Shown here piece after piece: positions 1 through 64,000 of a stretch of DNA of 64,000 bases. The translations under genes and the position numbers were made by a program. Within the stretch, counting starts at the first letter, position 1; the number at the start of each line of letters is the position of its first letter. The stretch spans positions 62,001 to 126,000 of the forward strand of contig JAFKAC010000099.1 in NCBI GenBank assembly GCA_025766275.1, written 5' to 3'. A model generated the notes under the pieces. That model was not told the DNA's origin, did no database searches, and was given only the letters and a program-made list of their open reading frames with translations. The stretch comes from Lactarius indigo (lineage: Eukaryota; Basidiomycota; Agaricomycetes; Russulales; Russulaceae).

Positions 1-9
1 CGGAATACA

Positions 10-789
10 ATGGAACAAGAACAAGCTCAATATGAGCTTAAGAAAGGAGTCAAAATGATCGGAGGCAACTTAGATGAGTATTGCACCCAATTTGAACAGT
101 TAATACGCCGTGCTCAGTACAGACTCGACGATCCGCAAACGCTTGATCTATTTGCGAGCGGATTACCAAAGGATCTGTACGAAAAGGTTTACACCCTTGA
201 CAACCCTCGCAATTACTGCGAGTGGAAAGAAGCAGCCACAACCCACCAACAACAATATCTCCACCTCAAAGCAGTACTAAACAAAGGAGTATCACCAGGA
301 CAAGGACAAGGACGACCGCGTCAACGACAATGGCAGGGACCACCCAGAAGTTCCTGGCAACCAAGGAACCTACCACGAGACCCGAACGCGATGGACACCT
401 CCGCAGACCGGATTCAAGGGCGACTCGCAGGAGCTGAGGATATACTCACCCCTCGTCCCCCATACTGACCAAGAGGAGGATTTTTACAGAGAGGAGGAGG
501 ACGCAACAACCAAAGGCCAGTCACATGTTACAATTGTGGAAAGGACGGACATATGGCACATGATTGCAGACAACCACGAGGGGGGTATCAGCCCCAAGCA
601 TCAACCAGTCGGTATATTGACACCGACTATCATCAACAAGAACCAGAAGTTGCTACCAGGGCGGTCCAAGACGTACCCCCTCAACAGCGCGCCAGCGATT
701 GGCTTAATGGAGTAGCAGGAGAATTGGACGACGTGAAAGATATTATCCTCCAACAGTTGTGGAAGAAGGAGGGTTTTCAGGACGCCTGA
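10..789 (+). pseudogene. gag: A1 gag, C-terminal part, interrupted
   Basis: This is the C-terminal half of the Gag structural protein, which would package element RNA in cytoplasmic particles. It aligns with A2 Gag from the NTMEQEQAQYELKKG region onward. An in-frame TGA at 466-468 stands where A2 has CGA (Arg). Beyond it a CCHC zinc knuckle (CYNCGKDGHMAHDC, about 528-570) survives, so the knuckle frame is intact but lies behind the stop. The frame closes at 787-789 with the family ending GFQDA. The gag and pol frames overlap at the GGGTTTT site (771-777). Confidence 0.88.
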
Positions 790-3700
790 ACCCATTGGCC
801 TGGGTGAGGGCAGTTAAATGTAACAGTGTAATCATGACTCGCTATCGTTCTATGAGAGTTCCAGTATCGATTCGCACCAGTTACACAATGGCCGACATAC
901 GAGCACTAGTCGACTCAGGAGCAACCCATTGCTTCATGAAACCCTCCTTCGCAAAAAGGATGGGGCTTGGGACCAAGTTACTCAACATCCCAAAGAAAAT
1001 ATGGAACATCGACAACACGGAAAACAAGTCGGGGCGTATCACTCATTATACAGATGTCGATGTCCAAACTAAAGGCATTCATAAGGAAATCTGTTTCCTT
1101 ATTACAGACATCGGCAATGAAGACATCGTGTTGGGCTATCCATGGCTCGCTATTTACAATCCCCACATCAAATGGTCGCAGGCGGCCATTCACGAGGATA
1201 TGCTCCCCATTATCATTCGCTCCACTAATCCCTATATCAAAACAACGCCCGTAGTAGCAACAACCACCATCCAGGACGACGACTATGAGGTAATACACTC
1301 CTGTGTCATCACAGACGAACAACGACAACAATTCGAAGAAGGATGTTGAATTTGAGCCACCGCTACGGATCTTGCCATCGCTGCCCAACAATATGTCACC
1401 AAAGCTGAGTTACCTCCTGAATATCGCGAGTTCGAACACCTCTTCAGTGAGGAGGCATCAGACAGGTTTCCGCCCAGCAGGCCCTGGGATCATGCCATTG
1501 AATTTAAACCAGGAACGGCTGACGCAATTGATTGTAAAATATACCCTATGACGCAGGAAGAGGACAAAAAACTACGCGAATGGATCGATGAACAGCTCAA
1601 GAAAGGGTATATACGACCCTCTAAATCCCCATACGCCTCATCCTTCTTCTTCATTAAGAAGAAGGATGGGAAATTGCGACCCGTCCAAGACTACCAGAAA
1701 ATCAACGTGGTTACCATCCGCAATCAATATCCACTCCCCCTCATCTCTGATCTCATTACCGACCTCAGTAACGCCCACATCTACACTAAACTCAACGTTA
1801 GATGGAGGTATAACAACATACGCATCAAAGAAGGGGATGAAGAGAAAGCCGCGTTCAAAACGCGCTATGGATTATTCGAACCAACGGTGATGTTTTTCGG
1901 CTTAACCAATTCTCCGGCAACGTTCCAGACCATGATGAATTTCATCTTCAGGGACATCATCGCCAAACACGAAAAACAAGGCACCATTATTCAGGTCTAC
2001 ATGGACGACATCGGCATTGCTACCGGACTTAACCACTCGCTACCAGATCATATAGAAGCCGTCAAGGATGTACTCCACGTATCCGCGGAACATGACCTAT
2101 ACTACAAACTTGAGAAGTGCCTCTTTCACTCCCCACACATGGATTACCTGGGGGTAATCCTTGAAAAGGGGGTGACACGCATGGACCCCGTCAAAATTTC
2201 AGGCATCAAAGACTGGCCAATGCCAACCAAAGTTAAGGACGTCCGCTCTTTTCTTGGATTTTGCAATTTTTACCGCCCCTTTATACGAGGGTTCGCAACC
2301 AAAGCACGACCACTTAACAAACTCACGTGCAAAGACACCGAATGGCATTGGGGAAAAGAAGAAGAAAAGGCATTCCAAGACCTTAAAACCCTCGTCACCA
2401 GCAAACCTGTCTTAGCACACCCAGATCTCACACAACAATTCGAATTAGAAGTCGACGCGTCCGGTTTCGCCACAGGTGCAGTCCTTCTTCAATGAAAGGC
2501 AGACAGCAAATGGCACCCTATCGGCTATTACTCATCCACCCTCAACGAAGCCGAGAGAAATTACGACATTTACGATCTTGAACTCCTAGCAATCGTCAAA
2601 GCCTTCCGCCATTGGAGACCCCTCTTGGCGGGCTCGCCCCATAAGATCAAAGTATTTTCCAACCACCTCAACCTGCAGTACTGGAAATCGCCACAAAAGA
2701 TTAGCAGGCGTGTGGCTAGGGAAGTACTTGAACTCTCCGAATACGACTTTGAGATTCACCACATCAAGGGCACTTCCAATGGACGCGCTGACGCGCTGTC
2801 ATGAAGACCGGACTACGACCAAGGAGAGAATGATAACGAAGGGGTAACGGTATTGCCAGAATGCGTTTTTGCACGTGCCACCACACTAGAAGAACCCCAA
2901 CATCCACACTGGAGACCCAAGATCTTACCAACGGAAATGACCCCCGAACATCCTATTTATGAGCAGGACATAGCTAAGTTGAAACCTTGGGTCGATGCTC
3001 ATAAACTAAAGGACATTGAGGGAACGTGGTATAAGGACGGACGCCGGGTGGTCACCGGCGGCATCCACGACAAGTGTACCATCATCGCTGCCCATCACGA
3101 TTCCCCTGTCTACGGTCATCCAGGCATCAAGCGAACTCTCCAACTTACTGAACGACACTACTGGTGGCCGCAGATGAAAAACGATGTACAGGACTATGTC
3201 AAAGGCTGCACAGAATGCCAACGGCACAAAGTCAACCTTCGCCCCATCAGAGCACCTCTACAACCCATTTACCCCAAACCAGAAGCTCTGCCATTCGAGA
3301 CTATTGCAGTGGACTTTATTACCAAACTCCCAGTCTCTCGTGGTTATGACTCTATCCTAACGGTGACCGATCATGATTGTACCAAGGCAGCTGTTTTTAT
3401 CCCATGCAACGAAGAAATAATGGCCGAAGGAACAGCCACTCTGTACGTCTCTCACGTTTTCCCACGATTCGGACTCCCCTCGCGTGTTATCAGTGACCAA
3501 GATCCCCACTTCGTGTCCAAGTTCATGTGGGAGATATGCAAGATCCTTGGCATCAGCCAAAATATCTCAACCGCTTATCACCCCAGAACCGATGGCCAAT
3601 CGGAAAGAATGAACCAATGGCTGGAGCAATATCTCCGTTTCTGGGTAAATGAACGGCAAGACGACTGGGTCCGTTATCTACCCATGGCAGAATTCATGCA

Positions 3701-4753
3701 TAACAATTGGCCCAACGAAACCACACAGGAGTCCCCCTTCTTTCTCTTATCAGGATTCAATCCTCGCGCTGATTGGATCGATAGACCTTCCCCTATCCCA
3801 CAAGTATCACTAAGGCTGGATCAATTCAAACAGGCACGACAGTGTGCCTTCTCTTGCATGTTCTGAGCGCAAAAGTCATGGGTCAAGCACAAAGATACGC
3901 CCAAGTTCAAAGAAGGAGACCTCGTGTGGCTCGAAGGGCGCCACTTACGCACACACCAACCAACCGCAAAACTAGCTGCCAAACAGCATGGACCATTTAA
4001 GGTTGTCCAGGTGATGTCTCCTGTCAACTATCGCCTCGAACTTCCCACGCAGTGGAGCATCCATGATGTCTTCCACATAGATCTTCTCACACCTTATCGT
4101 GAAACACCCACGCACGGACCAAACTATCAGCGCCCACCACCTGATTTGGTCGACAACGAAGAAGAATACGAGGTCGAGAAGATTCTAGATTCTCGGCGAT
4201 TCAGCAGAAGACGACGGCTCCAGTATCTTGTCAAATGGAAGGGCTACCCTGACTCAGACAATCAGTGGATAGATAAGGACGACGTATTTGCCAACGAAGC
4301 CGTTCGGGAGTTTAAACATTCCAACCCCGACCGAGAAACACATATAAGGGTGACCTCCTGTCGTGATAAGTCCCCATCTCCCATTCACTCCATGTCCTCT
4401 ACTCGACACAATGACCAGCTCGCACTCCTCTCTACCCTTGTCAACGACTCCTCCGCCACGCTTGTCGACTCCAACCCCGCCGACGACACCGCAGCCATTG
4501 GAACTGCGGGTAGAGGCCGTACTGCCATGCAGCATGAGGAAGACGGCCCTATCACTAGTGAAGAACTGCACCAGACACTGCAACGATTCCCTGTGCCCAT
4601 ACAGGGAACTCTCAGCGACGATCCAACAACAACTCAACCAGCACCTCCGCCAATGTACGCCCTTACCAACCCCAACACCAGTGAGCCCAAAGCCTTCCTC
4701 ACCGAAGACGAGCTTTTTTGGCTTCAAGCAGCTGTCCCGCGCGGTGAAACCGC
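759..4753 (+). pseudogene. pol: A1 pol (protease-RT-RNase H-integrase-chromodomain), decayed
   Basis: One reading frame runs from 759 to 4753 with five TGA codons (1347-1349, 1353-1355, 2493-2495, 2802-2804, 3864-3866) and no frameshift. Where A2 can be compared, it has Arg at each stop. Visible in order: protease DSGA (about 913), RT with YMDD (about 2000), RNase H EVDASGF (about 2450), the integrase zinc motif (HH near 3096, CxxC near 3210), the integrase D-D-E core with SERMNQW (about 3600) and a chromodomain (YLVKWKGYPDSDNQW, about 4220-4270). The first RT catalytic Asp is changed to Asn (KLNVRWRY; A2 has KLDVRWGY). The gene is therefore dead. It ends at the B1 insertion; its C-terminal domain is at 32430-33244. 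Confidence 0.92.
771..777 (+). promoter_or_regulatory. Putative -1 ribosomal frameshift heptamer (A1)
   Basis: G GGT TTT lies in register with the gag frame (gaG GGT TTT cag), four codons before the gag stop. Slipping back by one base enters the pol frame. The same heptamer occurs at the same place in A2, C1, C2 and C3. The X XXY YYZ rule is established knowledge; use of this site is inferred. Confidence 0.6.
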
Positions 4754-5946
4754 TGTAACGGCAGCACGGCCCTTGGGCCCGAAACTGGCTGTTTCCGAGT
4801 ATCTCAGCCACTCCGCAATTGTCACCCGTCACGCTTATCTCGTCCATCACCACCAACTCATCAACCTGTCCTCACTCACTTCGCCTCGCCTCGTCTTTCA
4901 CCCTTCCTCCTTCATCTCGTCGTCAAATCTGTCGTTCCTTGCCTCGCCATCTTCCCTGTCTCTTCTGTCATCATCGGACGCCACCCGATTGCCCGTACTG
5001 GGCTAACGTCGCCTTCAAGCCTCCCAACTGCAACGCCAACGGCCTCAAGTCTACCATGCTTCCACCACTCACCATTCCTTTGCTTTCCCCGACGTCTTCA
5101 TCGCCTCCTTCATGTCTTCACCCTCGGCCGATCGACTTCGCGTCATCGCCTCTCAAGCCACGACTTTTCGTCGAACTGTTCTAGTTCGCGCTCTCTGTCT
5201 CGGGCACAGGCGCGCCCAATATCGTTTAATTTTACCCTTCTTTTTCTGACATTTTTCTTTGTACTCGTAGTGCGCGTCGTTGATACGTCCGGCGCTGTCG
5301 TTTGGCCACGCTCCCTTGTTCCCCGACTCCTACCTTCACGATGACTCGTACCCTTTTCCCCGCGCTCGCCTCGTGTTTCCACCTGTTGATTCCCTCTTCA
5401 CCTACAACTTTTAGTTTACCTTTCCCCACTTTTACACTTCCTTCCTCACACCTTTCAACTTAGTCGCGATTTACTTCATCTGGCTTTAGGTACTGACCGC
5501 ATGTATAAAAGCCTCGGGTTCGCGTTCAGAATGTACCAGTCAATTTCCCCCTCCAGTTTTCATTCCTGTCTGCTCTTCTCCTGTGTGATTTAACGACTTT
5601 TCGAGGTCAGGTCCAAAGTCTAGGACACCCGACATTGTTTCTTCACGCTGCCTTCCTTCCTTTGCTTCAAGATCGACTCTCATCTCATTACCCCTGCTCC
5701 ATCCCACTAACATTTGTCTTTCTCTAGGTAACCTCTCTTCGCGATTAATCTCACGATTTTTGCGAAGTGTTCTTCTGCTCGACTCTCCCTCCCTGCCTCT
5801 TAAGTTGCTCGACTTTGCGTACTCTTCGGTACATTTCTTGTTGCCAATTCCCGTGTCCTATCGCTTTCTCGGGCTGCTCTCTTTTAACTTCCCTCCTTCC
5901 CACTCTCTGCCCACGTTTCTCACGCACGCGCTTTCAAGCACGTTCA
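4754..5946 (+). repeat. 5' LTR of B1 (1193 bp)
   Basis: The LTR starts TGTAACGG and ends CACGTTCA. Its partner at 33245-34437 is inverted and has the same length. A TATA box (TATAAAAG, 5504-5511) predicts a transcription start near 5535. No ATG follows until the gag start at 6045, so the first AUG of the predicted transcript is the gag start codon. Confidence 0.93.
5504..5511 (+). promoter_or_regulatory. TATA box of B1 5' LTR
   Basis: TATAAAAG in the LTR; the transcription start is predicted about 25-32 bp downstream. Inferred from sequence only. Confidence 0.6.
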
Positions 5947-5948
5947 CC

Positions 5949-5966
5949 TGGCTGCCCCAGTGAGGC
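5949..5966 (+). promoter_or_regulatory. Putative tRNA primer binding site of B1
   Basis: TGGCTGCCCCAGTGAGGC begins two bases after the 5' LTR. It starts with TGG, the complement of a tRNA CCA end, as expected for tRNA priming. I see no matching self-primer in the B LTR, unlike families A, C and E. The tRNA species is not assigned. Confidence 0.5.
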
Positions 5967-6044
5967 AGAGTTAAGTGTTTTACTTCCTCCCCTCCCCTAC
6001 CTTCGACTACTCCCACCTCACGGTCGCCTTTGGTGACCAACCAT

Positions 6045-9000
6045 ATGCCCAAGCAGCCCAAACTTCCACCCAGAGATCCGTTAACCGGGAAGTTTCTCAA
6101 GAACATCCCCTCGTCCCAACCACCAGCTCCTTCTGATTCCCTACTCGATCCATCAATTCGCGAACGCGAACCCTCCCCCAGCTCCTCAACACTTTCCAAT
6201 CCCATAGAAGATATCTCCTCCGACACTATCTCCACCCCTCGCCTCTCCCTCGTCTTTCCGAAAACAATCCGTCATTCGATCCCCGGTTCTTTTTCTCCTT
6301 TGGATTCCCCTTCAGATACTTCGGCTCCAGTCTCGACTCTCGTGTCTAAACGTCTCGCTTCCCCTTCCTTGATCCCTATTCCTGTAACTAGAACCCCTTC
6401 TCCAGTTTCCCTGTCTTGTGCGCCTCTCGAATCGTCCTCATCCAGTGCCTCTTCCGACTCTTCTTCTTCGGCTTCTTCTTCTCAAACCGTTACTCTCGCA
6501 CTTCGGTCCTCGTCTACCGTTCTCCCTGTAAACTTCAGAGCCTCTCAATTCTTGTCGACTCGTCCCAATCCCCCTCAATCTCAAACCAGCTTAGACCCTA
6601 CCTCTTCCTCCCAAGCGTCTTCGGCCTCCATAGTCCCACACACCTCGTCCTCATCCCTTGTACCAACTCAGCCCTCTACTTCCCAGTCACCCGACACAAC
6701 CACCGTATCTGCATCTACCCAAGCGTCCACTCTCAGACTTCCTGCACCATCAACATCACCAGTAAATTTACCACCACCTCCTGCGCCTTCTGCACCACCA
6801 ACTGCCCCACCCACACAACCAGTAAATCCACCAGTACCACCCACACCTCCCGTTGCACCTCTAGCACCTCTCATACAACCAGCACCACTCGCACCACCTG
6901 CACCTGTCATTATGGCCGCTAATCCACCTACCGGCCCTGCAGCTATGCCATCCGCTCGAGAACGGCGAGCACCATTCTTTTCAGGACGCGTTGGAGATCC
7001 GCTTGACGAATTTCTTCGGGAATACGAGGAACTAGCTACCACCTATGCGCTCACACCCCAGCAGAAAGTAGAAACCATCCTTCGCTACATCCCACACGAT
7101 CTGCGAGAGTTGTGGAAGATTCTTGAGGGATATCCAACGCACAACTGGGCACTCTTTCGGCAATCACTTGAGTGCATCTACGAGGGAACTTTGGCACAAT
7201 CCAGGCACTCAAAACAAAAGCTGTACGACTTTGCTCATTACAACAGTCGGTCGCGCATGCGCGATGAGGAAGACGTCATGGGGTACTATCGACAATTCTT
7301 AGTCTTTTGTGAGCCCCTCATCGAAGCCAACCGAATCACAACCGATGAGCGCGATTACGCGTTCTGGTACGGATTTCATCCCGATGACCAAGAAAAGCTA
7401 TCGCCCAGACTCCTTGCTAAGTTCCCCGACCAACCTATCAGACAACCTTACAGCTTCAGCGAAGTATTCAAAATTGCTCGCGCCGTCTTCTCCAGTTCCC
7501 CCTTCTTCCCCTTCCAACTACAAGAGCGCTGGGACCATCTTGCCAACCATGAAAAATCCCTAGGCCAAGGCTTTGGCCCATCCATTCGTGACCCCCGAGG
7601 ACTGGATCAAGAGGCACGAGGAAGGGGTCGAGCACCTTTCTTCGACTTCAATTCTAGAAACACTTATGCTCGACCGGATTATGCTCGTCCAGACTGGGAT
7701 CTTGGGCGAGGCCATTCCACTCAGCATCATCTCGCCAATGCTCATGCTACTGAACCACTCTACGCTCGAGCCCCTGACCCTCAAATCTACACTCGCACCC
7801 TTCCTGATCATTACACTCATGCTCCCGATCCTCATGCCTCTGACCCTTACAATCGTCCTCCTGAAACCTACGCTCGCGCTCCTGAACCTCCTCACCCCCG
7901 CACTCACGCTCCCGGGCCTTCTGTCGAGACTAAGACTGTACGCTTCAAAGAGCCTACTCGGGAAGAAGAAGACCGCGAGCTAGAAGATCTAATGGACAAG
8001 ATGCATGGTCTTTCCATGCGAGAACGAAGCTATGCTGTCCTCTATGCTCGACTCGCTCATCGTTATCCCGACGTCGCAAGGAACGTCCCTAAGCCCGAGC
8101 TGACTCAACCATCATATGCCTTCCAAACGCCCTCCACTCCAACTTCTTCATCCCGTCAACCTTGGACTGAACGCTCGGTTCCTGCTCCCCCTCCTGCTGT
8201 ATCTTCCGATTCCTCATTCTTTCGTTCACGCGCTATGAGTTGCGCCTTCTGCTCACAGACTAATCACCGTATTCGAGAATGTCCAATCGCGCAAGAATAT
8301 GTCCGCTTGGGACGAGCTGTTGTCATCAATGATCGCATCCACCTACCCAATGGCCAGCCGATCCCTAACAACGTCCCTGGGGCCAACTTGCAGACGAAGA
8401 TCAACACTTGGATGGCCAGAAATATGGCAGACACTGCCGATCCCTCCCCATTCATTCACGACCCTCCACCTCACGCTGCAAACAGTTTCGAGATCGTACC
8501 GGAAGGAACTTACAGTCAAGCAGTCCAGCAAGCTCACATTGTCGAAGTCCCAACTGTTGACGAGCCTGAGAGCGGCAGTAACGAAGTAGGAGAGGACGCG
8601 CATGATCTATTTGAGACCTATGCAACCCAGAAGAAGAAACGAGACGCGAAGGCGTCGCAGCTCCCGGAGCTCGCACAAACGAGTAAGTCTACCACCCTGA
8701 CTACTGCTCCCTCGAGCAAAGTGTCTCCGAGCAAGACCCCCGCCAGCACGAACCCCACTAGCAAAACCTCTGCAACCACACCCATCCCTTCCGACACGCC
8801 ACATCCCTCTTCCAATAACATGCCAGCTCCTGCGCCAGTTACCACACCTTCTCCTTCCTCATCTACATCTCCTCGCGCTGCGCCACAGTATCATTACCAG
8901 TCCAACGCAGAAGATCAGCGACTGACCACTGAGCTGTACCAATGGCTCCTTGATGGCAAACTGTCCCTCGTCACACCTGCTCATGTCCTTGCTGCCAGCC

Positions 9001-9554
9001 CATTCATTCGCAAAGAACTAATCGAGCGTCTTAGGACTCGCAGGGTTGATGCTGCCAACTTCGAAGAGCCCGCATCTTCCTCATCCATTCCCCCTTCCAC
9101 AGTCCTTGAACTTTCCACCCCTCGTACCGCTGAATACTCACTTCCTCTGCACGAGATCGATATCTTAATCAATGGCATCGTCTCTGAAGCCGGCGTACTG
9201 GACCAAGGCTCTCAAATTGTTGTTATCCGGAAGGACTTGGCTCAAGAAGCTGGTGTATTCATCAACCATGACCATCGGCTCGAGATGGAAGGTGCTAACG
9301 GACTAGTTAGCAAAACTCTAGGCTGCGCTGAGAATCTGTTGATGCAAGTCGGTGACGTCTCCTTTGAAGTCCATGCTCACGTTGTCGACCATGCCCCATT
9401 TCGTCTTCTTCTTGGTCGCCCCTTCCATCATCTTCTTCTTTGCCGACTCGAAGACCATCCTGATGGACGTGTCGATGTGTCTGTCCGCGATCCCGCCGAT
9501 CCCGCTCGCTCAATCTCTATCCCATCTCGCGCTCGTAAGGCTCAGGTTGGCTTT
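6045..9554 (+). CDS. gag: B1 gag-protease (N-terminal half of a single gag-pol frame)
   Basis: The start is the first ATG of the predicted transcript (MPKQPKLPPRDP). Residues 1-300 are Ser/Thr/Pro-rich and low in complexity, followed by a Gag capsid-like region. A CCHC knuckle (CAFCSQTNHRIREC) lies near residue 733. A retropepsin-like region near residue 1053 has DQGS where most gypsy proteases have D(S/T)GA. The frame has no internal stop and breaks at 9554, where C1 is inserted after QVGF. The next codons (VRALSLD) are at the end of the inverted segment, 38602 downward. With the other half the frame is about 2,316 codons and intact, unlike its decayed host A1. Confidence 0.9.
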
Positions 9555-10063
9555 TGTTACATCGTCACGACGTTAGCTCGACTTGAGCTCTATCGAGGCG
9601 GTAACAACTTAGCGGATGCTCTGAAGACGTGGAGGTCCAGGCGCGATAAATGTCTTGAAGACACGAAGGTCCAAGCGTAGGCAATGGTGAACACTCGAAG
9701 GTGCACTACTTGAGAGAGGCGGTAGAAAAGAGATAGAAAGAGAGAGAGAGAGAGAGAGAGGAAACAAGTGACGATTCAAGAAGACCAAGATGGCGTATCT
9801 TGGTCTTCACAAGACAGATTAAATACAAGTCGAGCAGGCTTTCAAGCGCTGCTATGAGTCACGGTAATGTAGCGTCCAACGTATCGCGTAAGTAGCTCGA
9901 ATCCTAATACTACTACTACTAGTATTAGTGGCGTAGTCCTCAGTCAGCAATCAGCGCGCAATCTCCTATCGTACTCATAATCGCCTATCGTAAGTCCGCA
10001 ACTAATCTACCTTACCGCCGTAGTTGCAACCGGTACAGTAAGGGTATGGGTTGAAACGTAACA
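9555..10063 (-). repeat. 3' LTR of C1 (509 bp)
   Basis: On the plus strand it reads TGTTACATCG to AACGTAACA. Every difference I noticed from the partner LTR at 16882-17390 is a transition, several at CpG (for example ACATCG versus ACGTCG). A (GA)n tract lies near 9738-9760. Confidence 0.95.
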
Positions 10064-10077
10064 TCACCTCCTCTTCT
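10064..10077 (-). promoter_or_regulatory. Polypurine tract of C1
   Basis: On the minus strand an AG-rich run ending GAGGAGGTGA abuts the 3' LTR. This is the expected position for the plus-strand DNA primer. Confidence 0.7.
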
Positions 10078-10094
10078 AGCGTGAGACCCCTGGC

Positions 10095-13000
10095 TCACCG
10101 AAAGTCGCGGGCCGGCCAATCGCGCTGTTCCTCGGCAATGCGCTCCAGCGCGGTGGCGCGCTCCAAGCGGTAGATCGCGTCGCGCCGATCGTCTTGTGCG
10201 CACTCGATCATTGCGCGGAGCTGACTCACCCTCGCCCGGAGTCGATCCAGCTCGTAGCTGGCCGCGCGGAAGCGCGTAACCTCCGCGGTGAGCGACTCGT
10301 CGTTGATGCGGTTGAGCGCACGGTCGGTGATCTTGTCCGCCTCGAAGACGACGAGGTCCTCGTGCGGATACGTGGGGCGGAGCGCCGCGGATACGTGGGG
10401 TTCTGCATAAAGGGGCTTACCATAGACGTGTGGCGAACCCGGTATAACCCCTAATATGAGGGGGTCTGCCCCTCCGATAATCTGGACGTGCGACGCGTCC
10501 CTCTCTACTCCGTCTGGCCCGGTGATGGGGTATCAAATGTAATGGGGTCGTCGGTTCGCCCGGAACCCTTCAGGCACAATGACATGCGCGGGGTCCTCGG
10601 TGGCGGTGAACGGACGGTGATCAGCGGCACCAGGCACGCGCACACGTCCTCGATACATGGGGGACCCGTCGGAGTAGACGAGCCAGGGCGTGATGAGGGG
10701 ATTATCAGGGTCACGTTTCGTTCGAAGGAAGGTGTGTCTCGCCGGGTAATAATCTTCGTCGTCATGGCCAGCCTCAGCTGCCGCCATCGCTGCCGCCGCT
10801 CGCGCATCTCCCTCAGTCGGGCCGCTGCTGAGTCCAACTGCTCCTTCTGCCATGCTGCCGCTACCCTCTTCCAGCCCTCCAACTCGTACTCCATCAGCGC
10901 TTGAACGCTGGTCGTTGCTCGGGAAAACTCCACGAACGCCGATGAGGTCGTCGCTTGGGGGGATAGCGGCGATGGGTTCACGTTCGCCGCGATCGTTTCG
11001 GAAGACGTGGACGATGGCTCGGTCGTCGTCAGGAGTGGTCGTCGGGTCTGGGAATCTGGTGACGACGTTGATCCATTCTTGTGCGGTGATGGGCCCCTCT
11101 GCTGGTGTAAGAGGTGTCCATGGCGTGAGCTGAGTGTTGGGAACTTCGGTGTCACTGTCCTCCGCCAAGAGGGCGCAGGCGTCTTCGGCGAGGGAGTCAA
11201 GGAGTTGCGCCTGTGTGACATGTCGTAGTGGGGAAGTGGGCATGAGAGTAGTGGCAGAGCGAAGGAAGAGGGGATGACTGTCCTCTGTCCGAGCGACTCC
11301 CACTTTATCTCTTCTACCATGGGTTCGCGCTTCCTGATACAGGCGAAGCGCTTCCGGCGCAAAGACGTCATCTTTGTTGACCCACTGGTTCTCCGAGTCT
11401 GGGTACCCCTTCCATTTGATCAAGTATTGAAGGCGTCTTCCTCTGCCGAAGTGCCGAGTGTCTAGAATGGCCTCGACTTCATATTCCTCTTCTCCATCTA
11501 TCAGCTCGGGCGGTGGTCGTGTGAAGTTTTCCCCGTGCAAGGAAGTTTGCTTGTACGGTGTGAGAAGATCGATATGAAACACTGGATGGATGCTCCACTG
11601 CGTGGGAAGTTCCAATCGATAGTTGTAAGGGGACATCACCTGCACCACCCGAAAGGGTCCGTGGCGTCGCGCCGCTAATTTCGTTGTAGGCTGATTGGTT
11701 CGGAGATGTCTGCCCTCGAGCCATACGAGGTCGTTGACGCTGAACTTGGGCGTATCTTTGTTGCGCACCCATGACTCTTGCGCCTTCTTTATAAGGCGTT
11801 GGGCGTCGTTTCTAGCTTCTTTTAGCTGTGTCAGTCGCGCGGTCACGAGGGGAATGGGAGATGGCTTATCCGTCCAGTCCGCTTGTGGGTTATACCCCAT
11901 CAGAAGTTGGAACGGCGATTCTTTGGTGTGTTCATGTGGCCAGTTGTTGTGCGCGAATTCGGCGATTGGTAGGTAAGCTTCCCAGTTGTCTTGCCGCTCA
12001 TTTACCCAGAAGCGTAGGTACTGTTCCAGCCATTGGTTAGTTCGTTCGGACTGTCCATCAGTACGCGGGTGGTATGCAGTTGATATATTCTGTTGAATCC
12101 CCAGAATGCGGCATACTTCTCTGGTAAACTTGGACGTGAAGCGTGGGTCACGGTCGCTTATTATTTTGCGCGGCAATCCGAAGCGTTTGAACACCTGGGC
12201 GACATACAGAGTCGCCGTTTCTTCTGCAGTGATTTCTTCTCGGCATGGGATAAAGATGGAGGCCTTGCTGCAGTCGTGGTCTGTGACAGTTAGTATGCTG
12301 TCATACCCCTTGGAAACGGGGAGTTTGGTGATGAAGTCCACCGCCACCGTGTGGAACGGCATGGCTTCCAGTATTGGTGTGATGGGATGCAGCGCGGCTC
12401 GTATGGGCCTCGTGTTGACTTTATTCCTTTGGCATTCTGCGCAGCCTTGCACGTATTCGTATACGTCTCTTCGGAGTCGCGGCCACCAGTAGTGTCTCTC
12501 CAGGATGCGTTGAGTTTTCGCAATTCCCGGATGGCCGTGTATTGGCAAGTCGTGATGGTCGTGTATTAGTACTCGTTGAGTTGATGCTGGCCCGGTGATT
12601 ACGAACCTGCCGTCCTTATACCATTCTCCCTGTATTTTCTTAAGGCGATAGGGGTCGATCCATATTTTGATCACCTCTTTGTCTTGTTGGTGGCGTGGTT
12701 GTAGTAGATTTGGGTTGGCGATGAAGGTGCGCGCGGTGTTAAGGGTTCGTACAAAGATTTCGGGGGGCAGGACCACTACTTCGCTGTTGTCCTCGACGCC
12801 TTGGTCATAATCCGGTCGTCTTGACAGTGCATCTGCCCGCCCGTTGTTCTTTCCCTTAATATGGTGAATCTCGAAGTCGTATTCAGAAAGTTCGAGTACT
12901 TCCCTGGCGACTCGCCTGCTGATCTTCTGTGGTGACTTCCAGTACTGTAGGTTTAGATGGTCCGAATAGATTTTAATCTTGTGGGGGGCGCCTGCGAGAA

Positions 13001-14834
13001 GTGGTCGCCAGTTCCGTAAGGCCTTAACTATTGCGAGCAGTTCTAGGTTGTAGATGTCGTAGTTTCTTTCCGCTTCGGAAAGCGTCGCCGAGTAGTAACC
13101 TATAGGATGTCGCTTGCCGTCAGATTTCTTTTGCAGTAATACGGCTCCCACCGCATAGCCCGAAGCGTCTACTTCCAATTCGAATGGATCTTGAAGGACA
13201 GGGTGTGCTAGCACCGGTTCCTCCGTCACGAGTCGTTTTAGGGTGTTAAACGCCTTTTCTTCTTCTTCAGTCCACCGCCACTCTTCGTCCTTCCACGTTA
13301 GTTTAGTGAGTGGCTTAGCGTGAGTTGCGAAACCGCGGATAAAGAGTCTGTAAAAGTTACAGAAGCCGAGGAAGGAACGGACATCTTTGACTTTCGTTGG
13401 TGTTGGCCAGTCCTTGATTCCTTGAACTTTTACAGGGTCCATTCGGGTCACCCCCCTTTCAAGGATTACCCCCAGGTAATCCATCCGCGGTTGATGAAAC
13501 AGGCACTTCTCGAGTTTGAAGTAGAGGTCGTGTTCCTCCGCAACGTGCAAAACATCACGGATGGCGTCCACATGGGCCGCCAGATCGTGATCAAAGTGAG
13601 TAGCGATACCAATATCGTCCATGTAGACGCGTATGGTAGTGCCCAAACGTTCGTGCTTCGCTATGGTGTCGCGATAGATGTGGTTCATCATGGCCTGGAA
13701 GGTGGCGGGTGAGTTAGTGAGCCTGAAGAACATGACCGTGGGTTCGAAGAGGCCGAATTTAGTTTTGAACGCTGCCTTTTCCTGGTCGCCGTCGCGAATA
13801 CGTATGTTGTTGTAGCCCCATCGGATGTCGAGTTTTGTATAGATGTGGGCGTTGCTGAGGTCAAGGATGAGGTCTTGTATTAACGGTAGCGGGTATTGGT
13901 TCCGAATGGTGTGGGAGTTGATGACCCGGTAGTCCTGTACCGGGCGTAGTTTTCCGTCCTTCTTTTTAATGAAGAAGAAGGGGGATGCGTACGGAGAGAT
14001 AGAAGGGCGCAAATACCCTTGCTTCAGTTTCTCCTCCAGAAACTCTTTGAGTTCGCCCTCTTCTTTTTGGGTCATAGGGTAGATCTTGCAGTCGATGGCG
14101 GCCGGCGCAGATGGTTTGAAGTCTATGGCATGATCCCACGGCCTTGCCGGGGGGAAGCGGTGCGAGGCTTGCTCGTTGAAAAGTCTGGTAAACATTGCAT
14201 ATTCCTGAGGGAGCACTGCTGCCGTTTGTTGTTGTTTCGCTTGTATGGCCAACTCCGTCGAGGTGGTGGCTTTAGCGAACGTTTCTTCCTCTAGTTCTCG
14301 CACAATGTCTTCCTTTTCGGCCACGATGAGGGCTCGAATGGTTGTTGTTGATAGCAGTGCTTCGGTAGTTGCTAACATCACTGGCTGCATGTCGGGGTGT
14401 ATGGTGGCAGTGGCCCAGCTGATCGTTGGTTCGAATGCACTTAGCCATGGATAGCCTAGCACCATATCTTCGCTTCCAAGGTCGGTGACCAGGAAGGTCA
14501 TTTGCTTTATCTGTCCCCGTGTTTTCACTTCGAGGTTAACATAATGAGTGATTAACCCAGCTTTATTTTCCGTGTTGTCTATGTTCCATATCTTGCGAGG
14601 TGTACTCAGCGGTTGTGTCTGGATACCAGCCCGTTTTGCCAAGCTGGGTCGGATGAAGTTGTCGGTTGCGCCAGAGTCGACTAGCGCATTTGTTTCAGTC
14701 GTTTGGTAATTCGTGCGGACAGTTACTGGAATTCACATAGATCGGTAGCGCGTTGTCACAATTACAGAATTACATTGAAGAGCCCTCACCCAGACTGACG
14801 GGTTCAGGCGTCCCGAAAACCCTCCTTTCCCCAT
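10095..14834 (-). pseudogene. pol: C1 pol polyprotein with two TGA stops
   Basis: The frame of about 1580 codons carries protease (DSGATDNF), RT (YMDDIGIA), RNase H (EVDASGY), integrase (HHDLPIHGHPG, CAECQ, D-D-E) and a chromodomain (YLIKWKGYPDSENQW). A domain of about 220 residues follows and ends in a heptad-like stretch (residues AYDRLRARV to WPARDFR region). TGA at 14735-14733 (near residue 34) and at 10535-10533 both stand where relatives have CGA. RT motif FFGLTNSP reads FFRLTNSP. C2 shares both stops and the Gly-to-Arg change, so C1 and C2 descend from one defective copy. Entry from gag would use the GGGTTTT site. Confidence 0.92.
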
Positions 14835-16862
14835 AGATCTTGGAGTATAAGATCTTTTACTTCATCCGTACTGTTGGCCACCTGTGTGAGCCACTCTTTG
14901 GCTTGTTCTCCCGCTGTTTTCGTGCTTGCCGCGTTGATTTGGGGTGCGGGCGTTACACTTGGTGCCGGCGACATATATCCGGGCAGTGACGGCACGTACT
15001 GTGAAACGGGTCCTTGAGGGTATTCCGTAGTTTCGGTCATGCGGCTACTGGATGGGGCAGCCTGCCATTGTTGCTGCGCGCGCGGATATGGGCAATTTCG
15101 TGAGAGGTGGCCAGGAGCGTGACAGTTATAGCAAAGGACGTTCCTTAAGTCCCTTCGAGCTCCTCCTCTCCCTCGTCCTCTAGCTCCCGGTCCTCCTCTC
15201 AGCGGGAATGGTGGTGTAGGCCAGTCGTGGTGTGGCAGTTTGTTGAAATTTATGTCTTCGGACCCTGCGAGCCTCACTTTTGCACGGTCAGCCGAGGTGT
15301 CCATCGCCCATGGGTTAGTTTGTGGTAGGTTCTGTGGGAGTGTCCATCCCGCATTGCCGCCTTGCTTCTTTGGTTGCGTTGTCGTGTTTTTGTATTCATT
15401 GAGTCGCACTTTGAGATGGATGTAATTCTTCTGCCGCTTGAGGACGGCCCTTTTCCAATCGTCGAACGTGACGGGGTCGTCGAACTGGAACGCGTTCTTG
15501 AACAGTTCCTTGGGTAGACCCGACGTAAAGAGGTCGATGGTTTGGGGTTCGTTGAGGCGATAGTGAGCTTTCCGTGCGAGTTGTTCAAAGTCATTGACGT
15601 ACTTGTCAATGTCTTCCCCCGTCATCTTGTAACCTTTCCGTAGTATAGCTTGGGCTTGCTCCCTTTCTAGCGTGTTTTCGAACCTCTGGCTGAATCCATC
15701 GGCTACGGCGTCCCATAGGTCGCGAGTATAGGGACTTATTCCCCGTTGTATCTGTCTGTTGAGCCAGTTCAGGAAGGATAGAACCCATTCGCTGACTGCT
15801 CCGCCTTTGATGTAGGAAAGAAACAGAAGGCATCTTCTGTAGTCGTTGCGCATGATAGGGGCGTCCAAATTCATGCCCCAATAGACATGCCACTGTGTTA
15901 GAAATTGGTCTACTTTGAGTCTGTCTCCGTCAAAAATGGAAGGTGGCTCGCCGGTTAGTTTTTCGTTATGATGTCCTCCTCCTCCGGCATTTCCACCTCC
16001 TCCACCACCTCCTCCTCCGCCATCGCCTCCTCCACCACCTGGCGGTCCCATGGGTGGCATTCTTGGTGGTTCGGTTCTCCGTAGATCAAACGGGATACCC
16101 CCACCTGGTGGCGGTGGCGGGTCTCCGCCCGGTCCTCCCACTCCCGGTGGGAGGTCTAGTGCGGGTTGTCGTCCGGATGGGGGGTCTCCTCGATCCGACC
16201 CTATTGCTCGGAAGATGGCTGCGTCGTCTGCAGTCATTCGTACGCCGGTTTCAGGGTTGATGGGCATGAGGATTTCTCGTGCTTCTTCTCGTATTGCGCG
16301 CGCTTCTTCAATCGCGACTTCTTCCATTGCTCTTGTTATTGTTGCCATAATGGCTGGTGATCGGATGTGAATTGGCTCTGGTTCGTTAATGTGTGCGGAC
16401 TCAGCTCGTTCGATGAGGAGATCTTGTATTGCTCCTCCGCTAGTTTCTGTTTGATTTGGCTCTCGCCCTTCACTCTCGTCTTGGCTTTGTTCCTCTTCTT
16501 CTGATATCACTTCTCCAGTAGAGTGTTCTCGCACTTGCCCGTCAATGGGGCCCCAATCTGCTCGGCTGTTGAGTTCTTCGGGCGTCGATATCGCACTGGT
16601 ATCTAGGTCCTGCTGGTCGTATGACGTCCCACTGGGAATCTACGGGATTCCACGTAACCTCTGTCCAACACAAGTGGTCGAAGTTGAACTCAACTGGTCG
16701 GAACCTACTAGGTCCGTTGAACTCCACAAAATATCCGGTTTCTTCTTGTCTTTCCCTCCAACTAGCGGCTTGTAGAAAGCGCGTGGGGACGTTACGTTCT
16801 CCTCTTCTTGGGAGTGAATATGGACGGAAGTTCGTCCACTGGTCTCTTGTTGTTATGGCCAC
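14804..16862 (-). pseudogene. gag: C1 gag, one-base frameshift near its N terminus
   Basis: The 685-codon Gag seen intact in C2 is broken here by one extra A near 16577, which closes the frame at 16542. From 16534 on the normal frame runs to 14804: Gly/Pro-rich segment, capsid-like region and CCHC knuckle (CYNCHAPGHLSRNC, about 15090-15130). No ATG occurs on the sense strand between the predicted transcription start (17118) and 16348 (MATITRAMEE). The region upstream of that ATG is still conserved protein with family A. The candidate upstream start is GTG at 16862 in the context ACCGTGG. Confidence 0.88.
14816..14822 (-). promoter_or_regulatory. Putative -1 frameshift heptamer (C1)
   Basis: On the sense strand GGGTTTT is in register with gag (gaG GGT TTT cgg), just before the gag stop. 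It leads into the pol frame. Conserved with A1, A2, C2 and C3. Confidence 0.65.
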
Positions 16863-16868
16863 GGTGGT

Positions 16869-16879
16869 ATCTTGGTCTT
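16869..16879 (-). promoter_or_regulatory. Self-priming primer binding site of C1
   Basis: AAGACCAAGAT lies two bases inside the 5' LTR. It is the exact 11-nt complement of ATCTTGGTCTT in the same LTR (17108-17118 on the minus strand), the predicted 5' end of the transcript. This is the arrangement known for Tf1-type self-priming. No TGG-starting tRNA site is present. Confidence 0.75.
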
Positions 16880-16881
16880 AA

Positions 16882-17390
16882 TGTTACGTCGTCACGACGT
16901 TAGCTCGACTTGAGCTCTATCGAGGCGGTAACAACTTAGCGGATGCTCTGAAGACGCGGAGGTCCAGGCGCGATAAATGTCTTGAAGACACGAAGGTCCA
17001 AGCGTAGGCAATGGTGAACACTCGAAGGTGCACTACTCGAGAGAGGCGGTAGAAAAGAGATAGAAAGAGAGAGAGAGAGAGAGAGAGGAAACAAGTGACG
17101 ATTCAAGAAGACCAAGATGGCGTATCTCGGTCTTCACAAGACAGATTAAATACAAGTCGAGCAGGCTTTCAAGCGCTGCTATGAGTCACGGTAATGTAGC
17201 GTCCAACGTATCGCGTAAGTAGCTCGAATCCTAATACTACTACTACTAGTATTAGTGGCGTAGTCCTCAGTCAGCAATCAGCGCGCAATCTCCTATCGTA
17301 CTCGTAATCGCCTATCGTAAGTCCGCAACTAATCTACCTTACCGCCGTAGTTGCAACTGGTACAGTAAGGGTATGGGTCGAAACGTAACA
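16882..17390 (-). repeat. 5' LTR of C1 (509 bp)
   Basis: The ends are TGTTACG and CGTAACA, perfect 7-bp inverted termini. It contains the TATA box and the palindromic start site at 17108-17152. The next bases to the right (GTAAAGG) belong to D1. Confidence 0.95.
17108..17152 (-). promoter_or_regulatory. Core promoter and self-primer of C1
   Basis: On the minus strand TATTTAA (17152-17146) lies 34 bp before ATCTTGGTCTT (17118-17108). Upstream of the start site lies AAGACCAAGAT, so the region forms an inverted repeat across the predicted start. The 11-nt primer pairs with the site at 16869-16879. Confidence 0.65.
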
Positions 17391-20085
17391 GTAAAGGTGG
17401 GGAGAGCCAGGAATGAGCCCTAGTACAAAAGGATTCGCACCTCCAACGATCTGCACGTGACTGGCATTCCTCTCTACGCTGTCGGGCCCGGTGATGGGGA
17501 AGTGAATGTAATGGGGCTGTCAATTCGCCCTGAACCCTTCAGGCACAAGGACCTGCGTGGGGTTGTCGTTGTGCGTGATGGGGGTGTGAAGTGTGACACC
17601 AGGCAGTCACACACGTCCTCGAGACATGGGGGTTCCGTCGGTGTGAACAAGCCATGGGGTGATTCGGGGATTAGTAGGGTGGCTGTGCGTTCGAAGGAGG
17701 GGGTGTCTGACCGGGTAGTAATCTTCGTCGTCAGTGAGAGCTTCGTCGTGAGGGAGCGCTGCCTGCACTGCTGCAACTCGCTCAACCTCTTCTGCGCTAA
17801 GTGCAGCTGTTTGTTGGCCCACTCCTTCGCCACTCTCCACCAATCCTCCACTGCTTCTAACTCCTGTTGGGTCTTCGAGGGGGCGGTTGGCTGGGAGAAT
17901 TCCCCGCGTGCCGATGAGGTCGTCACCTGGGGGGATAACAGCAATGGGTTCTCGATTGCCGTTGTCGTCTCTGAAGATATGAGCGACGGCATGCTGCTGC
18001 TTGTCGCTGGGCTGGTGAGTCGGGTCGGGGAACCTCTGTAGGACATTAGCCCACTCTTGAGCGGTGATATGCCCCGGTCGCATGTTTGCAGGTGTGTACG
18101 GAGTGAGCTGGACCGGTTGAACCACGGTTTCTTCATCGTCTTCAATGAGGTTGGTGGCGTCTTGTGCGACTTGGTCGAGGAGGATCGCCGTGGTGACATG
18201 TCTGAGGGGAGAAGTGGGCATAGAAGTACGAGTGGATCGGAGGTAGGAAGGATACTCTCCATGATCATCTGTGGGTTGGCTTTTAAGGGATCTCACGGCT
18301 GTTCGGCCCGCTTGATATGCCTCGACCGCGTCTGGTGCAAATACGTCATCCTTATCGACCCATTGGTTCTCTGAGTCTGGGTAGCCCTTCCATTTGATGA
18401 GGTATTGAAGCTTCTTGCGGCGGCCATAATGCCGTGAGTCTAGGACGGCCTCGACTTCATATTCTTCCTCCCCTTCCACGAGATCTGGTGGTGGTCGCGG
18501 GAAGTTTTCACCATGAATGGTCATACTTTTGTACAGCGTGAGAAGATCTATGTGAAACACGGGATGGATGCTCCACTGCATGGGAAGCTCGAGGCAATAA
18601 TTATAGGGGGACATCACCTGGATCACCCTGAACGGTCCATGGCATCGCACCGCTAATTTCGCCATGGGCTGATTGGTTTGGAGATGCTTCCCTTCTAACC
18701 ATACTTGGTTGCCTACTTGATACCGGGGTGTGTTCCGGTGTTTCACCCATCCTTCTTGTGCCTTTTTGATAAGACCTTGGGCCAGCTGTTGTGCTTCCTT
18801 TAATTGTGTCAACCTGGTTATCACGTTTGGAATAGGGGATGGCTTATCTGTCCAATCAGCTGTTGGATTGTAGCCCATAAGCAGCATGAATGGTGATTGC
18901 TTCGTATGCTCATGGGGCCAGTTGTTGTGAGCGAATTCTGCTATGGGAAGGTATGCCGCCCAGTTATCTTGCCGCTCGTTAGCCCAGAACCATAGATACT
19001 GCTCCAACCACTGATTGGTCCATTCCAATTGTCCGTCTGTACGTGGGTGATACGCCGTTGACACGTTCTGTTTAATACCCAAGATCCGGCACACCTCCCT
19101 GGTGAACTTGGACATAAATCGGGGGTCGTGGTCACTAATGATTTTGTGTGGTAACCCAAATCGTTTAAACACGTGATTGACGTACAGGATAGCTGTTTCC
19201 TCAGCTGTAATTTCTTCGTTACACGGGATAAATATCGATGCCTTGCTACAGTCATGATCCATGATCGTGAGGATGCTGTCATACGATTGGGACATTGGTA
19301 ACTTGGTGATGAAATCCAGCGCAATGGTGTGAAAGGGAGGAGCATCTGTGATCACGGTGATGGGGTACAGTGGTGCGCAGGTTGGTCTTGTGTTGACCTT
19401 ATTCCACTGACAGTCAGCACACCCAGTCACATACTCATATACATCTCGACAGAGACGTGGCCACCAATGGTGTCGTTCTACTATTCGCTGGGTCCTACTA
19501 ATACCGGGATGTCTGTGAGCAGGGAGGTCATGATGGTCGTGTATTATCGCCCAATGTGCAGCCATGGGCCCGGTGACTACCAGCTTCCCATCCTTGTACC
19601 ACTCCCTGTTGATCTTCTTCAGTTGATGGGCATTGACCCACGCCTTGATAATGGTCAGGTCTTGGACCCACCTCGGTTGTTGCAGCATTGGATGTATTTC
19701 CAGTGTGCATGCGACATTAGCTGCTCGTACAAATACTTCGGGGGGTAGGACGATCACACCTTGATTATCCTCCTCTCCCTGGTCGTAATCGGGTCGTCGA
19801 GATAGAGCATCCGCCCTACCATTGTTCTTCCTTTTGATGTGATGGATCTCGAAGTCGTATTCCATTAGTTCCAGTACTTCTCGAGCGACCCTTCGACTGA
19901 TCTTTTGCGGGGTCTTCCAGTATTGGAGGTTAAGATGGTCTGAAAATATTTTGATCTTGTGTGGGGATCCTGTGAGTAAGGGCCTCCAGTGCCGGAGGGC
20001 TTTGACAATGGCAAGAAGCTCCAGGTCGTAAATGTCGTAATTTCGTTCGGCTTCATTCAGCGTCGCCGAGTAGTATCCTATTGGG
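17391..20085 (-). pseudogene. pol: D1 pol, C-terminal two-thirds (RNase H-integrase-chromodomain-C-terminal domain)
   Basis: The frame continues from 30013 after the E1 insertion (the break falls between KHP and IGYYSATL). Visible: the RNase H remainder with GRADALSRRPDY, integrase zinc motif (HHDLPAHRHPG, CADCQ), D-D-E core with the final Glu still present (QLEWTNQW) and a chromodomain (YLIKWKGYPDSENQW, about 18390). The conserved C-terminal domain (DYYPVRHPLL) follows. TGA stops at 17609-17607 and about 17532 replace Arg codons. The sequence ends at 17391 against the C1 LTR within GSPHLY; the continuing codons (GKPLYA) are at 48257 onward on the other strand. Confidence 0.9.
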
Positions 20086-20780
20086 TGTGATGAACTCACT
20101 GTCACTCGACAGCGAGGGATAAGGCTGAAGACGACGGCGGGCAAGATAGAGGCGGAGAGAGCGGCGAAGGGGGCGAAGAGGAGGCGTCTTGGCTCAAAGA
20201 AGATAGTGGCGCACACAAGGTGGGGCACTCGAAGGAGCTGAGAGGCAAGAGAGGGAGATGTCACAAGTGGACAGTCTGAGGGACTGTCCGATAGATTGAG
20301 CTAGCTTATATACTACAGGGGGTGGTCTGTGCGTAACTTTAGGGCAGGCTTAGGGCCTGTCCACGAGTGCTGCGCAATACTGCGGATTGGAACATTCCAG
20401 AGACAAGTTATTAATACTGTCCAATCAGAATACAGGATAAGCATGGTACGACTGCACCGCAGTCGATGGCGCCATATTGCGCCATAGTGGCGTGATTCCG
20501 CAGCAGCTGCGGAACCCGTGATTAGAACACGTGTTCCTTGTGACTTGGTTGATTATCTTCGTTGATCGATAAACGATCAATTGTTGATTGATACACGTGC
20601 ATGTACACATGTGACTTGGAAAGACAGAGTAATCACGTGACACATCACGTGATCGTCGGAGAGCGAAATTCAAACTCCGATTTCGGATTTCCCCTTTAGG
20701 AAGCTGATGACATAAGCCCGGTCCAGTCCGGTCCGGTCCTAAGCGCCTTGAGTCACGACCAGGTTTATAGGTTCGTGACA
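20086..20780 (-). repeat. 3' LTR of E1 (695 bp)
   Basis: On the plus strand it starts TGTGATGAAC and ends GTTCGTGACA, near-perfect inverted termini. I noticed no difference from 29318-30012, which suggests a young insertion. Confidence 0.96.
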
Positions 20781-20795
20781 GTATCCCCTTTTTAA
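20781..20795 (-). promoter_or_regulatory. Polypurine tract of E1
   Basis: On the minus strand the run TTAAAAAGGGGATAC abuts the 3' LTR. It overlaps the pol stop codon TAA (20794-20792). Confidence 0.7.
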
Positions 20796-22099
20796 CGTCG
20801 TGCTATTCCACTAGCACTAGTTGACTTTGGTTTAGGGGCACCGGGGTTGGCCTTGTGAAATTGACTAACAAGGTCTTGCGCATGGGTCATTTGGGAGGAG
20901 GGGAGCCAGGAGTTTTCAGAGTCGGGGTACCCCTTCCACTTGATCAAGTAGAGTATGCCCTTCTTGTTAGGCGATACCTTGGATTGCAGGACCTTTTCCA
21001 CTTCGTAGTGTTCGTCTTCCCCTTGGATGATTTCAGGGGGTGGTCTGGTGAAGTTGGGTCCATGTGTAGTGTTTTCTTTATATGGGGAGATCAAGGAGTT
21101 GTGGAAGACTGGGTGAATGCGCCATGTTTTTGGAAGTTGGAGTTTGCAATTGACTCCCCAGGTGGAAAGGACCTTAAAGGGGCCGTGGCATCGTGGGGCG
21201 AGTTTAGCTTTGGGGTGGGTAGTATGGATGTTGGTTCCTTCCAGCCAGACTAAATCGCCTGTCTTGAATTCGTGAGAGGGGGTAGGTGTTTTTGACCCTC
21301 TCATGACTTCCGCTGCTACCTTAAGGGCTGCAGTAACTTCGGAGCGGATTTGATTTAGTGCATTTAATCTTTCCTCGGCTGCAGGTATTTTGGTGGTGAA
21401 ATGGGTAGGGGGAATGAACTCTGGTTTGTATCCATACCAAACCTCGAAGGGTGATTTGTGGGTTGCGCTGTGTTGTCGGGCATTGTGTGCAAATTCCATG
21501 AATGGGATTAGATCCACCCAGTTATCTTGTTGGAAGTTGCAGAAGACGCGAAGGTATTGTTCAAGTTCTTGGTTGACACGTTCAGTTTCTCCATCGGTTT
21601 GTGGGTGGAAAGCTGTAGATAGTGTGGATTTAACTCCAAGTTTGTTCCAAATTTCTTGCATGACCTTTGATGCAAATTGGGGGCCTCTGTCGGAGATGAC
21701 TTGTCGAGGTAGACCAGTACGTCTCCAGACATTTTCAAGGTAGAGTTGAGCTGTTTCGTCTGCAGTGATGGTTTTGTTGCAAGGGGAAATGACTATTGCT
21801 TTGCTGAGTCGGTCGACCACTACAAATAGTGAATCATAGTTGTGGGATAGGGGAAGGTCGGTGATGAAGTCCATTGTGATGGTTCCCCATATTTCTTCAG
21901 GTATTGCATTTGGTTGTAGGGGTACTTGGGTACGTGGTTTGATTTTAGTGGTTTGGCATGTGGCGCAACCATCAACATAGGTCTTAACGAATGTTGATAT
22001 TCCTGGCCACCAGAAGTCCCGGGATATCAACTCATAGGTCTTCCATCGCCCTGGATGTCCTGTGGCAATGTGGTCATGGTATGTTTTAACAATGTCTCT
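20792..22099 (-). CDS. pol: E1 integrase with chromodomain
   Basis: Integrase inserts the DNA copy in the nucleus; the chromodomain is expected to guide it to modified histones. The zinc motif begins just after the TGA at 22102-22100 (HDHIATGHPG, then CATCQ). The catalytic core shows TMDFITDLP, VISDRGPQF and the Glu in GETERVNQ. The GPFKV/KLAPR module and a chromodomain (YEVEKVLQS to YLIKWKGYPDSENSW, about 20900-21000) follow. A short basic tail ends in TAA at 20794-20792. In frame it continues the protease-RT segment; only the TGA separates them, at a codon that reads as a decayed CGA. Confidence 0.92.
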   Translation of the reverse strand, partial: RDIVKTYHDHIATGHPGRWKTYELISRDFWWPGISTFVKTYVDGCATCQTTKIKPRTQVPLQPNAIPEEIWGTITMDFITDLPLSHNYDSLFVVVDRLSKAIVISPCNKTITADETAQLYLENVWRRTGLPRQVISDRGPQFASKVMQEIWNKLGVKSTLSTAFHPQTDGETERVNQELEQYLRVFCNFQQDNWVDLIPFMEFAHNARQHSATHKSPFEVWYGYKPEFIPPTHFTTKIPAAEERLNALNQIRSEVTAALKVAAEVMRGSKTPTPSHEFKTGDLVWLEGTNIHTTHPKAKLAPRCHGPFKVLSTWGVNCKLQLPKTWRIHPVFHNSLISPYKENTTHGPNFTRPPPEIIQGEDEHYEVEKVLQSKVSPNKKGILYLIKWKGYPDSENSWLPSSQMTHAQDLVSQFHKANPGAPKPKSTSASGIARR

Positions 22100-24556
22100 T
22101 CATAGGTTATCGTCTTTTGGAACGTAGACTTGTCCTTTGAACAAGATAATGCCGTCTTCTAAGTTCCACTCTTCTAGTCCTCTAGCTAGGGATTGAGGGC
22201 CGTTTTTTAGAAGGGATTCTAGGGCCATGCTGACTTCCTTGTCATAGGTCTGGGTGTTTTTGATACGTTGCTGGAGGGTGGTATCTCCCTGGATGGTTAC
22301 TGCAGTTCTTTGTACTGCATTGATGGAAAAATATTTGGTGTCCAGGAGTACTCGCTTTTCATCTTCATCCACTATCCCCTTTTTATGATCTGGACGCCGA
22401 GACAGTGCATCAGATTTGTTCTGCGTGCCAGGTTTGTGGATGATGATGAACTGGAAGCGAGAGAGGAACAAGGCCCAACGGGCCTGTCGGCGGGAAAGTT
22501 TCTGCTTTGTGGTAAAATAGACAAGGTTGCCATGGTCAGACCAGATTTCAGTAACGTCATCCCGCCCTTCCAGGTAGTGGCGGAAAGCATGCAAGGCATG
22601 GATAATGGCGAGAAGTTCCTTGTCGCAGATTCCATAGTGACGCTCAGCAGGAAGGAGGGATTTGGAAAGGAAGGCGACGGGGTGCCAGCGTTGCAAGGCA
22701 TCCGGTTGCTCAAGGATGGCACCGGTAGCGAAATCACTCGCGTCGGTGATGAGGCGGAAAGGTTTGGAGTGGTCGGGTAGGGCAAGGACAGGAGCCTCAG
22801 TGAAGCACTGGATTAGGGTGCGGAAAGCGCTTTCCGCCGCGGTATCCCAAGAAAAGGGGACATCCTTCTTGGTCAGGTCAAACAAGGGGCGAGCGATAGT
22901 GGAGTAGTTTTTAATGAAGCGTCGATAGAAGTTGCAAAAGCCTAGGAAGGCTTGGACTTGTTTGACAGTACGTGGGGGGGGCCATTGGGTAATGCCCGCA
23001 ACTTTTGCAGGGTCCATAGAAACTTGGCCATTGGAAATGACGATTCCAAGGTATTCTATGGAAGTTTGTGCGAAGGTACATTTTTCAGGTTTTAGGTAGA
23101 GGTCGTGGCGTTCCAGCCGTTGAAGCACGTCGTGTGTCAACGCTGTAAGGGAGGAGATATCTTCTGTGAAGATTAAGATGTCATCGAGGTAGACCACTAC
23201 ATGTCCACCATCGATCAAGGACTCGAAGATTTGGTTCATGAACGTTTGGAAGGTGGCAGGGGCATTACAGAGGCCAAAAGTCATTACTGTAGGTTCGAAA
23301 AGTCCTAAGGATGTTTTGAAGGCTGCTTTGTATTCATCGCCTTCACGAATACGGATATTGTTGTATCCCCAGCGAACATCCAGTTTGGTGAAGTAACGTG
23401 CACCATGGAGTTTGTCGATAAGTTCAGGGATAAGGGGAAGGGGTGCTGCGTTCTTAATGGTTATATCATTGAGGGCACGGTAGTCTTGCACAGGTCGGAG
23501 TTTGCCATCTTTTTTGTCGACGAAAAAGAAGGGGGAAGCCATGGGTGACTTAGATGGTCGAATGTAACCTTTTTTTAGGTGTTCAGAAATATATTCTTTG
23601 AGGGCATCAGATTCTTTCGGTGTAAGTCGATAAATGCCACAATTCTTCATGGTGGCTCCTGGTTTGAGATCAATTGCGTGATCCCAAGGTTGGTGTTGGG
23701 GAAGTCGGTGGGATGCGATTTCGCTGAATACTTTGGTGTAACGTTGGAAATGACTTGGAATATGGTCGGTGGAAGGCTTGGGTGCAGTACGTGCTGCTAT
23801 CTTGGTGCTTGTGGTAACTTTTGCTCGAATTGCAAGGTGGTCGTACTTGCTAAAACTGTGGATCCACAGCCAGGGTTCGTAGGCATCTTGGGTAAAGGCA
23901 GGTTCCAGAGGCTCGATTGCTTCATTCATGGGGAGACAGGTTTCTTGGTCGAGTTCAAGGATGTTAATAGTCGTATGTCGCGTTTGCGGTGTCTTTGACG
24001 AGATGACAACTGCTAAGGAGGACAGGGTACAGGTTCTTGGGCACCATGTGAAGGCTATTTTTGGTTGATGCCAATCGATTTCAGGGTTATGTGCTCGGAG
24101 CCAATCTGTTCCTAAGATTATATCGTGCTCCCCAAGAGTAGTTGCATAGAGTTCCACAGTTTCGTCGTGGTAATTGTTATCCGAGGTCCTGATCTGTAGT
24201 CGCTGGATCGTAGTATACCTAACAGATCCCGTCTTGTTGGGAGACCCATCCACGTTTCTAACTGGTAAGGGTTTAATTAATGTCCGCATTGTTAGGTTGT
24301 TTGCACGCGCAAACCCATCATCCACGATGATGCCCTCCGCGCCACTGTCCAACAGGGCACGAGCACTGATTTCTTTGCCAGACTTCTTTCCTACTAGTGT
24401 AACTCTGAGAACAATTGAAGGAGCTCTCCTATTCCGAATTGTTTCTACAGGTACATGCTCGGCTCCGAGCGTCTCTAGTAGGGAAAGGCCGTGTACAACG
24501 CTACTGGCACGAATACTTCCAATCGACAGTGCTACGATGGAAGAGCCTAAAAATCC
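22100..24556 (-). CDS. pol: E1 protease-reverse transcriptase-RNase H
   Basis: The frame opens at 24556, ten bases before the end of gag at 24547 and in the -1 frame relative to it. Order: retropepsin (ALLDSGAEGIIV, about 24355), RT (KLDVRWGYNN, FGLCNAPATFQ, YLDDILIF about 23190), RNase H (LITDASDFATGAIL, about 22740) and the connection to integrase (DALSRRPDHKKG). All RT catalytic Asp residues I can see are intact. A single TGA at 22102-22100 ends the frame; relatives suggest an Arg codon there, so one C-to-T change separates it from integrase. Expression from gag may use the T-run at the gag stop. Confidence 0.92.
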   Translation of the reverse strand, partial: GFLGSSIVALSIGSIRASSVVHGLSLLETLGAEHVPVETIRNRRAPSIVLRVTLVGKKSGKEISARALLDSGAEGIIVDDGFARANNLTMRTLIKPLPVRNVDGSPNKTGSVRYTTIQRLQIRTSDNNYHDETVELYATTLGEHDIILGTDWLRAHNPEIDWHQPKIAFTWCPRTCTLSSLAVVISSKTPQTRHTTINILELDQETCLPMNEAIEPLEPAFTQDAYEPWLWIHSFSKYDHLAIRAKVTTSTKIAARTAPKPSTDHIPSHFQRYTKVFSEIASHRLPQHQPWDHAIDLKPGATMKNCGIYRLTPKESDALKEYISEHLKKGYIRPSKSPMASPFFFVDKKDGKLRPVQDYRALNDITIKNAAPLPLIPELIDKLHGARYFTKLDVRWGYNNIRIREGDEYKAAFKTSLGLFEPTVMTFGLCNAPATFQTFMNQIFESLIDGGHVVVYLDDILIFTEDISSLTALTHDVLQRLERHDLYLKPEKCTFAQTSIEYLGIVISNGQVSMDPAKVAGITQWPPPRTVKQVQAFLGFCNFYRRFIKNYSTIARPLFDLTKKDVPFSWDTAAESAFRTLIQCFTEAPVLALPDHSKPFRLITDASDFATGAILEQPDALQRWHPVAFLSKSLLPAERHYGICDKELLAIIHALHAFRHYLEGRDDVTEIWSDHGNLVYFTTKQKLSRRQARWALFLSRFQFIIIHKPGTQNKSDALSRRPDHKKGIVDEDEKRVLLDTKYFSINAVQRTAVTIQGDTTLQQRIKNTQTYDKEVSMALESLLKNGPQSLARGLEEWNLEDGIILFKGQVYVPKDDNL
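24547..24556 (-). promoter_or_regulatory. Possible -1 frameshift at the E1 gag stop
   Basis: The sense strand reads GAT TTT TAG at the gag end. The run of five T allows the tRNA on TTT to slip back one base, giving TTA GGC and the pol frame. It is not a perfect X XXY YYZ heptamer. Inferred. Confidence 0.35.
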
Positions 24557-26097
24557 TCATTAATAGGCACCAAACGTGGACGTGCGTCCGGGTCAAAAGG
24601 AAGTATCTCTCGATATACCGCTCCTATGTTTGCTGGGTGGTCAGTAGGTGCTTCCTCCTGACTTGGTTCATCAACAAAGGCGCCGCGCGCCCTAGCGTTG
24701 TTGCTGGATTGGCTTCCTTTAGCCTTCATGGCTGCCGTCTTGGCGTGACATTCTTTAAGTACGTGGCCTGGTTTGCCACAGTACAGGCAGAGTTTATTCT
24801 TGAAGCGATACTCTCACTCTTCTTTGGTAAGCTTGGCTCTTGGTTTGGTGGTACGCGATGAGGAGGCATTGACATTTACGCTCTCATCCTCCGCTAGGAC
24901 TGCGCGTCCCGAAGTAGGCTTATGGGTTTTGTTAAACTGGTTAATGGCATTTCCTGCATAAATTCGATAGGCGCGATCGAATTCTCTTGCTTTCTCAACG
25001 AGGGTGTCGAAGGTGGTAGGGATGGGGGATATGCCGAGCAGCTTCATATTCAGGGCTGTTGGAATAGCTTGTCGGAAAGCATACATCTTGGTTTGTTCAT
25101 TTGCACCACTTCGTGTAGCATGGGTTGACCATTCCTGGAACCATTCATTGAAAGGTCGGGTTCCCATCTTCAGAGAATACATTTTGTTGGTGGATTCCAT
25201 GGCAGTATGACCAGGAACGAAGTGTGCATCAAAGTCAGTTTTGAACTGCGCCCAGGTGCCAAAGGATATTGCCGCTCCTCCGGTTGGGTTCAAGGCTTTC
25301 TTTTGTCTATCTTGAGCCCATTCCCCGGCTGAGGTCCCCACCTTGAAGTAGGTGAGAGCAGTAGATATCTTTTTATCGTCTGTATTAAAGATATCTTGGT
25401 TTAGGTGGAAGTAGTTGGCTAGGTTGTTCCAAAAAGCTTCAGCATGGTTGGGCTTGCCATCAAAGGGCTCAGGTGCTGCGCCTAAGATTTTTGCAGGTGC
25501 AGGGGCTGCCATTGCAGTGGGTACAGGGGGAACGGATAAGGGGGGTGCTGAGGAAGAGGCTTGAACAGTTAGGGGTGGTGACGGAAGTCGATGTGGTGGA
25601 ACTGTTGCAGGGAAGCGACTTGGGCCGGAGGTACTAGGGGAAGTCTGGGGCGTCGAGGGTCGGGAGGTTACTTGGGAGAGTAGACCAGAAAGTTTCTTTG
25701 TAGTAGTATCAAGGATTTGTGATACTTCTTCCGTATCACTTTTCGAATCGTCGGATTCACTAGGTGTATTGAAGTGGACCAGTTTGTTGTTTAGGTAGAT
25801 CCACTGCCCGGTCACAAAGTTCCAACGGACGTTCTTTCCTTTGAAGATGGCGTGTAGGGCATTGTAGTTTACGTTTTCAACCTTTTCGATACCTGGAAAG
25901 GCTTCTTTGAGGTCCTGGAAAACGATTTGATGTTGGGTAGCAACTATTGTCCACGGGTGTTTTCCTGTAGGGCTGGATATGTCTTCTTCTTTCCACTTGG
26001 CGTAGTAAAGGTTGTTGGTAAGGGAAAAATAGGGGTCGAAGAAGTATACTGGAACGTGGGCTTTTTCTTCTGGTGTAAGAGGTCGTTGTGTATTCAT
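24547..26097 (-). CDS. gag: E1 gag with one TGA before the zinc knuckle
   Basis: The start ATG at 26097 is the first in-frame ATG after about 3.4 kb of transcript. The N-terminal 110 residues (to VRWNFVTGQWIYL) form a compact aromatic domain. A Ser/Pro linker, then the capsid-like domain (AAPEPFDGKPNHAEAFWNNL to IYAGNAIN), follow. TGA at 24816-24814 interrupts TKEE-EYRFKNKL; it is readable as a decayed CGA. Behind it lies the CCHC knuckle CLYCGKPGHVLKEC (about 24750-24792) and an acidic tail ending NEDF. The upstream ORF3 stop (TAG) is separated from this ATG by only one codon, in the same frame. Confidence 0.9.
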
Positions 26098-26100
26098 ACA

Positions 26101-26802
26101 CTAATTCTGCAGGCGGGTGACAGTCCAACTGTCTATGTTCCAAGGGTAATAAACTTTATAGGCAGGGAGTAAGATGGCACGGTCTGGGTGGTTGGTTCTT
26201 TGTTGTCGGCGGATCCAGTGGTATTCTTCCCAAATACCAAAATGGGTTAGGATGGTTTTACTTCTCCACAAGAAGTCTTGGAAGTATAAGGGGCTGGTGG
26301 TGATTTCAGTCGCCCTAGTGAGGGGTTGGGCGAAGAACAAGGTTTCGTTGGTGTGTCGGTTTTGATAGAGGAGGGTACAGTGGCGCTTGAAAACGTCGAG
26401 TTCTCTGGGGGTTCGTGTGGGTAAACTTTTGGTTACGAGGATTGCTTCTGGAAGGTGACAGTAAATTTCTCTTGGTTGGGTTTCGAGGTACTGTGCTTCA
26501 TCACTACTAGTGGTGTGTTGTCTAGGGATGTCTTGGATACTAGGGAAGACGGGTTCGTGTGGGCTGGATTGGTTAATACTAGGGAGTTGACTAGGGGTTC
26601 ATCGATGGGTACGAGCTGCTTGTCTTGGAATTACTGGGGTAGTGTTTGTAGAGGTAAGAGGACGGGTGTCTACTTGGGGACGGTGATGACGTCTTCTTGT
26701 AGTGCGTTGAGAGGAAGCCAGGGTGATTGCCCAGTTTGTGACGGGTTCCAGGTTGATGTTTGACAGGTATAATTTTCTCGGGTTTTCGCTTAAAGTTGTG
26801 AC
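26101..26802 (-). CDS. E1 ORF3, unknown protein, no methionine codon
   Basis: An open stretch of about 234 codons runs from after TAA (near 26805) to TAG at 26103-26101, with one internal TGA (near 26603) in the context CGA TGA, readable as CGA CGA before decay. It has no ATG in frame. The first half is Thr/Pro/Arg-rich; the second half is aromatic (YFQDFLWRSKTILTHFGIWEEYHWIRRQ). I do not recognise a family. It is in the same frame as gag and ends one codon before the Gag ATG, so it could be an N-terminal Gag extension cut by a stop, or a separate product with coupled reinitiation. Confidence 0.5.
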
Positions 26803-26808
26803 TTAACA
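26790..26808 (-). other. Imperfect hairpin in the ORF2-ORF3 gap of E1
   Basis: The plus strand reads CTTAAAGTTGTGACTTAAC: TTAAAGT and ACTTAA pair around TGTG with one bulge. It resembles the two TTAA-ended hairpins between ORF1 and ORF2. Confidence 0.35.
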
Positions 26809-26840
26809 CTTTTCAGCAAAAGTAGGTCCCGACAAAATTT

Positions 26841-27881
26841 CTAAAAATCGTCTACGCTTCCTCGGTACGGTAAGTAATTAAGTCCAGGGGCCCACAATAC
26901 GACGTTAGGAGGGGTAGGGGGGGTAGCTGGTCTAAATCCACAAGTACAGACTTCGTTTGAACACCAACAGGGGTTAGTGTTGACTGGGTTGTTCCAAGTG
27001 TCCACTACTGTTGCGCCTTCTTCATCAGTGTCTCCGTTGTGGAGGGAGATATCACTGTCTCGTGGAGAGGGTACTTCGTCTGGAGGTGGGGGGGAATATT
27101 CAGGACTGGGGGTTGAAGGAACTAGGGGTTCAAAGCCTGGTCCGGCTTCTGCGATCCGAGCAAGTAGGGCGATCGACCGTGGTCGTTCAGAAGCTCTTCC
27201 TCCTCTGGCTTGTATGAGTTCTACTAGTTCTGGGTCGTTGGGTTCTCTGGGGGGCTCGAGGAATGTTCGTGGGTTAACTGGTGGTTGGTCTGGGTTGGGG
27301 AGTGTCGTTTCCCAAACTCCGGTGCTGAAGAGATAGGAAAATTCTTTTCCGTCAACAATAACAAGTCGAGGTGGGGAGTCGCCGACTCTAACCACCCGAA
27401 GTTCTTGAAAGTTGATTTGTAGTTGTTGATAGTTAAGGAGAACCCGGTTGATGTACCGTTTGGGACGCCCTGCTTCTATGCTCCTAATAAGTCGTTCTCT
27501 TCGAGGGGGAATGTAAATGAACCAGAGGAAGTCGCTCTTAGTCCAAACTAGGTATTGATCTGCTGGCCTGTTGTTGGTGGTGACGGCGCCTGAAAGGTGC
27601 CAGTAAAGGAGTTGCTCATGGGCGTCGTCTACTAAGATAGGGAGGCAGTCGATAAGGGTTTCGTAGCCTTCTTCGCTTAGTATTCTTCCAAAGTCGAAGC
27701 TAAAGTGGAACTTGTTAAGGGCAGTGGGGGGGTCGGTCCAGGAGTCAGCGTTGTTTACAGCTGTTAGGTCAACAAGGGCAGTGGAGGGGTAGTATCGTTC
27801 AAGTTGTCGTCGCCTGTGGGTTTCGAAGTTAGCTTGGGCTAGTGCTAGCCTCTGAGCTTCGGTAAGTTGTTCTGGGGGCAC
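26841..27881 (-). CDS. E1 ORF2, unknown protein, no methionine codon
   Basis: The frame of 346 codons follows a TAA directly and begins at GTG (27881) by default; it contains no ATG codon. Residues 1-180 look globular with many Trp/Tyr/Phe (LLYWHLSGAV, FLWFIYIPPRRERL). Near residue 195 is GKEFSYLFSTGVWETT, which resembles the E1 Gag N-terminal GKNVRWNFVTGQWIYL. Residues 205-300 are Pro/acidic and disordered. Near residues 305-314 is C-x-C-x4-C-x-C, a possible metal site. It shares the frame of ORF1, with stops between them. I do not recognise a family. It could be a Gag-like accessory protein. Confidence 0.6.
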   Translation of the reverse strand: MPPEQLTEAQRLALAQANFETHRRRQLERYYPSTALVDLTAVNNADSWTDPPTALNKFHFSFDFGRILSEEGYETLIDCLPILVDDAHEQLLYWHLSGAVTTNNRPADQYLVWTKSDFLWFIYIPPRRERLIRSIEAGRPKRYINRVLLNYQQLQINFQELRVVRVGDSPPRLVIVDGKEFSYLFSTGVWETTLPNPDQPPVNPRTFLEPPREPNDPELVELIQARGGRASERPRSIALLARIAEAGPGFEPLVPSTPSPEYSPPPPDEVPSPRDSDISLHNGDTDEEGATVVDTWNNPVNTNPCWCSNEVCTCGFRPATPPTPPNVVLWAPGLNYLPYRGSVDDF

Positions 27882-27962
27882 TTAAAACCACTCGGTTTAA
27901 GACCTTTGGATAGTAACGGTTTACTTACTATTTGCGTTGAGACTTAAAACACTCGTTTTAAG
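27879..27962 (-). other. Two TTAA hairpins in the ORF1-ORF2 gap of E1
   Basis: On the plus strand CTTAAAACCACTCGGTTTAAG (27881-27901) and CTTAAAACACTCGTTTTAAG (27943-27962) are two inverted repeats with the same ACTC loop; the second is perfect. They lie in the 138-bp non-coding gap between the two frames. Role unknown; RNA structures that affect scanning or termination are possible. Confidence 0.5.
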
Positions 27963-28019
27963 TGGTTCAAGGCAAGTTTATTGTTTCTTCAGAAAAGGTA
28001 CGTCCCCCCTTTTTGACTT

Positions 28020-29276
28020 CTAGAGGGGTTGGGAGTCGGGGAAGGTAGTAATGAAAGAAAAAGGGTCTGCAGGGATACGAGGGGTAAGGCAATAAGCGAG
28101 TAAGTGAGGGGAAGCGCGAATTAGGTCCTCAAAAAAGTAGGCTTGGTGATAAGCGTAAATATGTCCGTCGATAGCAAAACAAAGATGTCCGTAAGTGGTC
28201 ACTATCCTCCCGTCCAAGAAGTCTTGAATCTCTAGGGTAACTAGTGAATCAATATACCCAGCCCTATGGATGTTAGTAAGGGGGGCAAAAACACGCCGCA
28301 GGCCCTCTCTAAAGTCGTAGCGAATTGTTCCAAAAGGGGTGTCTGGAGAAGGAAGGTCGTAGACAGCCCTGGAACAGATGTAGAGAGGGGGGAAGTTGGG
28401 GTGTTGAGTGGGATCAACGATGCGGGGGAAGAGGGTGTAAACGTGAGGAGGGAGGAGACGGAAAGGGGTGACAGAAGGGAAGACTGGGGGATAAGTGACA
28501 AGGGTAGTTGCAAGGGGAACTTTAGTGATCAGTTCCCGAAGTGTAGTAGAGGCGGGCCGCCAAGATTCTCCCTGAGGAGTGATGACAGCGATGTAAAGAT
28601 GGGGATGTTCTCCTTGGTGAAGGAGACAAGGGGGGGCTTGATAGGCGGCGGCAGCGGCAGGGGGGAAATTCTCCTGGTTGGGGTGAGGGGCAGGAGGGGC
28701 TTGTTCAGCTACCCTCTCGTAGTTAATAGGGGAGTCAGGAGTGGGGGGGCGTGAGGCAACTGGAGGAGGCGAGGGAGAAGGAGGGCGTGGAGGAGTATCA
28801 ACAGGTAGCGAAGGAGAGGCATGAGGGGTGGTAGCTTTGTGGGAAGGGAGAGGGGGACGAGGTGTGGGAAGACGAATGGGAGGCACAGACTCGGCGCGTG
28901 GTTCAGGGGAAGGAGTGCGAGAGAGCTCAACTATGTTTCCGTTGAGGTCTACTATCTCGAGAACTTCTTCGTAGAATTGTGCAGTGCTGGGTGAGACAGA
29001 ACGAGGGGAGGGGCGAGGGGTGGCTTCGGGGTCAGGGTAAACTAGTTCTGGGGTGACTTCCCGACTTTCTATGATGGGGGAAGGGATGACAGGGGGGGAG
29101 AAGCTTGGAGTGGGAAGAGGAATGTAAGGGGGATCTGGAAGACGAGAGGTGGATGCGACAGGAGAGCGAGTAAAAATGGAATCGAGGGGGCTACCCTGGA
29201 AGTAACTTTCTTCCTGGTAACTGCAGGAATCTCCGTCCCAATGTCCAAACTGCGAAAAGTCGTAGTCTGAATCCAC
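28020..29276 (-). CDS. E1 ORF1, unknown proline-rich protein, no methionine codon
   Basis: The open frame begins after TGA (near 29292); the first near-cognate start is GTG at 29276 (CCAGTGG). The 418 codons include no ATG. Residues 1-210 are Pro/Ser-rich and likely disordered (DPPYIPLPTPSFSPP); residues 215-418 look globular with aromatic and hydrophobic segments (HPHLYIAVITPQGESW, GHLCFAIDGHIYAYHQAYFF). Stop TAG at 28022-28020. It lies 40 bp from the 5' LTR, where other gypsy elements have leader or gag. I do not recognise a family. The other frames of this stretch are far less open, which supports real coding. Confidence 0.6.
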   Translation of the reverse strand: MDSDYDFSQFGHWDGDSCSYQEESYFQGSPLDSIFTRSPVASTSRLPDPPYIPLPTPSFSPPVIPSPIIESREVTPELVYPDPEATPRPSPRSVSPSTAQFYEEVLEIVDLNGNIVELSRTPSPEPRAESVPPIRLPTPRPPLPSHKATTPHASPSLPVDTPPRPPSPSPPPVASRPPTPDSPINYERVAEQAPPAPHPNQENFPPAAAAAYQAPPCLLHQGEHPHLYIAVITPQGESWRPASTTLRELITKVPLATTLVTYPPVFPSVTPFRLLPPHVYTLFPRIVDPTQHPNFPPLYICSRAVYDLPSPDTPFGTIRYDFREGLRRVFAPLTNIHRAGYIDSLVTLEIQDFLDGRIVTTYGHLCFAIDGHIYAYHQAYFFEDLIRASPHLLAYCLTPRIPADPFSFITTFPDSQPL

Positions 29277-29305
29277 TGGGGAAGCCCGAGGTCAGTCTAA
29301 TAAAG

Positions 29306-29315
29306 AGACTGTCCA
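29306..29315 (-). promoter_or_regulatory. Self-priming primer binding site of E1
   Basis: On the sense strand TGGACAGTCT begins two bases after the 5' LTR. It is complementary over 10 nt to AGACTGTCCA in the LTR (29500-29509). Because it begins with TGG, a tRNA primer cannot be excluded. The self-complementarity and its spacing from the TATA box favour self-priming as in families A and C. Confidence 0.6.
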
Positions 29316-29317
29316 AG

Positions 29318-30012
29318 TGTGATGAACTCACTGTCACTCGACAGCGAGGGATAAGGCTGAAGACGACGGCGGGCAAGATAGAGGCGGAGAGAGCGGCGAA
29401 GGGGGCGAAGAGGAGGCGTCTTGGCTCAAAGAAGATAGTGGCGCACACAAGGTGGGGCACTCGAAGGAGCTGAGAGGCAAGAGAGGGAGATGTCACAAGT
29501 GGACAGTCTGAGGGACTGTCCGATAGATTGAGCTAGCTTATATACTACAGGGGGTGGTCTGTGCGTAACTTTAGGGCAGGCTTAGGGCCTGTCCACGAGT
29601 GCTGCGCAATACTGCGGATTGGAACATTCCAGAGACAAGTTATTAATACTGTCCAATCAGAATACAGGATAAGCATGGTACGACTGCACCGCAGTCGATG
29701 GCGCCATATTGCGCCATAGTGGCGTGATTCCGCAGCAGCTGCGGAACCCGTGATTAGAACACGTGTTCCTTGTGACTTGGTTGATTATCTTCGTTGATCG
29801 ATAAACGATCAATTGTTGATTGATACACGTGCATGTACACATGTGACTTGGAAAGACAGAGTAATCACGTGACACATCACGTGATCGTCGGAGAGCGAAA
29901 TTCAAACTCCGATTTCGGATTTCCCCTTTAGGAAGCTGATGACATAAGCCCGGTCCAGTCCGGTCCGGTCCTAAGCGCCTTGAGTCACGACCAGGTTTAT
30001 AGGTTCGTGACA
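29318..30012 (-). repeat. 5' LTR of E1 (695 bp)
   Basis: Same length and ends as 20086-20780. It has TATA box, palindromic start site and an R-U5 without any ATG on the sense strand. Confidence 0.96.
29500..29544 (-). promoter_or_regulatory. Core promoter and self-primer of E1
   Basis: On the minus strand TATATAAG (29544-29537) lies 35 bp before AGACTGTCCA (29509-29500). GGACAGTC and GACTGTCC form an 8-bp inverted repeat across the predicted start. The layout matches families A and C although the sequence differs. Confidence 0.6.
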
Positions 30013-31330
30013 TTGGGTGCTTGCGACTGTCATTTTTCTTTTGTAGCAGTACTGCACCTACCGCGAATCCTGACACATCGACTTCTAATTCGAATTGGTC
30101 TTGTAAGTTGGGGTGTGCCAACACTGGTTCTTCGGTGACGAGGCGTTTGAGAGTTTTGAATGCGCGATCTTCATCTTCTCCCCAGTTCCACTCAGCATCT
30201 TTCCTTGTTAATCGGTTGAGTGGTCGCGCATGGGTTGCGAAACCTTGGATGAAAAGACAGTAAAAGTTACAGAAACCCAAGAATGATCGTACATCCCTGA
30301 CTTTGGTTGGCGTTGGCCAATCCCTGATGCCCTGGACTTTTACCAGATCCATGCGTGTCACCCCCCTTTCAAGGATTACCCCCAGGTAATCCATCCGAGG
30401 TTGGTGAAACAGGCACTTTTCAAGTTTGAAGTAGAGGTCATGGTCCTGAGCGACGCGAAGAACGTCTGTGACAGCTGCGATATGGTCAGTGGACGTGGAG
30501 CCTTCGCGTGTAGCAATGCCGATGTCATCCATGTAGACCCAGATGACGGTGCCGCAGAGTTTGTGCTTAGCGATGGTGTCATGGTAAATGTGGTTCATCA
30601 TGGTTTGGAAAGTTGCTGGCAAGTTGGTGAGGCCGAAGAACATGACTGTCGGTTCGAAGAGCCCGAACTTGGTTTTGAAGGCCACCTTTTCTTGGTCGCC
30701 CTCCCGTATGCGAATGTTGTTGTACCCCCAGCGAATATTGAGTTTTGTATAGATGTGAGTGTTGCTGAGGTCGTAGATGAGGTCCTGAATTAATGGAAGC
30801 GGGTATTGGTTGCATATGGTATGCAAGTTAATAACGCGGTAATCCTGTACAGGGCGTAGCGTTCCATCCTTCTTTTTAATGAAGAAGAATGAAGATGTGT
30901 ACGGGGACATCGAAGGGCGAAGGTATCCTTGCTGGAGCTTCTCATCCAGGAACTCCTTAAGCTTGCCTTCCTCTTCTTGCGTAAGTGGGTATATTTTGCA
31001 GTCTATTGCAGAGGGTGTGCCGGGTTTAAAGTCAATTGCGTGATCCCATGGTCTGGCGGGGGGGAATCGCTGTGATGCGTCTTCGCTGAAGAGCTTCTGG
31101 AAGGCTCAATATTCGGCCGGTAGTTCTACAGGTTGTTCGTCCTTTTTTGCCCAGATGGCCAGCTCCATAGACGTAGTTGCCCGCAAGTACGCGTCTTCCT
31201 CATCCATTTCAAGGACAATTGCCTCCTTTTATTCATTAGTGAGAGCTGACACAATAACAGTATTATGGTCCAGACTCTCCTGTGTACTGATCACGACCGG
31301 CATGACCTCCTCGTGTATCACTGCATCCCT
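30013..31330 (-). pseudogene. pol: D1 pol, protease-RT linker and RT (N-terminal part)
   Basis: This is the upstream half of the D1 frame split by E1. RT motifs: IKKKDGTLRPVQDYR, YMDDIGIAT (about 30530) and RNase H start FELEVDVSGF. The first catalytic Asp is changed (KLNIRWGY instead of KLDIRWGY). A TGA at 31108-31106 (from an Arg codon) and a TAA at 31231-31229 block it upstream. It ends at 31330 against the A1 LTR. The D gag and protease core are not in the window, probably on the far side of A1. Confidence 0.88.
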
Positions 31331-32397
31331 TGTTACGCTCCACCGGCATTAGTCCAACTTGGACTTGAAGATGGTGTACTGTTGATAAGTGGCCCGCGCG
31401 CACTTAGCAGCTCTAAAGGACTTGCAGATATGGACTGCTTTAGATAAGAAATATTGGACCTGTAGATTAGATTATATGATCTGTACAATCTCGGACTTCT
31501 TAGCTTATCTATGACATCATGTACAATGACATCATGTAGAACACTCTGGACATTTCATTGTACTCTTCCCTTTGTTCTCTTTGCGGCGTTATCTTTATTG
31601 TGATGTCATTATGATATCACTTACTTCTAGACTCTCTTTGTACTTTCTGTCCTTGTTCTCAGAACGTCCACTCCTTTGTCTGTTTGAAGAACAATAACTG
31701 TCTTGTAGTACGTGACTAGTGTTACATCCCTTGTATAGTGTCACTCCCAGAAAGTGTATAAGTAGAGTAGCATGTACACTCCTGGTCCACATCAGTTCTC
31801 ACTGTTTGTGTGCCAGACTCCCTTTGCTTTACTTGCAAGATCCCTGTCTCACCTCTGCTTCCAGCACTCCAGCATATCTCACCACAGTCTACTTTGTCTC
31901 TGTGAGTATGCCCTCTGTGTTTGCTGTTCATCATGTACTCGACTTAGTGAAAGGTAAACGAATGGGGATCATGTGTCAACCCAATGCAAGCTGAACAGGG
32001 GCACACTGGCACATGCTGCAGCGAAAGGTGAAAGAAGACTATCCCTTGGCAGATAGAAGCGGAGATACTCTTAGTCCGAGACTAAGGCAGACGAGAGACG
32101 AGTCAAGTGGTGGATTGAAGAAGACCAAGATGGGGACTCTTGGTCTTCTGAGTCGACTACTTATACAGATACGCACAGGCTTTAAAGTGCCGCTTGAACA
32201 GTAACTAACCAATAGCGTAACTAGCTTGAACCCTAGTACAGCTATCCTAGGAATGAGTCATACATGAGTCACAATCACATGCGAACTACTATGCTGACTG
32301 ATACGATGTAAGAGTCCATGACTAATACTGATGTCGGACTGTAGTCATAACCAGTCGTGAGTCGTATACGATGAGTCATCAAGTCCATACCGTAACA
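31331..32397 (-). repeat. 3' LTR of A1 with a nested solo LTR
   Basis: TGTTACGCTCC at 31331 and CGTAACA at 32397 are the family A ends. Without the 554-bp insertion and one target copy (together 559 bp) it is 508 bp, matching the 511-bp LTRs of A2. It lies directly against D1 at 31330. It belongs to A1, whose 5' part is at 1-4753 in the other orientation. Confidence 0.9.
31380..31933. mobile_element. Solo LTR (554 bp) inside the A1 LTR
   Basis: The insertion starts TGTTGATAAG and ends TGTTCATCA, flanked by the 5-bp duplication TGTAC (31375-31379 and 31934-31938). It has a TATA-like GTATAAGTAGAG (about 31757) and no coding capacity. The size and ends resemble Ty1/copia LTRs; the superfamily is an inference. 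Confidence 0.75.
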
Positions 32398-32429
32398 TCA
32401 CCCCCTTTTCAGGAGTGAGGCCCACCTCA

Positions 32430-33244
32430 CTAGTCCGCTACTGATTCTTGCCTCATCTTTTCCGCTTCGTCTTCCATCCGTGCTAGTATGTTAGCCCTCT
32501 TGAGACGATAGAGACTGTCCTTTTTGTCCGCTACCACCATTTCCCGCTCCATCTGCAACTGCTGAATCCTCTTCTCCAATTGGTCTTCGGCAAACACGAA
32601 TTGCCAGAATCGGCGTAATTCTTGAGTGAGGGTGACATCCCCGATGTGTGTCAGCAGTAGGTTAGTGGGGTGTCAATCACGAAGCATGAAGTACTCTTTG
32701 TGGGGTATGAATGCACGGTTGTTCCTGGGAAGATGGGGGGTCGCATAAAGGGGTTTACCATAGAGGAAGCCCGATCCCAGAGCTAGTCCGAGTACGAAGG
32801 GGTCTCCCCCTTGGATAACCTGTACGTGGGATGCTTGTACCGTCAGTCCATTGGGGAGCTTGATCGGGAACGGAATGTAATCGGGTCCTCTATTGACCCG
32901 GAACCCTTCAGGGACGACGGCTCTGGTTGCTGGGTCTTGTTCGCCCATTGGTGTATAACAAGCCGCTTGTGCCACGGCGATTCGCCCTCGGTGTAAAGGC
33001 CCCCCCGCTGCGTCGACGAGGTAGGGAGTGGCGGCTGGATCTTCAGCGTAGAATTCATGGTTAAGGAATGCATGCCTGATGGGGTAATGGTCTCCAAGCT
33101 CGTCTTCATCCTCATCTTCGTCCAGTACTCCCTTCATTCCTTCATCATTCGGCATTGGCAGGCGGCGATATGCAGTTGCTCCTGCTGCCACCGCGCCGCC
33201 GTCTCCTTCCATTCTTGTTCGTACTTCTTCATGGCGTCGGGCAG
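32430..33244 (-). pseudogene. pol: A1 pol, C-terminal domain
   Basis: It continues the A1 frame after the B1 insertion (RRHEEVRTRMEGD). The conserved C-terminal domain is visible (HYPIRHAFL, PEGFRVNRGPDYIPFPI, GDPFVLGLALGSGFLYGKPLYA) with a coiled-coil-like end (ADKKDSLYRL). TGA at 32675-32673 replaces Arg (LRD-HPT). Here Arg (CGA) is kept at the position where A2 has its TGA (55692-55690). The end is TAG at 32432-32430, followed by the polypurine tract and LTR. Confidence 0.88.
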
Positions 33245-34437
33245 TGAACGTGCTCGAAAGCACGTGCGTGAGAAACGTGGGCAGAGAGTGGGAAGGAGGG
33301 AAGTTAAAAGAGAGCAGCCCGAGAAAGCGATAGGACACGGGAATTGGCAACAAGAAATGTACCGAAGAGTACGCAAAGTCAAGCAACTTAAGAGGCAGGG
33401 AGGGAGAGTCGAGCAGAAGAACACTTCGCAAAAATCGTGAGATTAATCGCGAAGAGAGGTTACCTAGAGAAAGACAAATGTTAGTGGGATGGAGCAGGGG
33501 TAATGAGATGAGAGTCGATCTTGAAGCAAAGGAAGGAAGGCAGCGTGAAGAAACAACGTCGGGTGTCCTAGACTTTGGACCTGACCTCGAAAAGTTGTTA
33601 AATCACACAGGAGAAGAGCAGACAGGAATGAAAACTGGAGGGGGAAATTGACTGGTACATTCTGAACGCGAACCCGAGGCTTTTATACATGCGGTCAGTA
33701 CCTAAAGCCAGATGAAGTAAATCGCGACTAAGTCGAAAGGTGTGAGGAAGGAAGTGTAAAAGTGGGGAAAGGTAAACTAAAAGTTGTAGGTGAAGAGGGA
33801 ATCAACAGGTGGAAACACGAGGCGAGCGCGGGGAAAAGGGTACGAGTCATCGTGAAGGTAGGAGTCGGGGAACAAGGGAGCGTGGCCGAACGACAGCGCC
33901 GGACGTATCAACGACGCGCACTACGAGTACAAAGAAAAATGTCAGAAAAAGAAGGGTAAAATTAAACGATATTGGGCGCGCCTGTGCCCGAGACAGAGAG
34001 CGCGAACTAGAACAGTTCGACGAAAAGTCGTGGCTTGAGAGGCGATGACGCGAAGTCGATCGGCCGAGGGTGAAGACATGAAGGAGGCGATGAAGACGTC
34101 GGGGAAAGCAAAGGAATGGTGAGTGGTGGAAGCATGGTAGACTTGAGGCCGTTGGCGTTGCAGTTGGGAGGCTTGAAGGCGACGTTAGCCCAGTACGGGC
34201 AATCGGGTGGCGTCCGATGATGACAGAAGAGACGGGGAAGATGGCGAGGCAAGGAACGACAGATTTGACGACGAGATGAAGGAGGAAGGGTGAAAGACGA
34301 GGCGAGGCGAAGTGAGTGAGGACAGGTTGATGAGTTGGTGGTGATGGACGAGATAAGCGTGACGGGTGACAATTGCGGAGTGGCTGAGATACTCAGAAAC
34401 AGCCAGTTTCGGGCCCAAGGGCCGTGCTGCCGTTACA
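33245..34437 (-). repeat. 3' LTR of B1 (1193 bp)
   Basis: Inverted partner of 4754-5946, equal in length and nearly identical. It lies between A1 sequence (33244) and the B1 integrase end. Confidence 0.94.
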
Positions 34438-34449
34438 CCTCCCGGGGGG

Positions 34450-35784
34450 TTAAAAATCTTGACCGTCCCCAGTCAAGTCTTCTTCGGCTTCCGCGGGGTC
34501 TTCTGCAGCGTCGTTGAGGACATCGAGGTCCTCGGAATCTAGCAAACGCGTGACCGAAATGGCTGAACGTGAGCGAGCGTGATAAGGGACAAGATGAAAG
34601 GCAGCAAAACGAAGTTTCGACACAGCGCCGTCGAGCTCAGCAAGTCGATAGGCTCCATTGCGGGTCTTCTTCACCACCACCATGGGACCGAAATAACGAG
34701 GTTTCATCTTACGAGAATGAGTGGTCTCGGCTACAGAGTTTCGGATCAGAACCAGGTCCCCGAGAGAGAACGAAGTGGGGGTGGTTCCTATCTTCTGGGC
34801 AGTATGTCGCCTGAAACTATGAGCAGCCGAGACTCGACTCTTCACGATGTTGTCTCGAATACGAGCCAAGTCGTCCTCACGCATCTGGAGCTGACGCGAT
34901 TGGATAGCGATGAGTTCAGAAGTGGAGAGAGGGGTGGTTAGATTAGGAACAAGGAAAGTCGCCTGAGCGAGGTCGAAAGGAAGGATGGGTTCGATGCCAT
35001 GAGCCATGAAGAAGGGGGAATGTCCAGTAGAGCGACGGGTGGTGACTCTGTCTGCCCAGAAAACGTAGGGCGCTACGCCTAGCCATTTTGAAGCTTCGCC
35101 TTCGCAAGCCTTGAGTAGGGAATCCCGAATGGTCCTGTGTTGTCGTTCGACGATGCCGTTTGCCCTGGAGTTGTAAGCCAAAATGCGAATGTGTCGAATG
35201 TTGAACTTGTTAGCTAGCCAGTCCAGCGCCGCAACATAAGCCGAGCCGTTGTCAGTGACGATCTCCTCCACAGCACCCCAGCGGCAGAGAATTTCTTCGA
35301 AAATGAACTTGCCAATCGTATGACCAGTCTCTGTGTGAAGGGCGCGCCACTCAGGCCAGGCGGTGAGGGAACAGCGAGCTTGGACGAGGTAAGTACAACC
35401 GCCAGAAGCAGTCATGTGCATGGTGTCGATGTAGGCTTTGCGAAAGAGAGGAGCAGGGATGGGGACGACAGGAGGGATGCGGACCTTGGTAGTTTGGCGG
35501 AGTTGGCATTGGTGACAGGTCTTGATGTACCATTTGATGTCGTGATCGAGGGAGGGCCACCAGAAACGATCGAGAAGAGTGCGCCTCGTGGAGTACACAC
35601 CTTTATGGCCGAGGTTGTCGTGAACGTCGCGAATGATGTGGTAGTGCTGGGAATAAGGGATGATCAGCTGGTCTCGGCCAGAGGGATTGCGTCGCCAGAG
35701 TCGCCCGTCTAGCAATGAGTAGCGCTTTGTCTTCTTGAGGAGTTTCTGCCAAGCGTCGTCATCGTTGTTGAATCCGGGAGGGAT
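34450..35784 (-). CDS. pol: B1 integrase
   Basis: The frame continues RT after the insertion at 35788-36511 (GEGK then IPPGFNNDDD). Visible: zinc motif (HDNLGHKG, CHQCQ), catalytic core with YIDTMHM, VTDNGSAY and GIVERQHR, and a C-terminal GPMVVVKKTRNGAYRL module. There is no chromodomain; the tail is acidic and ends QDF with TAA at 34452-34450. No stops occur. A GC-rich purine tract (GGGAGG) precedes the LTR. Confidence 0.9.
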   Translation of the reverse strand: MPPGFNNDDDAWQKLLKKTKRYSLLDGRLWRRNPSGRDQLIIPYSQHYHIIRDVHDNLGHKGVYSTRRTLLDRFWWPSLDHDIKWYIKTCHQCQLRQTTKVRIPPVVPIPAPLFRKAYIDTMHMTASGGCTYLVQARCSLTAWPEWRALHTETGHTIGKFIFEEILCRWGAVEEIVTDNGSAYVAALDWLANKFNIRHIRILAYNSRANGIVERQHRTIRDSLLKACEGEASKWLGVAPYVFWADRVTTRRSTGHSPFFMAHGIEPILPFDLAQATFLVPNLTTPLSTSELIAIQSRQLQMREDDLARIRDNIVKSRVSAAHSFRRHTAQKIGTTPTSFSLGDLVLIRNSVAETTHSRKMKPRYFGPMVVVKKTRNGAYRLAELDGAVSKLRFAAFHLVPYHARSRSAISVTRLLDSEDLDVLNDAAEDPAEAEEDLTGDGQDF

Positions 35785-35787
35785 CTT

Positions 35788-36511
35788 GTCACGGACGCTC
35801 TATTTTCGCCTTATTTTCCTGTATTTTTACGGATTTATTTGGTGAAGATATGAGACTCTAACGTTGCGCTCAAACATCCAAGTCCTTATCATTAGATATG
35901 ATAAGATGGTTAGTCACGTGATGCCAACATGTGCACCCAAGCACGTGACCCTGGGATAGTAACTTCCTTATTGGATGATACCCCTTTAGGTCACTTTCCT
36001 CATTAGTATAGTAGTTTCTCATTGGACGATAAGCAGGGAAGGTTCTAGATAGTTCTAGATTACATTGTCATAGGGTTGTGACTCATAGATAAGGACACGT
36101 CATTGTTCTGTCAGCGTTAATGACCACGTATCAGTCAGCACAATAAGATAACGCTATTATTAGACACGACGCGTCAGCGTCTGACTCATTACTATTACAC
36201 CTACCTTTAGTAACAAGGTTCTATAGTAATTCGAACTCAGCCGCAGCATAGTATATAGACCCTCATGTAGCGTCCTGAGTGGAACCAACTTGTCCTCTTG
36301 GTTCTCCACTCAGGTGCGTATTCTCTTGTACTTCCCTTACCTCTCCAATGTTAACTTGTCCTCTTGGTTCTCCACTCAGCGTGCCACTGCGTGATCACCT
36401 GACCTTTGGTCTTGTATAAAGACCTCATGTGTGTCTACTCTCCGCAGCGACTGTACGTTCGGCGCGTGACTTGTCTCCGCGCTAGGCTTGGGTGTATACC
36501 AGTTCAGTTCA
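35788..36511. mobile_element. 724-bp LTR-like insertion in B1 pol
   Basis: It interrupts B1 between Lys and Ile codons; the flanks join in frame after removing one CTT (35785-35787 and 36512-36514). It begins (T)GTCACGGACG and ends CAGTTCA. Two TATA-like sites (about 36250 and 36413) precede similar CCTCATG strings, and a 27-bp repeat occurs at 36287-36313 and 36353-36379. It has no ORF. It is probably a solo LTR of an unassigned family; the target duplication is short and uncertain. Confidence 0.55.
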
Positions 36512-38606
36512 CTTACCTTCACCTTGGTCTAGTTGTAAGCGATAAGTCATACCGCTACAGATCTTGAGGGTCTCCAGATAGGATCGGATGTTGTCTATCT
36601 CGACGTCTGCATCGAGAAATTTGCGTGTGGAGGGAAAATTGATGGAAGGGTCGGTAATCTTGTCTTCTTCCGAGTTGAACGAGAGAACCGAGTTCGTAAC
36701 CTTGCTGATGCAGGGCTGTGAGAGAGTTATTAGCGTAGAGGTCGCCCAGATACCGAGTCCAAGCGTGTTGTCAATCCATTCTTCGGGATCGTCTTCATCG
36801 TCATCCTCCCCCTCCACAGGTTCACGTCTTGAGAGTCCGTCGGGGCCTTGATGCTTTTCAGCGGGAACATGAACGAGCTTGAAGTCAAAGAGAAGGATGG
36901 CGGCAATCCAACGATTGATGACGGTGTTGGGCTGGATGTCGGGGTTGTTGAGCATGCCGCGAACGAAAACTGCATCCATCTCGACAATGAGATTGAGGAC
37001 GCCGACGAGGTGAAGTCGAAGGGCGCGAAGAGTCCGGAAAAGTCCGTAGAGCTCGATCTTCGGCTGGGAATAGTTAGATTCGTGCTCGTTCCAAGAAATT
37101 GAACCGAAGCGAGAAGGACGACGTTTGCCATCAGCGCACTCCTGAGACAAGATCCAGCCAACTCCGCGCCAAGATGAGTCCACAGCTAAGAAGACAGGGC
37201 GATCAGTAGTGTAGTCGATGGAGATAAGAGCCGGGGAATTGATGATCGCATCCTTGAGGTGTTGCATGGCTTCTTCGTGCTGTTCTTCCCAGATGAAAGT
37301 TTCCCCTTTGCGCGTGAGGTTAACGAGGGGGCGAGCGATTGCCGAATAGTTACGAATCCAGATTCGCATGTAGCCAGCTAGGCCGAGGAAAGCCCGAACG
37401 TCCGTGATGTTCTTGCACGTGGGCCAGTCCCGGATCTTCGCGATTTTGGAGTCGTCAGGTACACGTCCGTCGTAATTGCACTTGTGCCCGAGAATGACGA
37501 CTTCAGGCACAGCGACGAAAAGCTTCTTGGCCGAAACAGTGGCGCCAGCACAGCCGAGACGATGGAGAATGCGATGAACGTCGTTGAGATGCTGCCAGAT
37601 GAATTTGCGAATGCCGGGGTTTTCGGGAATGACTTCAAAGCCGTCATCTTCTGTTTCAAAGCGCGAGGCCGGGCCCTTGATGCTACAGTCGTCGACAAAG
37701 GGCCAAGCAACGTGAGGAATCTCCGCTTCCAAGATAAAGGTGACATCTTCATGGAAAATGGCAACGGCGTTAGTCCAGCCCTGAGGTAAACATGTGAGAC
37801 GAAGAGCACCGATTGGAGACTGGATGGTGGTCAGATCACGAGAGGCGATGTCAAGAGTGCGGTGATCATAGCCGACGAACAGGTCTAGCATGCTATAGCA
37901 CGCGCGGCCAGCCATCGCCTCAATGAGTTGATCAGCAAGCGGGGGTACACCAGAGTTTCGAACAGTCACAGCATTTAGAGGTTGGAGGTCATGGACAAGG
38001 CGTAATGAGCCGTTCTTCTTCTTCACGCAGAACCAGCGAGACCGGTATGAAGCGTCTGAATGTTTGTAAACTCCGGCTGCAAACTTTTCTTGGAAATTTT
38101 GAATAACTTGATCGAGGATGCCGGTGGGAATGGGGATATTCTTCTGGACCCAGGGGACGTGTTCGATCATGGGGATCTTGATGGGTGAGACATAGTCGTC
38201 ACGGAACCGACCTTTCTCGGCCTCGGTCCAAGCTAGCCCAAGCTCGTTGACACGAAGAATGTGGTGCAACAACTTCAATTCTTCGGGCAGAAGAAAACCG
38301 TAGCGATTGAGGTCCAGGTCGTCGAGACGTTCCTGAGTAAGCCGAGTACCAGGTGTAAAGTCAGGAGGATGAGTTGGAAGCGCGGGAAGTGAAAGGAGAG
38401 GGTCGACAGGGATGCAGCGAATGATACGGTAGTCCTCAGGAAGTGAAGCGGGAACAGGTTGTACCTTCTTGGTGACTCGTTTGTAGGCTAAGACAGGTTC
38501 CGAGGTCGTCTGAGACAAGAAGTTGAATGCTGAATTATAATATGAGCGAAGCCCATCGAAATGGGGAGGAGCAGGGTGTGAGTCAAGGGAGAGGGCCCGA
38601 ACAAAG
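36512..38606 (-). CDS. pol: B1 reverse transcriptase-RNase H
   Basis: The frame enters from the C2 boundary (VRALSLD), continuing B1 protease (9554). RT motifs: CVKKKNGSLRLVHDLQPLN, YSMLDLFVGYD, LPQGWTNAVAIF, and FVDDCSIKG in place of the usual YxDD. The RNase H region has VFLAVDSSWRGVGWIL; GPDGLSRREP marks the link to integrase. No stop codon occurs in 697 codons. The catalytic Asp residues are present. Confidence 0.9.
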
Positions 38607-39115
38607 TGTTATGTTTCGACCCATACCCTTACTGTACCGGTTGCAACTACGGCGGTAAGGTAGATTAGTTGCGGACTTACGATAGGCGATTACGAGTACG
38701 ATAGGAGATTGCGCGCTGATTGCTGACTGAGGACTACGCCACTAATACTAGTAGTAGTAGTATTAGGATTCGAGCTACTTACGCGATACGTTGGACGCTA
38801 CATTACCGTGACTCATAGCAGCGCTTGAAAGCCTGCTCGACTTGTATTTAATCTGTCTTGTGAAGACCGAGATACGCCATCTTGGTCTTCTTGAATCGTC
38901 ACTTGTTTCCTCTCTCTCTCTCTCTCTCTCTTTCTATCTCTTTTCTACCGCCTCTCTCGAGTAGTGCACCTTCGAGTGTTCACCATTGCCTACGCTTGGA
39001 CCTTCGTGTCTTCAAGACATTTATCGCGCCTGGACCTCCGCGTCTTCAGAGCATCCGCTAAGTTGTTACCGCCTCGATAGAGCTCAAGTCGAGCTAACGT
39101 CGTGACGACGTAACA
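38607..39115 (+). repeat. 5' LTR of C2 (509 bp)
   Basis: It begins TGTTATG (one transition from TGTTACG) and ends CGTAACA. It carries the core promoter at 38845-38889 and a (CT)n tract in R-U5. Confidence 0.95.
38845..38889 (+). promoter_or_regulatory. Core promoter and self-primer of C2
   Basis: TATTTAA (38845-38851) lies 34 bp before ATCTTGGTCTT (38879-38889). The latter is the exact complement of the primer site at 39118-39128. The left arm of the start-site palindrome here has one change (AAGACCGAGAT). Confidence 0.65.
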
Positions 39116-39117
39116 TT

Positions 39118-39128
39118 AAGACCAAGAT
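39118..39128 (+). promoter_or_regulatory. Self-priming primer binding site of C2
   Basis: AAGACCAAGAT, two bases after the LTR, complementary over 11 nt to 38879-38889. Confidence 0.75.
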
Positions 39129-39134
39129 ACCACC

Positions 39135-41192
39135 GTGGCCATAACAACAAGAGACCAGTGGACGAACTTCCGTCCATATTCACTCCCAAGAAGAGGAGAA
39201 CGTAACGTCCCCACGCGCTTTCTACAAGCCGCTAGTTGGAGGGAAAGACAAGAAGAAACCGGATATTTTGTGGAGTTCAACGGACCTAGTAGGTTCCGAC
39301 CAGTTGAGTTCAACTTCGACCACTTGTGTTGGACAGAGGTTACGTGGAATCCCGTAGATTCCCAGTGGGACGTCATACGACCAGCAGGACCTAGATACCA
39401 GTGCGATATCGACGCCCAAGAACTCAACAGCCGAGCAGATTGGGGCCCCATTGACGGGCAAGTGCGAGAACACTCTACTGGAGAAGTGATATCAGAAGAA
39501 GAGGAACAAAGCCAAGACGAGAGTGAAGGGCGAGAGCCAAATCAAACAGAAACTAGCGGAGGAGCAATACAAGATCTCCTCATCGAACGAGCTGAGTCCG
39601 CACACATTAACGAACCAGAGCCAATTCACATCCGATCACCAGCCATTATGGCAACAATAACAAGAGAAATGGAAGAAGTCGCGATTGAAGAAGCGCGCGC
39701 AATACGAGAAGAAGCACGAGAAATCCTCATGCCCATCAACCCTGAAACCGGCGTACGAATGACTGCAGACGACGCAGCCATCTTCCGAGCAATAGGGTCG
39801 GATCGAGGAGACCCCCCATCCGGACGACAACCCGCACTAGACCTCCCACCGGGAGTGGGAGGACCGGGCGGAGACCCGCCACCGCCACCAGGTGGGGGTA
39901 TCCCGTTTGATCTACGGAGAACCGAACCACCAAGAATGCCACCCATGGGACCGCCAGGTGGTGGAGGAGGCGATGGCGGAGGAGGAGGTGGTGGAGGAGG
40001 TGGAAATGCCGGAGGAGGAGGACATCATAACGAAAAACTAACCGGCGAGCCACCTTCCATTTTTGACGGAGACAGACTCAAAGTAGACCAATTTCTAACA
40101 CAGTGGCATGTCTATTGGGGCATGAATTTGGACGCCCCTATCATGCGCAACGACTACAGAAGATGCCTTCTGTTTCTTTCCTACATCAAAGGCGGAGCAG
40201 TCAGCGAATGGGTTCTATCCTTCCTGAACTGGCTCAACAGACAGATACAACGGGGAATAAGTCCCTATACTCGCGACCTATGGGACGCCGTAGCCGATGG
40301 ATTCAGCCAGAGGTTCGAAAACACGCTAGAAAGGGAGCAAGCCCAAGCTATACTACGGAAAGGTTACAAGATGACGGGGGAAGACATTGACAAGTACGTC
40401 AATGACTTTGAACAACTCGCACGGAAAGCTCACTATCGCCTCAACGAACCCCAAACCATCGACCTCTTTACGTCGGGTCTACCCAAGGAACTGTTCAAGA
40501 ACGCGTTCCAGTTCGACGACCCCGTCACGTTCGACGATTGGAAAAGGGCCGTCCTCAAGCGGCAGAAGAATTACATCCATCTCAAAGTGCGACTCAATGA
40601 ATACAAAAACACGACAACGCAACCAAAGAAGCAAGGCGGCAATGCGGGATGGACACTCCCACAGAACCTACCACAAACTAACCCATGGGCGATGGACACC
40701 TCGGCTGACCGTGCAAAAGTGAGGCTCGCAGGGTCCGAAGACATAAATTTCAACAAACTGCCACACCACGACTGGCCTACACCACCATTCCCGCTGAGAG
40801 GAGGACCGGGAGCTAGAGGACGAGGGAGAGGAGGAGCTCGAAGGGACTTAAGGAACGTCCTTTGCTATAACTGTCACGCTCCTGGCCACCTCTCACGAAA
40901 TTGCCCATATCCGCGCGCGCAGCAACAATGGCAGGCTGCCCCATCCAGTAGCCGCATGACCGAAACTACGGAATACCCTCAAGGACCCGTTTCACAGTAC
41001 GTGCCGTCACTGCCCGGATATATGTCGCCGGCACCAAGTGTAACGCCCGCACCCCAAATCAACGCGGCAAGCACGAAAACAGCGGGAGAACAAGCCAAAG
41101 AGTGGCTCACACAGGTGGCCAACAGTACGGATGAAGTAAAAGATCTTATACTCCAAGATCTATGGGGAAAGGAGGGTTTTCGGGACGCCTGA
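39135..41192 (+). CDS. gag: C2 gag, intact frame, apparent GTG start
   Basis: The 685-codon frame is uninterrupted. Residues about 1-95 form a domain strongly conserved with A2 (YFVEFNGPSRFRPVEFNF, EVTWNPVDSQWDV); residues 96-170 are acidic and variable. The first ATG anywhere in the predicted transcript is at 39648 (MATITREMEE, residue 172). A Gly/Pro stretch (residues 240-300), a capsid-like domain and a CCHC knuckle (CYNCHAPGHLSRNC, about residue 576) follow. The GTG at 39135 (ACCGTGG) has the corresponding GTG in A2 and C1, so I list it as the upstream start. Gag may exist as two forms, from GUG and from AUG. Confidence 0.85.
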   Translation: MAITTRDQWTNFRPYSLPRRGERNVPTRFLQAASWRERQEETGYFVEFNGPSRFRPVEFNFDHLCWTEVTWNPVDSQWDVIRPAGPRYQCDIDAQELNSRADWGPIDGQVREHSTGEVISEEEEQSQDESEGREPNQTETSGGAIQDLLIERAESAHINEPEPIHIRSPAIMATITREMEEVAIEEARAIREEAREILMPINPETGVRMTADDAAIFRAIGSDRGDPPSGRQPALDLPPGVGGPGGDPPPPPGGGIPFDLRRTEPPRMPPMGPPGGGGGDGGGGGGGGGGNAGGGGHHNEKLTGEPPSIFDGDRLKVDQFLTQWHVYWGMNLDAPIMRNDYRRCLLFLSYIKGGAVSEWVLSFLNWLNRQIQRGISPYTRDLWDAVADGFSQRFENTLEREQAQAILRKGYKMTGEDIDKYVNDFEQLARKAHYRLNEPQTIDLFTSGLPKELFKNAFQFDDPVTFDDWKRAVLKRQKNYIHLKVRLNEYKNTTTQPKKQGGNAGWTLPQNLPQTNPWAMDTSADRAKVRLAGSEDINFNKLPHHDWPTPPFPLRGGPGARGRGRGGARRDLRNVLCYNCHAPGHLSRNCPYPRAQQQWQAAPSSSRMTETTEYPQGPVSQYVPSLPGYMSPAPSVTPAPQINAASTKTAGEQAKEWLTQVANSTDEVKDLILQDLWGKEGFRDA

Positions 41193-44100
41193 ACCCGTCA
41201 GTCTGGGTGAGGGCTCTTCAATGTAATTCTGTAATTGTGACAACGCGCTACCGATCTATGTGAATTCCAGTAACTGTCCGCACGAATTACCAAACGACTG
41301 AAACAAATGCGCTAGTCGACTCTGGCGCAACCGACAACTTCATCCGACCCAGCTTGGCAAAACGGGCTGGTATCCAGACACAACCGCTGAGTACACCTCG
41401 CAAGATATGGAACATAGACAACACGGAAAATAAAGCTGGGTTAATCACTCATTATGTTAACCTCGAAGTGAAAACACGGGGACAGATAAAGCAAATGACC
41501 TTCCTGGTCACCGACCTTGGAAGCGAAGATATGGTGCTAGGCTATCCATGGCTAAGTGCATTCGAACCAACGATCAGCTGGGCCACTGCCACCATACACC
41601 CCGACATGCAGCCAGTGATGTTAGCAACTACCGAAGCACTGCTATCAACAACAACCATTCGAGCCCTCATCGTGGCCGAAAAGGAAGACATTGTGCGAGA
41701 ACTAGAGGAAGAAACGTTCGCTAAAGCCACCACCTCGACGGAGTTGGCCATACAAGCGAAACAACAACAAACGGCAGCAGTGCTCCCTCAGGAATATGCA
41801 ATGTTTACCAGACTTTTCAACGAGCAAGCCTCGCACCGCTTCCCCCCGGCAAGGCCGTGGGATCATGCCATAGACTTCAAACCATCTGCGCCGGCCGCCA
41901 TCGACTGCAAGATCTACCCTATGACCCAAAAAGAAGAGGGCGAACTCAAAGAGTTTCTGGAGGAGAAACTGAAGCAAGGGTATTTGCGCCCTTCTATCTC
42001 TCCGTACGCATCCCCCTTCTTCTTCATTAAAAAGAAGGACGGAAAACTACGCCCGGTACAGGACTACCGGGTCATCAACTCCCACACCATTCGGAACCAA
42101 TACCCGCTACCGTTAATACAAGACCTCATCCTTGACCTCAGCAACGCCCACATCTATACAAAACTCGACATCCGATGGGGCTACAACAACATACGTATTC
42201 GCGACGGCGACCAGGAAAAGGCAGCGTTCAAAACTAAATTCGGCCTCTTCGAACCCACGGTCATGTTCTTCAGGCTCACTAACTCACCCGCCACCTTCCA
42301 GGCCATGATGAACCACATCTATCGCGACACCATAGCGAAGCACGAACGTTTGGGCACTACCATACGCGTCTACATGGACGATATTGGTATCGCTACTCAC
42401 TTTGATCACGATCTGGCGGCCCATGTGGACGCCATCCGTGATGTTTTGCACGTTGCGGAGGAACACGACCTCTACTTCAAACTCGAGAAGTGCCTGTTTC
42501 ATCAACCGCGGATGGATTACCTGGGGGTAATCCTTGAAAGGGGGGTGACCCGAATGGACCCTGTAAAAGTTCAAGGAATCAAGGACTGGCCAACACCAAC
42601 GAAAGTCAAAGATGTCCGTTCCTTCCTCGGCTTCTGTAACTTTTACAGACTCTTTATCCGCGGTTTCGCAACTCACGCTAAGCCACTCACTAAACTAACG
42701 TGGAAGGACGAAGAGTGGCGGTGGACTGAAGAAGAAGAAAAGGCGTTTAACACCCTAAAACGACTCGTGACGGAGGAACCGGTGCTAGCACACCCTGTCC
42801 TTCAAGATCCATTCGAATTGGAAGTAGACGCTTCGGGCTATGCGGTGGGAGCCGTATTACTGCAAAAGAAATCTGACGGCAAGCGACATCCTATAGGTTA
42901 CTACTCGGCGACGCTTTCCGAAGCGGAAAGAAACTACGACATCTACAACCTAGAACTGCTCGCAATAGTTAAGGCCTTACGGAACTGGCGACCACTTCTC
43001 GCAGGCGCCCCCCACAAGATTAAAATCTATTCGGACCATCTAAACCTACAGTACTGGAAGTCACCACAGAAGATCAGCAGGCGAGTCGCCAGGGAAGTAC
43101 TCGAACTTTCTGAATACGACTTCGAGATTCACCATATTAAGGGAAAGAACAACGGGCGGGCAGATGCACTGTCAAGACGACCGGATTATGACCAAGGCGT
43201 CGAGGACAACAGCGAAGTAGTGGTCCTGCCCCCCGAAATCTTTGTACGAACCCTTAACACCGCGCGCACCTTCATCGCCAACCCAAATCTACTACAACCA
43301 CGCCACCAACAAGACAAAGAGGTGATCAAAATATGGATCGACCCCTATCGCCTTAAGAAAATACAGGGAGAATGGTATAAGGACGGCAGGTTCGTAATCA
43401 CCGGGCCAGCATCAACTCAACGAGTACTAATACACGACCATCACGACTTGCCAATACACGGCCATCCGGGAATTGCGAAAACTCAACGCATCCTGGAGAG
43501 ACACTACTGGTGGCCGCGACTCCGAAGAGACGTATACGAATACGTGCAAGGCTGCGCAGAATGCCAAAGGAATAAAGTCAACACGAGGCCCATACGAGCC
43601 GCGCTGCATCCCATCACACCAATACTGGAAGCCATGCCGTTCCACACGGTGGCGGTGGACTTCATCACCAAACTCCCCGTTTCCAAGGGGTATGACAGCA
43701 TACTAACTGTCACAGACCACGACTGCAGCAAGGCCTCCATCTTTATCCCATGCCGAGAAGAAATCACTGCAGAAGAAACGGCGACTCTGTATGTCGCCCA
43801 GGTGTTCAAACGCTTCGGATTGCCGCGCAAAATAATAAGCGACCGTGACCCACGCTTCACGTCCAAGTTTACCAGAGAAGTATGCCGCATTCTGGGGATT
43901 CAACAGAATATATCAACTGCATACCACCCGCGTACTGATGGACAGTCCGAACGAACTAACCAATGGCTGGAACAGTACCTACGCTTCTGGGTAAATGAGC
44001 GGCAAGACAACTGGGAAGCTTACCTACCAATCGCCGAATTCGCGCACAACAACTGGCCACATGAACACACCAAAGAATCGCCGTTCCAACTTCTGATGGG

Positions 44101-45901
44101 GTATAACCCACAAGCGGACTGGACGGATAAGCCATCTCCCATTCCCCTCGTGACCGCGCGACTGACACAGCTAAAAGAAGCTAGAAACGACGCCCAACGC
44201 CTTATAAAGAAGGCGCAAGAGTCATGGGTGCGCAACAAAGATACGCCCAAGTTCAGCGTCAACGACCTCGTATGGCTCGAGGGCAGACATCTCCGAACCA
44301 ATCAGCCTACAACGAAATTAGCGGCGCGACGCCACGGACCCTTTCGGGTGGTGCAGGTGATGTCCCCTTACAACTATCGATTGGAACTTCCCACGCAGTG
44401 GAGCATCCATCCAGTGTTTCATATCGATCTTCTCACACCGTACAAGCAAACTTCCTTGCACGGGGAAAACTTCACACGACCACCGCCCGAGCTGATAGAT
44501 GGAGAAGAGGAATATGAAGTCGAGGCCATTCTAGACACTCGGCACTTCGGCAGAGGAAGACGCCTTCAATACTTGATCAAATGGAAGGGGTACCCAGACT
44601 CGGAGAACCAGTGGGTCAACAAAGATGACGTCTTTGCGCCGGAAGCGCTTCGCCTGTATCAGGAAGCGCGAACCCATGGTAGAAGAGATAAAGTGGGAGT
44701 CGCTCGGACAGAGGACAGTCATCCCCTCTTCCTTCGCTCTGCCACTACTCTCATGCCCACTTCCCCACTACGACATGTCACACAGGCGCAACTCCTTGAC
44801 TCCCTCGCCGAAGACGCCTGCGCCCTCTTGGCGGAGGACAGTGACACCGAAGTTCCCAACACTCAGCTCACGCCATGGACACCTCTTACACCAGCAGAGG
44901 GGCCCATCACCGCACAAGAATGGATCAACGTCGTCACCAGATTCCCAGACCCGACGACCACTCCTGACGACGACCGAGCCATCGTCCACGTCTTCCGAAA
45001 CGATCGCGGCGAACGTGAACCCATCGCCGCTATCCCCCCAAGCGACGACCTCATCGGCGTTCGTGGAGTTTTCCCGAGCAACGACCAGCGTTCAAGCGCT
45101 GATGGAGTACGAGTTGGAGGGCTGGAAGAGGGTAGCGGCAGCATGGCAGAAGGAGCAGTTGGACTCAGCAGCGGCCCGACTGAGGGAGATGCGCGAGCGG
45201 CGGCAGCGATGGCGGCAGCTGAGGCTGGCCATGACGACGAAGATTATTACCCGGCGAGACACACCTTCCTTCGAACGAAACGCGACCCTGATAATCCCCT
45301 CATCACGCCCTGGCTCGTCTACTCCGACGGGTCCCCCATGTATCGAGGACATGTGCGCGTGCCTGGTGCCGCTGATCACCGTCCGTTCACCGCCGCCGAG
45401 GACCCCGCGCATGTCATTGTGCCTGAAGGGTTCCGGGCGAACCGACGACCCCATTACATTTGATACCCCATCACCGGGCCAGACGGAGTAGAGAGGGACG
45501 CGTCGCACGTCCAGATTATCGGAGGGGCAGACCCCCTCATATTAGGGGTTATACCGGGTTCGCCACACGTCTATGGTAAGCCCCTTTATGCAGAACCCCA
45601 CGTATCCGCGGCGCTCCGCCCCACGTATCCGCACGAGGACCTCGTCGTCTTCGAGGCGGACAAGATCACCGACCGCGCGCTCAACCGCATCAACGACGAG
45701 TCGCTCACCGCGGAGGTTACGCGCTTCCGCGCGGCCAGCTATGAGCTGGATCGACTCCGGGCGAGGGTGAGTCAGCTCCGTGCAATGATCGAGTGCGCAC
45801 AAGACGATCGGCGCGACGCGATCTACCGCTTGGAGCGCGCCACCGCGCTGGAGCGCATTGCCGAGGAACAGCGCGATTGGCCGGCCCGCGACTTTCGGTG
45901 A
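41162..45901 (+). pseudogene. pol: C2 pol polyprotein with two TGA stops
   Basis: About 1580 codons. Protease DSGATDNF (near residue 52), RT YMDDIGIA (403), RNase H EVDASGY (555), integrase zinc motif (760), D-D-E (831, 893, 929), chromodomain (1115-1160) and C-terminal domain (1357-1579). TGA at 41261-41263 and 45461-45463 replace CGA codons kept in C3. RT codon 42272-42274 is AGG (Arg) in FFRLTNSP where other copies have Gly. The 1,369 codons between the stops from Met at 41354 are otherwise open. Without readthrough neither end of the polyprotein can be made. Confidence 0.92.
41174..41180 (+). promoter_or_regulatory. Putative -1 frameshift heptamer (C2)
   Basis: GGGTTTT is read as gaG GGT TTT in gag; the -1 frame enters pol (FSGRLNPS). 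It lies 12 bases before the end of gag. Confidence 0.65.
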
Positions 45902-45932
45902 GCCAGGGGTCTCACGCTAGAAGAGGAGGTGA
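45898..45932 (+). promoter_or_regulatory. Hairpin and polypurine tract of C2
   Basis: GTGAG (45898-45902) overlaps the pol stop TGA and pairs with CTCAC (45911-45915). The purine tract AGAAGAGGAGGTGA (45919-45932) abuts the 3' LTR. Families A, D and E have a hairpin at the same place. Confidence 0.55.
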
Positions 45933-46441
45933 TGTTACGTTTCAACCCATACCCTTACTGTACCGGTTGCAACTACGGCGGTAAGGTAGATTAGTTGCGG
46001 ACTTACGATAGGCGATTATGAGTACGATAGGAGATTGCGCGCTGATTGCTGACTGAGGACTACGCCACTAATACTAGTAGTAGTAGTATTAGGATTCGAG
46101 CTACTTACGCGATACGTTGGACGCTACATTACCGTGACTCATAGCAGCGCTTGAAAGCCTGCTCGACTTGTATTTAATCTGTCTTGTGAAGACCAAGATA
46201 CGCCATCTTGGTCTTCTTGAATCGTCACTTGTTTCCTCTCTCTCTCTCTCTCTCTCTTTCTATCTCTTTTCTACCGCCTCTCTCGAGTAGTGCACCTTCG
46301 AGTGTTCACCATTGCCTACGCTTGGACCTTCGTGTCTTCAAGACATTTATCGCGCCTGGACCTCCGCGTCTTCAGAGCATCCGCTAAGTTGTTACCGCCT
46401 CGATAGAGCTCAAGTCGAGCTAACGTCGTGACGACGTAACA
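45933..46441 (+). repeat. 3' LTR of C2 (509 bp)
   Basis: It starts TGTTACG and ends CGTAACA, and lies against B1 sequence AAAGCC. Confidence 0.95.
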
Positions 46442-47297
46442 AAAGCCAACCTGAGCCTTACGAGCGCGAGATGGGATAGAGATTGAGCGAGCGGGATCGG
46501 CGGGATCGCGGACAGACACATCGACACGTCCATCAGGATGGTCTTCGAGTCGGCAAAGAAGAAGATGATGGAAGGGGCGACCAAGAAGAAGACGAAATGG
46601 GGCATGGTCGACAACGTGAGCATGGACTTCAAAGGAGACGTCACCGACTTGCATCAACAGATTCTCAGCGCAGCCTAGAGTTTTGCTAACTAGTCCGTTA
46701 GCACCTTCCATCTCGAGCCGATGGTCATGGTTGATGAATACACCAGCTTCTTGAGCCAAGTCCTTCCGGATAACAACAATTTGAGAGCCTTGGTCCAGTA
46801 CGCCGGCTTCAGAGACGATGCCATTGATTAAGATATCGATCTCGTGCAGAGGAAGTGAGTATTCAGCGGTACGAGGGGTGGAAAGTTCAAGGACTGTGGA
46901 AGGGGGAATGGATGAGGAAGATGCGGGCTCTTCGAAGTTGGCAGCATCGACCCTGCGAGTCCTAAGACGCTCGATTAGTTCTTTGCGAATGAATGGGCTG
47001 GCAGCAAGGACATGAGCAGGTGTGACGAGGGACAGTTTGCCATCAAGGAGCCATTGGTACAGCTCAGTGGTCAGTCGCTGATCTTCTGCGTTGGACTGGT
47101 AATGATACTGTGGCGCAGCGCGAGGAGATGTAGATGAGGAAGGAGAAGGTGTGGTAACTGGCGCAGGAGCTGGCATGTTATTGGAAGAGGGATGTGGCGT
47201 GTCGGAAGGGATGGGTGTGGTTGCAGAGGTTTTGCTAGTGGGGTTCGTGCTGGCGGGGGTCTTGCTCGGAGACACTTTGCTCGAGGGAGCAGTAGTC
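46442..47297 (-). pseudogene. Duplicated B1 gag-protease fragment (856 bp)
   Basis: This is an inverted copy of about 8699-9554, including the B1 protease (DQGS) and the Ser/Thr-rich stretch before it. The frame is open as far as it goes. It ends abruptly at 47297 against D sequence in a junction without visible homology. It is the reason the C1/B1 junction exists twice in the window. Confidence 0.9.
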
Positions 47298-47747
47298 GTG
47301 GAGAGTGGCGAAGGAGTGGGCCGACAAACAGCTGCACTTAGCGCAGAAGAGGTTGAGCGAGTTGCAGCAGTGCAGGCAGCACTCCCTCACGACGAAGCTC
47401 TCACTGACGACGAAGATTACTACCCGGTCAGACACCCCCTCCTTCGAACGCACAGCCACCCTACTAATCCCCGAATCACCCCATGGCTTGTTCACACCGA
47501 TGGAACCCCCATGTCTCGAGGACGTGTGTGACTGCCTGGTGTCACACTTCACACCCCCATCACGCACAACGACAACCCCACGCAGGTCCTTGTGCCTGAA
47601 GGGTTCAGGGCGAATTGACAGCCCCATTACATTCACTTCCCCATCACCGGGCCCGACAGCGTAGAGAGGAATGCCAGTCACGTGCAGATCGTTGGAGGTG
47701 CGAATCCTTTTGTACTAGGGCTCATTCCTGGCTCTCCCCACCTTTAC
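47298..47747 (+). pseudogene. pol: D pol C-terminal domain fragment, duplicate of 17391-17840
   Basis: Almost the inverse of 17391-17840 (TAALSAEEVERVAAVQAAL, DYYPVRHPLL), including the same TGA after GRV. It leads in frame to GSPHLY at 47747, where a solo C LTR is inserted; GKPLYA follows at 48257. So this copy, not 17391, keeps the original D junction on both sides of the C LTR. Confidence 0.88.
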
Positions 47748-48256
47748 TGTTACGTTTCGACCCATACCCTTACTGTACCGGTTGCAACTACGGCGGTAAG
47801 GTAGATTAGTTGCGGACTTACGATAGGCGATTACGAGTACGATAGGAGATTGCGCGCTGATTGCTGACTGAGGACTACGCCACTAATACTAGTAGTAGTA
47901 GTATTAGGATTCGAGCTACTTACGCGATACGTTGGACGCTACATTACCGTGACTCATAGCAGCGCTTGAAAGCCTGCTCGACTTGTATTTAATCTGTCTT
48001 GTGAAGACCAAGATACGCCATCTTGGTCTTCTTGAATCGTCACTTGTTTCCTCTCTCTCTCTCTCTCTCTCTTTCTATCTCTTTTCTACCGCCTCTCTCG
48101 AGTAGTGCACCTTCGAGTGTTCACCATTGCCTACGCTTGGACCTTCGTGTCTTCAAGACATTTATCGCGCCTGGACCTCCGCGTCTTCAGAGCATCCGCT
48201 AAGTTGTTACCGCCTCGATAGAGCTCAAGTCGAGCTAACGTCGTGACGACATAACA
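47748..48256 (+). mobile_element. Solo C-family LTR in D pol
   Basis: A single 509-bp C LTR, flanked by TTTAC (47743-47747) and TTTAT (48257-48261), a 5-bp target duplication with one C/T change. It probably arose by LTR-LTR recombination, or it is the end of a rearranged C copy. Confidence 0.9.
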
Positions 48257-48588
48257 TTTATGGCAAACCCCTCTACGCCTTCCTGATGCTATCGGCCGTG
48301 GGACGTGCCTTCATCGCCCACGAGGATCTAGTTATCCTCGCCTCCAACAAGATCATGGACCGCGCACTGAACTGCATTGGGGATGAATCCCTGACTGCGG
48401 AAGTGACACGCTACCGCGCAGCCGCATATGAGGAAGAGCAGCTCACAGCACGCATCCGTCAGCTCCAGGCCATGCAGCTGTCAGCTAGAGACGACAAGCG
48501 GGACTGCATTTACCAGCTGGAGAGGGCCAATGTGTTTGAGAGGATCAGCGACGAGCAGTCTACGTGGGCGGCGCGAGACTTTCGGTGA
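48257..48588 (+). pseudogene. pol: D pol, last 110 codons
   Basis: It continues the C-terminal domain: GKPLYAFLM, DESLTAEVTRYRAA, then a coiled-coil-like helix (EEEQLTARIRQLQAMQL, RDCIYQLERANVFERI) ending AARDFR. Stop TGA is at 48586-48588. It matches the ends of C1-C3 pol. Confidence 0.88.
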
Positions 48589-48618
48589 GTCTGGGGTCTC
48601 ACGCTGAAAAGGGGGTGA
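48585..48618 (+). promoter_or_regulatory. Hairpin and polypurine tract of D
   Basis: GTGAG (48585-48589) overlaps the stop codon and pairs with CTCAC (48598-48602). The tract GAAAAGGGGGTGA abuts the LTR. Confidence 0.55.
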
Positions 48619-49066
48619 TGTTACGGTTCTTGTGTTGAACCCTTACTGTACCAGTTGTGACTACGGCGGTAAGGTAGATTAGTCACGGACTCAGGGTTTA
48701 CAAAGGAGTTAGGGGTTTAGTGATGACTCGATCCTAGTACGGGTAGTAGTAGTATTAGGATTGTGGTACTTACGCAATACATTGGACGCTACATTACGGT
48801 GACTTATAGCAGCGCTTGAAAGCCTGCTCTTCTTGTATTTAAGGTAGCTGCGGAAGACCAAGATACGCCATCTTGGTCTTCTTCAATTGTCACTACTTGT
48901 CTCTCATCTCGCTTCGCCTCTATCAGATAGAGTGCCGTCTGAATTCTTCTAGTGTCTGCGAACATCTAGACATTGCCTTCGTGCCATACGCCCTTCAGCG
49001 TGACTAGCTAAGTCATAAAGTCGCCTTTGCACGCTCAAGTCGAGCTTACACTGTGACGGCGTTACA
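48619..49066 (+). repeat. 3' LTR of D (448 bp)
   Basis: TGTTACGG to GGCGTTACA, related to the C LTR. TATTTAA (48836-48842) lies 34 bp before ATCTTGGTCTT (48870-48880), the same promoter and self-primer layout. The 5' LTR is not in the window. It is inserted in the LTR of A3. Confidence 0.9.
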
Positions 49067-49200
49067 CATGAGTCACTATCACATGTGAACTACCATGCTG
49101 ACTGATACGATGTAAGAGTCCATGACTAATACTGCTATCGGGCCATAGTCATAACTGGCCATGAGTCATCCGTAACGTGTAATCAGTCCGTACCATAACA
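49067..49200 (-). repeat. A3 3' LTR fragment (134 bp)
   Basis: It corresponds to the last 135 bp, on the plus strand, of the A2 LTR (54734-54868), ending CATAACA. The rest is cut off by D at 49066. Confidence 0.88.
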
Positions 49201-49232
49201 TCACCCCCTTTTCAGGAGTGAGGCCCACCTCA

Positions 49233-49763
49233 CTAATTTGCTACCAATTCGTTCCTCATCTTCTCCGCCTCATCCTCCATCCGCTCTAGTATGTTAGCAC
49301 GTTCCAACCGATAGAGACTGTCCTTTTTATCCGCAGTCACCACCTCCCTCTCCATCTGTAACTGCCGAATCCACTTTTCTAGCTGGTCTTCGGTGAAGGC
49401 GAACTGTTGGAAGCGGTGCAGTTCTTGGGTGAGGGTGACATCTCCGATGCACATTAATAGTAGGTCAGTGGGATGTCGATCACAGAGCATGAAATACTCC
49501 TCATGTGGAATGAATGCGCGATCATTCTTCGGGAGATGAGGGGTGGCATAGAGGGGCTTGCCGTAGAGGAAACCCGACCCTGGAGCTAGTCCGAGTATGA
49601 AGGGGTCTCCTCCCTGGATAACCTGTACATGGGACGCTTGTACGGTTGGTCCGTTGGGGAGCTTGATTGGGAACAGAATGTAATTGGGTCCTCTATTGAC
49701 CCGGAACCCTTCAGGGACGACGACCCTGGTTGCTGGGTCTCGTTTGCCCATTGGTGTATAACG
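49233..49763 (-). pseudogene. pol: A3 pol C-terminal domain fragment
   Basis: About 175 codons of the family A C-terminal domain (PEGFRVNRGPNYILFPI, DPFILGLAPGSGFLYGKPLYA) to the end VAN with TAG at 49235-49233. The upstream side is cut at 49763 by the C3 LTR. No stop within the fragment. Confidence 0.88.
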
Positions 49764-50281
49764 TGTAACGTCATCACGACGTTAGCTCGACTTGAGCTTG
49801 ATAAAGGCGGTAACAACTTAGCGAATATCCTGACACGACAACACGAAGGTCTGTGCTCTTGCCTTAGTGAATACGCAGAGGTACACCGGCAAGACTTGCT
49901 ATCTCTGTACTAGGTCACGACAGGAGTCGGACGCGATCTTGAAGACTCAAAAAGGAGAGAAAGAAGAGAAATAAGTGACGATTCAAGAAGACCAAGATGG
50001 CGTATCTTGGTCTTCACAAGACAATTTAAATACATATTCAGCAGGCTTTGAAGCGCTGCTACGAGTCACCGTAAGTAAGCGTCCAACGTATCACGTAAGT
50101 ATCTCAAACCCTAGTACTACTAGTACTAGTATCGGTGGCGTCCGTTCTCAGTCAGCTATCAGTACCGTATCTCCTATCGTATCACCGTATCACCGCGCTA
50201 TCGTAGGTAAGTCCGCAACTAATATACCTTACCGCCGTAGTTGCAACCAGTACAGTAAGGGTCCTCAGCAGAAACGTGACA
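49764..50281 (-). repeat. 3' LTR of C3 (518 bp)
   Basis: TGTAACGTC to AACGTGACA on the plus strand, a diverged C LTR. It is inserted in A3. The C3 5' LTR is beyond the window. Confidence 0.9.
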
Positions 50282-50310
50282 TCACCCCCTCTTTAGCGTG
50301 AGACCCCGAC

Positions 50311-53300
50311 TCACCGAAAGTCCCTTGCCGGCCAGTCACGTTGTTCGTCGGCAATGCGCTCCAATGCCGTCGCTCGCTCCAGTCGGTAAATGGAGTCTCG
50401 CCTGTTGTCCTGCGCGCATTCAATCATGGCGTGGAGCTGGCTGACTCGAGCGTGGAGATGGTCGAGCTCATAGCTGGCCGCACGGAATCGTGTGACCTCA
50501 GCCGTAAGCGACTCGTCGTTGATGTGGTTGAGCATGCGGTCAGTGATTCGGTCCGCCTCGAAGACGACAAGGTCTTCGTGGGGGTACGTGGGGCAGAGCG
50601 CGGCCGATACGTGGGGCTCAGCGTAGAAGGGCTTACCATACACGTGTGGCGAACCCGGTATGACTCCTAATATGAGGGGGTCCGCCCCTCTGATAATCTG
50701 GACATGCAACGCGTCCCGCTCTACTCCGTTGGGCCCGGTGATGGGGTATCGAATGTAATGGGGTCGTCGGTTCGCCCGGAACCCTTCAGGCGCAATGACA
50801 TGCATGGGATCCTCAGCGGCGGTGAACGGACGGTGATCGGCGGCACCAGGCACGCGCATATGTCCTCGATACATGGGGGAGCCATCGGAGTAGACGAGCC
50901 AGGGTGTGACCCCGGGATTATCAGTGTCGCGTTTCGTTCGAAGGAAGGGGTGTCTCGCCGGGTAATAATCTTCGTCGTCATGGCCAGCCTCAGCTGCCGC
51001 CATCGCTGCCGTCGCTCGCGCATCTCCCTCAGTCGGGCCGTGGCTGAGTCGAGCTGCTCCTTCTGCCACTCCACTGCTACTCTCTTCCACCCCTCCAACT
51101 CGTACTCCATCAGCGCTTGAACGCTTGTCGTTGCTCGGGAAAACTCCGTGAATGCCGATGAGGTCGTCGCTTGGGGGGATAGCGGTGATCGGCTCGCGTT
51201 CACTGCTATCATTTTGGAAAACGTGGACGACTGCTCGTTCGTCATCGGGGGTAGTTGTTGGGTCTGGGAATCTGGTGACGACATTGATCCATTCTTGTGC
51301 GGTGATGGGCCCCTCTGCTGGTGCAAGAGGTGCCCATGGCGTGAGCTGAGTGTTGGGTACTTCGGTGTCGTCGTCCTCAGCCAGGAGGGCACGGGCGTCC
51401 TCTGTGAGGGAGTTGAGGAGTTGCGCTTGTGTGACATGTCGCAATGGGGAAGTAGGCATGAAAGTGGTGGTAGAACGTAGGAAGAGGGGATGACTTCCCT
51501 CTGTTTTCACGCCACCCATTTTAACCATTCTCCCCTGTGACCGTGTTTCCTGATACAGGCGAAGGGCCTCGGGTGCGAAGACGTCATCCTTATTGACCCA
51601 CTGGTTCTCTGAGTCTGGGTACCCCTTCCATTTGACCAGGTACTGGAGGCGTCGTCCTCTGCCAAAGTGCCGAGAGTCTAGAATAGCCTCGACTTCGTAC
51701 TCTTCTTCCCCATCAATCAGTTCGGGCGGTGGCTGTGTGAAGTTTTCTCCATGAATCAGGGTTTGCTTGTACGGCGTGAGCAAATCGATGTGGAACACTG
51801 GGTGAATGCTCCACTGTGTGGGAAGCTCCAATCGATAATTGTAGGGGGACATCACCTGAGCTACCCGAAAGGGTCCGTGGCGTCGCGCCGCTAGTTTCGC
51901 CGTGGGTTGATTGGTCCACAGGTGTTTACCTTCTAACCACACAAGGTCGCCGTTCTTAAACTTGGGCGTATCTTTGTTTCGGACCCATGCTTCTTGTGCC
52001 TTCTTTATGAGGCATTGGGCGTTCTCCCTAGCTTCTTTTAGTTGTATCAGTCGCTCCGTTACTTGGGGAAGAGGGGATGGCTTATCTGTCCAATCCGCTT
52101 GTGGATCATAACCCATTAGAAGCTGGAATGGCGACTTCCTGGTGTGTTCATGTGGCCAGTTATTGTGCGCGAATTCAGCGATTGGCAGATAAGCAGCCCA
52201 GTTATCTTGCCGCTCGTTTACCCAAAAGCGCAAGTACTGCTCCAACCACTGATTCGTTTGTTCGGACTGTCCGTCAGTGCGTGGGTGGTATGCGGTTGAT
52301 ATGTTCTGTTGGATCCCTAGAATGCGACAGACCTCTCTGGTGAACTTGGATGTGAAGCAGGGGTCGCGGTCACTGATGATTTTGCGTGGTAGTCCGAAAC
52401 ATTTGAATATGTGGGTGACGTACAGAGTCGCTGTTTCTTCTGCGGTAATCTCTTCTCGACATGGGATGAAGACGGAGGCCTTGCTGCAGTCGTGGTCCGT
52501 GACGGTTAGTATGCTGTCGTGCCCTTTAGACATGGGGAGTTTGGTGATGAAGTCCACCGCTACCGTGTGAAATGGCATGGCTTCCAGTATTGGCGTAATG
52601 GGATGTAACGCAGCTCGTATAGGCCTTGTGTTTACTTTGTTCCGCTGGCACTCCACGCAGCCTTGCACATACTCGTATACGTCTCTTTGGAGTCATGGCC
52701 ACCAATAATGCCTTTCCAGGATGCATTGAGTTCTCGTGATTCCCGGGTGGCCGTGTATTGGCAAGTCATGATGGTCGTGTATTAGCACACGCTGGGTCGA
52801 CGCAGGTCCTGTGATTACGAACCTGCCGTCCTTGTACCACTCTCCCTGTATCTTTTTGAGGTGATGAGGGTCCACCCATATCTTGATTACTTCTTCGTCT
52901 TGTTGGTGGCGCGGTTGCAGCAGGTTTGGGTTCGCGATGAGGGTACACGCGGTGTTGAGAGTTCATACAAAGACCTCGGGAGGTAAAATGACCACTTCGC
53001 TGTTGTCTTCGACTCCTTGATCATAGTCCAGCCATCTTGACAAGGCGTCTGCTCTTCCGTTATTCTTTCCCTTGATGTGGTGAATCTCGAAGTCATATTC
53101 AGAGAGTTCAAGCACTTCCCTGGCGACCCGTCTACTGATCTTTTGTGGTGACTTCCAGTATTGCAGGTTGAGATGGTCGGAGTAAATTTTGATTTTGTGT
53201 GGGGCTCCTGCGAGTAGTGGTCTCCAGTTTCTCAACGCCTTGACAATCGCCAGTAGTTCCAGGTCGTAAATGTCGTAATTGCACTCTGCCTCCGAAAGCA

Positions 53301-54357
53301 TTGCGGAGTAATACCCTATGGGATGTCGTTTTCTGTCAGATTTCCTTTGTAGCAAGACGGCTCCCACCGCGTATCCTGATGTGTCAACCTCCAATTCAAA
53401 CAGGTCCTGGAGGACGGGGTGTGCCAGCACCGGTTCCTCCATTACAAGACGCTTCAGGGTCTTGAACGCCTTGTCTTCATCTTCCGTCCACCGCCATTCT
53501 TCATCTTTTCGTGTTAGTTTGGTGAGTGGTTTGGCGTGGGTCGCGAAGCCGCGGATAAAAAGTCTGTAAAAGTTACAGAAGCCGAGGAAGGAACGAACGT
53601 CCTTGACCTTTGTCGGCGTTGGCCAGTCTTTGATGCCTTGAACTTTTACAGGGTCCATTTGAATCACCCCCCTCTCAAGGATTACCCCCAGGTAATCCAT
53701 GCGCGGCTGGTGGAACAAGCACTTTTCAAGTTTGAAGTAGAGGTTGTGCTCCTCTGCGACGCGCAAGACGTCGTGAACCGCATCTATATGGGCCGCCAAA
53801 TCGTGATCAAAGTGAGTGGCAATACCAATATCATCCATGTAAACACGTATCATAGTGCCCAAGCATTCGTGCTTCGCGATTGTGTCGCGATAGATGTGGT
53901 TCATCATTGCTTGGAAAGTAGCAGGGGAGTTGGTAAGGCCAAAAAACATGACCGTGGGTTTGAAGAGACCGAATTTAGTCTTGAAAGCTGCTTTCTCCTG
54001 ATCGCCGTCACGGATGCGTATGTTGTTGTAGCCCCAACGAATATCGAGTTTCGTGTAGATGTGGGCATTACTGAGGTCGAGAATGAGGTCCTGGATTAGC
54101 GGCAGCGGGTACTGATTGCGAATGGTATGTGAATTGATAACCCAGTAGTCCTGGACCGGGCGTAGTTTTCCGTCCTTCTTTTTAATGAAGAAAAAGGAGG
54201 AGGCATACAGGGAAATGGAAGGACGTAGGTATCCCTGTTTCAACTTCTCTTCGAGGAATTCCTTCAGTTCTCCTTCTTCTTTCTGTGTCATGGGGTAAAT
54301 TTTGCAATCTATAGACGCCGGCACCGATGGTTTGAAGTCGATCGCATGATCCCAGGG
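50311..54357 (-). pseudogene. pol: C3 pol, RT to C-terminal domain
   Basis: RT (KLDIRWGY, FFGLTNSP, YMDDIGIA about 53840), RNase H, integrase (HHDLPIHGHPG; ISDRDPCF; QSEQTNQW), chromodomain (YLVKWKGYPDSENQW about 51610) and the full C-terminal domain to TGA at 50313-50311. TGA at 52965-52963 and 52695-52693 replace Arg codons. At the position of the C1/C2 stop before YPITGPNG, C3 keeps CGA, which shows the ancestral frame. The frame joins 62171 upward after removing A2. Confidence 0.9.
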
Positions 54358-54868
54358 TGTTACGCTCCACCGGCGTCAGTCCGACTTGGACTTGTAGAAG
54401 GCGTAATCGACTTAGCGAAAGTTAGGCGAATGGGGAACACGTGTCAACCCAACGCAAGCTGAACAGGGGCTCCTTAGCACACACTGCAGCGAAAGGAGTA
54501 AGAGAGAGAGAGTATCCTTGGTAGATACTAGTGGAGGCACACTTAGTCCGAGACTAAGGCAGACAAGAGACGATTCAAAGGTGGATTGAAGAAGACCAAG
54601 ATGGGGACTCTTGGTCTTCCGAGTCGACTACTTATACAGATACGCGCGGGCTTTAAAGCGCCGCTGGAATGGTAAATAACCAATAGCGTAACTAGCTCGA
54701 ACCCTAGTACAGCTATCCTAGGAATGAGTCATACATGAGTCGCAATCACATGCGAACCGCTATGCTGACTGATGCGATGTAAGAGTCCATGACTAATATC
54801 AATACCGGACCGTAGTCATAACCGGTCATGAGTCGTATGTGATGAGTCACCGAGTCCGTACCGTAACA
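54358..54868 (-). repeat. 3' LTR of A2 (511 bp)
   Basis: TGTTACGCTCC to CCGTAACA on the plus strand. Confidence 0.96.
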
Positions 54869-54901
54869 TCACCCCCTTTTCAGGAGTGAGGCCCACCTCA
54901 C
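54869..54901 (-). promoter_or_regulatory. Polypurine tract and hairpin of A2
   Basis: The minus strand reads CTGAAAAGGGGGTGA up to the LTR. Just before it GTGAGG and CCTCAC (54886-54901) pair around CCCA, touching the pol stop TAG (54903-54901). Confidence 0.6.
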
Positions 54902-57900
54902 TAGTCCGCTACCGATTCCTGCCTCATACGTTCAGCCTCATCTTCCATCCTCGCCAATATGTTAGCACGCTCCAGTCGATAAAGACTGTCCTTTTTGTCC
55001 GCGACTACCATCTCCTTTTCCATCTGCAACTGCCGTATCCGCCTCTCTAGTTGGTCCTCGGCGAAGGCGAATTGCCGGAACCGTCGCAGCTCTTGAATGA
55101 GGGTAACATCCCCAATGCGCATAAGCAGCAAGTCGGTGGGGTGTCGGTCGCGGAGCATGAAATACTCCTCGTGCGGGATGAAGGCACGATTGTTCTTTGG
55201 AAGGTGAGGGATGGCGTAAAGGGGTTTCCCATAGAGGAAGCCCGACCCCGGAGCTAGTCCGAGTACGAAGGGGTCTCCTCCTCGGATAACCTGTACGTGG
55301 GAGGCTTGTACCGTCGGTCCGTTGGGGAGTTTGATCGGGAACGGAATGTAATCGGGTCCTCGATTGACCCGGAACCCCTCAGGGACGACGGCCCTGGTTG
55401 CGGGGTCTCGTTCGCCCATTGGTGTATAACGAGCCGCTTGTGCCACGGCGACTCGTCCTCGGTGTAAAGGCCCCCCCGCTGCGTCGACGAGGTAGGGAGT
55501 GGCGGCTGGATCTTCAGCGTAGAATGCATGGTTAAGGAATGCGTGCCTGATGGGGTAGTGGTCTCCAAGCTCGTCTTCATCCTCATCCTCGTCCAGTACT
55601 CTTTCCTCTCCTTCATCATCCGGCGTCGGCAGGCGGCGATATGCAGTTGCTCCCGCTGCCACTGCGCCGCCGTCTCCTTCCATTCTTGTTCATATTTCTT
55701 CATGGCGTCGGGTGGTTTCACCGCGCGGGACAGCTGCTTGAAGCCGAAAAAGCTCGTCTTCGGTGATGAAGGCTTCGGGCTCACCGGTATCGGGGTTTGT
55801 GAGGGCGTACATTGGCGGAGGTGCTGGTTGAGTTGTTGCTGGATCGTCGTCGACAGTTCCCTGTAGGGGCAGAGGGAATCGTTGCAATGTCTGGCGCAGT
55901 TCTTCGCCAGTGATAGGGCCGTCTTCCTCATGCTGCACGGAGGTACGGCCTCCATCTGTAGTTCTATCGGTTGCGGTGTTGTTGGTGGAGTCAGGGTCGA
56001 CAAGCGTGGCGGAGGAGTCGTTGACAAGGGTAGAGAGGAGTGCGAGCTGGTCATTGCGTCGAGTAGATGACATGGAGTGAATGGGAGATGGGGACTTATC
56101 ACGACAAGAAGCCATCCTTATATGCGTTTCTCTGTCGGGGTTGGAATGTTTGAACTCCCGAACGGCTTCGTCGGCAAATACGTCATCCTTATCTATCCAC
56201 TGATTGTCTGAGTCAGGATAGCCCTTCCATTTGACAAGGTACTGAAGTCGACGTCTTCTGCCGAATCGCCGCAAGTCTAGAATCTTCTCGACTTCGTATT
56301 CTTCTTCGTTATCGACCAAATCAGGTGGTGGGCGCTGATAGTTAGGTCCGTGCGTGGGTGTTTCGCGATAAGGTGTGAGAAGATCTATGTGGAAGACATC
56401 ATGGATGCTCCACTGCGTGGGAAGTTCGAGGCGATAATTGACAGGGGACATCACCTGGATGACCTTAAATGGTCCGTGTCGTTTGGCCGCTAATTTCGCG
56501 GTTGGTTGATGAGTGCGTAAGTGGCGTCCTTCTAGCCACACGAGATCTCCTTCTTTGAATTTGGGCGTATCTTTGTGCTTAACCCATGACTTTTGCGCCC
56601 GGAGCATGCAGGAGAAGGCGCGCTGTCGCGCCTGTTTAAACTGGTCTAGCCTCAACGACACTTGTGGGATAGGGGAAGGCCTATCAGTCCAATCAGCGCG
56701 AGGGTTGAACCCAGATAAGAGAAAGAAAGGGGACTCCCGCGTGGTTTCATTGGGCCAGTTGTTATGCGTGAATTCCGCCATAGGTAGATAGCGAACCCAG
56801 TCGTCTTGCCGCTCATTTACCCAGAAGCGGAGATATTGTTCTAGCCACTGATTCGTTCGCTCCGATTGACCATCAGTTCTGGGGTGATAAGCAGTCGAGA
56901 TGTTTTGGCTGATGCCAAGAATTTTGCATATCTCCCGCATAAACTTGGATGCGAAGCGGGGATCTCGATCACTGATAACACGCGAGGGGAGTCCGAATCG
57001 TGGGAAGACATGAGAGACGTACAGGGCGGCTGTTCCTTCGGCTGTTATTTCCTCATTGCAAGGGATGAAGACAGCGGCTTTGGTGCAATCATGGTCTGTC
57101 ACCGTGAGGATAGAGTCATAACCGCGGGAGACAGGAAGTTTGGTAATAAAGTCCACTGCGATGGTCTCGAATGGCAGGGCTTCCGGTTTAGGGTAGATGG
57201 GCTGTAAGGATGCCCTGATTGGTCGAAGGTTGACTTTGTGCCGCTGACACTCCGCACAACCTTTGACATAGTCCGTAACATCGTTCCTCATCTGCGGCCA
57301 CCAATAATGTCGTTCAGTAAGCTGGAGAGTACGCTTGATACCAGGGTGACCATAGACGGGGGAGTCATGATGAGCAGCAATGATAGTACGCTTGTCATGG
57401 ATGCCGCCGGTGACTACTCGGCGTCCGTCCTTGTACCATGTCCCTTCGATGTCTTTTAGCTTGTGAGCATCAACCCAGGGTTTCAACTTAGCTGCGTCCT
57501 GTTCGTAAATGGGATGTTCCGGTGTCATTTCCACTGGTAGAATTTCGGGTCTCCAGTGGGGATGTCGCGGTTCTTCTAGCGTAGTGGCGCGTGCGAAGAC
57601 GCTTTCTGGTAGCACCGTTATGCCCTCGTTGTCATTTTCTCCTTGATCGTAGTCTGGTCTTCTAGATAGTGCATCGGCACGTCCATTGGAGGTACCTTTA
57701 ATGTGGTGAATCTCGAAGTCGTATTCTGAGAGTTCGAGTACTTCCCTGGCTACGCGTCTGCTAATCTTTTGCGGCGATTTCCAGTATTGTAGATTGAGGT
57801 GATCGGAGAATACCTTGATCTTGTGAGGGGAGCCTGCTAGGAGGGGTCTCCAGTGGCGAAAGGCTTTAACAATTGCCAGGAGTTCGAGGTCGTAAATGTC

Positions 57901-59706
57901 GTAATTTCGTTCGGCTTCATTGAGGGTGGATGAGTAGTAGCCGATAGGGTGTCGTTTGCCATCTGCTTTGCGTTGAAGGAGGACTGCTCCCGTGGCAAAA
58001 CCCGATGCGTCGACTTCTAACTCGAATTGTTGTGTAAGATCGGGGTGCGCGAGGACCGGCTCGCTAGTGACAAGGGTTTTGAGATCTTGGAACGCCTTTT
58101 CTTCTTCGGTTCCCCAGTGCCATTCAGTGTCTTTGCGAGTAAGTTTGTTGAGGGGTCGTGCTTTAGTCGCGAAACCTCGTATGAAGGGACGGTAAAAATT
58201 GCAGAAACCGAGGAAAGAGCGGACGTCCTTAACTTTGGTTGGTGTAGGCCAGTCCTTAATGCCTGAAATTTTGACCGGGTCCATGCGTGTCACCCCCTTT
58301 TCAAGGATTACCCCCAGGTAATCCATACGTGGGGAGTGGAAGAGGCATTTTTCAAGTTTGTAATACAAATCATGCTCCGCGGATACACGGAGCACGTCTT
58401 TAACAGCTTCGATGTGGTCCTGTAGTGAGTGATTAAGTCCTGTGGCGATACCGATGTCATCCATGTAGACGCGAATAACAGTGCCGCGTTTTTCGTGTTT
58501 TGCAATGATGTCCCTGAAGATGAAGTTCATCATAGTCTGGAACGTTGCCGGGGAATTGGTTAAGCCGAAAAACATCACCGTGGGTTCGAATAAGCCGTAG
58601 CGCATTTTGAACGCCGCCTTTTCTTCATCTCCCTCTTTAATGCGTACGTTGTTATACCCCCATCTAACGTCGAGCTTGGTGTAGATGTGGGCGTTACTGA
58701 GGTCGGTAATGAGGTCGGAGATGAGGGGAAGAGGGTATTGGTTGCGAATGGTAACGGCGTTGATCTTTCGGTAGTCTTGGACGGGTCGTAATTTTCCATC
58801 CTTTTTCTTGATGAAGAAAAAGGATGACGCGTAAGGAGATTTGGAGGGTCTTATATAACCCTTTTTGAGCTGTTCGTCAATCCATTCGCGTAATTTCTTG
58901 TCTTCCTCTTGCGTCATGGGGTATATTTTGCAGTCGATTGCGTCGGCTGTTCCTGGTTTGAATTCAATGGCGTGATCCCAGGGCCTGCTGGGTGGAAACC
59001 TGTCCGATGCCTCTTCACTGAAGAGGCGTTCAAATTCGCGGTATTCAGGAGGTAACTCAGCTTTCGTGACGTATTGCTGAGCGGCTATGGCGAGGTCAGT
59101 GGCGGTGGCCCTGATTCGGCATCCTTCCTCAAATTGTTGTCGTTGTTCGTCAGTGATGACGCAGGAATGTACGACTTCATAATCGTTGTTCTGAACTGTG
59201 GTTGCTGCTACCACTGGCGTTGTTTTGATATAGGGATTAGTTGATCGGATAATGATAGGGAGCATGTCCTCGTGTATGGCTGCTTGTGACCATTTGATAT
59301 GAGGGTCATAAATAGCGAGCCAGGGGTAGCCTAGCACGATATCTTCGTTTCCAATGTCCGTGATAAGGAAGCGGATCTCCTTGTGAATGCCTTTAGTTTG
59401 GACATCAACGTCGGTATAGTGAGTGATATGCCCCGATTTATTTTCCGTATTATCGATGTTCCATATTTTCTTTGGGACGTCGAGGAGTTTGGTTCCAAGC
59501 CCCATCCTCTTTGCGAATGATGGTTTCATGAAGCAATGGGTTGCTCCTGAGTCGACTAATGCGCGTATGTCGGCCATTGCGTAACTGGTGCGAATCGATA
59601 CTGGAACTCTCATAGAACGATAGCGAGTCATGATTACACTGTTACAATTAACTGCCCTCACCCAGGCCGATGGGTTCAGGCGTCCTGAAAACCCTCCTTT
59701 TTCCAT
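54901..59706 (-). CDS. pol: A2 pol polyprotein with one TGA before its C-terminal domain
   Basis: About 1600 codons. Protease LVDSGATHCF (near residue 52), RT (KLDVRWGYNN, FFGLTNSP, YMDDIGIATG near 413), RNase H (EVDASGF), integrase zinc motif (HHDSPVYGHPG, CAECQ), D-D-E (VAVDFITKLP, ISDRDPRF, QSERTNQW) and a chromodomain (YLVKWKGYPDSDNQW near 1150). A single TGA at 55692-55690 (residue 1339, RRHEEI-TRM) precedes the last 263 codons; A1 has CGA there. All visible catalytic residues are intact, so the enzymes could be functional even if the C-terminal domain is lost. ATG at 59706 lies inside the end of gag, in the -1 frame. Confidence 0.93.
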
Positions 59707-61667
59707 AACTGTTGGAGGATAATGTCCTTTACGTCATCTGATTCTCCTGCTACTCCGTTAAGCCAGTCGCTGGCGCGCTGTTGAGGGGGTACGTCTTGGA
59801 CCGCCCTGGTAGCGACTTCTGGTTCTTGTTGATGGTAGTCGGTATCTACATACCGACTAGTTGATGCTTGGGGTTGGTACCCTTCTCTTGGTTGTCTGCA
59901 ATCGCGGGCCATGTGTCCGTCCCTTCTACAGTTATAACAGGTGACTGGCCTTGGGTTGTTACGCCCTCCTCCTCTTTGCAAAAATCCTCCCCTTGGTCGG
60001 TATGGGGGACGAGGGGCGAGTATGTCCTCGGCTCCTGCGAGTCGCCCTCGAATTCGATCTGCCGAAGTATCCATGGCGTTTGGATCTCGTAGATTTCTTG
60101 GCTGCCATGAACTTCTTGGCGGTCCCTGCCATTGTCGTTGCTGGCGCGGACGTCCTTGTCCTTGTCCCGGTGGTACCCCTTTGTTTAATACTGCTTTAAG
60201 ATGGAGGTATTGCTGTTGGCGAGTAGTCGCTGCCTCCTTCCATTCTCGGTAGTTGCGGGGGTTATCGAGGGTATAGACCTTTTCATATAGGTCTTTTGGT
60301 AGTCCACTTGCAAATAGATCCAACGTCTGGGGATCGTCGAGTCGGTATTGAGCGCGGCGTATTAGTTGCTCGAACTGAGTGCAATACTCATCTAGATTGC
60401 CTCCGATCATTTTGACCCCCTTCTTGAGCTCGTATTGAGCTTGCTCTTGTTCCATCGTGTTGCGGAAGCGCTGCATGAAGCTGCGCGTTATCTCGTTCCA
60501 TAACCCTTCACTCGTACGGGGTATTCCTGCTTGTATCTGGCCATTAAGCCAAGTGAGCATAGCCAATACCCATTCGCTAACATTGACGCCCTTGATGTAG
60601 GAGAGAAAGAGTAAGGCACGCCGATACGGGGTCGCCATGATACCTTCGTCGGCATTCATGCCCCAGTAGACATGCCATTGAGTGAGAAATGCTTCGACTT
60701 TGGCACGCTCTCCGTCGAATACTGTGGGTGCTTCGCCAGCTAATTTATTACTTGGAGGAGGAATAATAGGTCCTGCACCTGGTAATCCTCCTCCCGGAGG
60801 TCCTCCTCCTGGTGGTCCTCCTGGGAACCCTCCAGGGAATCCTTGAAACCCGGGTCCTCTTGGTGGTGGTCCTCCTCCTCCGGGTAGATCGCCGGGAGGT
60901 CCGCCTCCTCCGCTGGGAGGGTCAGCTACATCGGGTCCGATTGCGCGATGGATTGCTACGTCGTCGTCAGTCATTCGATGACCGGTATATGGGTTGATAG
61001 GAGCCAAGTTGGCTCGCGATTCTTCTGCGATACGTCTCTGTTCTTCCAGGGCTATTTGATCCCTTGCTTCGGTAGTGAGCTGCAATTCTTCTTGTGTAAT
61101 GGTGGCGGTTGCCATTGCAACTGCTGGGCTGCGGACGTGGATTACTTCAGGTTCGGGTTGATGAATAGTAAGGGACTCAGTTCGTCGTATAATATGATCT
61201 CCGATTGCTCCCAAACTGGTTTCTTCTGCTGGCGTGGTCCCTCTACTTGGGGACTGACTTTCAGAAGTTTCTTCTCCGCTGACTCCTTCGTCAGTATGTT
61301 CTTGTGCTTGTCCGTCGATGGGACCGTAGTCTGCGCGACTATTGAGCTCTCGTGTGTCGATATCGCAGTTGTAGTTTCTTCCTGCTGGCCGTACAATATC
61401 CCAGCGATGATCTATGGGGTTCCAAGTAACCTCGACCCAACAGAGATGTTCGAAATTAAACTCAACGGGTCGGAAGCGGTTAGGACCGTTGAACTCTACG
61501 AAATATCCGGTGTCTTCTTCTCTTTCTCTCCACTGAGCCGCTCCTAAGAATCTTGTTGGTACGTTGCGATCTCCTCGTCGTTCAATATGATAGGGACGGA
61601 AAAACGTCCACTGATCTCTGGTCGAGTACGCCACGATGAAGATCTTGGTCTTAATGTTACGCTCCAC
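59676..61667 (-). CDS. gag: A2 gag, intact frame, apparent non-AUG start
   Basis: The frame of about 664 codons is open from within the LTR edge. The likely upstream start is GTG (ATCGTGGCG, near 61634), corresponding to the GTG of C1/C2. A domain of about 95 residues shared with C (YFVEFNGPNRFRPVEFNF, EVTWNPIDHRWDI) is followed by an acidic linker. The first ATG of the predicted transcript is at 61115 (MATATITQEE, residue 185 counting from 61667). Then a Gly/Pro-rich stretch, capsid-like domain and CCHC knuckle (CYNCRRDGHMARDC, about 59900-59945). Gag coats element RNA; two forms from GUG and AUG are inferred. Confidence 0.87.
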   Translation of the reverse strand: MERNIKTKIFIVAYSTRDQWTFFRPYHIERRGDRNVPTRFLGAAQWREREEDTGYFVEFNGPNRFRPVEFNFEHLCWVEVTWNPIDHRWDIVRPAGRNYNCDIDTRELNSRADYGPIDGQAQEHTDEGVSGEETSESQSPSRGTTPAEETSLGAIGDHIIRRTESLTIHQPEPEVIHVRSPAVAMATATITQEELQLTTEARDQIALEEQRRIAEESRANLAPINPYTGHRMTDDDVAIHRAIGPDVADPPSGGGGPPGDLPGGGGPPPRGPGFQGFPGGFPGGPPGGGPPGGGLPGAGPIIPPPSNKLAGEAPTVFDGERAKVEAFLTQWHVYWGMNADEGIMATPYRRALLFLSYIKGVNVSEWVLAMLTWLNGQIQAGIPRTSEGLWNEITRSFMQRFRNTMEQEQAQYELKKGVKMIGGNLDEYCTQFEQLIRRAQYRLDDPQTLDLFASGLPKDLYEKVYTLDNPRNYREWKEAATTRQQQYLHLKAVLNKGVPPGQGQGRPRQQRQWQGPPRSSWQPRNLRDPNAMDTSADRIRGRLAGAEDILAPRPPYRPRGGFLQRGGGRNNPRPVTCYNCRRDGHMARDCRQPREGYQPQASTSRYVDTDYHQQEPEVATRAVQDVPPQQRASDWLNGVAGESDDVKDIILQQLWKKEGFQDA
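59688..59694 (-). promoter_or_regulatory. Putative -1 frameshift heptamer (A2)
   Basis: Sense GGGTTTT, in register with gag (gaG GGT TTT cag), 12 bases before the gag end at 59676. A pol ATG at 59706 offers reinitiation as an alternative. Confidence 0.65.
61642..61652 (-). promoter_or_regulatory. Self-priming primer binding site of A2
   Basis: Sense AAGACCAAGAT, two bases after the 5' LTR, complementary over 11 nt to ATCTTGGTCTT at 61889-61899 in the LTR. Confidence 0.75.
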
Positions 61668-62165
61668 CGGCGTCAGTCCGACTTGGACTTGTAGAAGGCG
61701 TAATCGACTTAGCGAAAGTTAGGCGAATGGGGAACACGTGTCAACCCAACGCAAGCTGAACAGGGGCTCCTTAGCACACACTGCAGCGAAAGGAGTAAGA
61801 GAGAGAGAGTATCCTTGGTAGATACTAGTGGAGGCACACTTAGTCCGAGACTAAGGCAGACAAGAGACGATTCAAAGGTGGATTGAAGAAGACCAAGATG
61901 GGGACTCTTGGTCTTCCGAGTCGACTACTTATACAGATACGCGCGGGCTTTAAAGCGCCGCTGGAATGGTAAATAACCAATAGCGTAACTAGCTCGAACC
62001 CTAGTACAGCTATCCTAGGAATGAGTCATACATGAGTCGCAATCACATGCGAACTGCTATGCTGACTGATGCGATGTAAGAGTCCATGACTAATATCAAT
62101 ACCGGACCGTAGTCATAACCGGTCATGAGTCGTATGTGATGAGTCACCGAGTCCGTACCGTAACA
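61655..62165 (-). repeat. 5' LTR of A2 (511 bp)
   Basis: Same ends as the 3' LTR, one transition apart. R-U5 contains no ATG on the sense strand. Confidence 0.96.
61889..61933 (-). promoter_or_regulatory. Core promoter and self-primer of A2
   Basis: Sense TATAAG (61933-61928) lies 34 bp before ATCTTGGTCTT (61899-61889). GAAGACCAAGA and TCTTGGTCTTC form an 11-bp inverted repeat across the predicted start. Confidence 0.65.
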
Positions 62166-62863
62166 CAGGGCCTTGCTGGGGGGAAACGATGCGAAGCTTG
62201 TTCATTGAAAAGTTTGCTAAACTCCCCGTATACTGGCGGTAGCACGGCTGCCGTCTGTTGTTGCTTCGCTGATATTGCCAACTCTGTTGAGGTAGTGGCG
62301 CATGCGAAGGTTTCCTCGGTCAATTCCTGTAAAATGGCTTCCTTTTCGGTCGTAATTAGGGCCCAAATGGCGGGCACGGTGAGTAACTCTTCGGTGGTAG
62401 CAAGTACCACAGGCTGCATGTCAGGGTGTATTGTTGCCGTTGCCCAACAGATGGTGGGCTCGAAGGCACCCAACCATGGGTAGCCAAGTACCATGTCCTC
62501 GCTTCCGAGGTCGGTGACCAGGAAGGTCATCTTCTTTATCTGTCCTCGTGTTTTCACCTCTAGGTTAACGTAATGAGTGATTAACCCAGCTTTGTTTTCT
62601 GTATTATCTATGTTCCATATTTTGCATGGTGTTTCTAGCTGCTGCACCGGGACGCCAGCCCGTGCTGCCATACTTGGTCGGATAAAGTTGTCGGTCGCTC
62701 CAGAGTCGACCAACGCGTTGGTTTCAGTCGTTTGGTAATTCGTGCGGACAGTCACTGGGATTCGTAGAGATCGATAGTGCGTTGTCACAATTACAGAATT
62801 ACATTGCAGAGCCCTCACCCAGACTGACGGGTTCAGGCGTCCCAAAAACCCTCTTTCCCCCAC
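62166..62863 (-). pseudogene. pol: C3 pol N-terminal part (protease)
   Basis: The frame runs from the gag overlap (GLNPSVWVRALQCNSV region) through LVDSGATDNFIRPS to PPARP, where A2 is inserted. It is open. Here codon 34 is Arg (RYRSLRIPV region), where C1 and C2 carry TGA. The first codon is GTG, not ATG. Confidence 0.88.
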
Positions 62864-64000
62864 AGATCTTGAAGTATGAGGTCTTTTACCTCATCCATGC
62901 TGTTGGCCACCTGCGTGAGCCATTCCTTCGCTTGTTCTCCTGCTGTCTTCGTGCTTGCTGCGTTAATTTGGGGCATGGGTGTCGTGCTGATTGATGGCAT
63001 CGCATAGCCAGGCAACGATGGTTCGTATTGCGACACTGGCCCCGGGGGCCACGCAGTCTCGGTCATCCTGCTGCTTGATGGGGCGTTTTGCCACTGTCTC
63101 TGCTGTCGCGGGTGTGGGCAATTTCATGAGAGGTGTCCCGGAGCGTTACAGTTGTAGCAGAGGACGTTCCTTAAGTCTCTCTGAGACCCCCCTCTTCCTC
63201 ATCCCCTAGCCCCGGGCCCCCCTCACGGCGGGAATGGGGGTGGAGACCACGTATGAGGTAGCTTGTTGAAGTCGATGTCCTCAGACCCTGCTAGTCTTAC
63301 CTTGGCACGATCGGCAGAGGTGTCCATGGCCCATGGATTACTCTGCGGTAGGTTCTGTGGCAATGCCCATCCTGCGTTGCCACTCTGTTTCTTCGGCTGT
63401 GTGGTCGTATTTTTGTACTCGTTAAGCCTTGCTTTGAGGTGTATGTAATTCTTTTGTTGTTTGAGAACGGCCCTTTTCCAGTCGTTGAACGTGATCGGGT
63501 CGTCGAACTGGAATGCGTTCTTGAATAGTTCTCTCGGCAAACCCGATGTGAAGAGGTCGATGGTTTGTGGTTCGTTGAGGCGGTAGTGAGCCTTCCGTGC
63601 TAGCTGTTCGAAGTCATTGACGTACTTGTCAATGTCTTCTCCTGTCATCCTGAAACCTTTCCGTAATATTGCCTGTGCTTGCTCTTGTTCCAACGTGTTT
63701 TCAAACCGCTGGCTGAATCCGTCAGCCACGGCGTCCCACAGGTCCCGCGTGTAGGGGCTAATTCCTCGTTGTATTTGCCTATTGAGCCAGTTCAGGAAGG
63801 ATAGGACCCATTCGCTGACTGCTCCGCCTTTGATGTAGGACAGGAACAGGAGACACCTCCTGTAGTCGTTTCGCATGATGGGGGCATCCAAATTCATCCC
63901 CCAGTACACATGCCACTGTGTCAGAAATTGGTCAACTTTAAGTCTGTCGCCATCAAAAATGGAAGGTGGCTCGCCAGTGAGTTTCTCATTATGACTTTCT
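62833..64000 (-). pseudogene. gag: C3 gag, partial and interrupted
   Basis: The capsid-like region and C-terminal part of C-family Gag; the N-terminal part is beyond the window. TGA near 63225-63223 and another TGA inside the CCHC knuckle (CYNCNAPGHLS-NC, about 63127) interrupt it; both replace Arg codons of C2. The final segment (63066-62833) is open to the gag stop. The GGGTTTT site is at 62845-62851. Confidence 0.88.
62845..62851 (-). promoter_or_regulatory. Putative -1 frameshift heptamer (C3)
   Basis: Sense GGGTTTT in register with gag (gaG GGT TTT tgg); conserved despite changes on both sides. Confidence 0.6.

Follow-up and report, generated by a model that had tools for sequence, protein, structure and literature searches.

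Start codons can be created by splicing. In Epstein-Barr virus the AUG of EBNA-LP arises at a splice (W0/C2 to W1'), and downstream proteins use other junctions. Rice tungro bacilliform virus (RTBV) and the badnaviruses (Caulimoviridae) have upstream ORFs that lack internal AUG codons, so that ribosomes reach a later ORF, together with a non-AUG start and a P4 protein made from spliced RNA (PMC5902531). The barley retrotransposon BARE1 has a short intron of 104 nt that decides which protein is made. Cer1 CERV, a Gypsy/Ty3-related element of C. elegans, produces an extra protein from a spliced mRNA (PMC10309623). Fungal chromoviruses (e.g. Tcn1-like) encode Gag and a Pol with a chromodomain, mostly in one or two ORFs, and some carry an additional ORF of unknown function according to a figure legend (PMC2864245).

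The element analysed here, E1, lies on the minus strand of the window, by which we mean the whole 64-kb stretch of DNA analysed. E1 is a Ty3/Gypsy element that seems to bring together the ideas of EBNA-LP, RTBV and BARE1, and two of its AUGs would be made by splicing. EBNA-LP belongs to a herpesvirus and has one start codon governed by alternative acceptors, whereas E1 would keep or remove short introns; EBNA-LP is not known to follow a kilobase-long AUG-free leader such as that of E1. In little-decayed copies of the E1 family the upstream ORFs are AUG-free or nearly so, as in RTBV. RTBV, however, is a pararetrovirus whose start codons are not described as splice-made, and its desert of about 900 nt compares with 3.3-3.4 kb in E1, nearly four times longer. 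BARE1 has a single ORF, and its splicing introduces a stop codon downstream of Gag rather than a start codon. Cer1 also differs from E1: its mRNA has five exons, the first three in the gag frame, and the protein from this spliced mRNA is required for export of the unspliced RNA (PMC10309623). Fungal chromoviruses share the Gag and chromodomain Pol of E1, but E1 has three further ORFs. The earlier note on this DNA knew of no gypsy element with an AUG desert and long Met-free frames upstream of Gag, and our search of the open-licence literature found no LTR retrotransposon that also combines these with splice-made start codons.

E1 is a Ty3/Gypsy chromovirus

The main parts of E1 are as follows.

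29318..30012, minus strand: 5' LTR, TG...CA, 695 bp, last base fixed via the target-site duplication CCCAA
29332..29509, minus strand: exon 1 (R-U5), containing no ATG, from the predicted transcript start
29306..29315, minus strand: primer-binding site (PBS) TGGACAGTCT, self-priming type by sequence, within putative intron 1
24814..26097, minus strand: Gag (Retrotrans_gag 1.8e-7), in ATG-free copies the first AUG of the unspliced RNA
20792..24556, minus strand: Pol (protease, RT, RNase H, integrase, chromodomain), in two open frames in this copy
20086..20780, minus strand: 3' LTR

Domains, LTRs and target-site duplication identify E1 as a Ty3/Gypsy LTR retrotransposon with a chromodomain (chromovirus). 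The LTRs end in TG..CA and are bordered by the short duplication CCCAA, and the two differ at 0 of 696 compared positions. Pol carries retroelement-type domains (RVT_1 3.7e-35, RT_RNaseH 1.5e-34), and 3' of RNase H it has an integrase (Integrase_H2C2 2.2e-19, rve 2.4e-12) with a C-terminal chromodomain (SH3_Tf2-1 7e-15, Chromo 2.4e-13). In self-priming elements of the Tf1/sushi type the PBS is complementary to the 5' end of the element's own RNA. In E1 the PBS TGGACAGTCT and the predicted RNA 5' end AGACTGTCCA are complementary, and this pairing fits self-priming from a transcript that would start at 29509. The last base of exon 1, A at 29332, is the would-be A of the ORF1 AUG.

The leader of E1 is nearly devoid of ATG

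Between 29509 and the Gag ATG at 26097 the sense strand holds exactly the five ATGs counted in the earlier note, with first bases at 28822, 27619, 27025, 26602 and 26501; arithmetic from the ORF coordinates likewise places none of them in frame with ORF1, ORF2 or ORF3.

26501..28822, minus strand: span of the five leader ATGs; the matching triplets in ATG-free relatives are ACG (four) and GTG (one)

Equal base use would give about 53 ATGs, and the C-rich, G-poor composition of the strand lowers this to 33.9. Dinucleotide shuffles of the leader gave 18.4 on average, with a minimum of 8 in 300 shuffles. Among all 3.4-kb stretches of the window, on both strands, the leader has the fewest ATGs (5-7); the medians are 54 and 58, and the plus strand never falls below 20. 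Control regions showed near-expected or higher counts: 92 ATGs against 75 expected in gag-pol of E1, 38 against 33.9 on the antisense strand of the leader, and 8 against 10.1 in U3 upstream of the transcript start. Among the roughly 1680 residues of gag-pol are 20 Met, a rate that would give about 12 in 970 codons. Other ATG-free stretches of 0.9-1.1 kb occur in the window at 17467-16348 (minus strand, ending at a gag-like ATG), 38611-39648 (plus), 62029-61115 (minus) and 6045-6912 (plus); the two of these that were checked contain no A/GTRAGT...AG/TG pair (slashes mark exon borders).

Little-decayed relatives have few or no ATGs in the leader

The 90.3-Mb assembly (291 contigs) yielded at least 121 matches to ORF2 and at least 103 to ORF1, and full leaders could be joined for 18 of the 19 copies in which both ORF loci were fetched. 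Leaders were sorted by CpG content to avoid picking by result, with the cut (at least 149 CpG) set after the table had been seen. The 12 leaders above the cut, 3.3-3.4 kb long, contain 0, 0, 0, 0, 0, 0, 0, 0, 1, 1, 2 and 2 ATGs, with about 18 expected. Thus 8 of the 18 joined leaders are ATG-free and 12 have 0-2. The window copy (144 CpG) and C13 (138 CpG) have five each, and the four CpG-poorest leaders (47-99 CpG), which include the upstream-rearranged C224b, have 11-24. A further copy, L063, has zero, and group B, with an ORF2 about 55% identical, is represented among the zero-ATG leaders. Among the best-scoring 30 of at least 103 ORF1 matches (about 3.0 kb each; copies far from the window sequence fall outside this list), 11 have no ATG, 12 have 1-4 and 7 have 9-35.

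These counts lie below what chance would give. Dinucleotide shuffles of nine leaders chosen as zero-ATG gave 17.0-19.1 ATGs. Synonymous shuffles, in which codons were permuted among identical amino acids, gave 8.4-9.3 out-of-frame ATGs in five zero-ATG copies, and 0 of 1000 shuffles reached zero in each of the five. The relatives' counts and the shuffles back the suggestion of the earlier note that selection keeps AUG out of the leader, and none of the 12 little-decayed relatives has an ordinary ATG frequency. Eight non-zero group-A leaders together contain 67 ATGs, and at 44 of these the ATG-free copies have ACG, as expected from CpG deamination. The five ATGs of the window copy look like such later decay, and we read zero leader ATGs as the functional state, in which the AUG of Gag would come first.

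ORF1-3 are conserved as proteins

Three reading frames lie between the 5' LTR and gag.

28020..29275, minus strand: ORF1, 418 codons including the predicted spliced ATG (A29332 + TG29275-29274), homologues found
26841..27880, minus strand: ORF2, 346 codons including the predicted spliced ATG
26101..26751, minus strand: ORF3, read from a candidate CUG; 216 codons where intact, with the frame interrupted here by TGA at 26601

The lengths of 418 and 346 codons given earlier for ORF1 and ORF2 hold if translation starts at the spliced ATG (ORF1 has 423 codons stop to stop). The approximately 234 codons given for ORF3 do not hold in the window copy, where an in-frame TGA at 26601-26599 interrupts the frame; intact copies such as L004 have 233 codons stop to stop. 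Across nine copy pairs at 54-98% protein identity, dN/dS over ORF1-3 was 0.03-0.26, far from 1; where group A is compared with group B, dS exceeds 1 in ORF2 and ORF3 and the ratios there are rough. These values support the view that ORF1-3 behave as real proteins under purifying selection.

Homologues at about 30-60% identity were found in other fungi: 34 for ORF1 (among the 8000 best candidates scored), 21 for ORF2 and 8 for ORF3; the named protein relatives are all Lactarius (Russulales) records. Internal Met is rare in the homologues of ORF2 (4 in 6735 residues) and ORF3 (1 in 1630). The 34 ORF1 homologues from the 8000 candidates are less Met-free as listed, with 82 in 15771 residues. Of these Met residues, 41 come from a single fused model, P0032, and at least 11 ORF1 records have one at the predicted splice joint; the eight JGI/ENA ORF1 records have three, all in P0058. 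ORF2 has a predicted folded domain over residues 1-220 or so, followed by a Cys-rich tail. The end of ORF2 (26841-27881) bears the conserved motif CWCxxEVCTCGYRPxTPPTPP, which possibly binds metal.

Two putative introns would assemble the AUGs of ORF1 and ORF2

Two short introns are predicted at the 5' ends of ORF1 and ORF2.

29276..29331, minus strand: putative intron 1, 56 nt, donor GTGAGT in U5, acceptor CAG, containing the PBS
27881..27928, minus strand: putative intron 2, 48 nt, donor GTAAGT after A (27929), acceptor AAG followed by TG

Both are of fungal type and have the form A/GTRAGT...AG/TG, with the donor after an A and the acceptor before a TG, so that removal joins A and TG into an in-frame ATG. 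The aligned junctions read GACA/GTGAG...YAG/TG at ORF1 and A/GTAAGT...AAG/TG at ORF2. The spliced ORF1 joint would read ...GTGACATGGATTCA (M-D-S-D-Y-D), and its group-B counterpart ...GTGACATGACTGAC or ...ACATGTCTGAC; the TG is constant and the next codon varies among GAT, ACT, GCT and TCT. The spliced ORF2 joint would read ...ATGCC (M-P-P). In intron 1 a CTGAC branch-like site starts 20 nt from the intron end, and no clear branch site was seen in intron 2 of group A. AAG, the acceptor of intron 2, is a weak 3' splice site.

Conservation of these sites is high. All 14 leaders checked contain two and only two GTRAGT sites, with 0.53-0.59 expected by composition, each preceded by A and located at ORF1 or ORF2; the 14 were taken from 19, leaving aside five more decayed or less intact leaders. 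The exon end before donor 2 has five length variants (CGCAAATA, CGCAAATAA, CGCAATAA, CGCAAA and CGCAA), and its final base is always A. Among the best 30 of at least 103 ORF1 matches, donor 1 is kept in 29, and YAG/TG is found at the expected ORF1 position in 29 (27 CAG, 2 TAG, one of the latter in C101); L046, rearranged upstream, still has CAG/TG at ORF1. The two sites are the only GTRAGT in 27 of these best 30 loci, the exceptions being L045, which has a third, and L046 and L049, which lack that of ORF2. A/GTAAGT at ORF2 is kept in 26 of 28 aligned copies and lost in two. Intron lengths range over 55-56 nt for intron 1 and 47-53 nt for intron 2.

Gene models from other Lactarius species point the same way. 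The string ...SDMSDY... appears in 11 of the 34 ORF1 homologues found among the 8000 best candidates (10 from L. sanguifluus, one from L. hengduanensis), and TCG AGT GAC A/TG would encode SSDM; ...TMPP... appears at ORF2 in four Lactarius models. We read these predictions as the orthologous ORF1 and ORF2 junctions. The ORF1 joint is absent from 15 of 26 NCBI records. Six of seven JGI records for ORF1, and six of seven for ORF2, start with V (GTG, from AG/TG), which we read as AG/TG mistaken for a bacterial GTG start. An exact-pattern search found no intronless genomic copy, though RNA spliced at intron 1 would have lost the PBS and would not normally be copied. Taken as sequence patterns, these observations make it likely that the AUGs of ORF1 and ORF2 are made by splicing.

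Candidate starts of ORF3 and Gag

No splice-type start junction was found at ORF3. Its conserved core starts at a Leu that is CTG in 16 aligned copies; nine of nine copies examined have an A at position -3 and a G at +4, and in L027 only two codons precede this CTG. In C46 and C135 no other A-NN-CTG-G lies closer to the 5' end of the leader; four A' copies and two of three B copies have an earlier one. The conserved CTG is the best candidate for the ORF3 start. The Gag AUG lies 3 nt after the ORF3 stop in group A and overlaps it (AATGA) in group B, and has T at -3. To reach it, ribosomes would have to scan 3.4 kb.

GAGT-loop hairpins lie at the splice sites

29327..29348, minus strand: HP0, GAGT loop, 9-bp stem, over donor 1
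27942..27963, minus strand: HP1, GAGT loop, 9-bp stem, 13 nt before donor 2
27881..27901, minus strand: HP2, GAGT loop, ending at acceptor 2, one pair changed on both sides in 8 of 28 copies

A C-GAGT-G loop on an ungapped stem of at least 5 occurs 2-4 times in each of seven leaders scanned, and GAGT is the commonest tetraloop (3 and 4 occurrences; others at most 2) in two leaders in which all tetraloops were counted. HP2 is bulged in group A and is missed in A' by the ungapped-stem scan. A further hairpin before ORF3, HP3, was present in three of three group-B leaders scanned and in none of four group-A/A' leaders. The compensated pair of HP2 is the only one reported by RNAalifold, making covariation support thin; by eye, HP2 of A' also carries a T-A in place of an A-T. 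That GAGU-loop hairpins regulate splicing is a speculation.

A model of splice-selected translation and its alternatives

The arrangement suggests the following expression scheme. The E1 family would encode three conserved proteins between the 5' LTR and gag on a transcript kept AUG-free from its 5' end up to Gag. Removal of intron 1 would give the AUG of ORF1, and removal of intron 2 that of ORF2. With no AUG upstream, a newly made AUG would be the first met by a scanning ribosome, and splicing would thereby select the protein, each spliced RNA yielding one upstream protein. The unspliced RNA, the only form retaining both the PBS and the AUG-free leader, would give Gag-Pol and probably also ORF3, via leaky initiation at the well-placed CUG. 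Splicing in this scheme removes only introns of 48-56 nt, which differs from splicing out the leader. We put this reading, of splice-made AUGs for ORF1 and ORF2, an AUG-free leader, a CUG for ORF3 and Gag from unspliced RNA, at roughly 80%. Among the start routes raised by the earlier note, splicing would thus apply to ORF1 and ORF2 and non-AUG initiation to ORF3.

A larger proposal adds that a protein bound to the hairpins at donor 1 and acceptor 2 might inhibit splicing and shift output to genomic RNA. One programme of splice-controlled first-AUG choice would then join the 3.4-kb desert, the two AUG-assembling introns, the CUG of ORF3 and repeated GAGU hairpins over splice sites, through which a protein of the element would turn output away from accessory proteins and towards genomic RNA. 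Different families and fungal species would share this programme. We advance this whole only tentatively, the odds being somewhat against it.

The same AUG-free, multi-ORF leader would also permit leaky scanning along unspliced RNA with non-AUG starts, for which ORF1 and ORF2 offer a GTG and ORF3 a CTG. RTBV ribosomes scan 900 nt via AUG-free ORFs I and II and use an AUU start (PMC5902531). Such translation would leave unexplained the two conserved A-preceded GTRAGT donors, the restriction of YAG to C or T, and the Lactarius joints, and we consider it unlikely. Still less probable is a role of the intergenic hairpins as internal ribosome entry sites that start ORF2 and ORF3 without AUG. GAGT-loop hairpins are conserved at ORF boundaries and one pair is compensated, but HP0 lies over a splice donor before the PBS, HP3 is confined to the three group-B leaders among those scanned, and internal entry would make an AUG-free leader needless.

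The G-poor composition accounts for part of the ATG deficit, bringing the expectation from about 53 to 34. As the whole cause, with base composition or mutation bias leaving AUG out as a by-product and no selection, it is hardly credible: ATG is the most depleted trinucleotide in two zero-ATG copies (0 against 37 expected, the next lowest ratio being 0.73), the deficit ends at the transcript start and at Gag, and decayed copies regain ATG.

If splice-selected translation is correct, a mobile element runs several genes off one promoter with the AUG as a splicing product, and about 1000 codons are held Met-free to keep the switch clean; it would also explain why gene callers start ORF1 and ORF2 at GTG. 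The E1 leader offers an unusually sharp natural test of scanning across kilobases, and ORF1-3 add three conserved protein families.

Mosaic copies and the insertion of E1

Copy C255 (L025/L059) is a mosaic with ORF1-2 of group B and ORF3-gag of group A. The A' copies (L018-L021 with L035, L036, L041, L042) share about 95% of ORF1 with E1 and only 68-69% of ORF2. From such copies, modules may recombine at ORF boundaries. Contigs C17 and C279 give identical matches at identical coordinates and are probably duplicates in the assembly.

E1 (20081-30017) is nested, with the duplication CCCAA, within another Gypsy element, whose RT part occupies 30013-31105 and whose RNase H/integrase part occupies 17607-20084. 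The LTRs of E1 are identical, yet its ORF3 has the in-frame TGA and an overlapping ATG (26599-26602), both apparently due to a single C-to-T substitution. It seems that a defective copy has transposed recently.
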